A DNA stretch of 64,000 nucleotides from contig NC_049988.1 in assembly GCF_000003815.2 (NCBI RefSeq), positions 13,736,626 to 13,800,625 of the forward strand. The letters run 5' to 3'. The DNA comes from Branchiostoma floridae (lineage: Eukaryota > Chordata > Leptocardii > Amphioxiformes > Branchiostomatidae). The stretch's first letter is position 1, and each line of letters opens with the position of its first letter. Below are positions 1 to 64,000 of the stretch, piece after piece. The notes under the pieces are model-generated. The model did no database searches. It was not told the DNA's origin and saw only the letters and a list, made by a program, of their open reading frames with translations. The position numbers were made by a program, and so were the translations under genes.

Positions 1-46
<46 letters not shown>

Positions 47-58
47 TGTGTATGTGAT
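1..58. repeat. (TG)n microsatellite at window edge
   Basis: Almost pure TG dinucleotide repeat from base 1, becoming interrupted (tctgtgtatgtgatg) near base 45. It continues past the left edge. Confidence 0.95.
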
Positions 59-109
59 GTGTCTGTGTCCGAGTCTGTGTCTGCTGTTTGTACTACTCAC
101 GAGATATAA

Positions 110-300
110 AAGGTACTTCACAACGGCTCAATGGATTGGTTTCCTGGTGGGTGTGACAAAAGCTGAAAATGATTAGATGTTGGGTCTCCTAGCGGCTTTC
201 CTTGTTACTGCAGCGGAACGTCATGTTTTCATACCTCGTGTCCTGAACAAGCTATGGTTACGATGTTTAGGCGTTAGATAGCTCTTGTTCTTTTTCACAT
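110..300 (+). repeat. Copy of a dispersed repeat family (plus orientation)
   Basis: Contains the phrase 'ctcctagcggctttcc' followed by a 'tactgcag' element and 'tcctgaacaagctatgg'. The same ordered phrases recur near 17600-17800 and 18130-18360 and partly near 39390-39530. Coding potential is not seen. It is one member of a dispersed non-coding repeat family in this genome; the superfamily is unknown. Confidence 0.6.
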
Positions 301-359
301 TTGTCCATCTACGCACTCATTCCCTCATAAATTATAGTAATAAGCACTTTCACAGAGAT

Positions 360-477
360 ATAGCCTGGGTACCATCCTATTTCTACCGGGGCTCCTTACA
401 CTCACTTCCCTAAAGAAATATTTTTTTAGTGAAGTGAGTGTAAGGAGCCCGGTAGAAATAGGATGGTACCCAGGCTA
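360..477. mobile_element. Hairpin MITE with 8-bp target-site duplication
   Basis: Arms 361-408 and 431-477 are reverse complements apart from one extra G, leaving a 22-base loop, so almost the whole element is one hairpin. The flanks repeat ACAGAGAT at 352-359 and 478-485, an 8-bp target-site duplication typical of hAT-class insertions. Its ends (TAGCCTGGGTACC) resemble those of elements at 40489-40594 and 62849-62930. Confidence 0.85.
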
Positions 478-549
478 ACAGAGATCAGGACAGCGACAGG
501 AATTTTATGCAATATGTCAAAGGTGAAGGCATTGGAAAAGATAACAAAA

Positions 550-745
550 CCCATCTAGACCTTTACCTTTACCTAGTCCCATCCTCATGTCTGAGGGTCG
601 GGGACTATCCAGTATCAGCCTCCTCCACTCCCTCCTGTCTCTGGCTCTGTGGGCGCACTCAGCCAGTGGCATGCCCATCCACTCTCGGACGTCATCGCCC
701 CACCTCCTTCGTGGTCTCCAGCGGCTCCTCCTACCGTTGATGGAC
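550..745 (-). mobile_element. LINE reverse-transcriptase C-terminal remnant
   Basis: On the minus strand a short open frame reads RRRWGDDVREW, then LAECAHRARDRREWRRL. The W-x-DD/DN-hydrophobic-x-x-W and A-x-DR-x-x-WR pattern is the familiar C-terminal tail of many non-LTR retrotransposon polymerases. The element's 3' end shows GGTAAA-type short repeats near 555-580, as LINE tails often do. It is heavily 5' truncated and sits where exon 4 of FAAH copy 1 would be expected by comparison with copy 2. Confidence 0.7.
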
Positions 746-915
746 CCTTGTAGTATTTGAGTGCTGATGTTGCCCATCTAGACATTGTTATGCAAATCGA
801 AACAATGGTCGAGACAAGGACTGTTTTCGTATCGGGGCCTTTGATACATAATCTGAATACATATAACAATAACATGCGCTTTGACCTCTGTGAAAGGGTT
901 AATTCTGTTGCCCAG

Positions 916-3324
916 GGCATGGTGACCACCTTGGGCGTGACGAAGTACCTGGAAACACCTGCGGGTGAGGACGCTGTTATTGTCCAGGTGCTGAAGAAAC
1001 AGGGAGCCGTGCCTTTTGTGAGGACCAACATTCCACAGAGTCTACTCAGGTACGAAAAAATAGGCAATGTATGTTTGTTTTATTTACATCTGAAGTATTT
1101 CACCACAAAACAGTTAAGGCACATTGATAGACACTCAAGTGTTTTGGTTGGTACTAACTAGATTGCGATGACAAAAAGATCTCTGAAAAACGTTTTTTTT
1201 TTTCAAAGTGACGGAACTATGTAACCCGGGAAAAGTTCTGAACTTCTGAAGTCCTTTTATAAATTTCACATACATCCTTCCTGTTGTGCTATTACGCAGT
1301 TACTCATGCAGCAACCCAGCTACCTGGAAGCTTGTTCCATAAGATAAAGTTTAGGGCAGCTTGAAGGTGGAACTTCCTCCTGTTGAGATTTATATATAGT
1401 CTGATAATTTTACATGCATTGCTCCCTCTCTGCCATTACACAGTTACTCCTGCAGCAACCCGGTCTTTGGTAACACCGTGAACCCGCTTGACCCCGAGCG
1501 GACATCGGGTGGATCGTCAGGTGGGGAGGCGGCACTGATCAAAGCAGGAGGGTCGGTACTGGGGTTAGGGAGTGACGGGCTCGGAAGTGTCCGAATTCCC
1601 GCGCATTTCTGCGGGATCTGCGCACTCAAGCCTACTGGCCTGAGGATCAGGTATAGAAAAACGGAATCAAGGAATAAGCTGAATTCTGAAACAGTTACCT
1701 GTCTGTCATAACTTCGTTGTACCATGTTTTCAATCGTCATATGGTATCCTCCTTTGTAAAACATTTTTCTTTTCTTTCCTGATCGATGATCCAATCCATC
1801 TTGAATTATCGTAGCTCTTGTATGTTATTAGTTGTCATAAAAGTATCTTGATTAGCTATAAGATCAATGTCAACTCATAGCTTTGACTAAAGTGGGTATC
1901 TCACTGGATTATAAAAAATGCACCAACTTGATGAATTTGCGCCAATTTTCATCACCCTTACAGACTTGCGCACCCGCAATATCTCATGTTGCAATCAGAC
2001 AGAAATGGGACAATAGAACTTTGCTGGAAATGGCAGCGTTGCCACTGAATTCAAAACTAATGTGCAATGATTAGAAATTCTCCAAGAAGAAATTTGCAGT
2101 GATTGCAAACATTTCAAAAACCTCAATTGCAGGCAAGACATTGTGCCCTTTTGTGCCAATTTGAGATACGCGCTGAACCTTTCCCCAATAGTGCACTGCT
2201 GGTAGTAGCCTCATTGTTGTTAAATCTATCATATTTTTCAGTGACAGAGGTTTGCTGAAAGGAACTCCTGGAATACAGGGAGGTAAGTGTGGTGTACGTA
2301 CCCTTCCCTTTAATCCCACGTCCGTCAGTCAATCAAATCATGATAAACACACTCTTAACTATTCATTTCAAACATGTTCTACACTCAGCTAAGCCAGCCT
2401 TCGTAAAGGAGTGAACAATCAATCAACGAATTCATTGACGTCGGTGACTCAGTGAGACACAAATTGGAGCCCCCCCCCCCCCCCCCCCCAGTCACGCCTA
2501 GCCCTTCTATCTTGTGTTGGAGGAAATTACAATACGGATGAACTTTAAAGCTAAGTTGAAGTGTTTGTGGGTACGTTCAGCACCAGGGACAGGTGTTACA
2601 CAAGCAGTTAACCAATGTTTGACTTGGCTTGATTAGCACTACATACACTAGATAACCATTACTCTAACAACGATTACAGATGAACTTTCAAGCAAAATTG
2701 CGAATTGTTTGTGGGTACGTTCAGCACCAAGGACAGGTCTTACACATGCATTTTGCAAGTGTTTGACATGGTTGGATCAGCACTACATACACTACTACAA
2801 GTTTACTCTAACGATGATTCTAGATTCTATGCTCTCCTCTCAGTTATTGCTGCTCCTGGTCTTCTGGCCAGAGATGTTGACAGTTTAGCCCTGGGTCTGA
2901 AGGCTCTGCTAGTACCGGACATGTTCCAACTGGACCCGCGGGTGGCACCCATACCATTCCAACAAGAGGTGGGACTTATCACAATACAAATTAATCTCTA
3001 AGACTGGACAAGATACGGAGATTACTTCCGATCGTTTCGACTAACGTCTATCTCTCTTCTTTAGCGTCACTAGAAGAAGAGTGATGAATGTCACTCAAAA
3101 TAGCCGGAAGTAATTACGTATCTACAATCCAGTTGAGAGTGAATTAAATATTGTTTTCGTGGATGTATAACTTTCATCAACATAATTCTAGAAACTATGG
3201 TAACTCTGTTCTTCGTGTGTGTGTGTGTGTGTGTGTGCCTGTGTGTGCCTGTGTGTGTGTGTGTGTGTGTGTCTATGTGTGTGTGCGTCTTCGTGTGTGT
3301 GTGTGTCTATGTGTGTGTGCGTCT

Positions 3325-3360
<36 letters not shown>

Positions 3361-6300
3361 CATGCTAATAAGGTCCCACGTGTCATAAATATCAATATAT
3401 ACGCTTTATCCTATACATTTTAAAAGGGTGTTGCTTAGAGCTAGATACCATGTTTTTACATCACCTCACAGACTTATGAAGATAATCAGCCCATGCGGAT
3501 AGGATATTTCACCACCATGCCGTGCTGTCCCCCCACCCCGTCCATGGGGAGGGCTGTCATCATGGCAAAGGAAGCCTTGGAGAAAGCTGGTCACACGGTG
3601 ATATTCATGAAGATATTCAATGTCTACTGATACTGCGCACGGCCTATGTCCCATTTTCAGACCGGGGCCCGGCCGGGCAGCTTTCGGGAACGAAAAGTAT
3701 GATATAAAAGACACCAAACTACACAAAATGTAAAGAGAATAGTCAGGGGCATTATTTATTAATTTTTACGTATAAATTTCCATTTTTCGTTTCCACAAAT
3801 ATCCCGGTTTGGAAATGTGACGTTAGCCCAACATTAGCACTTACAGAGTTATGTTGTGGTAACGTTAATTAAGCTACGGAGAATTTGACTTACAGACTGT
3901 ACAAATCATTTAAACACAATAGATTTTATCTCCTCATGACATAAGGGATTTATCTGCCACCTCACATGTGAAGGAGTGTTTATTGTGACTAAATTATGGT
4001 GTTACACAAGCTTTCTCGAACTGTTTTTCTTGCTGTTTTTCTTCTATTCATCTGATTCATATTTGTAAAAAAATATGAATTCTGTCTGATACAGAGACCA
4101 ATATATCTGCTGATGCATTCTTTGGGAATTAACAATTAATGTTGTTTCAGCTGGTTGCCTTTGATCCACCAGATGATTTTCGAGCCGTTATTGACTTGAC
4201 CTTGAGACTAGTCACAGCTGATAATGGACGGACGTTCTCTACAAAATGGCTGTGAGTGTGTTTACCTGCCTTAAAGTACCACCTGTGTCTTTGTCATATG
4301 TTAATTATTGTGTTTATTAATTTCAATGTCATATCAAACAACAAGACCTTGACAACAAGTTTTGATCTTTATAGTTGGTCAAACCAAGGAGGTTACGGGC
4401 TATTGGTTCACGATTCTAAGTACATATTTGCAGCGATTGTATTTTGACTAATATATGTCCAAGATGAAGGCTTCTGAGACATTAAAGATATGTATAGACA
4501 TTGATATGCAAAATATAATCCTAATATCGTTTCAGGAAAGACGAGGTGATAGACGAATACCTTGAAAGGCAAATCCCTTTGTGGACAATGCCTCACTTTT
4601 TGCGCAAGATTCAAGGCTTAATTCTCAAGCCTTTTGTAAGTAACTACATCAATTGTCTTCTATTGTGTTGTATAGGACCCAGTTGCAAAGATAGATAACA
4701 CATATTCACAACAACGTTACTTACAATAGTACTTTTAATGCCACTAACGCCACTATATGTATAGTTGGTATAGTTGGTTTTGGGGGGAAATGGTCCACTA
4801 GTGGTTACGTCACGTTGTGCCTTTGTCCACCATCTAATACGAGTCCGCCGTTATCACAATGTTTCCTGTCTTTCAGTGGCCAAGAGTTGCCAAGATGATG
4901 TCTCACAGGTTGATTGGGTATGTAAATCCAATGCCTTATAACTTAAAAATGCCGTTCGTTGTAGTAGCTACTTTGGGTGAGTCTACAAATTTTGAAAGCA
5001 TCAGGGTGAGTGATGTTTCTCATGTTTCTCCTATTCCAGGTCAATCTATGATCTGTGGCAAAGGTTGGACGAGAGGGAGGTGTGTGAAATTTCATGAATA
5101 AATATTAGGTTTTTTATCTGTCCAATCGTTTTTCAATGTTGTTTTGATTGGAACTTTCCAGGCTTTCACTTTTGATAATGTACTAAACGAAAGGGTTATG
5201 GCAAACACACAAACGAGCACTAAATCACAAGTAACAAAGCAAGATTTTCCAATACACAACCCAGCTGCTGTACGTTTATACATTGTATCATCCTCCCTTT
5301 TCTACAGAAGTACATTGAGCAATTTCTGGAAGAGTTGAAAAAGAAGAACATAGATCTGATTCTGTGTCCAGCGTTCGGCATGCCTGCGTGCAAACCGGAG
5401 CATGCTAGCAAGGCACTTGGTTAGTTCAAATCATATAAAGTCAGATTCATTATCTCTGCATTTGGGCTTGTTTTGTTGGTCCCTTGACTCAAACATTTTA
5501 AAAGATTGTTGTGTGATATTATTGTGCCTTGACTATTTCTTTTAGTCTGTTGAGTGTCATGACATCATAATCATAACTGGTGCAAGTTTGCTTTTAGATA
5601 AACTCTATGTTGCCCCTATATTTGATGAGTTAGTGAAAACACTATTCATGACTGTACAGCCGCTACAGTCTACTGCTCACTCTTCAACCTCCTCGACTTT
5701 CCTGCCGGCGTTGTTCCTGTAACCATGGTAACAGAGGAGGATGACAGGCCGCTGGATGATTGGCGTGGCTATGGAAACGACTTGATGGACAAGGTCATAA
5801 AAGAGGCAAGAAAAATAACAAGTCTTCAGGACAAATGATCAATAGCCAGATCCCAAACGATGAACCTGGAGTACAAAATACGCATGTGGGAAAATGTTTT
5901 GAGTACTTGTAGTTGTAAACCTTTTTGTCTGTTCTATTTCTACTATTTCCCCTTCTTAGCATTCAATACCATTGAATTATGAATATCAAAAACCCTTGTC
6001 CTGGTGGGTCCTTATACATGTATATGATTGCAGATATATGATGCCTGTACATGACTCTTGAATGTTTAGTGCTTGGGAGTATTTCTCACATAAATGCGGC
6101 CTACCACAGCAACCGAATGGGGAAGTAAATCTGCAGCAGCAGCACAAAAAAGTCAAGTTTTACTAAAATCTGATGAGGCAATCAACTCAGGGAGGTTAAA
6201 ATGTTTTTAAAAAGTGCCAGCAGGACAGGTTTGTTGCATCCCACAGAAAAGGGTGCAGTATATTTGTCAGTGTCTGTCACTCTATGAACAAGAGAATGAT

Positions 6301-6647
6301 ACGATTAGCTGACAAAAAGCTCTAAACAGGTCCCCTTAACGACCGTATATGACTAGGTTGGTGTAGCCATGTCATCCTGACTCTGGGGTACATCATTCTC
6401 CACGTATCACACTGCACAACTTCTGCCTTACGTGCTGCCACTCTGTAATAGTCACATACTGCGTACGCACACTAAAACAAACATATCGACCGTTTTCACG
6501 GAAGTTATCCTTACGTTTGTTGTTTCCCCACAGACAACCAGAGGCGCGGTCAGGCTGCCCGTGGCAGTTCAGTGTGTGGCGCTGCCGTGGCAGGAGGAGA
6601 AGTGCCTCAGGCTCATGAAGGAAGTGGAGACTCTGTGTCCCGTGTGA
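916..6647 (+). CDS. FAAH: Fatty-acid amide hydrolase, tandem copy 1 (5' partial, 12 exons seen)
   Basis: Serine hydrolase of the amidase-signature family; in animals FAAH1 is a membrane enzyme that hydrolyses anandamide and other fatty-acid amides. Exons read from splice sites: 916-1049, 1456-1650, 2242-2282, 2844-2968, 3472-3597, 4151-4251, 4536-4635, 4877-4917, 5040-5079, 5308-5419, 5660-5805, 6534-6647 (TGA). Phases all join, and every length equals that of the matching exon in the downstream copy. Exon 1456-1650 carries the amidase signature [11 protein letters not shown] and the nucleophile-containing segment DGLGSVR. The first four exons, including the one with the catalytic Lys, are not found in the window; they may lie to the left or be lost. 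Oddities: Leu at an oxyanion-hole position where Gly or Ala is usual, Arg for Gly in the conserved C-terminal VGLPVAVQ motif, and a GC splice donor after 5805. It looks expressed or recently active, because no frame break is seen. Confidence 0.9.
2470..2490. repeat. Poly(C) tract in FAAH copy 1 intron
   Basis: A run of about 20 C residues. Homopolymer of unknown relevance; length may be unreliable in the assembly. Confidence 0.9.
3216..3360. repeat. (TG)n microsatellite in FAAH copy 1 intron
   Basis: Interrupted TG repeat with two near-identical inner blocks (tctatgtgtgtgtgcgtcttcg). It occupies the intron between exons 2844-2968 and 3472-3597. The two ORFs of Val/Cys repeats here are artefacts of the dinucleotide repeat. 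Confidence 0.95.
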
Positions 6648-7215
6648 ACTGTCTTTTAACTGTTTCAAAATGTCGGCATCTGTTTGTGGCCTCCATAGTA
6701 GGCTCTCTGGGCCTTTTTGTCGTCTTCTTGTTTTGGCCCATAATACACTTTTGCTGTACACACACATAAGAGCCAGCGGCACAAACGACCCAGTACAATG
6801 ACCAGCAAAATTATGCGCCAAAAAAGGCCCAAACAGCCTGCTATGGAGGCTATTCTGTTAGGTCTACATCAGGATTGGCTTTGTAATGATAGTTTACTGA
6901 GAAGGCTTGTTAACAACGTTACACAACTTTTACACAAGTTTTCACGGGCCTTCACTGGCCCTCGGGTGTGAGTGGGCTTATGTTCAGAGAAATGAGGAAA
7001 GAATGTTATTCTGTTTCACGCCTTGTAGCTAAAATATGCTAAGGATAATATTTGTTTGAAGGGTTGTTCACTGCTGTATACGCAAGAAGGAAATAAGCTT
7101 CTAATTTAAATTCATTATAATGAAAACTAGCCATGTAGCTGAGAATTGAGTTCTGTGGTGAGTTGTGCATAATGCAGATGTTGTGACAACAGGGTGTGAC
7201 TCATACGAGGGTGCG

Positions 7216-7221
7216 AATAAA
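7216..7221 (+). promoter_or_regulatory. Candidate poly(A) signal of FAAH copy 1
   Basis: AATAAA about 570 bases after the copy 1 stop codon, with a second AATAAA about 40 bases on. Placement is plausible but unproven. Confidence 0.45.
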
Positions 7222-7280
7222 AGTTGCCTTCAATATTAAATCAAAGTGGAAGGTTCAATAAAACACCAAACACACCGAAA

Positions 7281-7575
7281 TTTCACTAGTAAGAGGAATT
7301 AAGATTGTGCCTTGTAGTGAAAGAATGTGATAGCACACCTCTATCCCATTATTGCACTAGTAATAGGCATTAAGATGGTTTCTATATTGTGATAGCACCC
7401 CTCTTTCACACCATTTCACTAGTAAGAAAAATATTGCGTCAATTAGTGAAAGAATGTAATAACACCCCTCTATGACATTATTTCACTAGTAAAAATTTTT
7501 AAAAAATGGTCTAAATTTGTGTCTGCTAGAGAAAAAATGTGATAGCGTGCCTCTATCTCATTAATTCACTAGTAT
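7281..7575. repeat. Degenerate minisatellite, ~62-83-bp unit, about four copies
   Basis: The block 'tttcactagtaa' or close variants begins at 7281, 7352, 7414, 7481 and 7564. Each copy is followed by variants of 'agaatgtgatagcac' and 'cctctat..catta'. Unit length varies from 62 to 83. It lies in the spacer between the two FAAH genes. Confidence 0.75.
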
Positions 7576-7986
7576 ATAGACAATTATTGAAATAATCGTT
7601 AAAAAACAAGTTATCGCAACTTTTCCAACTACGTCTTCTATCCAAAAATGCTATTCAGGGCTACATAAAGTCTTACTCCCAAATTGTTAATTTGGGCGAA
7701 TCAGGGCCTAATTTCCATCATAAATTAGCAAATGCTGCAATAGCCTTCTTTAGTAAGATGAGTCTTTCATAATTTGCTTTTGTCTTGCAGTCTATAGTGA
7801 AGATCCTTTTGATGGATAAGTCTAGACATTTGACTTTTAACATTTCGGTATAGTTATACAGATATCAAGTACCATCGGAATATTTCAAACACCATAATTC
7901 TTCACGGAGCATTGTGTCCTACGGACTCTTGTTTTTGTTTTCTTGGTGATGTATGTCTTATCATGTGATACACACACCCACGCACC

Positions 7987-10900
7987 ATGGATAGGGTCTA
8001 CAACATTGTAATGGACAGAATGAATAGCTCGGAATCTATAGTCGCCTACACTGCCGTGTCAGCCGGCGTCCTGAGCTGTTATGTCGGCCTGAAAGTCTAC
8101 CGTAGACATCAGGTAAAGAAGAAAGCCTTAAAGAAGAGGGAAGAAAGTCGGAAAGCCTTGCAAGACCTTCAGAGATCTGTAGCAGTTTATGGTGGGGTGG
8201 GTGTGCTTTATAATCTATTATCGTTTACCACAAAGGATTGGCCTGCTTGAATCTTTCTCATCCACCATTGCAACGAAATGTCCCTGTGCCTCGACAAGTT
8301 TAAGTGTTTGGCTAGCAACACCCCCTGTAAAGATATGCCCTGCTAATAGCACAGCAATAAAATCTGGCGGCCTATTTGCCACAAGGCATTACGAACATCC
8401 ACCATTGCATTGTACTGAAGTTTATACTAAGTTTACACCGAACATATGATTCGTAGAAAACCTGGTATATTAACACTGTAACTATAAAGGAAAGAAGGCA
8501 AACATGTAACAAAATAGCATAGTCAAACTGCACAGGTGGAACGTGCACAATCGCAAGAGGAATAACAAATCAAACTTGAATTTACTGTTTGTTCGATTAT
8601 ATGCCCGTTGTTACATTGTAAATTTCATTTTATCATACATATCACGTGAAAGCTTAATATTTGCTATCATTTACAACGTCACCTTATTTGCTATATAGTG
8701 ATGATGCATTCATAAATCGTGCTGCGTATGTGAGCTAGTCCTGAGAAAAAAGGGCCGAAAATTCCCACTATCATAATGTTATGTCTGTTGCTTTTGTTCG
8801 TCTGGTGAGGGGGCAGGGTAGTTCTTATCATTGAAAATCTGGTCTATTGTCCTCTGAACTTATACTACATCTGTATACATTATGCGTTTNNNNNNNNNNN
8901 NNNNNNNNNNNNNNNNNNNNNNNNNNNNNNNNNNNNNNNNNNNNNNNNNNNNNNNNNNNNNNNNNNNNNNNNNNNNNNNNNNNNNNNNNNNNNNNNNNNN
9001 NNNNNNNNNNNNNNNNNNNNNNNNNNNNNNNNNNNNNNNNNNNNNNNNNNNNNNNNNNNNNNNNNNATGTTGATAGGTAGGCTTCCTTGATATGTAAACA
9101 ATGGAAGGAGCAACAGAGATATGGTCAACTGAAGCTCTAGATGTTCTGTGTTCATATGGAGACATTTGGGTGTCACTGGAACAAAAATACATAAACTTTA
9201 AGTTTTAAAAGAGATCAATAGGCGAATATTAACAAAGTTTAAGCAAGGAGGGTTTTTTTTCAACCTCCTTGGTTTGAGCACGGACAGTTAACGGGGCACA
9301 CACCCTGTTCTTCCGCGTCCACTAGGATTTTCATTATACATGTAATTGGCTTCATAATACTCAAGGTTTTGTGCTCGACGTACCGCTCTGTATTTGATCG
9401 GAAAACGGGCTTCCGTTGGTAAGTATGTCTTCGCGAATCTTCATGGATCCCACCGCTGCCGCCATGTTGTGCTCGGTTGTACCCTACCAAGTAAACGACG
9501 CGTGAAGGTATCTTTGTGAGCTGACGCTAGTATATCATCATAACGTTACATATTACAATCTAGTTTGTTTGGAATACTAGTAGATATGCGTAATGACAAA
9601 GTAGTGCGGAAGTTAAAACCGCCTACCGTTATAAATAACTTGAGCATAGTCTGTGTAATACATACTCTGCTGTCCGGGGCTGTAACTGGCCCCTCCCCAC
9701 ACGGAGGAGGCCGGCCAAGTGTTGGGTGGGTTACTATAAGCGAGATTTAATCAGGCTAGCTCTAACATGTGACACAAGATTTGCTTCTTCTGCCAACATC
9801 AGTCATTCCAAACCTCCTTGGTCATTCTTGTCGCGAAATTTTAAAGTGGGGTTTGTCCTACGCAAACATTCCCAATTTAGCCTAATGTTTTTTCTTAATA
9901 GAAAATGTTGTTCCATCAAATTCACCATGGCTCGGAGGTTGAAGAAATAATGATGTTGACGAAAAAACAAAGCTCCGTTGGCCTTATAGCTCAGTCTTTC
10001 CATACCACATTTTGCTTCAGAATCATTCACTGGAAGTCACCAGACTTAAAGGTATGCAGCCTCGAGTTGAAACCGGAAATGAACTATGGTGTGTCCTCTT
10101 GAGGCATGAAACATATTTCACCACATGTGTTCTATTATATCAACACAGCCAGCAGCACAAGCAGCCAGAAGGAGGAAGATCCAGTCCCTGACCTTGACCC
10201 AGCTGACCCAGCAGCTGGGAGACGGACAGCTGTCAGCTGTACAGGTGCTGCAGGCGTTCCAGGAAAAGGTGAACAAACATTGTGAAATTTAGGCAAATTA
10301 TTCATGATACATATATGCTGCGGAAACGAATCTATAACTCCGTTATAAGAGAAAACTATCGGCACCACTGGATGTTTGTTACGATTTCTTCGGTGCTTGA
10401 GGTCTTAAGCTTTTAAGCTTAAGCTTAGCACTACCCTAGGTGGCTCAGAACACTCCTTGGCCAGCTAAAGTCTCAGTGCCACCGGCAGATCTGCCTGGAG
10501 ATTAAGGCTATCTATAATTACCCAATATGGATCTGCAAAGCGTGCCTTTTGTTCCCTGCCCCAGGCGACTGCAGTGAATGAAGAGTTGAACTGTCTGACA
10601 GAGCCGATTCCAGATGCTTTGGTTTGAGAATAGTTACTATTGTATAAAGTTACAGTTAGGTTGTCTTTGAAAATCCTGATTTTTATTCCTACTTCTGCTT
10701 AAGTAAAATTAAATAGGAAAATAAGACTACCTTCCAACAAAGTTTCCCGTTGCCATCATCATTTCTGTCATAAAAAAAGAAGATAGAGATGTAGCATTTA
10801 CAACATTAAGTGTCTAATATCAGGTCCAAGTATCCATAATGGTATCGTTAAGTATTATCTTTTTTTATTTCATAGGTGAGAGCTCAGAATTTGGATGTGG

Positions 10901-13900
10901 TGGACCAGCCATTGGGAATACTGCATGGTGTTCCTGTGTCTGTCAAGGAAAATTACAACATTAAGGTAGCAGTCTGCTCTCTACTGTACACGAGTAACAT
11001 GACTGAAACAACTAAGACTACGCAATCATATTGGTAGGCTTCACCTCCGCCTCACCATGTACATATTAGCAAGTACGCAATATCATAACCATTATGTGCA
11101 TCACAATTTGAACATCTCTCCATTTACGCACCCGTCCCCCCTTGCATTATCCAATTCTGTTACCCAGGGCATGGTGACCACCATGGGCGTGACGAAGTAT
11201 CTGGGCACACCAGCGGGTGAGGACGCTGTCATTGTCCAGGTGCTGAGGAAACAGGGGGCCGTGCCTTTTGTGAAGACCAACGTTCCACAGGGTCTAGTCA
11301 AGTAAGAAAACATTCTAGGCGATAAATAAGTTTAATCATTTACTTCTGAAACTCTTCACTACTAAACAAAGCCACTCAAGATCTCATTGATGAGTTTTTT
11401 CTTCCCATAGACGTCTATGTTATAATTCGTATTTTACATGCATATGGTTGCGTTCACAATGAAGTTACATGAAATGTCAGCAGATTTTTCATTCTATGTT
11501 GAGCAAATTTACTCTATATTATGGAAAAAAATTGCCAATGACTAGAATCCATAGGTTTGTTGTTTATAGCAATTACAAGCAACAATTAGTCAATCCCCGC
11601 AAAAGGCACTTTTTTTCCCTGCTAGTGTACAACCGCACCACTCAGAACCCAGGACTGTGTACCTACGACCTAGCGCGCGGCTGCAAAACTTTACCTGTTA
11701 ATTTCTTCAGTTACAAGCAAGCCTTCACCAATCTAACTTTTGATATCAGTTCGGATGGCTAAAAGGGAATTTCTCACCGCTAAAAACATGCGTCCATGCA
11801 GCCATTCAGTTTTTGGCTCTGATCTCTTTTACCCACTTGGAGTAATACATCAATGAGACCTCAAGTGTCTTGGGATGCACTTGAAGAAGATTGTGATGAC
11901 AGATGTCTGTTCGTCTTGAAACGTTTTAGTTTATACAAAGCAGGGAAGCAATCGCGAGAATTCTTGTTCCATAAAGATATAGTTTTAGAAAAGAAGATTT
12001 TAGGGCGGAACTTCCTACTGAGATCATGATTTTACATGCATTCCTCCCTCTCTACCACGACATAGTTTCTCATGCAGCAACCCGGTCTTTGGTACCACCG
12101 TGAACCCGCTTGACCCCACGCGGTCCCCAGGTGGGTCATCAGGAGGAGAGGCGGCCCTGATCAGAGCAGGAGGGTCGGTCCTTGGGTTCGGAACTGACGG
12201 GGCTGGAAGTGTCCGAGGCCCCGCCCATTTCTGCGGTATCTGCGGATTTAAGCCAACTGCTCTGAGGATCAGGTATAGGAAAATTGAATAAAGGAAGGCG
12301 TTGAATTCTGGACCAATGAACTATTTCATCAGTATATAGTTGCCATTCAGTTTTCAATTCTCTTTCGGTATCCTTTGAGAAACATTTTCTTCTCTTTCCT
12401 TTATTGATCCAGTCCGAATTATTTCAGTTGTAAATTTAAATGACTTACATTTTATTCTTGTGGTGAGCTTAAGTCTGGTGTGAAATCCATGTGTGGTCTC
12501 ATTTACGAGCAACTTAATACTAGTATAGTATACTACTACTAAAGCATATTTTAATATCATCAACAGGACATTCAGCTGTAGTCACCCCCTCTGCAAGAGC
12601 ATGAATAGCAGTCCTGAAACTGATTGATCTGACTTAAAATTTGCTATGAATATCTAAACGATCTTTTATTAGCAATAAGATCAAGATCAAGTCATAGTTT
12701 ATCTTGACCTTTTCCCAATGGTGCACTGCCGGTAATAGCCAGCCTACTTTATGAGATATCCATTATGTTTTTTTTTTCAGTGGCAGGGGTTTGTCGAAAA
12801 CTTATCCTGGACTGCCGGGAGGTACGTTTGACGTGTAGTAATGGTTTGTTGAGTACTGAGTACATATAATTCACATTGTCACGTCAGTAGCAACACATAT
12901 ACATAGTCAAGTGTTACCCTTCCTTATTCCTCCTCTGATCATGTCAGTCAGTTAAGCCATGATTATTATCAACACTTGCGGTGACTCTACCTCTTCTTTT
13001 CAAACATGCACTTCTCTCAGCTAAGCCATACCTTATCCGCGCTTATTCAAACACTTACTGCTAGCTTAACTTTTCTTCATAATTGTTAACTTTTGTCATT
13101 GTAGCCATAACTCATTCACACTTAAAAGACCATATTACACATCTGTTCTCATGACTGCAAGCAGAAGTGTTAAGAAGAAATATTGAACGGAAATTTCTAA
13201 CACAAAAACTGCACTTCCAGTCTTCGCGAAGAAATAAGCAATCGACGAATTCTGTGACGTCATGATATGCAGAACGCAAAGGCCCCGTTCATACTAGGAT
13301 TCGCGTATCGGGATATATCCGGATACGGTGTAAATCAGGATATATCCATTTGCGTTCATACTAGGGTCAACGAATCCGGATATGATTATTCGTGTCCAAA
13401 ATAAGATCCGGATATATCCTAATTACACCATCTGATACTGCTTGGTGAAGTCAAACTTAACTCTTAAGTAGCGTTTGCTTTGGCGTAGCATGGTAAACGA
13501 GCTGCGTCGCGCAGGTAGATGATACCAACGCCCGAAATGAACTGTAGAAAAGTAAAGAAATGCAACCAAAATGAAGGAGTGTTTGCACGGCTACAAGTAC
13601 ACGTCTTCACACCTTACTAGAAAACTTGAAAATGATCTTTATTCTTAACTGACCGTTCTAGAATGTTCTTTAGAACAGGGGTTCGTACCTGCCAGGTGCG
13701 AACACCTGCGACGCAGCCCGTTGCCTCATCCTTACCATGCTACACCAGGCAAACGCTACTTAAGAGTTAACTTTGACGTCAGATCCGACAGTGAATCCGG
13801 ATACGTGAATCCTATTGCGTTCATACCAGGGTTCACCTCGCAGCGAATCCGGATAAATCCACCTCCAGATGTGGATTCGGCGTATCCGGATATATCCCAT

Positions 13901-16900
13901 AAAGATCCGGATTCGGACCGTTCATACCAGGGTTCGCGAATCCGGATTCACCGCGAATCAGGATATATCCTGATACGCGAATCCTAGTATGAACGGGGTG
14001 AAAATTTGTGGTGAGAGTATCATAAGTTGCAGAAAGTTCAAGCGTTCCATCTGCATACGTGACGTGACAAAGGCGGTGGATTGCTCATTCCTTCACAAAG
14101 ACTAGAGGTGGACAATCTAACAATTGTGAATGTCGATGTTTTGTTGCAACAGTTCAATTATGATTCAGAATTATCAATACCATCACAGATTAACTTTCAC
14201 GTGTTTGTGGGGTACACTCAGTTTAACGTTGCCAGTGTTTAGCTTGGTTGGTTTAGACATGCATGCACTAGATACCCTTTACTCTATCAATGACTCTAGA
14301 TGATCTTTCAAGCAAAGTTGTGAATTGTTTGTTCAGCACCAAGGACAGGTCTTACACATGTATTAGGCAATTGTTCGACTTGGTTGGATCAGCACTACAT
14401 ACACTAGATAAACTTTACTCTAATAATGATTCTAGATCTTATGCATTCCTCTCAGTTATTTCAAGTCCTGGTCTACTGGCCAGAGATGTTGACAGTTTAG
14501 CCCTGGGTCTGAAGGCTCTGCTAGTACCGGACATGTTCCAACTGGACCCGCGGGTGGTACCAATACCATTCCAACAAGAGGTGGGACATGTGAAGACAAA
14601 TACATCGCTACCGTGAATAAAATACAGACATTACTTTCGACCGTGTCGAGTGCTATCCATCACTCTTCTTCAGCGTCGCTAGAGGAATAGTGATGGATGT
14701 TGCTCGAAGTACCCGGAACCAATCTTCTTATGTTATCCAGTTGTAGAGATTGAATTGTCTTTGATATTGTTTTCGTGGATTTCTAACCTTCATGAACATA
14801 TTTCTATAACATACATTCTCATAATTCCACCAGGTGCCATAATACCGCCAACTCAAAAACCGTTAGTATGGAGGTCTTTCCAAGATTGTCTTGATCACCG
14901 AATGTTAAATATCCTAAATGTAATACAATTCAGATATTTAGGTGTTGAAGACAATCTAGAGAAGGCCTCTAAAACAACGTTTTTTGAGGTGGCAGTATAA
15001 TGACACCTGGTGGAATTATGAGAATGTATGTTAGACCATTTTGGCTCTGTTGTCTAGGTTACCATCTAATCTAATATCACATTTAAAAGGCCGTCCTGGC
15101 TGTTATAATAATGATTGATTATTTTACAAAAATATCATATTATGTGTACAAAGTCATTGGCGATACTGTATATTTATGTATGTATATCTATCTACAATAT
15201 ATATCTACTCCCTCTCTCTTTCTCTCTCTCTGCAGATATATGCATATCCATGTGAGGATAGTATTCTATTGCCAGATGTCATGTCTTATATCTTCTCACA
15301 GACATATGAAGATAACCAGCCCATGCGGATAGGATACTTCACCACCCTGCCCTGCTGCCCTCCCACCCCGTCCATGGGGAGGGCTGTCATCATGGCAAAG
15401 GAAGCCTTGGAGAAAGCTGGCCACACGGTAATGTTCAGTTTTCCGTAATCAATTTCATCAGGTTGATAATTACTCACAGAGTAAAGTTCTTTTTAAGACA
15501 AACAGAGTAATACTCACATACAACGTTTCGACACCATAATCAGGGTTAGAATGATGTAGGTTGCGCTTGAGCAGCGAGAATGCCGTTCCAAACATGACTC
15601 AGTTTGTATACCCCCCCTCATTTCTGTTCATGTTGTACGCTGGATGTGAGTACTACTTTGTTTGTGATTACAAGAATTTTACTGTACGAATGTTCAGTTT
15701 TGCTTTCATTTTGGTGACTTGTGTTTTGGACATTTTGGTGAGTGAGATTTCAAGTAGGACTTCAATTGTGTTCCAGCTGGTCGCCTTTGATCCACCGGAT
15801 GACTCACGAGCCCTTATCGACTTGACCACGAGGCTCATGACTGCTGATAACGGAGAGACAGTCTCTAAAAAGTGGCTGTGAGTGTGTGTCTTAAACTACC
15901 ACGTATACTCTAATTCTCTGGGTCAGTACAGGTAAACCTATATCTTCAACTACCAGTGACATCTTCTGAAGATGTGGCTCGGTAGTAATTCTCCGTCCAT
16001 GTCCTTGTTACACATTGGTATGACCAGGCACATGTGGTCATAATATCATATAGCCCTATTCAGAAGGGGGGTTGCTTATGAGACCTGCACCAACTTTCAT
16101 GTCGCATAACGCCAGAATGGCTAAAATTGAGTTGGCAACAATTTCGCAAAATTTGAAAAAATTCCATTTTTCGTGTTGCCATGGCAACCGTTGGCATTTT
16201 AGACGAATATCACTAATTTCTGTTCTAACAATGTATTTTTCATCTTTTTAATAAATAGAGTCTTATGAAATCTAGAATATTTTTCATGATTAAATATGCA
16301 TAAATTATGGTTCTTGATCTTTAGTTGGTCAAACAAAGGAGCATAACGGGAGACCACCTGGTCAAACCTAAATATTAAAATGGGATTCACGATTTTCTCA
16401 GTGTGTATGTGCAAGAAATACATTATGAGTGATATGTCAAAAATAAAGGGTCCTAGGGTCATAAAAAATTGCAAAACAAGCATAGCCATTGCAATGCAAA
16501 TCAAGACAGTGCTTGACAAACAATTCTTGCCTGCAATCTAGGGGCATTTGCCTTTCACACATCCCCCACAGTGCATTTCGCAGTGCACGCAGACTTAGAA
16601 TCGTGAAACCTTGTAATAGATACATTTGACCAGGAGGTCTCCGAAGCTCCATATATGCTCTTTGGAATCGTAATTTCCTTATCAATGTGTAATCATCATG
16701 AAAATAACGTTTCAGGAAAGATGAGGTGATACATGAATATCTGGAAAAGCAAGTCCCGTTATTGAAAATGCCTCACTTTTTGCGCAAGATTCAAGGCTTC
16801 CTTCTCAAGCCTTTCGTAAGTATCTACATCAATTGTCTTTTATTGTGGTCTATTGCACAACTCTATTCCAAAGGTATGTTTAGCTAAAGATGTTCACAGT

Positions 16901-19900
16901 ACTTACACCAGTGAGACCATCATCTGATCCCACACTTCTACAAACTTCTAATACCAGGCGTCGATCACTAAGGCTGCAATTATGTTTTCTGTCTTCCAGT
17001 GGCCAAGAGTTGCGAAGATGATCTCTCACAGGTTGATTGGGTATGTAAATTCAATGCTCTGTGGCCTAACGTTAAACCTATCTTTAATAGTAGCACTGCT
17101 TTTGGTGAGTCTACAAATGTTGGTGGTATCAGGGTGTTTATGTTTCTCCTATTTGCCATTCAGGTCAATCTTTGATCTGTGGCAAAGGTTGGAGGAGAGG
17201 GAGGTATGTGACATTTCATAACTATTTGCTTTTCTTTGTCTAATTCTCTTCGCCAAGAAGAGTATGAGATTGCTGACTTGGGTCTGTATGTAGATCAACA
17301 GCAAATAACTCCAGAAATTGTGGATGCAACTTTGTGATTTTTGGTAGGTGTGTAGCGGTTGTCAAAAGGAATCCCAAGTTAGAAAACGGTTTACCTGGCG
17401 TTTTCCTACGGTACTGCAGCAAGCTTGGTATGTTTTTGGGGTTTCTTTTGGGCAGCATAAGTCAAAATGCAGCTGGGCGATTTTCACGATACTTAGTAGG
17501 TGTGTAGCGGTTTTGGAGAGGAAGGTCAAGTGCGAAAATGGTTTACCTAGCTCTTACCTACGGTGCTGTAGCGGGATTTGTATGTAAGTGCGTTTGTCTG
17601 TATGCAAGATAACTCGAGAACCCTTGAATGGATCCTGATGATATTTGGTAGGTGGGTGGGTGTCAGGAAAGCAAAGGTCAAGTTCGATAATGGGCCCTCT
17701 AGTGGCTGCCTAAGGTACTGCAGCAAAACTTTTAAATTATACACTTCGTGTTCTGGACAGGCTGTGCTCATGATTTTTGAGTGGTAGATAGCCCTTGGGA
17801 CAGAGAGTAAGTGCTGTGAGTTTGGACCCCCTAGCGGCTTTTTGGGAACTGCAGGCACCGATTTCCTTTCAAACTTTGGACGAGAATAACTCAAGAACGT
17901 GTTGACGGATCATCAGGATTTTTAATATGTAGATAGAATGAGTGATGACTTACACAATGTAATACTTATTATGCAAATCAGCAGATAATTTGCATAATTA
18001 ATGAGGAACGTTCATAAATCCATTCCAACAGCATATAACTCAAGAATCTGTGTATGGATTTTCATGATATTTGGCATTTGCTGAAAGGAAGGTTGTGTTC
18101 GAAAATAGTTGGCATATCATTTTCCGTTAGGACGGTAGCGGGCCGAGTGTGTGCGTCCGTTTGTTTGTGTAATGCATAACTCGAGAAGTCTTGAAAGGAT
18201 CCTGATAATATTTGGTAGGTGGGTAGGGGTCAGAACAACGAAGGTCGAGTATGATAGTGGGCCCCCTAGCGGCTTCCTAAGGTACTGCAGCAAAACTTCA
18301 ATTTTTTACATCTTGTGTTCTGAACATGCTGTGGTCATGATTTTTGAGTGGTAGATAGCCTAAGTGACGACTTACATAATGTAATGCTAATTATTCAAAT
18401 CAACAGCTAATTTGCATAATTAATGAGGAAAGTACAGAAATCCACTGAATTCCATGATAGGACTTTCAAACTTGTTTGCATTGTTTTTGGCTGCAAGATG
18501 CAGCCAAAAGATGCATTTAGTTGTAATTAGTGGCCAATTAACAGAAATAAACTGTTTTCTATATATATATATAAATAAATATATATATATATATCATTTT
18601 GACCTATATCTATAGACACAGCTGTTACACAGATGTTTTGCTTGTGAGATGGACGCTGTTACACTGGGGACAAAACTTCTGGAAGGCATGAAATTCTGAT
18701 TGACCAGGCATGATACCAGGTCATCTGTGATCACAGACTTGTACTATTTAGTAATACATGAATAAGACCTTAAACTTAAAGTCTTCAATAAAGGCATGAT
18801 TATTTGGCGAAGAGATGTGTTTGTCTAACTCTAGTTGTTTTTAAGATTGCCTCACTTGCAATTGGCTAGGTTTCTACTTTTGATAATGTAATAGACGTAT
18901 GGGTTATGGTATATATAAATAGTTTAATTAAATGATGTCAGACCTGACAGCTTCGTACTACGGGATAAAATACAACTATGTCATGGTGAAACATACGAAC
19001 GAGTACTGTTGTTTAACAAATCAGGATTTAAGCAAACATATCTTTTATCATACAATTCACAATCTAGCTGTTCATTCATGCCCTATTGGCTAAGTAAAGG
19101 TCGCAATAAAGTAGATATGGTGACATTGAGGTGACTTTTAACAGTACTCCACGAACAGTACTGTAAATAAATGCATGTCATCCCCTCTCCTTTTCTACAG
19201 AAGTACAAAGAGCAATTTCAGAACGAGTTGAAAAAGAAGGACATAGATGTGCTTCTGTGCCCAGCGTTCGGCATGCCTGCGTGCAAACCAGAGCACGCTG
19301 GTATGGCAGTAGGTTAGTTCAAATTACATTAAGTCACATTCTCTATCTGCATTGTAGCTTGTGTTGTTGGCCCCTTTAATCATTTTTTCCATTGACTAGT
19401 TATGGCCAACAGTGTACCGTGACTACTTCTTTCAGTCTCTCAAGTGACAGAAAAAACATTCCATGATGCATAACATCATTATCAAACTGCTGAAAGCATA
19501 CGTTAAGTCGAAATGTTACTCTATGATTTCCATTCCATTTGGAGAGATAGTGAAGGCAATATTCATGTGCAGGTGCTCTAGCTTACTGCTCAATCTTCAA
19601 CCTGCTCGACTTTCCTGCCGGTGTTGTTCCTGTAACCATGGTAACAGAGGAGGATGACAGGCTGCTGGATGATTGGCATGGCTATGGCAACGACCTGATG
19701 GACAAGATCATAAAAGAGGTCGGAAAACAACCACAAGTCTTCGGAACGAAATGAATCGATAACCAGATCTCATGCAAACGGACTTGGGGTACAAAATACC
19801 CATGTAGGAAAATGTATTTGTAAACATTTTTGTCCTATTTTCCTTTTCTACCATTCAATACAATTGAATCATTAATATTAAAAACCGCTGTACTAAACTG

Positions 19901-20386
19901 ATAAGCCAATCAGCTCATGGTGGTTAAAATGGCAACAAAAGGTGCAAGGGTTTTAAAGTTGTTGTTTTCTACAGACAAAGGTGCAGTATATCTGGCTTAG
20001 TGTCTGTTCCTTAATAAACAATAGTATGATAAGATTTGCTGATAAAATATCTAAACAGGTCCCCTCAAGGATAAGATGCATGATCCATGTGAAGGTACAT
20101 CATTGGAATCGAGCCAAACCGTACTTGTAATTCTCCATATATCAAACTGCACCACTTCTGCCTTACGTGCTGTCATTCTGTAATAGTCACATACTACATG
20201 CCGTACGCACACTAGAACAAACAAACGACCGTTTTCACGGAAGTTATTCTTACGTTTGTTGTTTCCCCACAGACAACCAGAGGCGCAGTCGGGCTGCCCG
20301 TGGCAGTCCAGTGTGTGGCGCTGCCGTGGCAGGAGGAGAAGTGCCTCAGGCTCATGAAGGAAGTGGAGACTCTGTGTCCCGTGTGA
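7987..20386 (+). CDS. FAAH: Fatty-acid amide hydrolase, tandem copy 2 (complete, 16 exons)
   Basis: Exons: 7987-8196, 10149-10268, 10565-10621, 10876-10965, 11168-11301, 12078-12272, 12781-12821, 14456-14580, 15302-15427, 15777-15877, 16716-16815, 17000-17040, 17164-17203, 19201-19312, 19573-19718, 20273-20386. All phases join and give about 583 residues, close to mammalian FAAH1 (579). Residues about 16-37 form one hydrophobic membrane segment followed by a Lys/Arg-rich stretch, as in FAAH1. Exon 4 encodes HGVPVSVKENYNIK with the catalytic Lys. Exon 6 encodes [11 protein letters not shown] and DGAGSVR, with the cis-Ser and the nucleophilic Ser. The last exon encodes [17 protein letters not shown]. 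The starting ATG follows the stretch 'cgcaccATGG', a good initiation context. The end of exon 1 (GGG|gtgggt) is the least certain junction. Expected role: intracellular-membrane hydrolysis of endocannabinoid-type amides. Confidence 0.93.
8197..10148 (+). other. FAAH copy 2 intron 1 with assembly gap
   Basis: Nearly 2 kb with no further FAAH exon found. It contains a 177-base gap of N (8890-9066), so a small non-coding feature could be hidden. The rest shows no coding signal I can support. Confidence 0.6.
8890..9066. other. Assembly gap (177 N)
   Basis: Unknown bases in FAAH copy 2 intron 1. Open frames crossing it are meaningless. Confidence 1.
10430..10515. repeat. Dispersed repeat copy ('ccttggccagct...gcagatctgcctggagat')
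   Basis: Resembles the right arm of the inverted repeat at 25256-25337 and a stretch at 32655-32735, sharing 'actcctt..ccagct' and 'gcagatctgcc.ggagatta'. Non-coding, in a FAAH copy 2 intron. Confidence 0.5.
13283..13998. mobile_element. Foldback DNA element (~716 bp) with long inverted arms and internal repeats
   Basis: The left end CCCCGTTCATACTAGGATTC and the right end are near-perfect reverse complements for about 39 bases. Further inside, 13449-13530 and 13700-13775 are again inverted copies (shared 'taactcttaagtagcgtttgc' and 'gtagcatggtaa'). The arms also hold several copies of the phrases 'gttcatac.aggg' and 'aatccggata'. No transposase is seen. It lies in FAAH copy 2 intron 7; the copy 1 intron lacks it. 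Confidence 0.8.
14809..15031. mobile_element. Foldback MITE in FAAH copy 2 intron 8
   Basis: Terminal inverted repeats of about 50 bases (left from ACATACATTCTCATAATTCC, right its complement at 14980-15031), with weaker inner complementarity so most of the element can fold back. TA dinucleotides at 14807-14808 and 15032-15033 fit a TA target duplication. The flank 'cgtggat..ctaac.ttcat.aacat' is shared with copy 1 near 3163-3190, where the element is absent. Confidence 0.8.
17260..18450 (+). repeat. Tandemly arranged dispersed repeats in FAAH copy 2 intron 13
   Basis: Two long homologous blocks, about 17580-17790 and 18130-18360, share the order 'aactcgagaa', 'atatttggtaggtgggt', 'gggcccyctag.ggct', 'aaggtactgcagcaaaactt' and 'catgatttttgagtggtagatagcc'. 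Each is followed by 'aatttgcataattaatgagg'. Degenerate partial copies precede them (17340-17560). Short open frames here are repeat artefacts. Confidence 0.8.
18560..18596. repeat. (AT)n microsatellite
   Basis: Runs of TA dinucleotides with short interruptions. Confidence 0.85.
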
Positions 20387-21222
20387 ACATTTTCTAGTCT
20401 TCTTGTTTTGGCCCATCATACACTTTTGCTGGACATTCACGTCCAACGACCCAGTACAAAAAGAAATGTCAGCTATGAAGCCAAAGAATCTGCTATCGAG
20501 GCTACTATGTTGGGTCTACATCAGCATTGGCTTTGTAATGATTGTTTACTGAGAAGACTTATTAACAACGTAACACTACTTAACTTTTTAAGTTTTCACA
20601 GGGCATTATATAACTGTTTTCTGTCGACGCCCTCGGATGTTAGTGGGCTTTTATCTTGAGAAATGAGGAAATGATGTTATTCTGTTTCACGCCTTGTAGC
20701 TAAAATATGTTAAGTATGATATTTGTTTGAGGGGTTGTTCACTGCTGTATACGCAAGTAGAAAATGAGCTTCTAATCAACATTCATCGTAATGAAAACAA
20801 GTCATTTAAGACAGTATTTTATCCATAATGCCATTGACAGAGATCAATGGATGAGTATATATATATTTATATTATTTACGTGTTCGGATGCTAATTTTCC
20901 GTATCACATAGGGTTCTATGTTGTATATCACACGGGCTTCCTTTAAACATTTCATTTGGCCTTCGTGCGATCCTTCCCGCGATTGGGCTGGGCCGGAGGG
21001 TGATGAGGAATACACCGTGTTGTATTCTATATGTAAACTAGATGTCCAATAACAACACTCATAGATTGGTGGAAGGGGCTGTCCTTGGTGCTGAATTGAG
21101 TTCTGAATGTAGATGTTGTGACAACAGTTACCGCCGCCTCCCGTGCAGTCCCAATAACTCAAACCGGAATGAAGACGACGAAACAGTATTCAATGTATAT
21201 CTCGCAGCTCATTTTTGATAAC
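20387..21222. other. Convergent intergenic region, FAAH copy 2 / CBR copy A
   Basis: The two genes end toward each other here. The left part resembles the 3' flank of FAAH copy 1. No gene, clear terminator or poly(A) signal beyond weak AT-rich runs is identified. Confidence 0.6.
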
Positions 21223-24200
21223 TCAGAACGGTATGGGTTTGCGGTCATGGTACATCAGTCCGTGTGAGTTCTTCGTGTTGGGCGGCAGCAGAGACAGGAA
21301 CACGGGTGTGTCTGCACCTGGTGTGGAACAGGAATGCAATAGTTGTAAGAAGGATGAAAAATTAAATACTATAATTGTCGTTGTAGCTTCTATACAAGTC
21401 CAGTGTGGTAGAGTACATGTAGCCTATAGTTCGCATGTATTGTAAAGCCGGCTTTAGAATGGCCCTAATTGGGAATGGGAATGGGAATCAGTCATAACGT
21501 TACATGTACCTTCGGCAGCAGTCCTTGGAGGCTTCTCCCAGCCCGCACTATCAGTTTTACACCAACCTGGACAGCACTGAAACAGACAGCGAAGTTTTTT
21601 TCTCTTTCTCTAATTTATCTAAACGTAAGCATGACATGCCATTTTGTACAGTGGTGCAAGCTGCATAAAACCTACTACTATCAGGTTTGAGCCACGCGGC
21701 TCGCACCGTACCGTATCTTTAACGTGCTCGATAGATGTGCATACCTCTTCCAACGCGAAACCTCCGGCCGTACGTTCCATCCGAGTAGCGTAGGCTTGTT
21801 ACCCATTTTTGCCTGAGTCCTTTGGGTGGAAATGAGTCCTTTGGGAGGAAATGGGTGTACCAAGGACACACCATTTAGGCCTGGTAGGGATTGGAACCCC
21901 GAATCTTTAGATTCTAAGTCAACAACCCTAATTATAAGACCACCCTGCTTAGCTATCATTACGAAAATGCTCGACACTCGTTGACATATCAAAATCTTTG
22001 ACATTCAGGCGTTCTAAAGTTGACACACGTCAGAATTTTGTCCTTACACAGTTGACCAGGATGTCCTCTCTGGGATCCTCTTCCATCTCCCGAGCCTGTA
22101 CGTACGTTAGTGACGTCACTCCGATCTTGGACATGGCGTAGGCTGAATTCGGATAGCCATGCTCCTTATGCTTCCCTACCCTGGCCATGCTATGGAAACA
22201 GAAATATGCAAGTTTTAAATGATAAACCTGCATACCTCTAAATGTTCTGTTATATATTATCATAACCCAAAAGGCAACCTGCCATTCTGACTGCCTGCGC
22301 CATCAAATGACACGGTAGCCTGTAGGTCTCCGTTAGTAGAGAGGAATTGCAATCCTACACTGACACTGCTTCAATGAACATATGATAAATACAATAAATA
22401 ATTAACCCTGTGTAGTCTTGTTTCACAATCTGTCCGTAAATCATTTTACGTTTACGTTTCGAAGTTCTGTCGGGCACTAAATTAGGTAGATTCCTTGTTA
22501 GTTATATCTTCAAAGCTGTGTTTGGCACGTACTCACTCAATGTACTTCTTCATCAACATCACAAGTTCTTCTTCCTTCGTGCTTCTGTCCCTGAACCGGG
22601 CCTGCAACTCCGCACTACAGTTCCGTATAGCCTTGTTACTGGACTGGCTGGACATATTAACCACCCTGAGGAAACGACAAGAAGTTCGTACATGTAACTC
22701 TCCGATGCATCAACGACGTTTCAATGTTGTAAAACGGGTTTCATCTTTAGTTCGTTCGTTCGAACCCTTGTAATGCACAAGCCCTAGTGGCTCAAATTTG
22801 AAATCGAAAGTGACTAAATTTTGAAACAGATGCCAAGAGTTACCATTCTTGCCAAATATCAATATTTAAATCGCACATCTCTAACTGATTAGATCGGAAG
22901 GAACTTCATGCTCAATGAAGGGGCAGCTCATCTTATTTCTCATTGTTTGATGCTGATATAGTCCGCCCACCTTCCATGAGGCCTGATGATTGGCAGCAGA
23001 GCTTTGCTGACAGCCAGGGTCCCAAAGAAGTTGACTCCGACTGACTTCTCCGCTTGGAATGCGTACGGAAAATTATCTCTTATCTCGGGCTGTGAATTTG
23101 AGAAAAAAAACGTGGCGTCCTTTTGTTCAACTAGTAATCATAAGAAAATATGACTAATTTAGAATGTCTACTATCGGTAAATACGTATTGTAGTGCATAT
23201 GATGTTTGTGCCAAACCTTTGGACAAGAAATATATCATGTGCATGTCAATAGGTGGTAGAAAAGACAACTTGATCAAGCATATCATTGAAGGCATTGAGA
23301 GAAAGATACGGACTAATGGACATTTACATATACTTTATTGTCGCACTTTAAACTTCATTGTCGCACATGTATGATTTATATTCTTCTTCTTTTACTAAGC
23401 CCGAGAGAGGGACAAATAAAGGAAAATGGACGGCGTTGTGATATTCGACGGGGAACATGCAAATAGACTCTATTTTCATTGTTGAATGGTCGAAAGTTCC
23501 AGCCGAGATTGTGAATTATCCTTAAAACTACGAACCTTAAGACCAAACCCTGCATTGTTCACTAGCACATCCAGGCCCCCGTGCTTGTCCTGCAGATGCT
23601 GCTTCAGTGCCTGAATACTCTGCTCATTTGTGATGTCCAGCTGGTGGAAGCTGGGGTTCAGGCCCTCAGACTTCAGCTTTTGAACAGCCTCCTGCCCGAG
23701 TTGTTCATCTATATCTGACAAGGCCGCAACTTATATAATGTCATTTGGTAAATGATCCTTAAACTAAAGCCACAAACATCATTCTTGTAGATAAAAAAAG
23801 GAAACGTTCGTTTCGATTAAAATCTATTAAAGAACTTTAGATCAAAATCTAATGAAGAACTTAAAGAACTTATATCATTTCTTCCTGACTACATTAGAGC
23901 TATCCATCAACCAAAAATCGTGACCAAGGCTTGTCCTGAACTCAAAATATCAAAATCACTGTAGTACCACAGAAAGTTGCTAGGGGGGTCCATAATTTAA
24001 TTATTTGGAGGTCTTATTAAGTCTTATTAAGACCTACTCACATACCAAATATCAAGGCAATGAATCCATCCAGCTATTCGAGTTATCGTGATCACAGAGA
24101 GACAGACAGACAGGCATGCATACGAACTCTGATGAATACAGAACCTTCATTGCAAAGGTACATAGAAGCTCACCTGTTAGATAAACAATCCCATCAAATT

Positions 24201-24549
24201 CCTGGCATAGTCTCCGCACTATCTCAAACCCGATCCCCTTGTTGGAGCCGGTCACCTAGTGGAAGGGATTAAATCGTTGCAGTTTGACATATGGCAAACA
24301 CTACGTGCAAATCGAACTACATATAGATGTTTTGTAAATTACATCCAGTGTGAAACTTGCTCATATTCTAGCGGTTTTGATAGACTTGCGTCGATCATCC
24401 AATTTTCTATAGATCATATAATTATCTTTTTGAGATAATGCTACGAGGCACCATTCGCCGGGGTGGCTACCCGAGTGAAAATGCCCGTCGGGTGCGCTCT
24501 TTACTACTACCAGTGTCATACACATCGTCTGGTAAAGCTCCAGGACCAT
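21223..24549 (-). CDS. CBR1: Carbonyl reductase (CBR1-type SDR), tandem copy A
   Basis: NADPH-dependent short-chain dehydrogenase of the monomeric CBR1/CBR3 group, cytosolic, reducing ketones, quinones and in vertebrates prostaglandins. Minus-strand exons in coding order: exon 1 24505-24519 (or from an upstream in-frame ATG up to 24549), then 24174-24255, 23536-23714, 22971-23089, 22537-22665, 22048-22189, 21510-21576, 21223-21317 (TGA). Phases join; about 275 residues, human CBR1 being 277. Visible motifs: cofactor-binding VTGSNKGIGFEIVRRL, NNAGF, catalytic Ser in VVNMSS, catalytic YAMSK (Tyr, Lys), and CCPGWCKTD. It differs from copies B and C by two extra codons before the VNFFGT motif and by many substitutions, so it is the older paralogue. 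Exon 1 (MTLVV before VTG) is the weakest part of the model. Confidence 0.87.
21780..21960 (-). mobile_element. tRNA-derived SINE, minus strand, in CBR copy A intron
   Basis: Reverse complement contains a B-box-like GGGGTTCCAATCCC preceded by a tRNA-like arm (TTAGAATCTAAAGATTC), followed by a non-tRNA body. The cloverleaf is degenerate, so it is a SINE head and not a functional tRNA gene. Confidence 0.6.
24000..24125 (-). repeat. Dispersed repeat copy, minus orientation
   Basis: Reverse complement of the family phrases 'gataactcgaga', 'ggat..atgatatttggtatgtgagt'. The same family is at 17580-18450 and 30590-30760. Confidence 0.6.
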
Positions 24550-25067
24550 GAAATACCCGACTTATGATCAGGCCCATTAACACTACAAATGACCATAAAA
24601 TTATGCCAGAGATGTCTGGTAAATCGACTTTAATCGTCTCGGTAACCCTCTTTAACCAATAATGACTCTATTTTTGGTCAAACTGCACCCTGATCGCCAA
24701 TGATTTGTCTGGCCCCATTTCAGTGGATTTCTACAGGTCTCGGTACCCCTCTAGTAATGCTTGTCAAACCCACCAAGGCTACACGACCGTCCATGGTAGA
24801 TGCTGCTTGGGATCAATTGCGGATCTATGTTAGCTTCACTTCCGGCAATACTGCAGAAGGACTGCCCGACGCTTCGCTAGAAACCCGTCCAACCTGTCGT
24901 GGTAATAAGAAGCCTGGCCAAACTTTAATTCGGCGTGTGTCAACAAGTTCTTCATGTTTATCATGCCAATGCTGCCGATTTGCATGATTGCGTCAATCTA
25001 ATTGTGTCATCACTAAATTTATCTACGTATCAAAAATCAAGACGACTCTTCAGCCTTATCTCCAGGC

Positions 25068-25337
25068 AGATTTAAAGGTGTCATAAGAATTAGTATCAAA
25101 GCTGACCAAAGGGGGCTAGCCGGGCACCAATTTGGCGCGAACCTCTTACTGTTATTAAACTGCGCGGATCACTGACTTTGTCAAAGATAAAGACGTAAGT
25201 AGCTCGTTAAAACACAAGCACCACGGTTATTCACGGACACAAAGACGGAGATTAACCGGCTGACTCCCTTTGGCCGACTCTACTCCTTGACCAGCTTTGA
25301 TACCATCTCATGGTACCGGTAAATCTGCCAGGAGATT
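25068..25337. repeat. Inverted repeat, arms about 70-80 bp
   Basis: Arms 25068-25135 and 25256-25337 are imperfect reverse complements (shared 'tatcaaagctg.' and 'ccaaaggg.g.cagccgg' segments). The right arm resembles repeats at 10430-10515 and 32655-32735. Likely a non-autonomous foldback element. Confidence 0.55.
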
Positions 25338-25395
25338 ACTTTAACCAATAGAGAAGGAGCTAGGACAAAATTTGCCTTCATTCAGCGATGTTCAC

Positions 25396-25427
25396 CTCAG
25401 GTGTGAAGTAAAAACTTCACACCTGAG
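25396..25427. other. Perfect 14-bp hairpin with 4-base loop
   Basis: CTCAGGTGTGAAGT (25396-25409), loop AAAA, then its exact complement to 25427. No flanking gene explains it; it may be the remnant of a tiny palindromic element. Confidence 0.7.
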
Positions 25428-25905
25428 AAAAGAATGCATCATAAATACGTTTTGCAAGGCAGTGTCTTTGTTTGCCATTGAGCTATTACAGGGATTTTCG
25501 TTTATTATGCGAATGAGGTCATAGTTTACATAATTGTACCGCCCCACCGAAGTTACATACACGAAACATATATATTACATGTATCTAATACTAATGAAAT
25601 TAGTATATGTACTGTATAATTAGTAATATATATCAAGTCAATAACCGATAAAAAATTAGTGAGATTTATTCAATATGAGTGTTCAATGCATTTGACCCAT
25701 ATACCTGTATGACCTGACCAATGAAATAACACTCTTCTTCAACCTGCAATGATTGATCCAAAATTACCATACTTTCAGCTTGCCAGACATTTTATTCTTT
25801 CATCATCATCATCACTGCCGGCAGATTGCCCAGACCAGTCCCACTGTCCCCTTCCAGACATCTCTGTCCCCCATAGCATTATTCATTAAGCCCTTTTATT
25901 CAAAG

Positions 25906-25990
25906 TCCTGACGTCTACAATGAATGAACCTTTATTGCACATTTATACCCACTGGGCTAAGTAAACAAGATCACAAGAAAAGAATAGTTG
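25906..25990 (-). mobile_element. LINE 3'-tail remnant
   Basis: Reverse complement reads 'cagtgggtataaatgtgcaataaagg' then 'ttcattcatt', matching the tail seen at the end of the LINE at 36753-37348. A near-identical copy is at 33036-33110, downstream of CBR copy C, so it predates the B/C duplication. Its AATAAA (25931-25936, complement) could serve copy B as a poly(A) signal. Confidence 0.6.
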
Positions 25991-26411
25991 ACAGATACGT
26001 GAAATATATACATTGAATGTCTTTGATTTTGACTTTATTTGAATTGCAACATGACAATACATTATGCTGCACCAGGCAGCAAGATGCTGATGTTGTACAG
26101 CATACACATTAAGGCACATACATAGTACAATAATACAATAATAATACATCATCATCATCATAATAATAATACAATAAATACAATACAATTAAAATCAATT
26201 GAATGTCAACCAACACAAGAATCATATTTTACCAAGCGAATTTGACTTCTTCTTCCTTTTTTTGTGATGCTGAAAATGTAGGAACGGATATGTTATACAA
26301 TCAAATGTTTGTCTCAATTCATTAGGAATATGACTTTGTGTTCCTTAGGTGAAACAAAGTAGGGAAACATAGGTTCAGCTACAATGTGGTGCAATGGTCT
26401 TTCCTTTTCCC

Positions 26412-26460
26412 TCAGAATGCCATAGGTTTGCGGTCATAGAAGAACAGTCCCTGTGAGTCC
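26412..26460 (-). pseudogene. Out-of-frame relic of CBR copy B C-terminus
   Basis: Still matches copies A and C base by base (GGACTGTTCTTCTATGACCG with a terminal TGA) but lies beyond the premature TAA. It now acts as 3' UTR. Confidence 0.8.
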
Positions 26461-29400
26461 TTAGTGTTGGGCGCATGGGAGGAGGGCCAGGAACAAAGCT
26501 GTGTCTGCACCTGCGGAGGGGGAGAAGTTACATACAGACAGTTAGGCAATACAGTCAAACCTGTATTAGGGGCTACCTCTACAGAGGGACCACCTGTCCA
26601 TAGTGGCCACTTTTTGTCGGTCCCTTGGGTATTTTATCTACAAGTTGCCACCTCTATAAAGAGGCCACCTGTCTATAGTGGCCAAATTTGTCCGGTCCCT
26701 TGAGTGGCCGCTATAGACAGGTTTGACTGCAGACTCTTAAGCTTTACAATGTGAATTCAAAGCTATAAATCATTTTTATATTTAACAAAGTGTGCTAGGA
26801 GCAGCATTGCTTAATAGCCAGGTGAATACATCTCAGATTTGAAATGTGACCCCATAAAAACAGCTTTAAAACTCTAGATGGATTTCTATATACAATAGGT
26901 CCTACCCTCAGCAGCACTCCTGGGGGGTCTCTCCCACCCTGTCGTGTCACTCTTGCACCAACCTGGACACATCTACAGACAGACAGGAAGATCAAGACCA
27001 ATTTGAACTTTCAAGTACTAAGTCTTATCAAAATGGGAAAAACAGAGCTGCCATCATAACTGCAGCATTAGGCAAATTTAATCATCTGCAGTGCATGATC
27101 TATTACTTGATTCTTTTTCTTTTGTCATCCTCAGTGTACATGGAGCATGGTATTGGTTTCAGCCAAGCACACTGCGTTAACCCTTCTCTTCTTGACAAGG
27201 GCCCTAGGAAAAGAACAAAAACCTAAAAAATAGTCCTTCCTCTGACAGATTTCTTGTCAGTCTGTTAGAGACTAATTGAAAATGGGTTGGCGACATAATG
27301 CATCAGTTCGAAGACTGCACAATGTTGTCCTTACACAGTTGACCAGGATGTCCTCTCTGGAGTCCTTCTCCATCTCCCGAGCCTGGATAAACGTCAGGAC
27401 TGTCACTCCGATCTTAGACATGCCATACGCCCAGTCTGCAAAACCATTCTCCTCATGCTTCCCTGCCTTAGCCATCCTATGGAGACAAATTTCAGAAGAT
27501 TAAAGAGATATAACCACACGAGTCACATGTCTAAATAAAGAGACTCTTTTTACACAACCCAAAACTTTATTTTTACCTGCCTTTTGCTGAATGTCTGTCA
27601 GGGCAATTCTGACTGGTTCACATTACACTGCAGCAATGTGTCGCTGCTTAAGCTAAGGGCACAACCCGCCGTACGTGCAATTTGTCCATAAGTTTTTTTG
27701 GGAGGCCACGTCCGCCACGTATTTCTGAAAACGTGGGGAATGACTAGCAAGAGCAGAGAGGAAGCACGTCAACGCACAGCACACATAGTTTTGCCTGCAC
27801 GTAAAGTTCTATGGCGTGTCTGCGTCCTCCAAAATCCGTCGGATTCCCTACGAGTTCTTACGGAGGCAGTACTTACCACTTACGGATCTCAAAAGCTTGC
27901 CCACGTTTTGGCACGTAGAATCTCTTTATTCAGTGACAGTTCACGGAGTCACACATCCGTAGCATACACAATTTACAAAGGTAAAAGACATATGAAATCT
28001 TCTTTTAGCAAATGCAAATGTAGAGTCTTCCTCTACATGTACTCACTCGATGAATTTGTTCAATGTCATCACCAGCTCTTCCTCCTGAATGCTCCTGTCC
28101 CTGAAGCGGGCCTGCAGTTCAGCACTGCACTTTTTCAGAGACATCTGACTGCTTTGACTGGACACATTCACTACCCTGGAGAGTACAAATAAAAGTCAAG
28201 AGTACATTGTACTGGAAAACACAGTTTTGGATGTTGCTCATGTTTAATAGACAGTATAAGTAGTACATTGTGGCTATATCATTCTGAGAAGTCTTGTATC
28301 TTGCAGTTGGCGATTCACAAGTTTTTGGTAGAGACAATGCCCGTAGTGAACACTAGCATTTTACAAACATAGACGAGAACACTGTACAGTAGAATTTTAC
28401 CCAGGGAAAAAAAGGAAACATCATAAATTTGATTTTATCCAGTTCAACATGTGTTCAAGATTGGGGAGATTTGGCACTAACAATGAAGGAAATGTGGAGG
28501 ATCCAATTTGCAATTTGCATGTGTTAGATATGCAACTCATCAGCATCTTCCAGGTAACTGCATGACTGTTGATAGCTCCGCCCACCTTCCATGGGGCCTG
28601 ATGATTGGCAGCAGAGCTTTGCTGACAGCCAGGGTTCCGAAGAAGTTGACGCCCACAGTGTCCTCTGCCTGGGTTCCAAACGGGGCAGTAGCGGCCCCCT
28701 GTGAAAAGAAAAATAGCAGGCATAATGAACAGAGAAATGAAAAATTAATGATTTTAGAAGGAAACAAAACTTTGACTCAGAAATCAAGGATTTTTTCTCT
28801 CAAAATACATTCCAACAAAGAAAATTGCAGGACTCTTTAATGGAAACTTTATCAGACCAAGGACGTTATCTTATCTGTATTGCCCTCGGTCAAACCAAGA
28901 AGAACTGGCCATGACCTTTGACTTGTGATGTAATCCGTATTGATATGAGGCGGAGCTAAGATTAGCATATTAGGTAATCCCTCATTGGTTGGATGGTAGC
29001 AGCATCCAACCAGCTTACCTGTGATGGGCAGAGCTAGGCAAGCTATTGTAATGCTAGTTGACCTTAGAGATTGTACGTAGATATTTGCCAGTCTGGTGCC
29101 CCCAGGACTCAGGTGAGGACACTTAAGTTTAGGGCTAGTCCCTCTGTTGGATTGTGTAAGAGTTGGTTAGATCAACTCTCTCTATATATGGTTAGATCTC
29201 TGTATTACAAAATGTATTACCTTATCCCTAGACCTGTATCCTGTAACTGTAACCTTGCTGTAGCCATATTGGACCACATTGTATTATATGTTACTTGAGT
29301 TTAGCATAGGTTGAATAAACACGGCTCACAAATAGTAATCGACTGGTTTGGCTCTGAGTTTCTGCTAAGCTAATATAGAACTTAGATACCAAACAACCTA

Positions 29401-31579
29401 AACGTTTCATTAACATTAACATTGTTTGTTTGTTTATTTATTCGCACACAAGTATTACATTAAAACACAAAACGAAAACAATGGATAAAACAGGTGCAGG
29501 AGGAGGGAAAAAGCTTGTGAAGCTTATACTTAGCCCTCCTCCTTTAAACTAAACAAAATTGATTATGATATATAATAATAAAGTAAAGTAATACATAGAA
29601 TAATAATAAGACAATAAGGATAAACAAGTAATTAATGGTATGAATTAACAATGAATGATAAAGTTACGTAATATGTAGAAAATGAAAACATTAACAATTT
29701 ATTATCTTTTACAGGCATACAAAACTCAGGAAAGAAAAATAGATTACATCGTAAGCAAACCCTGCATTGTTCACCAGCACGTCCAGGCCCCCGTGCTTGT
29801 CCTGCAGATGCTGCTTCAGTGCCTGGATACTCTGCTCATTTGTGATGTCCAGCTGGTGGAAGCTGGGGTTCAGGCCCTCAGACTTCAGCTTTTGGACAGC
29901 CTCCTGTCCGAGTTTCTCATTTCGAGCTGTGGGTAAAATATCTCTTTTAGTAATGATGATGAAAGGTTTAGCATAATCTGAATTATAAGAATGTCATTTC
30001 TTCTGAATAATGAAAAACAATGCTAACAAGAGTTTAGAGACCTCATATCTCCATGAAAAAGTCTGATTATGTAAATGATTTCCACATTTACATAATTTAT
30101 GCTTGGTTATGTACATATTTAGATAACTTACACTGGTCACAATGTTGATTGTGCAACCAATTACCATTTAGAAGAACTGTAGCACTTTTACATTAATTAT
30201 GCAAATTATGGAGTTTTTGCATAATTGATATCTGTTAATGTTCCACCAGCCACATTAACTATATATGGCAGGTATTTGAGTCCCACAATGGCAAACACTA
30301 GAAATATAGATTTCCCTCATTAATTATGCAAATTAAGTGCCAGTTTGCATAATTTGCACTTCATTATGTACATCTCTGTCAAAGCTACCTACATACAAAA
30401 TATCATCTAAATTTGTCTTTCCCTTGTCCATTTATCCTCCTTAGAAGATTTTGAGAAAAACACCCCTGCAGTTCAAGAGCAACCTGCTAGGGGAGCCAAA
30501 CATAGACCACCTAATCCTTACGTCATAACCTATCTGCCACCAAAAAATCAAGACTGTAGCACATCCAGGTCAAAAGATACAAAAAACGGAATATCTTCTG
30601 CAGTACCAAGGTCACATACCAGGGGGCCCAAAATTGACCTTGACCTTTGTCTTTCCAACACCTACCCACATACCAAATATCATGGCAATCCATTCAAAGG
30701 TTCTTGAGTTATGCTGACCACAAATATCTGGAAACACAGACACACACACAGACATATCCAAAACTATATCTCCATTTTTCATGGAGATAATAATTACCTG
30801 TTAGGTAAACAATCCCATCGAGCTGCTTACACAGTCCTCGAACGATCTCAAACCCAATTCCCTTGTTAGATCCAGTCACCTGGTGATGGGGAAAGGGCAG
30901 AAGGGGTTTAATGGTTATTTTTTTCCTATTTGAATTCATGATTCACAAGTTCACTAGCTCAACTTTTTGACATGCATTTTAGACAATTAGTGCAGCCACC
31001 CTAAAATGCTTTGATGAGGATATTTTTGGTATTAACTACTGAGTAACTGTTGAAAAATATTCTCGCCTCCCAAGGTGAAAAACATGCATTCTAAATTCTT
31101 CACACGTTAAAATCATCAGCCGTGTTTGTTTGCCTTTTAATATGGTCAAAAGTGACCACTGCATCTATAGATCACAGTAGCAAGTAAGAGATGTGTTTCT
31201 AAACAGTAGAGCGCAAATGTGATCTACTAACTTGCACACAGTGGAGTGACTGGTGGTGTACTTTCACCCCAGCCCCGCCCCCCATGCACAACACAAAGTC
31301 CAAAGTACAGTCACTTTCCCGTGGTCGACTCGATTACAAGATATAGGGATACAGATCTAGAATAAATCTTACTACTGACTAAACAATATATAGTTTAGCA
31401 ACTTTTGGAATTGTTCAAGAGGGACAGAAGAAGACATTAACCAAGGCGCTCCTTGCAGTATAAACTTCCTCCTACCACATCAGTCATAGTTTACCAAACC
31501 ATCAAGGCCAAGCCCATCATCCCTACGGGCTTTGTCTCCATCCCTTTGTCCCCACACTCACCACGGCCACTCGGCTCAT
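26461..31579 (-). CDS. CBR1: Carbonyl reductase (CBR1-type SDR), tandem copy B, frameshifted C-terminus
   Basis: Minus-strand exons in coding order: 31562-31579 (ATG, MSRVAV), 30798-30879, 29748-29926, 28586-28698, 28047-28175, 27335-27476, 26906-26972, and the last exon from 26510. Core motifs are intact: VTGSNKGIGFEIVRGL, NNAGF, VVNVSS, YGMSK and CPGWCKSD. In the last exon four extra bases near 26471-26475, compared with copies A and C, shift the frame: the protein reads LLPCAQH and stops at TAA (26461-26463). It is about 259 residues. The old in-frame end, ending in a relic RKPMAF and TGA, remains at 26412-26414. The lost tail of about 18 residues would be NTKDSQGLFFYDRKPMAF. The enzyme core could still fold, so this is either a recent truncation allele, an early pseudogene or an assembly error. 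Confidence 0.85.
26552..26729. mobile_element. MITE with CAGTCAAACCTGT terminal repeats
   Basis: Left end CAGTCAAACCTGTATTAG and right end, complemented, CAGTCAAACCTGTCTATAG. Inside, further inverted phrases (agtggccact, ggtccctt). End style is that of pogo/Tigger-like Tc1-mariner MITEs; a TA precedes the left end. It lies in the intron before the last exon of CBR copy B and is absent from copy C. Confidence 0.75.
27650..27935. mobile_element. Copy-B-specific intron insertion (~280 bp)
   Basis: The flanks 'gtcgctgctta' and 'agaatctctttattcagtgacagttc' are adjacent in the matching intron of copy C (34555-34605). The inserted stretch in copy B is CG-rich and rich in 'acgtg' and 'ttacgga' words. 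No clear terminal inverted repeats or coding capacity; superfamily unknown. Confidence 0.55.
29405..29690 (-). mobile_element. Probable LINE/SINE 3' end in CBR copy B intron
   Basis: The left edge 'gtttgtttgtttatttattcgc' is the complement of an (AAATAA/AAAC)-type tail; the body continues with AT-rich sequence. Absent from the matching intron of copy C. Identification rests on the tail alone. Confidence 0.45.
30040..30765 (-). repeat. Dispersed repeat copy, minus orientation, with 'ttatgcaaatta' block
   Basis: Contains 'cattaattatgcaaatt' followed by 'aggggagcc', 'cccacataccaaatatcatggcaatcc' and 'ttcttgagttatgctga', the complement of the family at 17580-18450. Lies in a CBR copy B intron. 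Confidence 0.65.
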
Positions 31580-32175
31580 CTTTCCTTTGCATCTGAACCC
31601 TTTAAGAAGTAACTTTGGCAGATATTTCTTGTGGTCTGTTCAGTTCCAAACAGCAATCTTGCTCTGGTTTCTTTGCTGTTAGGCCACGTTGATTTGATTA
31701 TATGGATGACATCCGCGCTCGCACCAATTTTCGGCCATTTCCAAAAAAAAAAAAAGTTTTCGACCACACAATAAATTGTGCAAAGCAGCTGTAAAATGAG
31801 CACAAAGTATCAGAAAACAGATAACTAATGTCATAGAATGCCAAAATGAATCTAACGTCAAAGAATAAGATGTGAAAGGACAGAAAGAAAAAAATCTATT
31901 GTTGGTTGGGGGAGGTACCAGTACAGAAAATTCAGGTCCAGACGATCATTTCCAGGTCCGGAGATGAACCTGGACCTGATTTGTCAGTGGAAACTTCAGA
32001 ACTGGCAATACTCAAAACAATGGTAATTGGTCAATTTTGCTACAAAGGAATCTGTGTGGTGGATTATTGGACTCCCACTGAATCTTAAAATCCCATCTCC
32101 ATGTAATAAAGGCTAACTTGTCTCTGTACCTTTGACTGTAGAAACTTGGTGCAATTTGACTATAAACTCTACTTG

Positions 32176-32450
32176 NNNNNNNNNNNNNNNNNNNNNNNNN
32201 NNNNNNNNNNNNNNNNNNNNNNNNNNNNNNNNNNNNNNNNNNNNNNNNNNNNNNNNNNNNNNNNNNNNNNNNNNNNNNNNNNNNNNNNNNNNNNNNNNNN
32301 NNNNNNNNNNNNNNNNNNNNNNNNNNNNNNNNNNNNNNNNNNNNNNNNNNNNNNNNNNNNNNNNNNNNNNNNNNNNNNNNNNNNNNNNNNNNNNNNNNNN
32401 NNNNNNNNNNNNNNNNNNNNNNNNNNNNNNNNNNNNNNNNNNNNNNNNNN
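32176..32450. other. Assembly gap (275 N)
   Basis: Unknown bases between CBR copies B and C. Confidence 1.
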
Positions 32451-33035
32451 TTAACGCGGATGTCGGCTGTGGTGGCCAATGATACACTACAGACTGAAGG
32501 GAGGTATACTAGTCTATTTCTTTTTCATTCCACATGCATTTGACTTAAAACGCAATATTCAACTTGTATTTCTACAAATTTTTTCGTTATAATTGATCTG
32601 AAAAGAAAGCATGAATGGTATTCACAAGTTTACACCCCCCCTCCATGAGCGCGCTGGAATAAAACTCCTCTGCTGGCTAAACTCCTTCCCCAACTTATGT
32701 TACTGTCTTAAACCACCGCAAGATCTGCTTGGAGATACATATCTGGGACAGGGATGTGTTGACGTCATCTTTGGCTAGTGTACAAAATTACGGACAGATA
32801 CTGCAGTACGTACAACGAACAGGGGCAAGTTTACAGCCACTTTTGTGTTTTCTTGGATGGAATTATCAAGTATGAGCTATATTTTCATATGGCTTTTAAA
32901 AAGAATTAACGTTTTTCTTCACCAAGCTCATATTTTTTCCTAACAGTTGGAAGGGTCCTCGTTAAAATGGCGTATTTTCTGATGGTCGAACCTTGCTAGT
33001 ATTTTTCGAACCATCCGGCGTTATTCCTTAAGTCC

Positions 33036-33110
33036 TGAAATCTACAATGAATGAACCTTTATTGCACATTTATACCCACTGGGTTAAGTACAGATCACAA
33101 CAAAAGAATA
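33036..33110 (-). mobile_element. LINE 3'-tail remnant
   Basis: Paralogous to 25906-25990; complement ends in AATAAAGG plus TTCATTCATT. AATAAA complement at 33058-33063 may be the poly(A) signal of CBR copy C. Confidence 0.6.
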
Positions 33111-33371
33111 GTCAACAGACTCAAGAAATATATACAATTTCAACCAAGACGAGAATCATATTCTACTAACAATATTTTAACTTCTTCTTGCTTCTTTGCA
33201 CTCCTCAAAATGTAGGAACAGATCGTTTTACAATCAAGATGTTGCCTGTTTGTCTAGATTCATTAGGAATATGACATTGTCTGTGTTACTTGGTGTATGA
33301 AGTTAGGAAAACATAAGGTTTTATCAGTCTATAAAATTCAGCTACAATGTGCAATGGTCCTTCCTTTCCCC

Positions 33372-36300
33372 TCAGAATGGTATAGGTTTGCGGTCATAGA
33401 AGAACAGTCCCTGTGAGTCCGTGTTGGGTGGGAGGAGGGCCAGGAACAAGGCTGTGTCTGCACCTGTAGAGGAGTAGTTACATAGAGACAGTTAGACTAT
33501 TGAGATTTACGATGTGGAAAATATGTGGAAAGTGGTGTATTGACATAATATACTTGTTAAACGTTCAGTCTATTACAATACATTCTCTCTTTGGTACAGC
33601 ATTGTATTGGCCTGTGTACAAAGGTCCTACCATCAGCAGCACTCCTGGGGGGTCTCTCCCATCCTGCCATGTCACTCTTGCACCAACCTGGACACATCTA
33701 CAGACAGACAGGAAGATCAAGACCAATTTGAACTTTACTAAAAAAATCAAGTACAGTAGAAGCCGCTTAATTGCATGGCCTATTTGCAAGTGAATTTCAT
33801 GCAATTATCTGGCTGGTGCAATACTACAAAGTTATCCAGGTTAATAGAAGTGTGTGTTAATCTGTTATGCAATCAACTGGCGTTAAGCATGGATACAAAG
33901 CAAGTCTTATCAAAGTGGAAAAACAGAGCTTCTATCAAAACTGCAGCATTAGGCAGATTTAATCATCTGCAATTCATTATCTATTACTTGATTCCTTTTC
34001 TTTTGTTATCCTCAGTGTTGAAGAAGCATGGTACTGGCAGCTAGTAGTATAACGCAGCTTTGCTACAGCTCACGGTTTCAGCCAAGCTCACTGCGTTGAC
34101 CCTTCTCTTCTTGACAAGGGCCCTAGGAAAAGAACAAAACCCCAATAATAGTCCTCTGACAGATTGCTAGTCTGTCTGGTAGAGACTAACGGGAAAGGGG
34201 TTGTCCACATAATGTGTCTCATTGCACTAGTTCAAAGAAGGCATAATGTTGTCCTTACACAGTTGACCAGGATGTCCTCTCTGGAGTCCTTCTCCATCTC
34301 CCGAGCCTGGATAAACGTCAGGACCGTCACTCCGACCTTAGACATGCCGTACGCAGAGTCAGAGAAACCATTCTCCTTGTGCTTCCCTGCCTTGGCTGTT
34401 CTATGAAGACAAAATTCAGAAGGTAAGATATAACAACATGAGTTGCATGTCTGAATAAAGAGACTCTTTTTACACAACAAAAACTTTATTTTCACCTGCC
34501 TTTTGGTGAATGTGTGTCAGGGCAATTCTGACTGGTTCACATTGTACTGCAGTGTCACTGCTTACAGGTGTGGTCACAAGAATCTCTTTGTTCAGTGACA
34601 GTTCATGGAGTCACACATCTGTAGCATACACAATTTACAAAGGTACAGGACATGTGAATTCTTCTTTTAGCAAATGCAAATTTAAAGTCTTCCTCTACAT
34701 GTACTCACTCGATGAACTTGTTCAATGACATCACCAGCTCTTCCTCCTGGATGCTCCTGTCCCTGAAGCGGGCCTGCAGTTCGGTACTGCATTTGCTCAG
34801 AGACATATTACTGCCTTGACTGGACACATTCACTACCCTGGAGAGTACAAATAAAAGTCAGGAGTACATTGTACAGGAAAGTTTTGGATGTTGCACATGT
34901 TCTAGACAGGAAAAGTAGTAGTCTGGCTATATTATTCTGAGCTAAGTCTTGTAACCTGCAGTTGGCCTTTCACAAGTTTGGAGAGACAGTGCCAGTAACG
35001 AACACTAGCTAGCATTACAGATCTATTATATATAAAGCAATGCACTGTAAAGCAGTCCTTATACCCCCCTCACATTAGGCGCGATTCGATCGGACGATGA
35101 GTCTGCAAGCTCTAATTTACGAGGAGGCATGACCCTGATGTCGACGAAGAAATGGCAGAGTTCCCCCTTCCCGTCAGGGTCATGTCTCCTCGTAATTTAG
35201 AGCTCGCAGACTCGTCGTCCGATCGAATCGTGCCTAATGTGAGGGGGGTATTAAGAGATGCAAAATTACCCAGGAAAAAAAAAAGAAGAAAACTTGATAA
35301 TTTGATTTTATCCAGTTCAACATGTCTTCAAGATTTGTGGAGAGGTCAATGTCCATGGAACGTCCTTGGTTCCACAGATTTGGGACTTAAATTTTCTGCG
35401 ATGCATACTTCAATGAAGAAAATATGGTGGATCCATTATGCATTTTAGACATGCATCTTCAAGGTTTGCCCACCTTCCATGAGGCCTGATGATTGGCAGC
35501 AGAGCTTTGCTGACAGCCAGGGTTCCGAAGAAGTTGATGCCCACAGTGTCCTCTGCCTGGGTTCCAAATGGGGCAGTAGAGGCCGCCTGTGAAAGGTAAG
35601 ATACCATACATGAGTTACTAGAAATAATGGAAGAAATGTTAAGTAGATTCCTCCAGTTACCGACATGTATGCAACGAAACCTGGTTTGGAAGACAGGCTG
35701 AATAAAAGTTCATAAACAAGAACTATGCGTCTCCAGATGTCCTACTGAGGGACGACTGTGGGGCAATAGATGTCGGTAGCTCAATTAACAGAGGCGGCGG
35801 CAGGAAATTTAGTCTGGGGGGGGGGGAACTTTTACTGACAGAATTTTGCGGCACACGCTTACGTAGCGCCTTCGGCGCTACCTGTCGCGCCGGAGGCGCG
35901 ACCACCCTAGGGGAGTCCGGGGGCATGCTCCCCCGGGAAGATTTGAAATCTAGACCCTCTAAAACGGCATTTCATGCGTTTTGACGGGCAAATTTTGCTG
36001 CCAGACTAAGCTAAGTTTGATGGCAATTCTGTTAGAAAGACACATGGTTTTAGCGAGGGCGATGCCGACAAAATATTTTCACGATTTCGAGTGCCGAAGG
36101 TGCGAGCTGTTGCAAGGTTGGTCTTTGGAAATTTCGAAATCTGCACCCTCTGAAACGACATTTTCTGTATTTTGAGGGACAAGTTTTGCTTGCAGACTAT
36201 GCTAAATCTTATGCCATTTTGTCAAAGAAAAAGATGTTTCAGGGCGATGACCTAAGCTACCACGCACAAATTTTCACCATGTCGTTGTGAGCGCCGGAGG

Positions 36301-38530
36301 CGTAAGTCATCGATAGGGAGGTCCGGAGAAGATTTTGAAATCTTGACCGTCTGAAACGTCATTTCCTGAATTTCAGTGGCACATTCTGCTTGTAAACTAA
36401 GCTAAGTACGATAGTACAATTTCTATTGGTTTAAAAGATTTTTCAGAGCGACGCTCCCGCAACATATTGTCCTGCGTCGAAGACGCAGTCGTCACAAGGG
36501 AGGTCTGGCAAAATTTTGAAATCGGGACTCTCTGAAACGTCATTTCTTGCATTTTCAGGGGTAAACTATGCTTTAGACTAGCTTGATNNNNNNNNNNNNN
36601 NNNNNNNNNNNNNNNNNNNNNNNNNNNNNNNNNNNNNNNNNNNNNNNNNNNNNNNNNNNNNNNNNNNNNNNNNNNNNNNNNNNNNNNCTTTCCGGGGGGG
36701 GGGGGCAACCGCCCCCCCCGGCCCCCCCGGTGCTGCCGCCACTGATTAAGGAATGAGTCAAATCTTCACTGATTTGGACTGCCAGTTGCTGACTTGCTCT
36801 ATCATTGATATATACAGATTACTTAAAACTACTTACAACGACGAGAAATACTTAAAGATTGCAAACATTCGGCACAGAACAGCCATCACAAAGCTCCGCA
36901 TTAGTTCACATAGACTCCACATTGAAAAAGGCCGACATAACCACATTCCTCTGGAAGAAAGAATCTGCCAATACTGTAACTTGAATAAGATAGAGGATGA
37001 GTGCCACTTTATTGTTGAATGTACTTTATACAACAACGAAAGAAACGTCCTTTTTGAAAATATACAACTTATGTTCCCAAATTTCCGATACTTGAATACC
37101 ACGGAAAAATTTATATTTCTCATGCAATTAGATAAGCCATATATTATTGATTCCATTTGTCCTTATGTTTATAACTGTTTTAAGAAGCGAGAAGAAGTTG
37201 AACTTGTACATACTTGAATGTATTAGCATGTGTAGAGATGATAAGACACCTTTTTTTGTCAAAATTGTGCCTTATCACTAGCGCTACGACCTGTACTTAG
37301 CTTGTTTGAGCACAAATGTACAAATAAAGGTCATTCATTCATTCATTATTAACATTATCATTATCATTACAGGCATACAAAAGTGGAGCAACAAATGGAT
37401 TTAACCTTGTAAGCAAATCCTGCATTGTTGACCAGCACGTCCAGGCCCCCGTGCTTGTCCTGCAGATGCTGCTTCAGTGCCTGAATACTCTGCTCATTTG
37501 TGATGTCCAGCTGGTGGAAGCTGGGGTTCAGGCCCTCAGACTTCAGCTTTTGGACAGCCTCCTGCCCGAGTTTCTCATTTCGAGCTGTGAGTAAAATATC
37601 TTTCAGTATTGATGTATTCTCCTATGCAGAAGGTCCAATGTCCAAGACAACAGTCAACAGGCATTTTGGGACAATACGGGACCCTTTGTGTAGGAGAATG
37701 CATTGATGATAAAGGTTTAGAATAATCTGGATTATAAAAATGTCATTTCTTCCGAACTAAGAAAAACAATGCTTTAATATAATTACCTGTTAGGTAGACA
37801 ATCCCATCCAGCTGCTTACACAATCCTCGAACGATCTCAAACCCAATCCCCTTGTTAGCTCCAGTCACCTGGTGATGGGGAAAGGATAGAAAGTGTTAAC
37901 TGGTTATTCTTTTTACCAATTTGAATTCATGGTTCACCAGCATGATCATTTTTATGTACCATTCTGTCTGCAATCAGTAGAAATCAACAATAAAATGCTT
38001 TGATGAGGATATCTTGGTAAAAGCAGTTACTGCCTTAAGAATATTCTCGTCTTCTCAGGTGAAAAGGAGGATTCTTCACACCTTAAATCATCAGTCGTGT
38101 TTGTTTGCCTTTATATAATTGATCATACTAGTAATTATATTAAATTTATAATGGTTAAAAGTGACCACTACATCTTTAGATCACAGTAGCAAGTAAGAGA
38201 TGTGTTTCTAACAAGGACGTTATTGGTTTCTAACCAGTAGAGCGCAAGTGTCAGGTGTATGGTCGTGATCTACTTTCATCCCATCCCAGCCCCGCCTCCC
38301 ACGCACGAACTCCAAGTATACATACACGTACTGTGTCGAATTTCGTAAGGTATGGTTGAAATTAAAACCTCCTTCAATGGTATGATCTACTAGATTACAA
38401 AATAGAGATACAGATCTACAATAAATCTTAAAATTCTCCAGAGTCACACCGGCTACACCAACCACAGTATGTATGGGCATTATCTCCATCGCTTTGTCCC
38501 CACACTCACCACGGCTACACGGCTCATCAT
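33372..38530 (-). CDS. CBR1: Carbonyl reductase (CBR1-type SDR), tandem copy C (complete)
   Basis: Minus-strand exons in coding order: 38510-38527 (or 38530; two adjacent ATG codons, then SRVAV), 37787-37868, 37406-37584, 35474-35586, 34709-34837, 34259-34400, 33631-33697, 33372-33463 (TGA). Phases join; about 273 residues. Motifs: classical TGANKGIG cofactor loop, NNAGF, VVNVSS with the catalytic Ser, YGMSK with Tyr and Lys, and CPGWCKSDMAGW. The C-terminus ends FFYDRKPIPF. It is much closer to copy B than to A, in exons and flanks alike. It is the intact reference copy of the cluster. Expected activity is NADPH-dependent carbonyl reduction; substrate cannot be told from sequence. Confidence 0.92.
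33754..33895. mobile_element. Tigger/pogo-like MITE relic in CBR copy C intron
   Basis: Starts CAGTAGAAGCCGCTTAATTG directly after TA and contains further 'tgcaat' words in both orientations. The matching intron of copy B runs 'caagtactaagtcttatc' with no insert, an empty site. A similar end begins at 50364. Confidence 0.55.
35062..35250. mobile_element. Foldback MITE, ~77-bp terminal inverted repeats
   Basis: Left arm from TACCCCCCTCACATTAGGCG to about 35138; right arm about 35173-35250 is its complement with few mismatches, leaving about 34 bases in the middle. TA at each end. Lies in CBR copy C intron 4. The open frame crossing it is an artefact. Confidence 0.85.
35784..36745. mobile_element. 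Non-autonomous DNA transposon with internal ~190-bp tandem repeats
   Basis: Ends are 'gaggcggcggcagg..' on the left and the complement of 'cagtggcggcagcaccgg' on the right, each followed by long G or C runs. Inside, a unit with 'ctctgaaacg.catttc.tg', 'tttgcttgcagactaagctaag' and 'gggaggtccgg' recurs three to four times (about 35950, 36130, 36330, 36510). Two CG-rich hairpins lie at 35865-35905. Interrupted by a 100-N gap (36588-36687). In CBR copy C intron 3. Confidence 0.65.
36588..36687. other. Assembly gap (100 N)
   Basis: Exactly 100 N, likely a gap of unknown size inside a tandem-repeat transposon. Confidence 1.
36753..37348 (+). mobile_element. LINE 3' end with reverse-transcriptase C-terminal domain
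   Basis: An open frame of about 150 codons (36753-37217, TGA) encodes a typical C-terminal region of non-LTR retrotransposon polymerases: ITKLRISSHRLHIEKGRH, then a Cys/His cluster RICQYCN..IEDECHFIVEC and a Lys-rich end. A 3' UTR follows, with AAATAAAGG and a (CATT)n tail to 37348. 5' truncated. Inserted in CBR copy C intron 3. The frame is intact, so the insertion is rather young. Confidence 0.8.
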
Positions 38531-39389
38531 TCCTTTGCGTCTGAACCCTTTGAGAAGTGACGTAAGCAGATATTTCTGGTACGTTCAGTTTGAAACAGCA
38601 ACCTAGCTTGGGTTCTTTGCAGCTGTAAATTTGTAATGTCACTGTGTAGTGCAGGCGACCAAATTGTGGGCCAGGTTAAGAATGATACACTATGGACTGA
38701 AGGGAGATATACCAATCTATTTCTTTTTCAATACACATGCATTTGACTTTAAAAACACAATATTACTGCTATCTTTACAAATTGTACCGTTAACGTTATA
38801 CTTAACCTATAACATTTGAGCTTTTCTTTAAAACAATGCATAAAATGCACTCGCAATCAGTTTAAAAACTCGGTTATTACACCCCTTGTGAGAATGTAAT
38901 CATCCGTTTTACGTAAGAGCCAAAATCAAATAGGTCAGTCACCTGGGTTAGTCCCTGAATTTAGGTCAATGATCTCCAAGCAGATACTGGAGGAAAGTCG
39001 GTAACCTTTTATTGAACTATATGTGTCAGCGATTTTGTCAACGGTAGAAACAATTTTTTTTCAGTTCTTTTTCAGTTTGTTTCACTTCTTTGATCACCAC
39101 ATTATCAATTTCAGCATTAAAATTTATCCATATCACAAACATTGATTAACAGCCACCATATTTACTACCACCAGGAAAACCCAAGGCTGTCCTATTTACG
39201 CCAAAAAGCAGTTACTGACACTGACGAAAACTAGTGGATGCGAGCTGGAATGTCTAACCATTTCCAAAATCATATCCAGTTGCTTGCAATTGTCTGAGTA
39301 ACTGCTTTTTGGCATATCTTATTGGTTGTCTGAACTTTGACGGCATAACCTGTCCTATTTCTTTATTTACCTTTGCCAAGTTCATGTTT

Positions 39390-39535
39390 TCAGTGTGTTT
39401 GTCTGTCTGTGAGCGGTATAACCCCAGAAGCCTTGGATGTTTCCTGATGATATTTGGTTGGTGGGTAGGTAGGGGTCAGGAAAAGAAAGCTGCCCCCTCA
39501 TGGCTTTGTAAGGTACTGCAGAATTTCCGGTTTTG
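39390..39535 (+). repeat. Dispersed repeat copy, plus orientation
   Basis: 'tttcctgatgatatttggttggtgggtag' and 'aaggtactgcag' match the family at 17580-18450. Confidence 0.6.
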
Positions 39536-40160
39536 ATTTGGTTATATATATATTTTTTTAGTCACCCTTTGTGATTTTATCTATCAATGTACTAATAAAA
39601 GAAACACAGGAACATCATTACCTGGGTGTTTGATTTTATTATTGTTATGTCGTATTTCTTCCAGTATGGAAACACATTGCATAACAGAAGAATGACTCTG
39701 GTATATGTTCTGTTAAAACATGTAATACAGTATATCAAGGAATGGAAAAGTACAAAACATTTACTGGATTATTGTTTAAAAACAGAAGTCTTAGTTAAGA
39801 TATCAACATGATATCACAAGAATCATAGGCATAGACACTGTAAGAAAACAGGAAACATTTTCATGAAAACATACAAAACTACCTTTTTTTCAATTTTGAC
39901 AGGAATCATTTTTTAAACATTTACCACATGTTTAAAGACAATTACAGACAATTCCTGTTTTTTGGGGGGCAATGTTTTGCACAATGCACTAAAGCATGCA
40001 GCTTGTACATTGTATATACTGTACAATACTGAATAATTGTTATGCCCAACACACCAGTTTTGTACAGTACAGTAAGCACAAGCCTAAAGATCTAGTGAAA
40101 CAAAGGATTTCAAGAATTATGATTTATTGACAAAATTGACCCTTATCTATTTGGGTACAT

Positions 40161-40166
40161 TTTATT
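40161..40166 (-). promoter_or_regulatory. Candidate poly(A) signal of CLP1
   Basis: AATAAA on the minus strand about 126 bases after the CLP1 stop codon; a second one follows at 40123-40128. Confidence 0.55.
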
Positions 40167-40291
40167 TCATCACATAAAATGTTCATAATACAACAATTCT
40201 AAACATACTGTGGTAATTTACTGACAGTTCATCTGCAGACTTAAAAGCTCATCCTTAAGGACATTACGTGTCTTAAAGAAACAAACAGTGT

Positions 40292-43200
40292 TCATCTGAA
40301 GTCCATGAAGCGGATGTCTGTAAGGAGCATGTATCGCTTTGGGAGAGGTCTCGGGGCAGGAGACAACACTGTCATCACCTGTCTCTCCATGTCTACGTTT
40401 GTACTGTGGGCGAACAAACAACAACACTTCATTAGTCATCAGGTTCATTATATCAACCTCTGACCTCTCTGTGCAGGAACTACTGTAATAGCCTGGAGTC
40501 CAGCCTTGTCAGTTTTGGTCTGCTCCTGAAGGTCGTAACTCTGCCAACAAGGCAAGGTAGCGACCTTCGGGCGAGGACCAAAGCTAAGAGGCTACAACAG
40601 TAAACCATCAGAAGTTGATGAGCAGTGCCTTCTTACAGTTACATGTTACTGCAACAAAAAATTTTCTTCTCCAAATTTCTTTTCTATTGTACAGATATCT
40701 TTCTGCTTTCAACAGTGGCTTGACACGACTTTTGAAAGGGGTAGGAAACAGTAAAGATGGAAGGATGATATAAGAAAACGGACGGCAATTACACTAAGTG
40801 AAACACTAAGAAATCAGAAAACAAGAAAGGTGGAGAAAACCAGTCTTGTGAGAGTATCATACAATCACTATGAACAAAAATTGTGCCAATAGAAAAGAGC
40901 ACTTGATTTAAGCGTATTTTGAGTTTTGTAATCCATGTACTGTTTCCTGGCTACTGCCTTGCAAATGTTACATTGACTAGGCTTAAGTGTATTCTAACCA
41001 TACAATGAAGAATCTTCCTTTAATTTGACTTACACACAGATGAATCCTGCAATGTTGGTATCTATGAGGTTATCCTCTAGTGAATCAGCCATGCTGAGAC
41101 TGAGCACATGGTGCACGATCTGTGCTCCTGGCTGGATGTGCACCAGTTTGGTGTAGGGGTTCTCCTGCTGGGTGTCCAGGGGAAGACAGGAGTCAGGGAG
41201 GGCCGGGGCTACAGAAATACATCAACAACAACATGTCTGGTCAAGAATACCATTTCCTACGTATGTCAGAGATGGCAACCTGGCAGAATCAGATCCTCTA
41301 CAGTGTCTGTCAATCAGGTTATTGGAAATACGTTAGTGTGGTTTTCCATTTGTAGAATCCTTAATTTTTAAATACATTGATCTAAACTAAAATGTGTTGT
41401 CTTTTAAAGGCATATCTTCAAATTTACAGACTCCAATTGGTATCTCTCTACATCTGGTAGAATCACCAATTCTGCCGGTAGATATCACAATCGGAATTTC
41501 TACTTCCTTGTCAAGGTCTTGACATTCCACCTACAATGTAATTTGGATTGAAACAAATCATATACAAATACTGTATGTACGAGGGGCGTGCAATTAGTAA
41601 TGGTCCTGACCCATTTCCCATAGCAGGAGATTAATGAAACTTGGCACAGTTATTAGTCTTTCTCTTCATAGGAATCACCCAGAGTTATGCATTTCTCCCA
41701 TCGTTTGATGCAGCTCTGGACACCGATTTTGTAGGACACCCCAGGTTGGTCCTCCAACTGATGCCTCATCAATGGCACAAGAGGGACGACCAGGTCTGGG
41801 AGCTGTTTCCACAGACTTCCAGCCACGTTTGAATTCAGGATGCCAGCGTTTTACAAGGTCATATGATGGGGCATCATCACCATAAGTTTCATTTATTTCA
41901 TCAAAAGTCTTCTTTGGTGTGCGTCCTTTCAAATACAAAAACCGGATCACTGCGCGACACTCAACTGGTTCCATTTCACACCTGGTCCATTTCGCACCTG
42001 ACTAAGTTCAAACACCAGTAAATCAGAAACCACAATTAGTTCAGAGCTGTCTTTTGCAACATAACCCATAGAGATATGAATTATTACACATACAAAATTT
42101 CATTTAGATCAGACAACTGGAAGTGGGTCAGGACCATTACTTATTGCACGCCCCTCGTACATGCATACCTGTATGGATATTAAAGATAGACCACTAAAAG
42201 TTTGTACACTATTAAAAAAAAAGCACATTTTTTTCTTACCTCCAACCTGGTATAAGCTAACATCAGAAAACTTGACATCAAAGGAGTGTGGGTACAGCGG
42301 CTGTCTCACGCCGTAGAAGTACTCCCGCACACGGTCTTCACGGGCGCTTCTTCTGACGGGCTGAGGTCTTTCAACAACCTAGACAAAAAGACGAATTGTC
42401 AAGGTGTGATAAAAAAAGCTGAAGATTGGATTTACTCCCATAGGTGAGATGTTCTTTTAGGCACAATCTGACAATGATACTCATGTACATATAGACCTTG
42501 ACAGCATGTCACTGCAATCACATTTTTTCTCCAGTATCTAGTTAAACAAAGCCACCTTAAACAACTTAAACAAAGCCAAAGCGTGATAACAACTGAGTCA
42601 AGAGAGGAAATACCAGTAGGTGCAAAGTGCCTTACAAAGATCACAATATTGGGGCGTGTCTAGGATTCAAACCCAGGACCTACAGACTCTAGGTCTGGGG
42701 TACAGAAAAAAACGTTCCACCACTAAGACTCACCCCTCCAGACTTTGGCTGGAGTACAACTTTCACAAAGCCTGGCAGGTCTCTCTTCAGGTCATTGTAG
42801 AGCCTCTCCTGGTCCAGAACAATGATGACATCCACCTCAAACTCCCTGGCTGCATGCAGGATGGACTTGTAGCCTTCTCCCTTCACCCAGCCACAGGTGT
42901 TGATGATGCAACCACTCACTGAAGCTGCAGGGTAGAGAAATGAAAGTTGTCACCCTGACTTCCTTTGTATAATAGTCTGAACTCTATGGAATTTAAGGTG
43001 AGGCCTTACATGTTTGTATATTTGAAAGGAAGTTCACCTTTGAGGGTAATTCATATTATAAGGATTTTAGATGCTAATGTCATACTTCCATCCAGGTCAC
43101 AGGCTTTTGGGTAATTTTATCTTGAGAAGGATGAGAGGACTGATCACAAGCTTGTTTGTGAGAGCTTTACTTTGAGCACAGATATAGCATACAAACATAT

Positions 43201-46200
43201 TCATAATTATTTAAGTGGACTACTTGTCTAGTTTCATTTATAAAGCCATAGATTTGGAGGAAAAAAGTTGGGCTCTTAAAATCTATGCTATTTAGACAAT
43301 GAACTTTAAGGATATGCAATTTTTACATTGAAACAAGAAACCACCTTGTCTGTTGAGTTCACATCTCTGGTTGAAGACGTCCGCACACTTGGCAATGATC
43401 CGTTCATACAGCTGCATGTTAGCCCCGGGGGAGGCGTGGCCAAAGTGGTAAATCAGAGGAGCCTGTAGGGAGAAACCCTCCTCCACATCCGCTGGTCTCT
43501 CCACAAGTATCCCACCTGGGAACATTATCAAAGTTCTTTTGAGAAACACCAAGAGGCTTATAACTTTAAATCTGACACCCAACCCAATTTCTGTACCCCT
43601 GGGCTTTACAGAGTTGTGCAATCACTACAGCAAGGGACTTGTCCACTGTTAGTAGTCTGTGTGTTCAACTACCACAATCTTTCCAAAATGCTGATTGCTA
43701 AGCAGAGAAAGCAGCATGCAACATTTGTCTTTGGTAGGACTTAGCCAGGATCCACTCTTTCAGAACCTATACACTACAAAGCAAACTTTCTACCTACTTG
43801 GCCACTGCACTTTTTATCTAAAGCTCCATTAAAAAGCTTTTATTATTAATAATTTTTCCACAAATCCTTCCCACACCTATTGTCCCAGGAATAGCAATGG
43901 ACCCTTGACCAACATCCAGGTCCACGAAGGTCGGTCTGCGTCCTAACCTGACTGCGTAGTTGAGGAGAAGACGACAGAGGGTGGACTTCCCTACATCTGT
44001 TGGTCCTACGATCATCACCTACAGCACAAGACACAAACTTACATATCAACATTTTATCTAATCAATCAAAAGTGACAAGAAGGGCTACAATCTATTTATA
44101 CCCAGTAGATTAGACTCAAGTCAAAACAATAAGAAAGCTTTGAAGTACTGGTGCAGATGAAAATATAAAGATTAGCTTTGTACCTTCTATTATCCAAATG
44201 TTAAACTGTACATGTTTTGCTATGTATGAGTCAGAATCATTTTGGATCAAGTATCACTTGGAAAATGTTTTTTGTACAATATGTAGAAAACTAGAGAAGA
44301 GGGACCTCAGTGTAACTTCAGGACAGATGCCAAGAGTTGGCATGGCCAATCAAAGTGATCTTTTTCCCAAACTCATCCCCTCTCTATTCTTATGGTCAGC
44401 TTGTCAGCTGAGATATACACTGTGTGTTCCTGTTCTTACACTCTAGGTTTGAGAAGTCCCTTTTCAAAGCAAATGTTTCGATTAATGATGCATTCTCAGG
44501 ATACTTGATACTCCTGCATTCCTCAAAAACCTCTAGGTACACATCCAGATCTATGGTCAATATGGATGCAATATGCGCTATATTACAAAAGAAAACTAGA
44601 AGATTAAGATCAGGGCTTTAGCCAGCTCGAAATTTTTTTCCGTCAGCCAATTACAATCGTCGCGAAAACCGCGAAAATTAATTAGAAGGACTGAACTGAG
44701 ACCTTGAAAAACGGGTTTTAATAAGATTATTGTATGCGAAAGGGCGCCGACACACATTGTCAACAATCATAACAATAGCAAAACAAACAGTGTGTGGCTT
44801 TTACGGCCGTGGACGGCGTTCCCACGCCGCCTGTAGCTTCCACCAAGGATTTTTGTCCGTCGAGGTTGACGGATCGGTTTTAAAATTTTTCCGTCAGACG
44901 CAGCACATTTCCGTCAATTGACGGAAAAACGGACGCTGGCTAGAGCCCTGATTAAGATGCTTACTCTTGGTCCCCGTTTGCCCTGGTCCTGAGCCTGTTG
45001 TCTCATCTGCTCCAGAGCTGCGTGTGTGTTTACATACATCACCATCGGGGTGTCCTTGGACACATAGGCAAACTCTGTCCTACCATGGAGGTGGGACATG
45101 TCAAGGAAAGTAAGGACAGACTTCTACTATGGTAAAGAGAGCTCTGGCCTACAATGCTATTTTGAGATACACACTTTAGACTATTTTCCATTTTACTTGT
45201 ACTTACAAAATATGTCATTAAAATCATTACAATAATCACCAAATGATAACAATGTGATACACGACTCTAGTAATCTGTACATGTAGATACCTTACACTTC
45301 TAGTGTAAGGTATCTAGCATTTCTGACCGTTGGTCAGTCAGTTGGTCACTTACTGTGACTTAGTATCCACTGTTTTATATTGTCTGTAAAGTTTCCCCAC
45401 ATGATGGCAAATCATTGGTTATTTCAAGACTGTGACAAGAGCTGGTGTATCTGTGGCTGGGCACACCTAACATTTAAAAATCTAGTTAAGGGTAAGCGTT
45501 AAGGGTAAAGAATTTGTAAAAGTACTCTATACATGTATGTGCTGTTAAGATTTTCAGTTGAAGGTGCCAAAAGAGAACTCCACAACACAGAAAATGTGTG
45601 GGGTCTTATCTCCAGCCCCAGATTATGATATTAAGGCTCCCTGTACAGAAGGATATGATGACCTTGCAGCCATGCCAGGTGAAGACTGCGACTTTGGCAC
45701 CAGAGCCGAAGGTGAACTTTTTGTTCTTGACCAGTTCTGTTCCAAACACTTCTGCCAGGCCTTCAGATAGCTGTGGACCAAGAGGTAAGGAGTTTTGTCA
45801 ATCATAAATGTTACACACTAAACATTGACAAAACACAGAAAATTGCTGAAACTAGCTGAACATAATTGTGTGTGCATATTGACGTAAGTCAGTGATGTCC
45901 AACTTCAATCTAAAAACATGCATATAGGACTGCTTTATCTCTGAGAACCCAGGGACAAAGTTTCTTAACTTCATTCACATTCTCGACCATTTTACTAAAT
46001 AATATTGGTTCAGATTTGTCTTGACATATTCATTTTCCAATATCCACATCATCATAAATACTAGTTTGTTTCAAATAATGAACACATCAGTTTGTGCCCC
46101 ACCTCTAATGTAATGGTCCCTCCTGTCTCGACCTCGAATCTCAGCTCTGTGTCCTTCTCTAGCTTGAACTCTTGGTCCTTTGGCTGGAAATACAAATTTC

Positions 46201-46905
46201 ATAAAGTTTGGCTCAAACTGACGATACAATGTTATAGATGTCTAACGATGAAGTGTAGGGAACACGATAAGGTGATGATGATACCTTGTGTTCGGGTTAT
46301 TGCAGAACACTTGAGAAGCTGTGGAAACACTTAAGAAAACAATAGACAGACAACAAAGGAAATACACCTAGCCACTTTAGATGCCAAGACTCAACTGCTT
46401 TATTTTTAAATCGCCAAATGGGTCGACCTACGAATGAGTGTATTCACTATTCGACGTTAAACGTCCGCGCTCATCTGCAGGTGCAAACATTCGCAATCTA
46501 TGAACATACTTGTACCCTTGAGGCTTCTTACAGAAGCACAAATTATACAAGGTGGTGATCATGAAAAGCAAATAATTCAACACAACTTGTGAAAAAGCCA
46601 GAACCATCAGCTTCTTTATAGTAAATAAGTATCATCAGGAAACCAACATGGCCAAATCAACAATGAACTTTACAAATCTATGTGTAAATGACTTGGTTCT
46701 GCCTATCATGGTAGAGAACAGTGTTTGCCATCAGGGAGTATGAACATAAAATTTAAATTCACAGTGACATGTGATTTGTTGTTGTGCACATGTGCCTGTC
46801 GACTCCTGTCCGATAACAATGCTAGTCTATCTCGGCTACTGTTTGTCCAAAATACAACATAATATTTCTTACATCTTCTTTCTTCTCTTCTTTATTTTCA
46901 GACAT
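40292..46905 (-). CDS. CLP1: CLP1, polynucleotide 5'-kinase of mRNA 3'-end processing and tRNA splicing
   Basis: Nuclear P-loop RNA kinase, subunit of cleavage factor II and partner of the tRNA splicing endonuclease. Minus-strand exons in coding order: 46873-46905, 46103-46183, 45663-45770, 44965-45120 (5' edge uncertain), 43877-44018, 43345-43515, 42734-42924, 42240-42378, 41034-41208, 40292-40403 (TGA). Phases join; about 427-435 residues, human 425. Order of motifs: acidic/Lys N-terminus, beta-rich N domain with [11 protein letters not shown]-like segment and FTWHGC, Walker [67 protein letters not shown] and a C-terminal [20 protein letters not shown]. All catalytic regions are intact. Exon 4 can only be opened in frame with an AAG acceptor at 45121, which adds about seven residues not expected from the family. 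Confidence 0.95.
40489..40594. mobile_element. Hairpin MITE with TAGCCTGG ends in CLP1 intron 9
   Basis: Left 'tagcctggagtccag.cttgt' with 'ttttggtct..tcctgaaggtcg', and right 'cgaccttcgggcgaggaccaaagc..ggcta', are imperfect complements; the loop is 'ccaacaaggc'. Ends resemble the elements at 360-477 and 62849-62930. Confidence 0.65.
41580..42157. mobile_element. Internally deleted mariner element (578 bp)
   Basis: Terminal inverted repeats of about 33 bases begin CGAGGGGCGTGCAATTAGTA and match with one difference; TA flanks both ends (41578-41579, 42158-42159), the mariner target. On the minus strand the frame from 41974 encodes the HTH N-terminus of a mariner transposase ([12 protein letters not shown], then [13 protein letters not shown] and GRPS). 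Near 41640-41740, in another frame, lies its C-terminal tail ([10 protein letters not shown]). The catalytic DDD middle is missing, so it is non-autonomous. In CLP1 intron 8. Confidence 0.9.
42640..42725 (-). mobile_element. tRNA-derived SINE head
   Basis: Complement contains GGGTTTGAATCC (B box) preceded by a degenerate tRNA arm with A-box-like 'ttagtggtgga'. Lies beside CLP1 exon 7; too degenerate for a tRNA gene. Confidence 0.5.
44611..44950. mobile_element. hAT-type MITE (340 bp) abutting a CLP1 splice donor
   Basis: Ends CAGGGCTTTAGCCAGC and its complement GCTGGCTAGAGCCCTG; flanked by an exact 8-bp duplication ATTAAGAT at 44603-44610 and 44951-44958. No transposase. Inner sequence is rich in 'ccgtca' words. 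The right duplication ends six bases from the CLP1 exon 4 edge, so it lies inside the intron right after the donor 'gtaagc'. Confidence 0.9.
45285..45315. other. Perfect 14-bp hairpin with 3-base loop
   Basis: AGATACCTTACACT (45285-45298), loop TCT, exact complement to 45315. In CLP1 intron 3. May be a relic palindromic element; function unknown. Confidence 0.7.
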
Positions 46906-47323
46906 CGCTAAAACATCCAGTTCCTTCCCCGTAGTCCGTAAGTTGGCAAAATACGGATAAAAGTTTGGAAAAACTCGAAAATTTCATCCAACCCGCGCCA
47001 TTTGCACCGCTGCATGATGGGAAAATGAAGTCTGAGAACTGACTAAAATACCTTAAAATAATTCTAACTAGTTTTTCAAATATTAAATAATGTACATTTC
47101 ACCAGCATACAAAAGACTTTTGCACAACTTTCATTTTTCTATAATGATGTTTAAAAAGAAAAATTTACCTTTGACCTAACTTTTGACCTCTGAGGGAGTG
47201 CCGGGAAATTTCTGGAATTTTCATATGTCGTCAGAGTGAACTCGAAGGTGTCATAAAGATCGCTATTTTGGTTCAGTTTCACCCAGAAATAAGGGTGAGA
47301 ACGGCCGGCAGTGATAACAACAG
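46906..47323. promoter_or_regulatory. Divergent CLP1 / DNAJ promoter region
   Basis: The CLP1 start codon (46905, minus) is only about 300 bases from the heat-shock element and the probable first, non-coding exon of the DNAJ gene, ending at the donor CAG|gtaaac (47323). 'gcgccatttgc' near 46995 contains a YY1-like ATGG core on the minus strand. No TATA box. Two 'tttgacct' half-sites at about 47169 and 47181 are directly repeated. The shared-promoter reading is inference. Confidence 0.55.
47204..47223 (+). promoter_or_regulatory. Heat-shock element, four perfect alternating units
   Basis: GAAATTTCTGGAATTTTC (47205-47222) reads GAA-nn-TTC-nn-GAA-nn-TTC without mismatch, the HSF1-binding consensus. 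It is about 100 bases upstream of the likely first-exon donor of the DNAJ gene. Confidence 0.7.
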
Positions 47324-50300
47324 GTAAACAACGCTTCTCTTGTCATCTAGGCAAGTTTAGTATGTTTCTAAATGCTCTTTTTCTGTAGTTATATGGTGAA
47401 ATTTGATGATCCCTTTTGGGAAGTTCCGGTATATTTATCGGTTTCGCCTCGACTGACCCTTGGTCAGTTTATGGCTAAAGAAAGCACCGGTGTCCTCAAG
47501 GGAATATGTTTGGAACAGCATGTTTTGGTAGAAGTGAGAAGTAGTCAACTGTAGGTTGAAATTAAGGGAATGTGGGCTTTTATTGGAAGAAGAAATGAAG
47601 GTAAGAAAAACATTGTTTGTTTTTTGTTATTCTTAAACGTAACGTTATGAAATCTTACATACTGGCAACATGTTATGAATATCAGGCTAACTTTTTTTCG
47701 TTCATTCCCTCTTACATCGAAAGGGATTGAATTAGCAAGCGGTCATAAATCCTTGCTTGTAGTTTGTGTCTTCAAGGAGATTTGGGCACTGGCACTGGCC
47801 CAACATACATATATCTGAGAGCTTTACATACTTCTGAATGTTGATACACATGTACAGACATTGACAGGTATTCTTCAACTGTGGCGACGTTTGTAGCAGA
47901 AACTATACCGCATTATTACCCTATTTGTTGTAAGTCTGTGCAATATTGTTATTTGACAAAGAGTTATGTACACTTCCCTCTTTATATTTCAGTTCCTAAA
48001 CTTGTACTACAGTTTGTATTAAGTAGTCAAATCAGCTTAAGACAAGAAGACCACTCGGGCCATCAGGGGACTGATAAAACCTGGTCTATGTGAACAGGTG
48101 TTTACTGTGTGTATATGAACAGGATTCGTAATGCTTGTGTCACTGGGAAAAATTGACTAAGGGACCTGTCACCACAAAAAAAGTGGTCACAATGGCTAGG
48201 TGGTCCTTGTGTTGACTGTACAACTGATATGCGATACTCATTTCAATTTCAGGAAAGTCCATATTCAATAGTCGTTTTGAAAATAACCATTCTATCCCCA
48301 CTGCCAGCCTTTGACATGCTTCACTATGTGGGTTGATAGTTGACCTCCGAAAGTGAGAACAGACAACAGACCGCTGGGTAGAAAACAACCACAGAAGCCG
48401 ACAGTGACCTCATACGGAACAAGAACAAATACAGATATCCGTCACAGATGTGAAAGGAAGGAACTGCACCAGCCAACCAGGTTTCACTTTGCAAACTGAA
48501 AGTAACACAGCAATGACAATGGTGACCCCGTAACAGCAGAATATGCCTGATGTCTGAAAGTTAGACTATATAATTGACCACACAAACCTCAGAAACAGAC
48601 ATTGACTTTCTAAAATATAAAAGCATGCTATACAAGTATCTGCCACAGATGTGCCAGGATGGAGCTACAACAGCCAACCCGGTTTTGCCTTAGAAGGTAG
48701 CATAGCAAAATGGAGTCAGACATACAAAATATTATTGGATATAGCTGTACCTTTCCACCAAAGTTTTTGTTTTTTTGTAACTGCAAGTCAATATGCAGGT
48801 TCTCCAGAAGCCTAGTCTCATTGTCATACAAGAAAATTGTAAATGGATTTTAGTTTGCTAGATTTAGTTTCAAGGCAGAGAGAAAATGCAGGGTTTGTGG
48901 CAGTTTTGGTTGGTGGTCTTTAGTTCGTGATAAAGACGTCTCCAAGAAAACAGTGAACACTGCAGGGAATAGAAATATTCAGCTCACCAGAACATTTGCT
49001 ATTCTTACTTTTGGGCACATTCTGAACATATCAAGTAATTTTGTTTCTGCTTGATAGCACGCTTTTTCCCATTTCACACTCGTAACAGTATTAAGAGTTT
49101 TTATACTCATTCCCTTATAGACATGATTAGAAATGTTGTCACCATACTTGTATCTGGCACCTTGTGGCAGAGAGACACTAGTGACTGTACTGTTTACCTT
49201 TTTAATTAGTAACAAAGTATACATATAAACCATTATGGAATCTTCCCCAACTCTAAATATTATGCTGTATATATATATTTGGGAGAATGATTTTGCTGTA
49301 TGTTTTCTGGGAGGATAGCCATTTCCATCCTCACTTCAGTACACAGACACAATTGAAATGTAGTGTGATGATGATAAGTTGAACATTGTGCATCTGCGTT
49401 GCTGCCTACATGTATATGCATGTAAAGGTAACCAGTTTATAGTATAGCTTGTTCTATAGAAAACTGACTGAAATGTACATATAACATTGTTCCATGACTG
49501 ACAGGGACAGAAAATGGAGGTCTTCCAGGCCATAAAATTCTGCTGTAGTCAAGATCTGTTTCCGGTATAAATCTAAATCACCTTGTCTTTCAGGTTTGTC
49601 CACATATACTCACAACAGGTCACCCGAATTATGCAGTCTTCGACCTACTTTCACTTCAAAATGTTACCTTTACTTGAGAAAAGTATATGGTCATCTGTGA
49701 AGTATTTTTAGCTATGAACAAAAAGATGTGTAGCTTTCTAGCTCTGGTTTAGTGTGGGTTAGCTGTAAATTTTTTCCAAAGTACAGTACATTTGTATGTA
49801 CTTATGTTTTATATAAAGGTCCCTGTTTTATATCATGATGGAAGAAACAACCAGAAAAAAAATTATTACAAAGTGTACTGTATCTGCAACTCTGTAAGTA
49901 TAAACATATATACTAAGACAGACTCATAATATTCTGTGCCGATGTCTAGCTTGACATGTACACCTTTTCAACCATGGGCAATTATGTAATGCTTGGGCTT
50001 TATGTTAGATGGACAAGATTACATACCACTTGTTCAAAAATCTGTCTTAAGACGAGATGCAGTCTTTAGGAAAGATATGCTAAGACCATACTGTATAAGG
50101 ACACCCGGACCCAAGGCCTGTGAGTGTACAACATACCAAGTGTGGTGAACTAAGTATGGACTATTTATAAACATGGACATGCCATGGTCCAAAGTGGGTT
50201 TGCCTATAGGAACAACACGGTGGTCCTTCTACAAAATCTGGGCCACAGATGTTGGTTTGTGTAAGCTGGAGTTTGAATAGTTACAACTGACATTTGCCAG

Positions 50301-50363
50301 TTAAGATTAGATATCCAATATGTTTATGTTGTTCTTGCTGTATTGAATGTCTCAGTCATAATA

Positions 50364-50470
50364 CAGTAGAAGCCAGTTAATTGCACAACGGATTAACGCA
50401 ATACAAAACCTGTATAACGCAGACATCTGTTAACTACACGGAATCCCAAAATCCCAAACTGGTACGGTCC
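50364..50470 (+). mobile_element. Tigger/pogo-like terminal sequence running into the gap
   Basis: CAGTAGAAGCCAGTTAATTG follows TA and continues with 'cggattaacgcaatacaaaacctgtataacgcag', the style of Tigger-like ends. The body, and any transposase, is hidden in the N gap. Confidence 0.55.
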
Positions 50471-51441
50471 NNNNNNNNNNNNNNNNNNNNNNNNNNNNNN
50501 NNNNNNNNNNNNNNNNNNNNNNNNNNNNNNNNNNNNNNNNNNNNNNNNNNNNNNNNNNNNNNNNNNNNNNNNNNNNNNNNNNNNNNNNNNNNNNNNNNNN
50601 NNNNNNNNNNNNNNNNNNNNNNNNNNNNNNNNNNNNNNNNNNNNNNNNNNNNNNNNNNNNNNNNNNNNNNNNNNNNNNNNNNNNNNNNNNNNNNNNNNNN
50701 NNNNNNNNNNNNNNNNNNNNNNNNNNNNNNNNNNNNNNNNNNNNNNNNNNNNNNNNNNNNNNNNNNNNNNNNNNNNNNNNNNNNNNNNNNNNNNNNNNNN
50801 NNNNNNNNNNNNNNNNNNNNNNNNNNNNNNNNNNNNNNNNNNNNNNNNNNNNNNNNNNNNNNNNNNNNNNNNNNNNNNNNNNNNNNNNNNNNNNNNNNNN
50901 NNNNNNNNNNNNNNNNNNNNNNNNNNNNNNNNNNNNNNNNNNNNNNNNNNNNNNNNNNNNNNNNNNNNNNNNNNNNNNNNNNNNNNNNNNNNNNNNNNNN
51001 NNNNNNNNNNNNNNNNNNNNNNNNNNNNNNNNNNNNNNNNNNNNNNNNNNNNNNNNNNNNNNNNNNNNNNNNNNNNNNNNNNNNNNNNNNNNNNNNNNNN
51101 NNNNNNNNNNNNNNNNNNNNNNNNNNNNNNNNNNNNNNNNNNNNNNNNNNNNNNNNNNNNNNNNNNNNNNNNNNNNNNNNNNNNNNNNNNNNNNNNNNNN
51201 NNNNNNNNNNNNNNNNNNNNNNNNNNNNNNNNNNNNNNNNNNNNNNNNNNNNNNNNNNNNNNNNNNNNNNNNNNNNNNNNNNNNNNNNNNNNNNNNNNNN
51301 NNNNNNNNNNNNNNNNNNNNNNNNNNNNNNNNNNNNNNNNNNNNNNNNNNNNNNNNNNNNNNNNNNNNNNNNNNNNNNNNNNNNNNNNNNNNNNNNNNNN
51401 NNNNNNNNNNNNNNNNNNNNNNNNNNNNNNNNNNNNNNNNN
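50471..51441. other. Assembly gap (971 N)
   Basis: Largest gap in the window, immediately after a Tigger-like end. Long open frames across it are meaningless. Confidence 1.
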
Positions 51442-52483
51442 CGAGATCCAGTCAAAGCCTAGACAATTTGCAGCAGCTAAACCGCAAAAAGACCTTGACA
51501 TGTAGTCTGTAGACAACATGATCGCTGAGCTTTCTTAATTTAGAAAGGGCACAGCAGTTATGTAGTCGTACCTGCAATTAGCAAAGCCACGGGGAGGCAG
51601 ATAATGTCAAGAGTAAGTGGGAATGTGTACTTTTAACTAGATCAGGGGCTGCATGATTACCAGAATTTTCTGGCTCTCAGTACTGGTGTAGCTTTTTTTG
51701 TGTCATGAACACGTACAAATGTATCTATGTAGCTAGGTCAAAAATCATATTTTCATGTCCAGAAATTTGTTTCTGGTACTGGTGTAGCTTTTTCTGTGTA
51801 TTGCCAACACATATCTATACCTAGGTCTATAAATTTATATTTTCAAATTTCAAATTTGCTATCTTGGCATCCTTAAGTTTATGCCTGAACTGTCCCCAAT
51901 ATGTGAAGATGTGGGTGGTAATGTGATAGTGAACTGTCCCCTCTGCCATTTCACTTGTGCGTCATATCTATAACTGTCGGACCCACACCATATGCTCCCA
52001 AGGTCAGTCAAGGATGTTTAGCGGAGGCTAGAGGTGAAGTTCAGATAGGCGAGAGGACAGCTTGGTTGTAATGGACAGACATTCCTCCTGGTTGTCCATC
52101 TTTCTGGGTTAGATGTTGGAGGTATGCTTGCACGCGTAGCTGTTTCGGCCTCCAGCAAGTAGTCGCCAATAGCCTTTATATGTAAGAAACTTGATCTAAT
52201 TTTTCCTTGTGATTTGTTATACTGGCTCTGTACACCAGTGTGGGGGTGGGGTTGGGATAAAAATACCCCGACATATTTTGTATAAGACAAAGATCTTTGG
52301 CAGAGCCTTTTCAAGTGGCCGCACATCGCCATGTTTAGAGGAAGGTTTTCTTATTTGTATTTGTTGACAGTTTGTGTTCAGGTTTGGAATGTACAATGGT
52401 GGTTAACGTTATGACCATGATAGTTGATGTAGGTGTTGAATTTTGTATTTTCAGACAGTAGATATTAGTTCTAAGGACACAAG

Positions 52484-55400
52484 ATGGCTGCTGATGACTA
52501 CTACGAGATTCTAGGCGTCCCTAGAAGTGCTACGCAAGCAGATATCAAAAAAGCGTAAGTGAAAAAATTCCTTCTATTCATTTTGTGAAAAAATCCATGA
52601 TCTAGAAAGGAACTTTCATCTGTGTCTTATTATATTACAGAAAATCTTTTGAGTAATATCTATGTCCATAATATGAAATTGTTTTATTTATTGTGGACAT
52701 GATATGAAATTTAGAAATCCTCATTTGTATATTATTGATGATAACCGCAAATATTTTGAGATTATCGCCATAATATGAAATGATATATTGTTTTAGTCCA
52801 ATATAGATAAAGTTACCAATAATCTGCATTTAATGAATTATACGGTAAGCGTACATATATATCTATACTCTTGCATTGGACATTTTGCATTGGTAACATG
52901 TTCTTTTGCATTTGGGATATATATTATAACCTCGCTTATCTTTTAACTATCACAATGATGTTGCTTGACTCGAGAAATTTGTCTAGACATGTTTATAATC
53001 ACCAGTAAATTTGTCCCTCTGTCCCAGACACGTGTATAAATTATTCATTGATATCATTACAGAACACATATCTACATTTAAATGTGCTACACATATATCT
53101 GCCCTAGATGTCATGTCCCTTTGTTATACATTTGTATAACCAGTGTACAAAATACTTTTCTGAGCCGGGTTGAACAGCGTGCAACCTGGGGCAAAATCTA
53201 GGTTGCACAACTGAATTTCAAGTTGCACATTTCACTAAAATTTCTGAAAAAAGGTACAATAGATATTCCCTTTACTATCATGTTACTTATAAACATGTTT
53301 GTTTCAAACTAAAAATCAAGTACAAAGTACAGTGACAACAAAATCCAGTTCTGAGGCTCAAAATCTAAGTTGCACCCTGTGCAACCTGAGTTTAGAAGTT
53401 AGTTGCACCAAGCAAAAAGTGGTTGCAATGTGCAAGTGTGCAAGTGGGTATTTTGCACGCTGATAACATACAATTTGTCTGCAAGAACAATCTGTATCTG
53501 TTGCATACAGTCTTAGAATCATACTGAAGATGTTGTCAGTTGAGTATGTTTTCTTACAAATCTATGTTGTGTCTGTTCTCCTGGAAGAAAATTAGAAAGT
53601 CTAAGTTGCATTTGGTGATGACTTATTCTTTTTTCTTACTAACAATTCACTCATCAAATCTTTGAATATCATATATTAAACCTCCCTTCTCATGATACTG
53701 CTTAGTCTATCTTGAAAGAGTACAGAATATGCAGTTGTCCAACCCTACTGGAGTTTCTGTCATTAGAATCTAAGACTCATTAGTCTGAATTACACGTGTA
53801 TGTGAAGATATTAAGACTGTCCTCTTTACAACTTGTGACCCATTTTCTCATCATCTTTCTTCAATGCACAGGTATAGAAAACAGGCATTGAAATGGCATC
53901 CAGACAAAAACCCAGACAACAAGGAAAACGCTGAGAAAAAATTCAAGGAAATCGCAGAAGCATATGAGGTGCTGTCTGACAGTGAGTATTGTCACAAGGT
54001 TTATTTTTATGGCTTAACACTCCATTGCACCAAACCTGTGTTGCTTGATTGTATGCCAATTACTGAAGGTTAGTTACGGTTTTATGTGTTCTGCTTGGAT
54101 TGGCGGAATGATGAAAAATGTCATAGCACTTTAAAGTTACAGCCTGCCATTCATTTATATTGTTACCTTGTAATAATGTATGATTTGGAGTTTCAAAGCA
54201 ATGAAAGACAATCTCTTGTGATTCATTTTCATGTACAAATTTATGATATTATGAATAAAGCTGTTAATCTTTCTGTTTGCATATGTGGACTTCGATTAGA
54301 CTCAAACATTACGACAAGGCTGTTTGGATGTGTGTACTAGTAATGATGTCATAGTTCTTCTACAGTGGTGATGTAGGACACATTTTAGAATCAAAATGTG
54401 ATTCTAAATTTGTTTTCCAAGTGCGCTGGTGAATATTAATAAGCTTGTAATCTTTCTGTTTGCAAAAGTGAACTTTGAATACACTCAAACAGTGTAACAA
54501 GACTGTTAGCATGTGTGAAATGGTGTCATAGTTCTTCTACAGAGGAGATACATTTAAGAATTCGAGTATGATTCCTTTTTCAGAACAAAAGCGAGACATC
54601 TATGACAGATATGGGAAGGATGGGATCACAGGGAACACTGGGGGAGGCAGCAGGGGAGGGAGAGGAGGAGGAGGTTTGTACCCAGTCTCCTTCTTCACAT
54701 GGCATCATTTCTAGAGAAACTGGCTCAGGGAATACTTCATTACTATGTGTAATATCAAGAAATCACCATTTTTGCTGAAGGTTTACTTGTATCTAAAGAT
54801 TGTATACCGATCTATTTGCTAGAATACCCATCACTTACCATTACAAGTATTATCTAGCGAGGTAATGCTTTGGTTGGGGAGGTAAAAGGCAGTGGAAAAA
54901 GAGGCCCTGTTTACCAATACAGTGCCCTAGACACAGTGGGTAACAACCTACTGCATAAAACAGCTATGGGACTATCTTTAACTTTTTACCTAGCTACTGA
55001 ACAGTTTTGAGCATGGAAATAAAAGCTTTCTATTCTGTCATTTAGTTGTGGCCATCTGGATCCTTTCCCATGGATGGCCCTGAGTTCGATCCCAGGGTCG
55101 GCTCACGCAACTCTGGCATAATGTAAGGGATTGCATTCATCTTTCGTACGGGACATAAGATGGGGGTCCCATGTTCAAGGAGGTACCTCGAGCACATAGA
55201 ACAGCTTTATTACTCAGATTGGGTATTTACTTGCTGCAATGATGCACCAAGATGAATTAAGACTGTTTCATAAATACATTATTCACAATACAGCATAGTC
55301 TTTTAACCAATACAACATGGTCTTTTGAACAGCGAACTTCAACTTCGAGGACTTCGAAGCGGCCCCAGGCGGGTCCTTCCACCACTTCACCTTCAGAGAT

Positions 55401-58400
55401 CCCGAGGAAGTCTTCAGAGAGTTTTTCGGAGGTGCTGATCCCTTCGCTGACTTCTTCAACGACGACTTCTTTGGAGGAGGTGGTGGTAAGTACGATTAAG
55501 AAGTTTTCAAGATTTCCTCTATCTTAAGGATAGCATGAGACAACTTCAGTATTTATGAAAATGTCACAAGTTTTACATATCTTACATATGAAAGTTGTCT
55601 GTCTGTTGGGTTGTGGAGATTCTGAATGACACTAGAGGAATATTTCACTTTTGCAACAGTGCAACTTCTTCGGAGGAGGTGGTGGTAAGTACGATCAAGA
55701 AGTCTTCAAGTTGTCCTATTTCTTAAGGATAGCATGAGACAACTTCAGTATCTATGAAAATGTCACAAGTTTTACATATCTTACATGGAAAGTGGGCTGT
55801 AAGTAGACTGAAAGTGGACTGTAGTTATGTCTTTTGTACATTTGTAGACAAGAGGCACAGTGTTGGCTCCCTGGGGCCTGCCCATTACATGTATGATATA
55901 GCCAGGCCTGTGCTGGAGTGATAACAGTTTTTCCCACAGGCAGAAGCATAGTTATAGCCATAACAGGGGCTGGCAGGTTTGTAAATGGTACAAATGTATG
56001 ATTCATTATCATCTAGTCTGTGCAATTTGGCTGTGTTTTGTGTTCACCCTAACATGCATGTCTGCTGGAGACAGAAGAAATTATGCATATTCTTCAGAGC
56101 TAGAAATACTCACCTACAACCTGAAATACTCAACTTGCAACTTGCAAAACATTTTTTTTTTAAATGCAGGAAAAATATTCATTTTTGGGAAGGAAAAATG
56201 TGAATAATGTTACGCACTTTGGCAAAATAATACTCAATCTTATGGAAAAAAGAAATTAAGCATTTCTTGCACGGACATGTTAAACAGGCAAAAAAAAGGA
56301 AAAAAGAATTTCCGGTTCAGATTTCACCACATGAATGCATGGTGGTTGGATTGGAAGTTACGTAAACCATGGGGTTAGACCATACCACTGTGAGACGGGT
56401 GTGAAAGGTGTTGTACATGTACATTGTGAGAAGGGTGTTCCTGCATGCAGTGACAGTTCTCTCCCCCTATCCAGACAAGACACAGGGCTCAATGTTGTTC
56501 AAGATCTTTGTATGGATCCAACAAAAAACAAAATTGAATTTAAGATTGCCAGAAAGACTGAATGACTCTGACTCTGAGTCATTGAAACGTTTTCAAACAA
56601 TCATGGTAAGACATGGAATTACCATAAATGAGCAAAAATTCAGATTTAGCCCGGTTGTCTTGTCGTCTTCCCCTTGTTTCAAGATTTTCACTTTGTGTTG
56701 CAATATTCCATGGCTTCTATGGCCGTCCATGTGAACTTAACAACTGCTTCTTTCCTCCTATATTGTGCCAGTTTCTTCTGTATGCAATTTTCTTGCCTGT
56801 CATTCATTGTTTTTATTGCTGTTTTTTATGTTGCTGTATGTTTCAGCTCCCACACGAGGCTATGCCTATGCCTCTCCATTCTCACTCTTTGGAGGTATAT
56901 GCTTCAGCACTAGACTTGCTTGTTTCAGACTGCTTGTCACAGTAGTAAATCTTACAGTTACACATGAATAACAAACAAAAGGTTTGGTTTGGGTAATACC
57001 CAAACCTAAGGTTCAAGCCAGCATCCGTCCATCCATCGGTCAAAGAATCATCCTTTGACAGAATTTTGTCACTGGGGTGGACAAAATTTTTTCCCATTGA
57101 AGTTCCGTCTGACATGTAAAAATATTACTTGAACCAAGGTGAATCTACCAGCAAAATTTGCCCCTAAAAATACAAAACAATGTAAATGAAATGGCAATTC
57201 AGAAAGTCTAAATTTCAAAATTTTCCGGGGGAACACACCCCTGGACACCCCTAGGATCGTTGCGCCTTCAACAGTATTTCATCCAAAATCCAGGGGATGG
57301 AAAAAAATTCAGGCTGGCTGGAACATTGCTCAAACCCATTGGTATTTTACATACCAAGAAGCATGTATTTGTGCAGTGGATAGTAGAGGAATAGTTGACT
57401 TTTAGACCATAAACATGTAATGTTTAGTAAATTTGAATCAAGCTTCGGAATGAAAATTTGCAAGAAATATTGATTGTGTATTTCTAATTTTGGAATGAAT
57501 TACAACAGTTTGGGGGATAATTCCTCTCTTGTGTGAGCATCACGGGGAGAATTGTAAGTGTTTGGTCAACAGTTGTTGCATCCGGCATGTCGTTAATTGT
57601 TTTTTGGACACAATCCAAAGTAGAACAGTCCCTGCAGTGTTGGAACACCCTCACTTGTGTGTGTGATGCCTGTGTTCAGTTCTCTAAGGTGACTGTTTGG
57701 AATCCATCCATCTGCATGTCATCAGTTGTTACACAACAACTTAACAAAAGGAATGGATAGTGCATCAGCTCAAAGAATCTAAATTCAGAAAACGATTATT
57801 AGAATACTTATTGTTGTATTAAACAGATACTGTTAATGTTATGCATAGGAGGGAACATTGCTGCAGATTATCTGGAAAATCTGAAGAAATTTGATCTATA
57901 TAACTGGATAAAAGAAGTGGGGATTTACTTTCGGACATAAAGAAATAGAACTTAAGACTATTTCTGCAGACTAGCATAAGAAAATAAGAAGATTTTATGA
58001 CTATGATGTAAATGATGGTAAATTTGATAAATAAGCTAGGAACCAATCTCAAAGTTTTTGTTATAGATAAAAAGGGATTAACCTATGAGAGCACTGTTAT
58101 CACTGAATGTAATACATGTACTTATAGTCCAGTACACAAATATCTAACTAGCTGTCTCTTTGTTATAATTATCTTTGCTAATCTAGATTTCTTCCTTCCA
58201 TCTTTTGCTATGCCTTGTTACCCCTCTTAATTTCTTATTCTTAATTACCTTTGTTTGTATGAATTTCTCTCTGACCCTATCCCTTCCCAGCCCCATGTCA
58301 CTGACATGCCTGTATGTGTGTGTGTGTTGGCTGTGTTTAGCGCCCGGTTTCGGGGGTAGACACAGCGGCGGTCGCCACATGGCTCGTCGCGCCGACCCCA

Positions 58401-61400
58401 ACCCTGACTCCGGTCCCGAGGAACGGTGGGACTGCCCGGCGTGCACCTTCAATAATCACGAGCTCATGGACTCCTGCGAAATGTGTAGCGAGCCTCGGCC
58501 GCGCAAACGGGGTTAGTATGGCTTGGCATAGTGAACGCTTAAGCTGTACGCCATTCATGAAACAAAAACACTCTGAATTTTCCTTTACAGCTTGATTTGA
58601 ATTATTTTATGACTAGAGTTTCAATAAAGTTTTGGTGCATTTGTTATGCATTATTGAATTGAGTATAGATTGTAATTTTGTAAAATAGATTTCAATTGAT
58701 ATGGAATTCTACAGATTTTATGATTTGTAAAATATAGTAACTTATGTTTCAAATTTTCTGGTGTCCTCTGTTAGACTACATGTAGCAGTTCTAATGTTAA
58801 TAAAAAAGACATACAGAATACAGGTTTTGACTTGTGAGTTTCTGATCTACATGTATAAACAAAAGGTATTTGGTTGAAGCCTTCCAAGTTGGGCTTGGAA
58901 ATATACTAAAAATACCTCCAAACCATGGTGAACTCCAACTCATGAGAAAAGATTAAATAAACTGTAGGGCTTAGAATATTTGCAGAAAATTGAATTATGA
59001 TTGCAGAATAAGTCAAATGAGCAACTTTCAATTTTTGAGATTTATAAACCAGGCTTAGAATTAAGAGTCTTATATTGCTGGTAGCAGAAACAAAACTTCT
59101 GTTCCCTGAATTGTACATTTACATTTAAAGGTACAAAACTGGTTATTCAATCAGTGTAACTGTGCATGACTGAACTGTCTGTTCAGTTGTCTCTGACGTC
59201 TAAAAGTACGCCCCCAACACTGGTTATGGTAGAGAACACAGACACGTTAAACTGACTGTCTTTGTCTTTGCCATATATAAGAATGATTGATGATCAGTGA
59301 TTGCCATATAAAAATGATGGATGACCAGTGGTAAGATCCTTGTTTAGATGTACAAAATTATGATTAAAAATGATATAACCCAGCCTAGAAATGTGCTAGA
59401 CTGATGCTAGCATTGGTTTCCTTAAGGTGGTATCTCACTGCCCTTGGGGCCCTTGTGCGGCACTGCAGGGTTCGTTCACTGCAGCACTGTTGTAATTTCT
59501 TGCGTAGTACGTAAAGATATGACTTAGAAGACATAAAAATACACAAAGCATAAGAAAATTCGTCTTTTATCTCTGAAATTCGTTAAGTAATCTTTCGAAC
59601 CCTGCAGTGTCGCACCGGTGCCCCAAGTGCAGTGAGATACCACCTTGCGTAAGCAAATTCAGTCTTAAAAATTGAATGATTTGCCCCTACTCTTGTGTGT
59701 ATGATAACGCTCTGCTCACAAGAGAACCTGTTCACCGCTGCAGGTCGCAGCTCTCGCACCTCGCGGTCCCGTCACGCTCACGGCGCCGGCAGCACGACGC
59801 TCTTCCAGGACAACTTCCCAGGATTCTCCTTCAACTTCGGCTTCGGCGGTAGGAGCGACCCATTTGCGGACGGCGGGTAGGTCCAAGTCTGGTCAGGGGC
59901 ACTTGTGCCAGACATGAAGGGGGGTGGAGAAAGCGCTAATCTTGTGAGCTAAAATTAACCTGTATCTTTGAGTACAAGTAAAATTTTATTTCAATTTTCA
60001 TTAAAAGAGACTGTATATAGGCCTACATTGTGACTTCTGACTGCTAGAATGACAGTTTTTCCAGAAAAACAAATAGTTTGACAATGACAATGGCAATGAT
60101 TCTTTGCTTAGTGTTTCCTGTCTTCTGTCTCTTATTCCTTGCTGTTGAGTTTTGCTTGAGCCCTCCCCTTCCAGTGTGTCAGTACAAGTTGTCCCCTGCC
60201 AGTGTGACTCTAACTCTGCATGTGTGGAACTGGGGGGTGTGTTGGCATGTTGGCACAGCGGTGTGAGCAGAGGCATGGTGTATCAGAGGGTCAGAGCCTT
60301 CCCACAAATCGGAAAAGTGAGACGAAAATTGATAGTCATGTTTCTAAAAAGTGAAACAGTTGCAAAATACCGGTTAGTAAAAGGTAAGTGAGCTAGCACT
60401 GTCATTAGGGATGATGTCCTATAAAGACTATTTGTAGGTGTTTCAGTTGTTTAGGTTTTTAAGGCTTTGATACTTTTGATGGTATCAAGAACTGTGAAAA
60501 ACTTGGTTGGTAGTTTGGAAGTCTTTTTGGAAGACTGCCATCTTTAGGCCCTGGAGCAATTTTTTTTTCCAAAGTGGGAAAAATAGGGCCACCAATGCCA
60601 GGAAGCAACAAATAAAATTGGTGTGGCCAACTGTGAAAAAAAAGAATTTTAGAATCACAACAACACTTACACAGTCACAAACATTAAAAAGGTACAGTGT
60701 ACACCAATTGATATACATGTCATTGGCTTTCATTACTTTTAATGGTATTCACAGCGTTATACAATGCACACAAAAAAACAGTGGCAATTTTGAAATCTTT
60801 TTGGAAGACTGCCATCTGTAGGCCCTGGAGCTCTGATAACCCCCCTCCCCAGTTCCCCTCTCTAACCCTCCTCTTGCACCTGTTTGCCTGTTACGTGCTT
60901 CACTTCTGTTCTCCTCCAGATATCCCACACAGAGACATAACTCAAAACTACCGCCCAGAGTCCCGCCCAAGCCTAAAAAGTACCGCTCCCTGTGCTATCA
61001 CACCCCTCCAGTTAAGCGGAGACAACAACAGACGTTTGTTTCCAATATGGTTATTCCGTCGGTAGAAAACTCGTCCATCGAGAGACCGCAAACGTGGTCG
61101 ACATTATACCACATGCCATCTTGCTCATCGCTTAGGTCAGTGTGTGCAGGAAGAAATTGTTTTGTGTGACAAAAACAACAATCAGAATGTCTTGAGCAAG
61201 TAGTGTGTTGAACATGAAATGCATGGTTTTAAACCAGTTGCTTCTACATGAATCAGAAGCTTGGAATCTCCACCAAGTCTCCTCCTTGACCTATACAGTA
61301 GCATTTGTCATATGATGTTTGTCCAATACTTTGATAACACACATAATTCTATCATTCTCTTTGATAGGGAAAAAGTGATGATAGTGATTGCGGTGAAATG

Positions 61401-63854
61401 TACATGATGTGATAATGAACGAAATCATGATCAGTTGCTTGCATACACATGTACATTTAGCTGCCTGCCATGGTTTGCAATTTATCTTAACTTTAATGCA
61501 AGTATGTGCATTGTTCCATCAATTTCATTCTTGAACTCATACAATATGTATCACTGAAGATGACTTGTACATGTCTGGTTTTCTAACAATCAAAACAGGG
61601 ATCTCCCTAGCTAGAAAGTGTTATGACTTTGTAGAGCAAATAGTCTTTTTTGTGATCTCTTTTGATTCAACAGGGATATAATCATACTATGGTTTTAGTC
61701 TGATGATAATACATCAACATTGTTTATTCTTTGGGGAGGCCTCTATTTGTTTGTTTGTTACTGTAAAGCTGTTGTTCCTTTGCTACCCTTTCCTGTCATT
61801 GTTGTCAGCTGTGTTGTCTTAACAGGCTTTATAGCTATTGTAAGCTTTTTAACTATATTACTCATGTACCTATAGGGAAGTTCTTCAAACATAAACTTTT
61901 CCATTGCGCTGATTATTAAACTTTGACTATTACATCCAAATACTCGGAAAGAAAAAGATCATAGATTAAATATCAAAATTTTCCCTGTCTTAAGTTTTGG
62001 AACCTTTTAGTCAGAATTTACAGATATCTGTATCTGAAGGAGTTCATTATCAGCTGAATTTTTAAAAAAAACCTGTGTCCTAACTTTGATTGATATTTTA
62101 TGGTATGAACACACAATGGTACATGTACATAACATATTGTCAATGAGAATACAGGGAATGATCTGATTAGAACAGGAATTTTCTAATTGTGTCTTCATTA
62201 AAATCATCTCATCAACAAACTATTCACCATCACTGTGGCATGAGATGACGGTATGTGTACCTGACCCAGCTTGACCTGTCATGGTGTGGTGCATGTCCTA
62301 ACGGGAAGTAAGGAGTTCACCCTGTTCCTCACAGCTGTGGTGCCTTTGTCTGTCATCCATACGTCTCTCTGTGTTTCTCTCCTCTCAGTTTTGACTTCAA
62401 CCACCACTTCATGCAGGCAGCTCCACAGCCATACGCCAGACCAGGGGGGTGAGTGTGAGCCCCCGATATGTGACAGCACCAGCGTACATCACTATATGTG
62501 TTCCATGCTCACAAACTAGCTTACTAGCCATAGCTACCAACGCATAGCGTCCATTGCAGTCTTCGAACGGGGCTGTTTTTTTGGGGGGGAGGGGGGCTGG
62601 CTCATGATTTTCAACGTTTTAACGGGGCGAAACTCCCTTCCATGGCCAACTACCTTCTTCAGCAAACTCCCTTTCCGGCACAAGAGAACCTAGCCAATGT
62701 TGAAAATCGTGAACCCGTGCTCCCCCACAAAAAAACAGCCCTGTTCTAAGATTGCAATGGAGGCAAACCAACATACACGATTGTGCACCATGCATACTCG
62801 CTTACTAGACCAGTGCATTAGCTTTAAGCACTAGCAGTTAGACTGCTTAGGATGGTATCCAAAACTGTAGTTTTTGCAGAAAGGATAAGAGAGACTTGGC
62901 AGCTATAGTAGGTTTGGATACCAGGCTATAGACTGCTTGCTTTACATTTTAGAGGTCATGGGTTCAAATCCAGGCCAGGTCATACCAAAGAAGGTCTCTG
63001 CTTGGCACTCAATCAGCTCTTATGGGATAGTTTGGTACGTACATGTACCGGTAGTTGAACACAGTGCTACCAGTGGACTAGCCCCCTGCTGTAGTGTGTG
63101 GACAACTGTGAGGCCCAAGGAAATGAAGATGAGCACCATCCAAAATACAAAAAGGAACTTACTAGAACACATGTACAAACTAGCTTGCTAGCCTGTCACA
63201 ACATACTACAAACAGAGTGGAAGCCTCACAGATATTACCAGCACAAAAGAGTACCCCAATGTAGCCCCCCAGAGTAGTTATTTCTTTCAGGTACTGGATA
63301 TTTGTCAATTTGTCTAATGTATACTTGCAAGTTTGTCAAGGACCCAAGAAGTAATATCCAGAAATGCATATATCAAGTATGGAAAGCTATAAGAGAATAG
63401 TGTTGTAAAATCATTCTTTATTCAAAGATTAAAAAATAGACATTTTTATAAAGACATTTTTTGAAAATCAAATGTTGAAAATTGAGACATGTCTCCACAG
63501 CACTGTTATACTTCTTGTGTTCCAGTGTTTGTGCATTTCACTTTCTAGCTCACTCCACATACACATTTTTGTATTAGTAGTCTAGATCTGCCTGTTGCAT
63601 GATACTAGTGCATGTATATGTATTTGGAAAGAGCTTACTGGCTTGTTGAGAGCAAAATCCACAGAATGCTTGGGTCTCCAACAAGCGTTCCCATGTTGCT
63701 TGGGTCTCTAACAGATGTTTCCATGTGCTGTGGTTTCCAGGTTCACATCTTTCTCCAGCTCATCGTTTGGGGGCAGCGGCAACCGGGGAGGGAACTTCAA
63801 GTCAACCTCAACGTCCACTAAGTACGTCAATGGGAGGAAGGTCACGACAAGAAG
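52484..63854 (+). CDS. DNAJB6: DNAJB6/DNAJB2-like J-domain co-chaperone with NZF zinc finger (3' partial)
   Basis: HSP70 co-chaperone. Exons: 52484-52554, 53872-53981, 54584-54673, 55333-55485, 56847-56894, 58341-58511, 59744-59876, (60920-61135 candidate), 62389-62448, 63741-63854; at least one more lies to the right. All phases join. Start: 'acaagATGG', good context, at the head of the J domain. Domains: J domain residues about 4-70 ([33 protein letters not shown]) with intact HPD; Gly/Arg linker; G/F region ([18 protein letters not shown]), typical of DNAJB2/6/7/8; a 16-codon exon; NZF finger; SR-rich then Gly/Phe segment ([12 protein letters not shown]); and the Ser/Thr segment [31 protein letters not shown], which in DNAJB6 binds aggregation-prone clients. 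The zinc finger is not part of vertebrate DNAJB6 or DNAJB2. Likely heat-inducible (element at 47204). Confidence 0.92.
53141..53462. mobile_element. DNA-transposon fragment with CAG(T/C)GT(A/G)CAAAATAC ends
   Basis: Left CAGTGTACAAAATAC and the complement of the right end CAGCGTGCAAAATACCC form short terminal inverted repeats. The inner part repeats 'gttgcac' words in both directions. CAG ends suggest a hAT-type non-autonomous element; no clean target duplication is seen. In DNAJ intron. Confidence 0.55.
55040..55220 (+). mobile_element. Possible tRNA-derived SINE fragment
   Basis: B-box-like GAGTTCGATCCCAGGG followed by a SINE-like body ('aagatgggggtcccatgttcaaggaggt'). In DNAJ intron. The 5' tRNA part is degenerate. 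Confidence 0.45.
55662..55790 (+). repeat. Local duplication of the end of DNAJ exon 4 and its intron start
   Basis: Repeats 55464-55590 at a distance of 199 bases: the G-rich exon end (ttcttyggaggaggtggtg), the splice donor gtaagtacgat and about 100 bases of intron. A good donor is therefore duplicated inside the intron. Confidence 0.8.
58341..58511 (+). CDS. NZF (RanBP2-type) zinc-finger exon of the DNAJ gene
   Basis: Single exon, 171 bases, phase 1 at both ends, between acceptor 'gtgtttag' and donor G|gttag. It encodes the finger [20 protein letters not shown], which fits W-x-C-x2-C-x3-N-x6-C-x2-C exactly. The Thr-Phe pair after the second Cys and the Met before the fourth Cys are the residues by which Npl4-type NZF domains grip ubiquitin. 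Preceded by an Arg/Asp/Pro spacer and followed by Arg/Lys. The exon is clearly CG-richer than its introns, as other exons here. Listed apart because it sets this protein apart from its vertebrate relatives. Confidence 0.88.
59424..59646. mobile_element. Foldback MITE, ~51-bp terminal inverted repeats
   Basis: Left AAGGTGGTATCTCACTGCCC to about 59474, right about 59596-59646 its complement with few mismatches (shared 'actgcagggttcg'). The middle is AT-rich. Ends 98 bases before DNAJ exon 59744-59876. Confidence 0.85.
60520..60833 (+). repeat. Direct repeat 'gtctttttggaagactgcca...ggccctggagc'
   Basis: A block of about 38 bases at 60520-60556 recurs at 60796-60833 with two or three differences. 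In DNAJ intron just upstream of the candidate exon. Confidence 0.7.
60920..61135 (+). CDS. Candidate alternative exon of the DNAJ gene (phase 2-2)
   Basis: A pyrimidine-rich tract and acceptor 'ctcctccag' precede it, and donor AG|gtcagt follows. The 216 bases are open in exactly the frame set by exon 59744-59876 and end in phase 2, matching exon 62389-62448, so inclusion or skipping keeps the reading frame. The 72 codons are basic and proline-rich ([20 protein letters not shown], then KRRQQQTF), with PxxP motifs that could bind SH3 domains. Not known from DNAJB6; real expression is unproven. Confidence 0.5.
62389..62448 (+). CDS. Small DNAJ exon (60 bases, phase 2-2)
   Basis: Acceptor 'ctcctctcag' and donor 'gtgagt' are strong. 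Encodes [20 protein letters not shown] in the frame of its neighbours. Symmetric, so it may be alternatively spliced. Confidence 0.7.
62550..62761. mobile_element. MITE with ~33-bp terminal inverted repeats
   Basis: Left TCCATTGCAGTCTTCGAACG and the complement of the right end TCCATTGCAATCTTAGAACA differ at few positions, both leading into 'gggctgtttttttg'. Inner phrases 'gattttcaacgtt' and 'caatgttgaaaatc' are also inverted. In DNAJ intron. Confidence 0.8.
62825..63150 (+). mobile_element. tRNA-derived SINE split by a hairpin MITE
   Basis: After the MITE, 'agactgcttgctttacattttagaggtcatGGGTTCAAATCC' gives an A-box region and a perfect B box, followed by a SINE body ('cttggcactcaatcagc', 'cctgctgtagtgtgtggacaactgtg', 'gatgagcacca'). 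The tRNA-like head is interrupted at 62849 by the MITE, whose target duplication reuses SINE bases. Confidence 0.65.
62849..62930. mobile_element. Hairpin MITE nested in a SINE
   Basis: Left 'aggatggtatccaaa' and right 'tttggataccaggctata' are inverted. GACTGCTT flanks both sides (62841-62848 and 62931-62938), an 8-bp duplication (9 bp if the shared A is counted). Ends are like those of 360-477. Confidence 0.75.
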
Positions 63855-64000
63855 GTAGGGATTTATTTACTTTTGTACATATATCACTCTACGGTTACCT
63901 ATTCTAAAGCTGCTGTAATAGTCACGTTTTAGCAAGTTTTGACCTGATAAGATATTGGGCAATTCAAATTGTGGTCTAACAGTATAAAACACATACTGTA

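What the first reader, a model, noticed from the sequence alone, without database searches (positions are those of the whole stretch)
58341..58511. J-domain co-chaperone with a shuffled-in ubiquitin-binding NZF finger
Seen: a symmetric phase 1-1 exon with good splice sites encodes a perfect W-x-C-x2-C-x3-N-x6-C-x2-C finger, with Thr-Phe and Met at the ubiquitin-contact positions, between the G/F region and the Ser/Thr client-binding region of a DNAJB6-like protein. All preceding G/F exons are also phase 1-1, so this exon could enter by shuffling without frame damage. Known: DNAJB2 reads ubiquitinated clients through UIMs, while DNAJB6 has no ubiquitin reader. Inference: this lineage evolved, or kept, an independent zinc-finger link between HSP40 client holding and ubiquitin.
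Basis: partly seen in the sequence, partly recalled or inferred. Interest (0 to 1): 0.87.

Follow-up and report, generated by a model that had tools for sequence, protein, structure and literature searches.

The report
Amphioxus-like DNAJB2/6 chaperone with ubiquitin-reading finger
A protein-folding helper of an amphioxus-like animal appears to carry a small zinc finger of the kind that grips ubiquitin, which its human relatives DNAJB6 and DNAJB2 are not known to have; RNA and cross-species evidence is still missing.

Summary
Window 58341-58511 is a 171-nt, phase 1-1 exon-like stretch encoding an intact Npl4-type zinc finger (NZF), in frame inside a complete DNAJB2/DNAJB6-class gene whose last exon lies just past the window. 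PDB sequence matches are led by TAB2, TAB3 and HOIL-1L fingers. It has the published ubiquitin-contact residues, Thr-Phe and Met, as in NPL4, and His and Glu at two TAB2-type positions. Exon and flanks matched only themselves in the 513-Mb genome.

My reading: a DNAJB2/6-class co-chaperone that can tether ubiquitinated clients through an NZF, where vertebrate DNAJB2 uses UIMs. Only one gene of this class was found in the genome, so "DNAJB6" alone is too narrow. Not shown: splicing, conservation in any other species, ubiquitin binding. "Shuffled-in" is compatible but unproven. An in-frame stop right after the exon and an AATAAA 111 nt on leave an alternative terminal exon open. A second small phase 1-1 NZF exon sits beside a FANCM-like gene.

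The parts
52484..52554 (+). first coding exon: ATG and start of the J domain
   Evidence: whole model gives PF00226 at 2e-29
53872..53981 (+). J-domain exon with the HPD motif
54584..54673 (+). end of J domain and Gly-rich linker, phase 1-1
55333..55485 (+). G/F-region exon ([16 protein letters not shown]...), phase 1-1
   Evidence: aligned to human DNAJB6
56847..56894 (+). small G/F-type exon [16 protein letters not shown], phase 1-1; no independent homology evidence
58341..58511 (+). the finding: NZF exon, phase 1-1
58427..58498 (+). NZF core [24 protein letters not shown]
58623..58628 (+). AATAAA downstream of the exon; possible alternative 3' end (AATAAA occurs 9 times in 14.5 kb here, so may be chance)
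59744..59876 (+). next exon, [17 protein letters not shown]... with F-rich stretch, phase 1 to 2
60920..61135 (+). possible cassette exon, phase 2-2, proline-rich and basic, no family match; membership uncertain
62389..62448 (+). possible cassette exon, phase 2-2, [20 protein letters not shown]; membership uncertain
63741..63854 (+). Ser-rich region and start of the C-terminal domain ([19 protein letters not shown]); the last exon is outside the window, 298-403 bases past its end (locus L005), ending LERLTYN and stop

Best explanation
The exon is a genuine coding exon, probably a cassette, of the animal's single DNAJB2/6-class gene. The protein would be J domain, G/F region, NZF finger, Ser/Thr-rich region and DNAJB6-type C-terminal domain. 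The finger would bind the Ile44 patch of ubiquitin through Thr35, Phe36 and Met47, and so hold ubiquitinated clients beside the client-binding Ser/Thr region while the J domain calls in Hsp70. Shown here: the open frame, phases, position, finger motif and contact residues. Inferred: splicing, zinc binding, ubiquitin binding and the link to client sorting. Because it joins NPL4's strong distal site (Thr, Phe, Met) to TAB2-type His39 and Glu46, I predict that it binds mono-ubiquitin, as NPL4 does, and tolerates several chain types, as NPL4 and the published TAB2 Q686M mutant do.
For: Complete gene model from ATG to one terminal stop, with the NZF exon in or out (423, 331, 315 and 274 residues; earlier). 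Human DNAJB6 structures match both ends of the protein. Finger: the nine best PDB sequences are TAB2, TAB3 and HOIL-1L (that 2crc is HOIL-1L is recall). Contact residues as in NPL4 T590/F591/M602 and TAB2 E685/H678 (PMC4386640 passages; PMC6220233 passage). AlphaFold2 model of the exon: 26 of 56 residues at pLDDT 90 or more, blocks 31-50 at 95-96; 0.4-0.8 A to TAB2, HOIP and most TRABID finger chains over 25-27 columns. Finger motif 0 of 300 in simulated windows. Exon and flanks single match in the genome; no N in 52001-64000.
Against: No transcript and no orthologue could be examined. Splice sites are at the low end for this gene. Pfam score is below its cut-off. NPL4's own finger (1.4e-3) ranks behind a Ran-binding Nup153 finger (9e-4) in the PDB comparison. 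The codon score is high (34.1; 56 of 123,282 same-length windows reach it) but another + frame of the same exon scores 39.1, so it reflects GC content and not frame; its training frames were unverified. Foldseek cannot tell ubiquitin-binding from Ran-binding fingers: the top hit is a RanBP2 finger and none reaches E 0.001. Model pTM is 0.47 and about half of the exon is low-confidence. An in-frame stop follows at once if the donor is not used.
Confidence: 0.68

Rival explanations
1. Alternative terminal exon. The donor is skipped, translation stops one codon on (GGT TAG), and the transcript ends after the AATAAA at 58623. This gives a short J domain + G/F + NZF isoform that lacks the Ser/Thr and C-terminal domain, so a ubiquitin adaptor without the DNAJB6-type oligomerising part.
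For: Stop directly after the exon and AATAAA with 111 nt between, followed by a T- and G-rich stretch; donor has T at +3. Recalled: human DNAJB6 makes long and short isoforms by alternative 3' ends.
Against: The donor joins in frame to the next exon. AATAAA occurs 9 times in 14.5 kb here, so one within 200 nt is not remarkable.
Confidence: 0.12
2. The exon is spliced in but the finger binds something other than ubiquitin, such as Ran-GDP, RNA or a protein partner.
For: Same fold as RanBP2/Nup153 and ZRANB2 fingers; a Nup153 finger matches at 9e-4 by sequence.
Against: It has Thr-Phe and Met at the published ubiquitin contacts, whereas fingers of the same genome that I read as Nup153/RanBP2-like have Met-Val, Met-Ile or Leu-Val there (L009, L010, L012, L014, L024). 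PDB sequence matches rank ubiquitin binders first.
Confidence: 0.1
3. Relic or cryptic exon that is rarely or never included.
For: Splice sites tied lowest in the gene; no conservation data.
Against: Every zinc and contact position is intact and the frame is open in a stretch at 67% GC, like the next exon (66%), within intron at about 30-33% GC.
Confidence: 0.07
4. A separate small gene nested in the intron.
For: An in-frame ATG (M13 of the exon peptide) and the stop just after the exon would give a 45-residue protein (read).
Against: The stretch begins with G/F-like sequence ([10 protein letters not shown]) in phase with the host gene, behind an acceptor.
Confidence: 0.03

Closest known systems
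DNAJB6 (human; PDB 6u3r, 7jsq)
   Same: J domain, G/F region and C-terminal domain; the window protein ends shortly after that domain, as DNAJB6 does in the alignment
   Different: The window protein has an NZF between G/F and Ser/Thr regions.
DNAJB2 / HSJ1 (human; PDB 2lgw)
   Same: Same scaffold; couples polyubiquitinated clients to degradation (PMC10586202, passages)
   Different: Reads ubiquitin by two UIMs; the window model has no UIM match at E 0.1 or below
NZF domains of NPL4, TAB2/TAB3, HOIL-1L
   Same: Finger fold and ubiquitin-contact residues
   Different: Those sit in a p97 cofactor, kinase adaptors and a ligase subunit, not in a J-domain protein (recall, and PMC7056813's table of NZF examples)

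Membership tests
DNAJB2/6-class J-domain proteins | N-terminal J domain with HPD | tested here: met
   PF00226 at 2e-29; KWHPDKN
DNAJB2/6-class J-domain proteins | G/F region and DNAJB6-type C-terminal domain | tested here: met
   6u3r two stretches; 7jsq E 1.7e-16 over residues 219-271 of the 274-residue form
DNAJB6 orthologue in the strict sense | closer to DNAJB6 than to DNAJB2 in a tree | not tested
   Both match; no tree was built
DNAJB2 (HSJ1) | UIMs | tested here: not met
   No UIM match at E 0.1 or below
NZF (Npl4 zinc finger) | W-x-C-x2-C ... N ... C-x2-C zinc finger | tested here: met
   Pfam PF00641 at E 4.4e-5 but below its cut-off
NZF (Npl4 zinc finger) | Thr-Phe plus hydrophobic residue of the ubiquitin patch | tested here: met
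   T35, F36, M47; definition from PMC4386640 and PMC12805371 passages
NZF (Npl4 zinc finger) | binds ubiquitin | not testable with these tools
   needs purified protein

The most novel reading that the evidence does not exclude
An NZF ubiquitin reader was part of the ancestral, unduplicated DNAJB2/6 gene of chordates (or older) and was lost in vertebrates, where one daughter, DNAJB2, took up UIMs instead: the same chaperone scaffold has been fitted with a ubiquitin reader twice, by unrelated domains at different places.
Probability: 0.22. Interest if true: 0.75.

Novelty: new variant of a known kind. Interest (0 to 1): 0.56.

Why it matters
DNAJB6 and DNAJB2 are known suppressors of protein aggregation (recall; for DNAJB2 and TDP-43 also a passage of PMC10586202). 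If this architecture is real, a direct link between client holding and ubiquitin is not a private feature of DNAJB2, and amphioxus would offer a natural fusion for asking whether a ubiquitin reader steers a DNAJB6-type chaperone from holding towards degradation. It is also a clear test case for reader swapping on a fixed scaffold.

Tried and rejected
Relatives: a viral-contig scan with the 331-residue model had 8 pattern stretches and no relative; a prokaryote-genome scan with the exon had 199 and no relative. Both use a few 8-residue patterns and find close relatives only. A J-domain scan of viral contigs gave 50 loci; 0 of 50 held the finger motif or the C-terminal motif that I searched. These are viral and prokaryote collections, so this says nothing about other animals. 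A motif scan of 45 G000 J-domain loci (L036-L080, about 1.5 kb each side, several of them overlapping) found the finger only in L067, which is this gene. Loci were held for 30 of the 77 J-domain rows and 15 of the 43 rows, and long introns could hide a finger, so a second such gene is not excluded.

Recent insertion by a mobile element: the exon with 641 nt before and 789 nt after matched only itself (the tool skips simple and very common words). Donor search: no close source among nine finger cores. A second DNAJB2/6 gene: two other J-domain genes that I looked at read as DNAJB1-like (L068) and DNAJC5-like (L070), by eye.

Codon score dropped as evidence for frame. Foldseek dropped as evidence for ubiquitin over Ran.

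Literature, all ten searches used: DNAJB6 + NZF 0 papers; 'J-domain protein' + 'RanBP2-type zinc finger' 0; DNAJB6 + RanBP2 + zinc finger 2 (listing only); DNAJB6 + Branchiostoma 1, where Branchiostoma occurs once, in a fluorescent-protein reference (PMC12248113, passages); DnaJ + zf-RanBP 4 (listing only); DnaJ + NZF 9, two of them seen as passages (PMC7056813, where DNAJB2 stands under UIM, and PMC3940038, where DNAJB2a stands in a table of RBR-ligase interactors). PMC10511788 was seen as passages and gave nothing used. The library lacks most subscription papers, so absence in print is not shown, and genome annotations of amphioxus may already carry this domain pair.

Full report
WHAT IS THERE. 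The gene starts at 52484 and runs on the + strand past the window end. I placed ten coding exons in the window, two of them (60920-61135, 62389-62448) uncertain, and the last one just beyond it. Spliced in four combinations the model reads from ATG to a single terminal stop: 423 residues with everything, 331 without the two uncertain exons, 315 without the 56847 exon as well, and 274 without the NZF exon and the two uncertain ones (built up). The last exon was read from the next stretch of the same contig, locus L005. The 274-residue form matches human DNAJB6 in the PDB (6u3r, E 5e-58), with one stretch over the J domain and G/F region and one over the C-terminal domain (7jsq, E 1.7e-16), and human DNAJB2's J domain (2lgw, E 5e-38).

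In the genome, 43 matches to that query were listed. Those reaching beyond query residue 97 lie only at this locus; the others stay within residues 2-96, the J-domain end. The search scores only its best candidates, so a diverged second copy could be missed. I read this as one gene of the DNAJB2/6 class, the state before the vertebrate duplications. No tree was built.

THE EXON. 58341-58511 is 171 nt long and phase 1-1, as are the three exons before it. It encodes a short G/F-like lead ([10 protein letters not shown]), a charged linker and the finger. The strict finger motif was found once in the window and 0 times in 300 simulated windows. Pfam's RanBP-type model matches at E 4.4e-5 but below its curated cut-off; for comparison a finger of the same genome that I read as TAB-like, 25.2 bits, is below it too, while two others, 32.3 and 30.1 bits, are above. 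The PDB comparison lists TAB2, HOIL-1L and TAB3 fingers first, E 7.3e-6 to 2.4e-4, then a Nup153 finger at 9e-4, HOIP at 9.4e-4 and NPL4 at 1.4e-3.

THE CONTACT RESIDUES. PMC4386640 (passages) states that in most NZFs distal ubiquitin is held by a patch on a T-F motif plus a further hydrophobic residue: NPL4 T590, F591, M602; TAB2 T674, F675, Q686; and that TAB2 E685 touches proximal ubiquitin. In the exon peptide the alignment puts Thr35, Phe36 and Met47 at the first three and Glu46 at the last. His39 falls at TAB2 H678, one of four positions whose TRABID counterparts, when mutated, abolished or weakened binding (PMC6220233, one passage). So the finger joins an NPL4-like distal site to TAB2-like proximal residues. 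NPL4's site binds mono-ubiquitin and is non-selective, and TAB2 with Q686M binds K63 chains more and also K29 and K33 chains; hence my prediction of a fairly promiscuous, mono-ubiquitin-competent reader. In the same genome, fingers that I read as Nup153/RanBP2-like carry Met-Val, Met-Ile or Leu-Val at the Thr-Phe place.

STRUCTURE. AlphaFold2 on the exon with nine fingers of the same genome as alignment gave mean pLDDT 77.4 and pTM 0.47; 26 of 56 residues are at 90 or more and the first 20 or so are at about 60. Foldseek placed the finger on RanBP2, TRABID, Nup153, TAB2 and HOIL-1L fingers alike, none below E 0.001. This supports the fold and not the ligand.

IS IT PART OF THE GENE. For: frame, phases, GC content, contiguity without N, single match in the genome. 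Against or open: splice sites at the low end for this gene (donor 6 of 9 consensus positions, shared with two others of ten), a stop right after the donor if unspliced, and AATAAA 111 nt on. The codon score did not settle the frame. No transcript could be searched.

ORIGIN. 'Shuffled-in' remains a hypothesis. Two other fingers of the genome have a phase-1 acceptor before them, by my reading: the TAB-like one (L002), and one on a small phase 1-1 exon of 93 nt next to a FANCM-like gene (domain match). Such exons are easy to move. But no close donor is visible among the nine cores compared: identities to the window finger are 15 of 24 (L003), 14 (TAB-like), 13 (FANCM neighbour and L015), and 8 to 12 for the other five. 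The 27-row list holds further fingers that I did not compare residue by residue.

FUNCTION. [quoted passage not shown] The same paper's legend calls residues 218-277 of DNAJB2a not homologous to DNAJB6. The window protein ends about where DNAJB6 does and shows no UIM. The simplest functional reading is that its finger does for this protein what the UIMs do for DNAJB2. Works like DNAJB2 in this one respect: inferred. Is a DNAJB2: no.

VERDICT. Real and well formed in the sequence, well matched to a ubiquitin reader, and an unusual pairing of domains. Lacking RNA and orthologues, it is a good hypothesis and not yet a demonstrated protein.

Noticed in passing
L008:4885-4977 + (G000:C1 about 20480384-20480476): A small phase 1-1 exon with an NZF finger (WSCSTCTFLNHALLSACEMCDSPK, Thr-Phe and Met present; Pfam 32.3 bits, over cut-off) follows open frames with two parts of the FANCM-MHF binding domain (PF16783): possibly a FANCM with a ubiquitin-reading finger. 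Human FANCM has none that I recall. That the exon belongs to that gene was not tested.
   Followed up: partly
L063:1-1857 - and similar rows on many contigs: A dispersed family of open frames with a DnaJ match: 32 of the 77 rows (my count) are full-length matches of 201-204 nt at 34.7-43.3 bits, 25 of them in frames of 450-1324 residues. L063, the only one read, also has a weak GDSL-esterase match (below cut-off), as in ORF1 of some CR1-type LINEs (recalled); its J domain lacks HPD.
   Followed up: partly
55465-55587 and 55664-55786: Tandem duplication (123 nt, 93%) of the end of the G/F exon with its donor and intron start; leaves a decoy donor 199 nt downstream.
   Followed up: no
59412-59474 and 59596-59658: Inverted repeat of 63 nt (84%) in the intron after the NZF exon, MITE-like.
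   Followed up: no
60920-61135: Phase 2-2 candidate exon of 72 codons, proline-rich ([10 protein letters not shown]) and basic, with no Pfam match; possible cassette.
   Followed up: no
about 750-15900: Two similar stretches of coding fragments resembling fatty-acid amide hydrolase ([10 protein letters not shown]), apparently a tandem pair; by eye from the frame list only.
   Followed up: no
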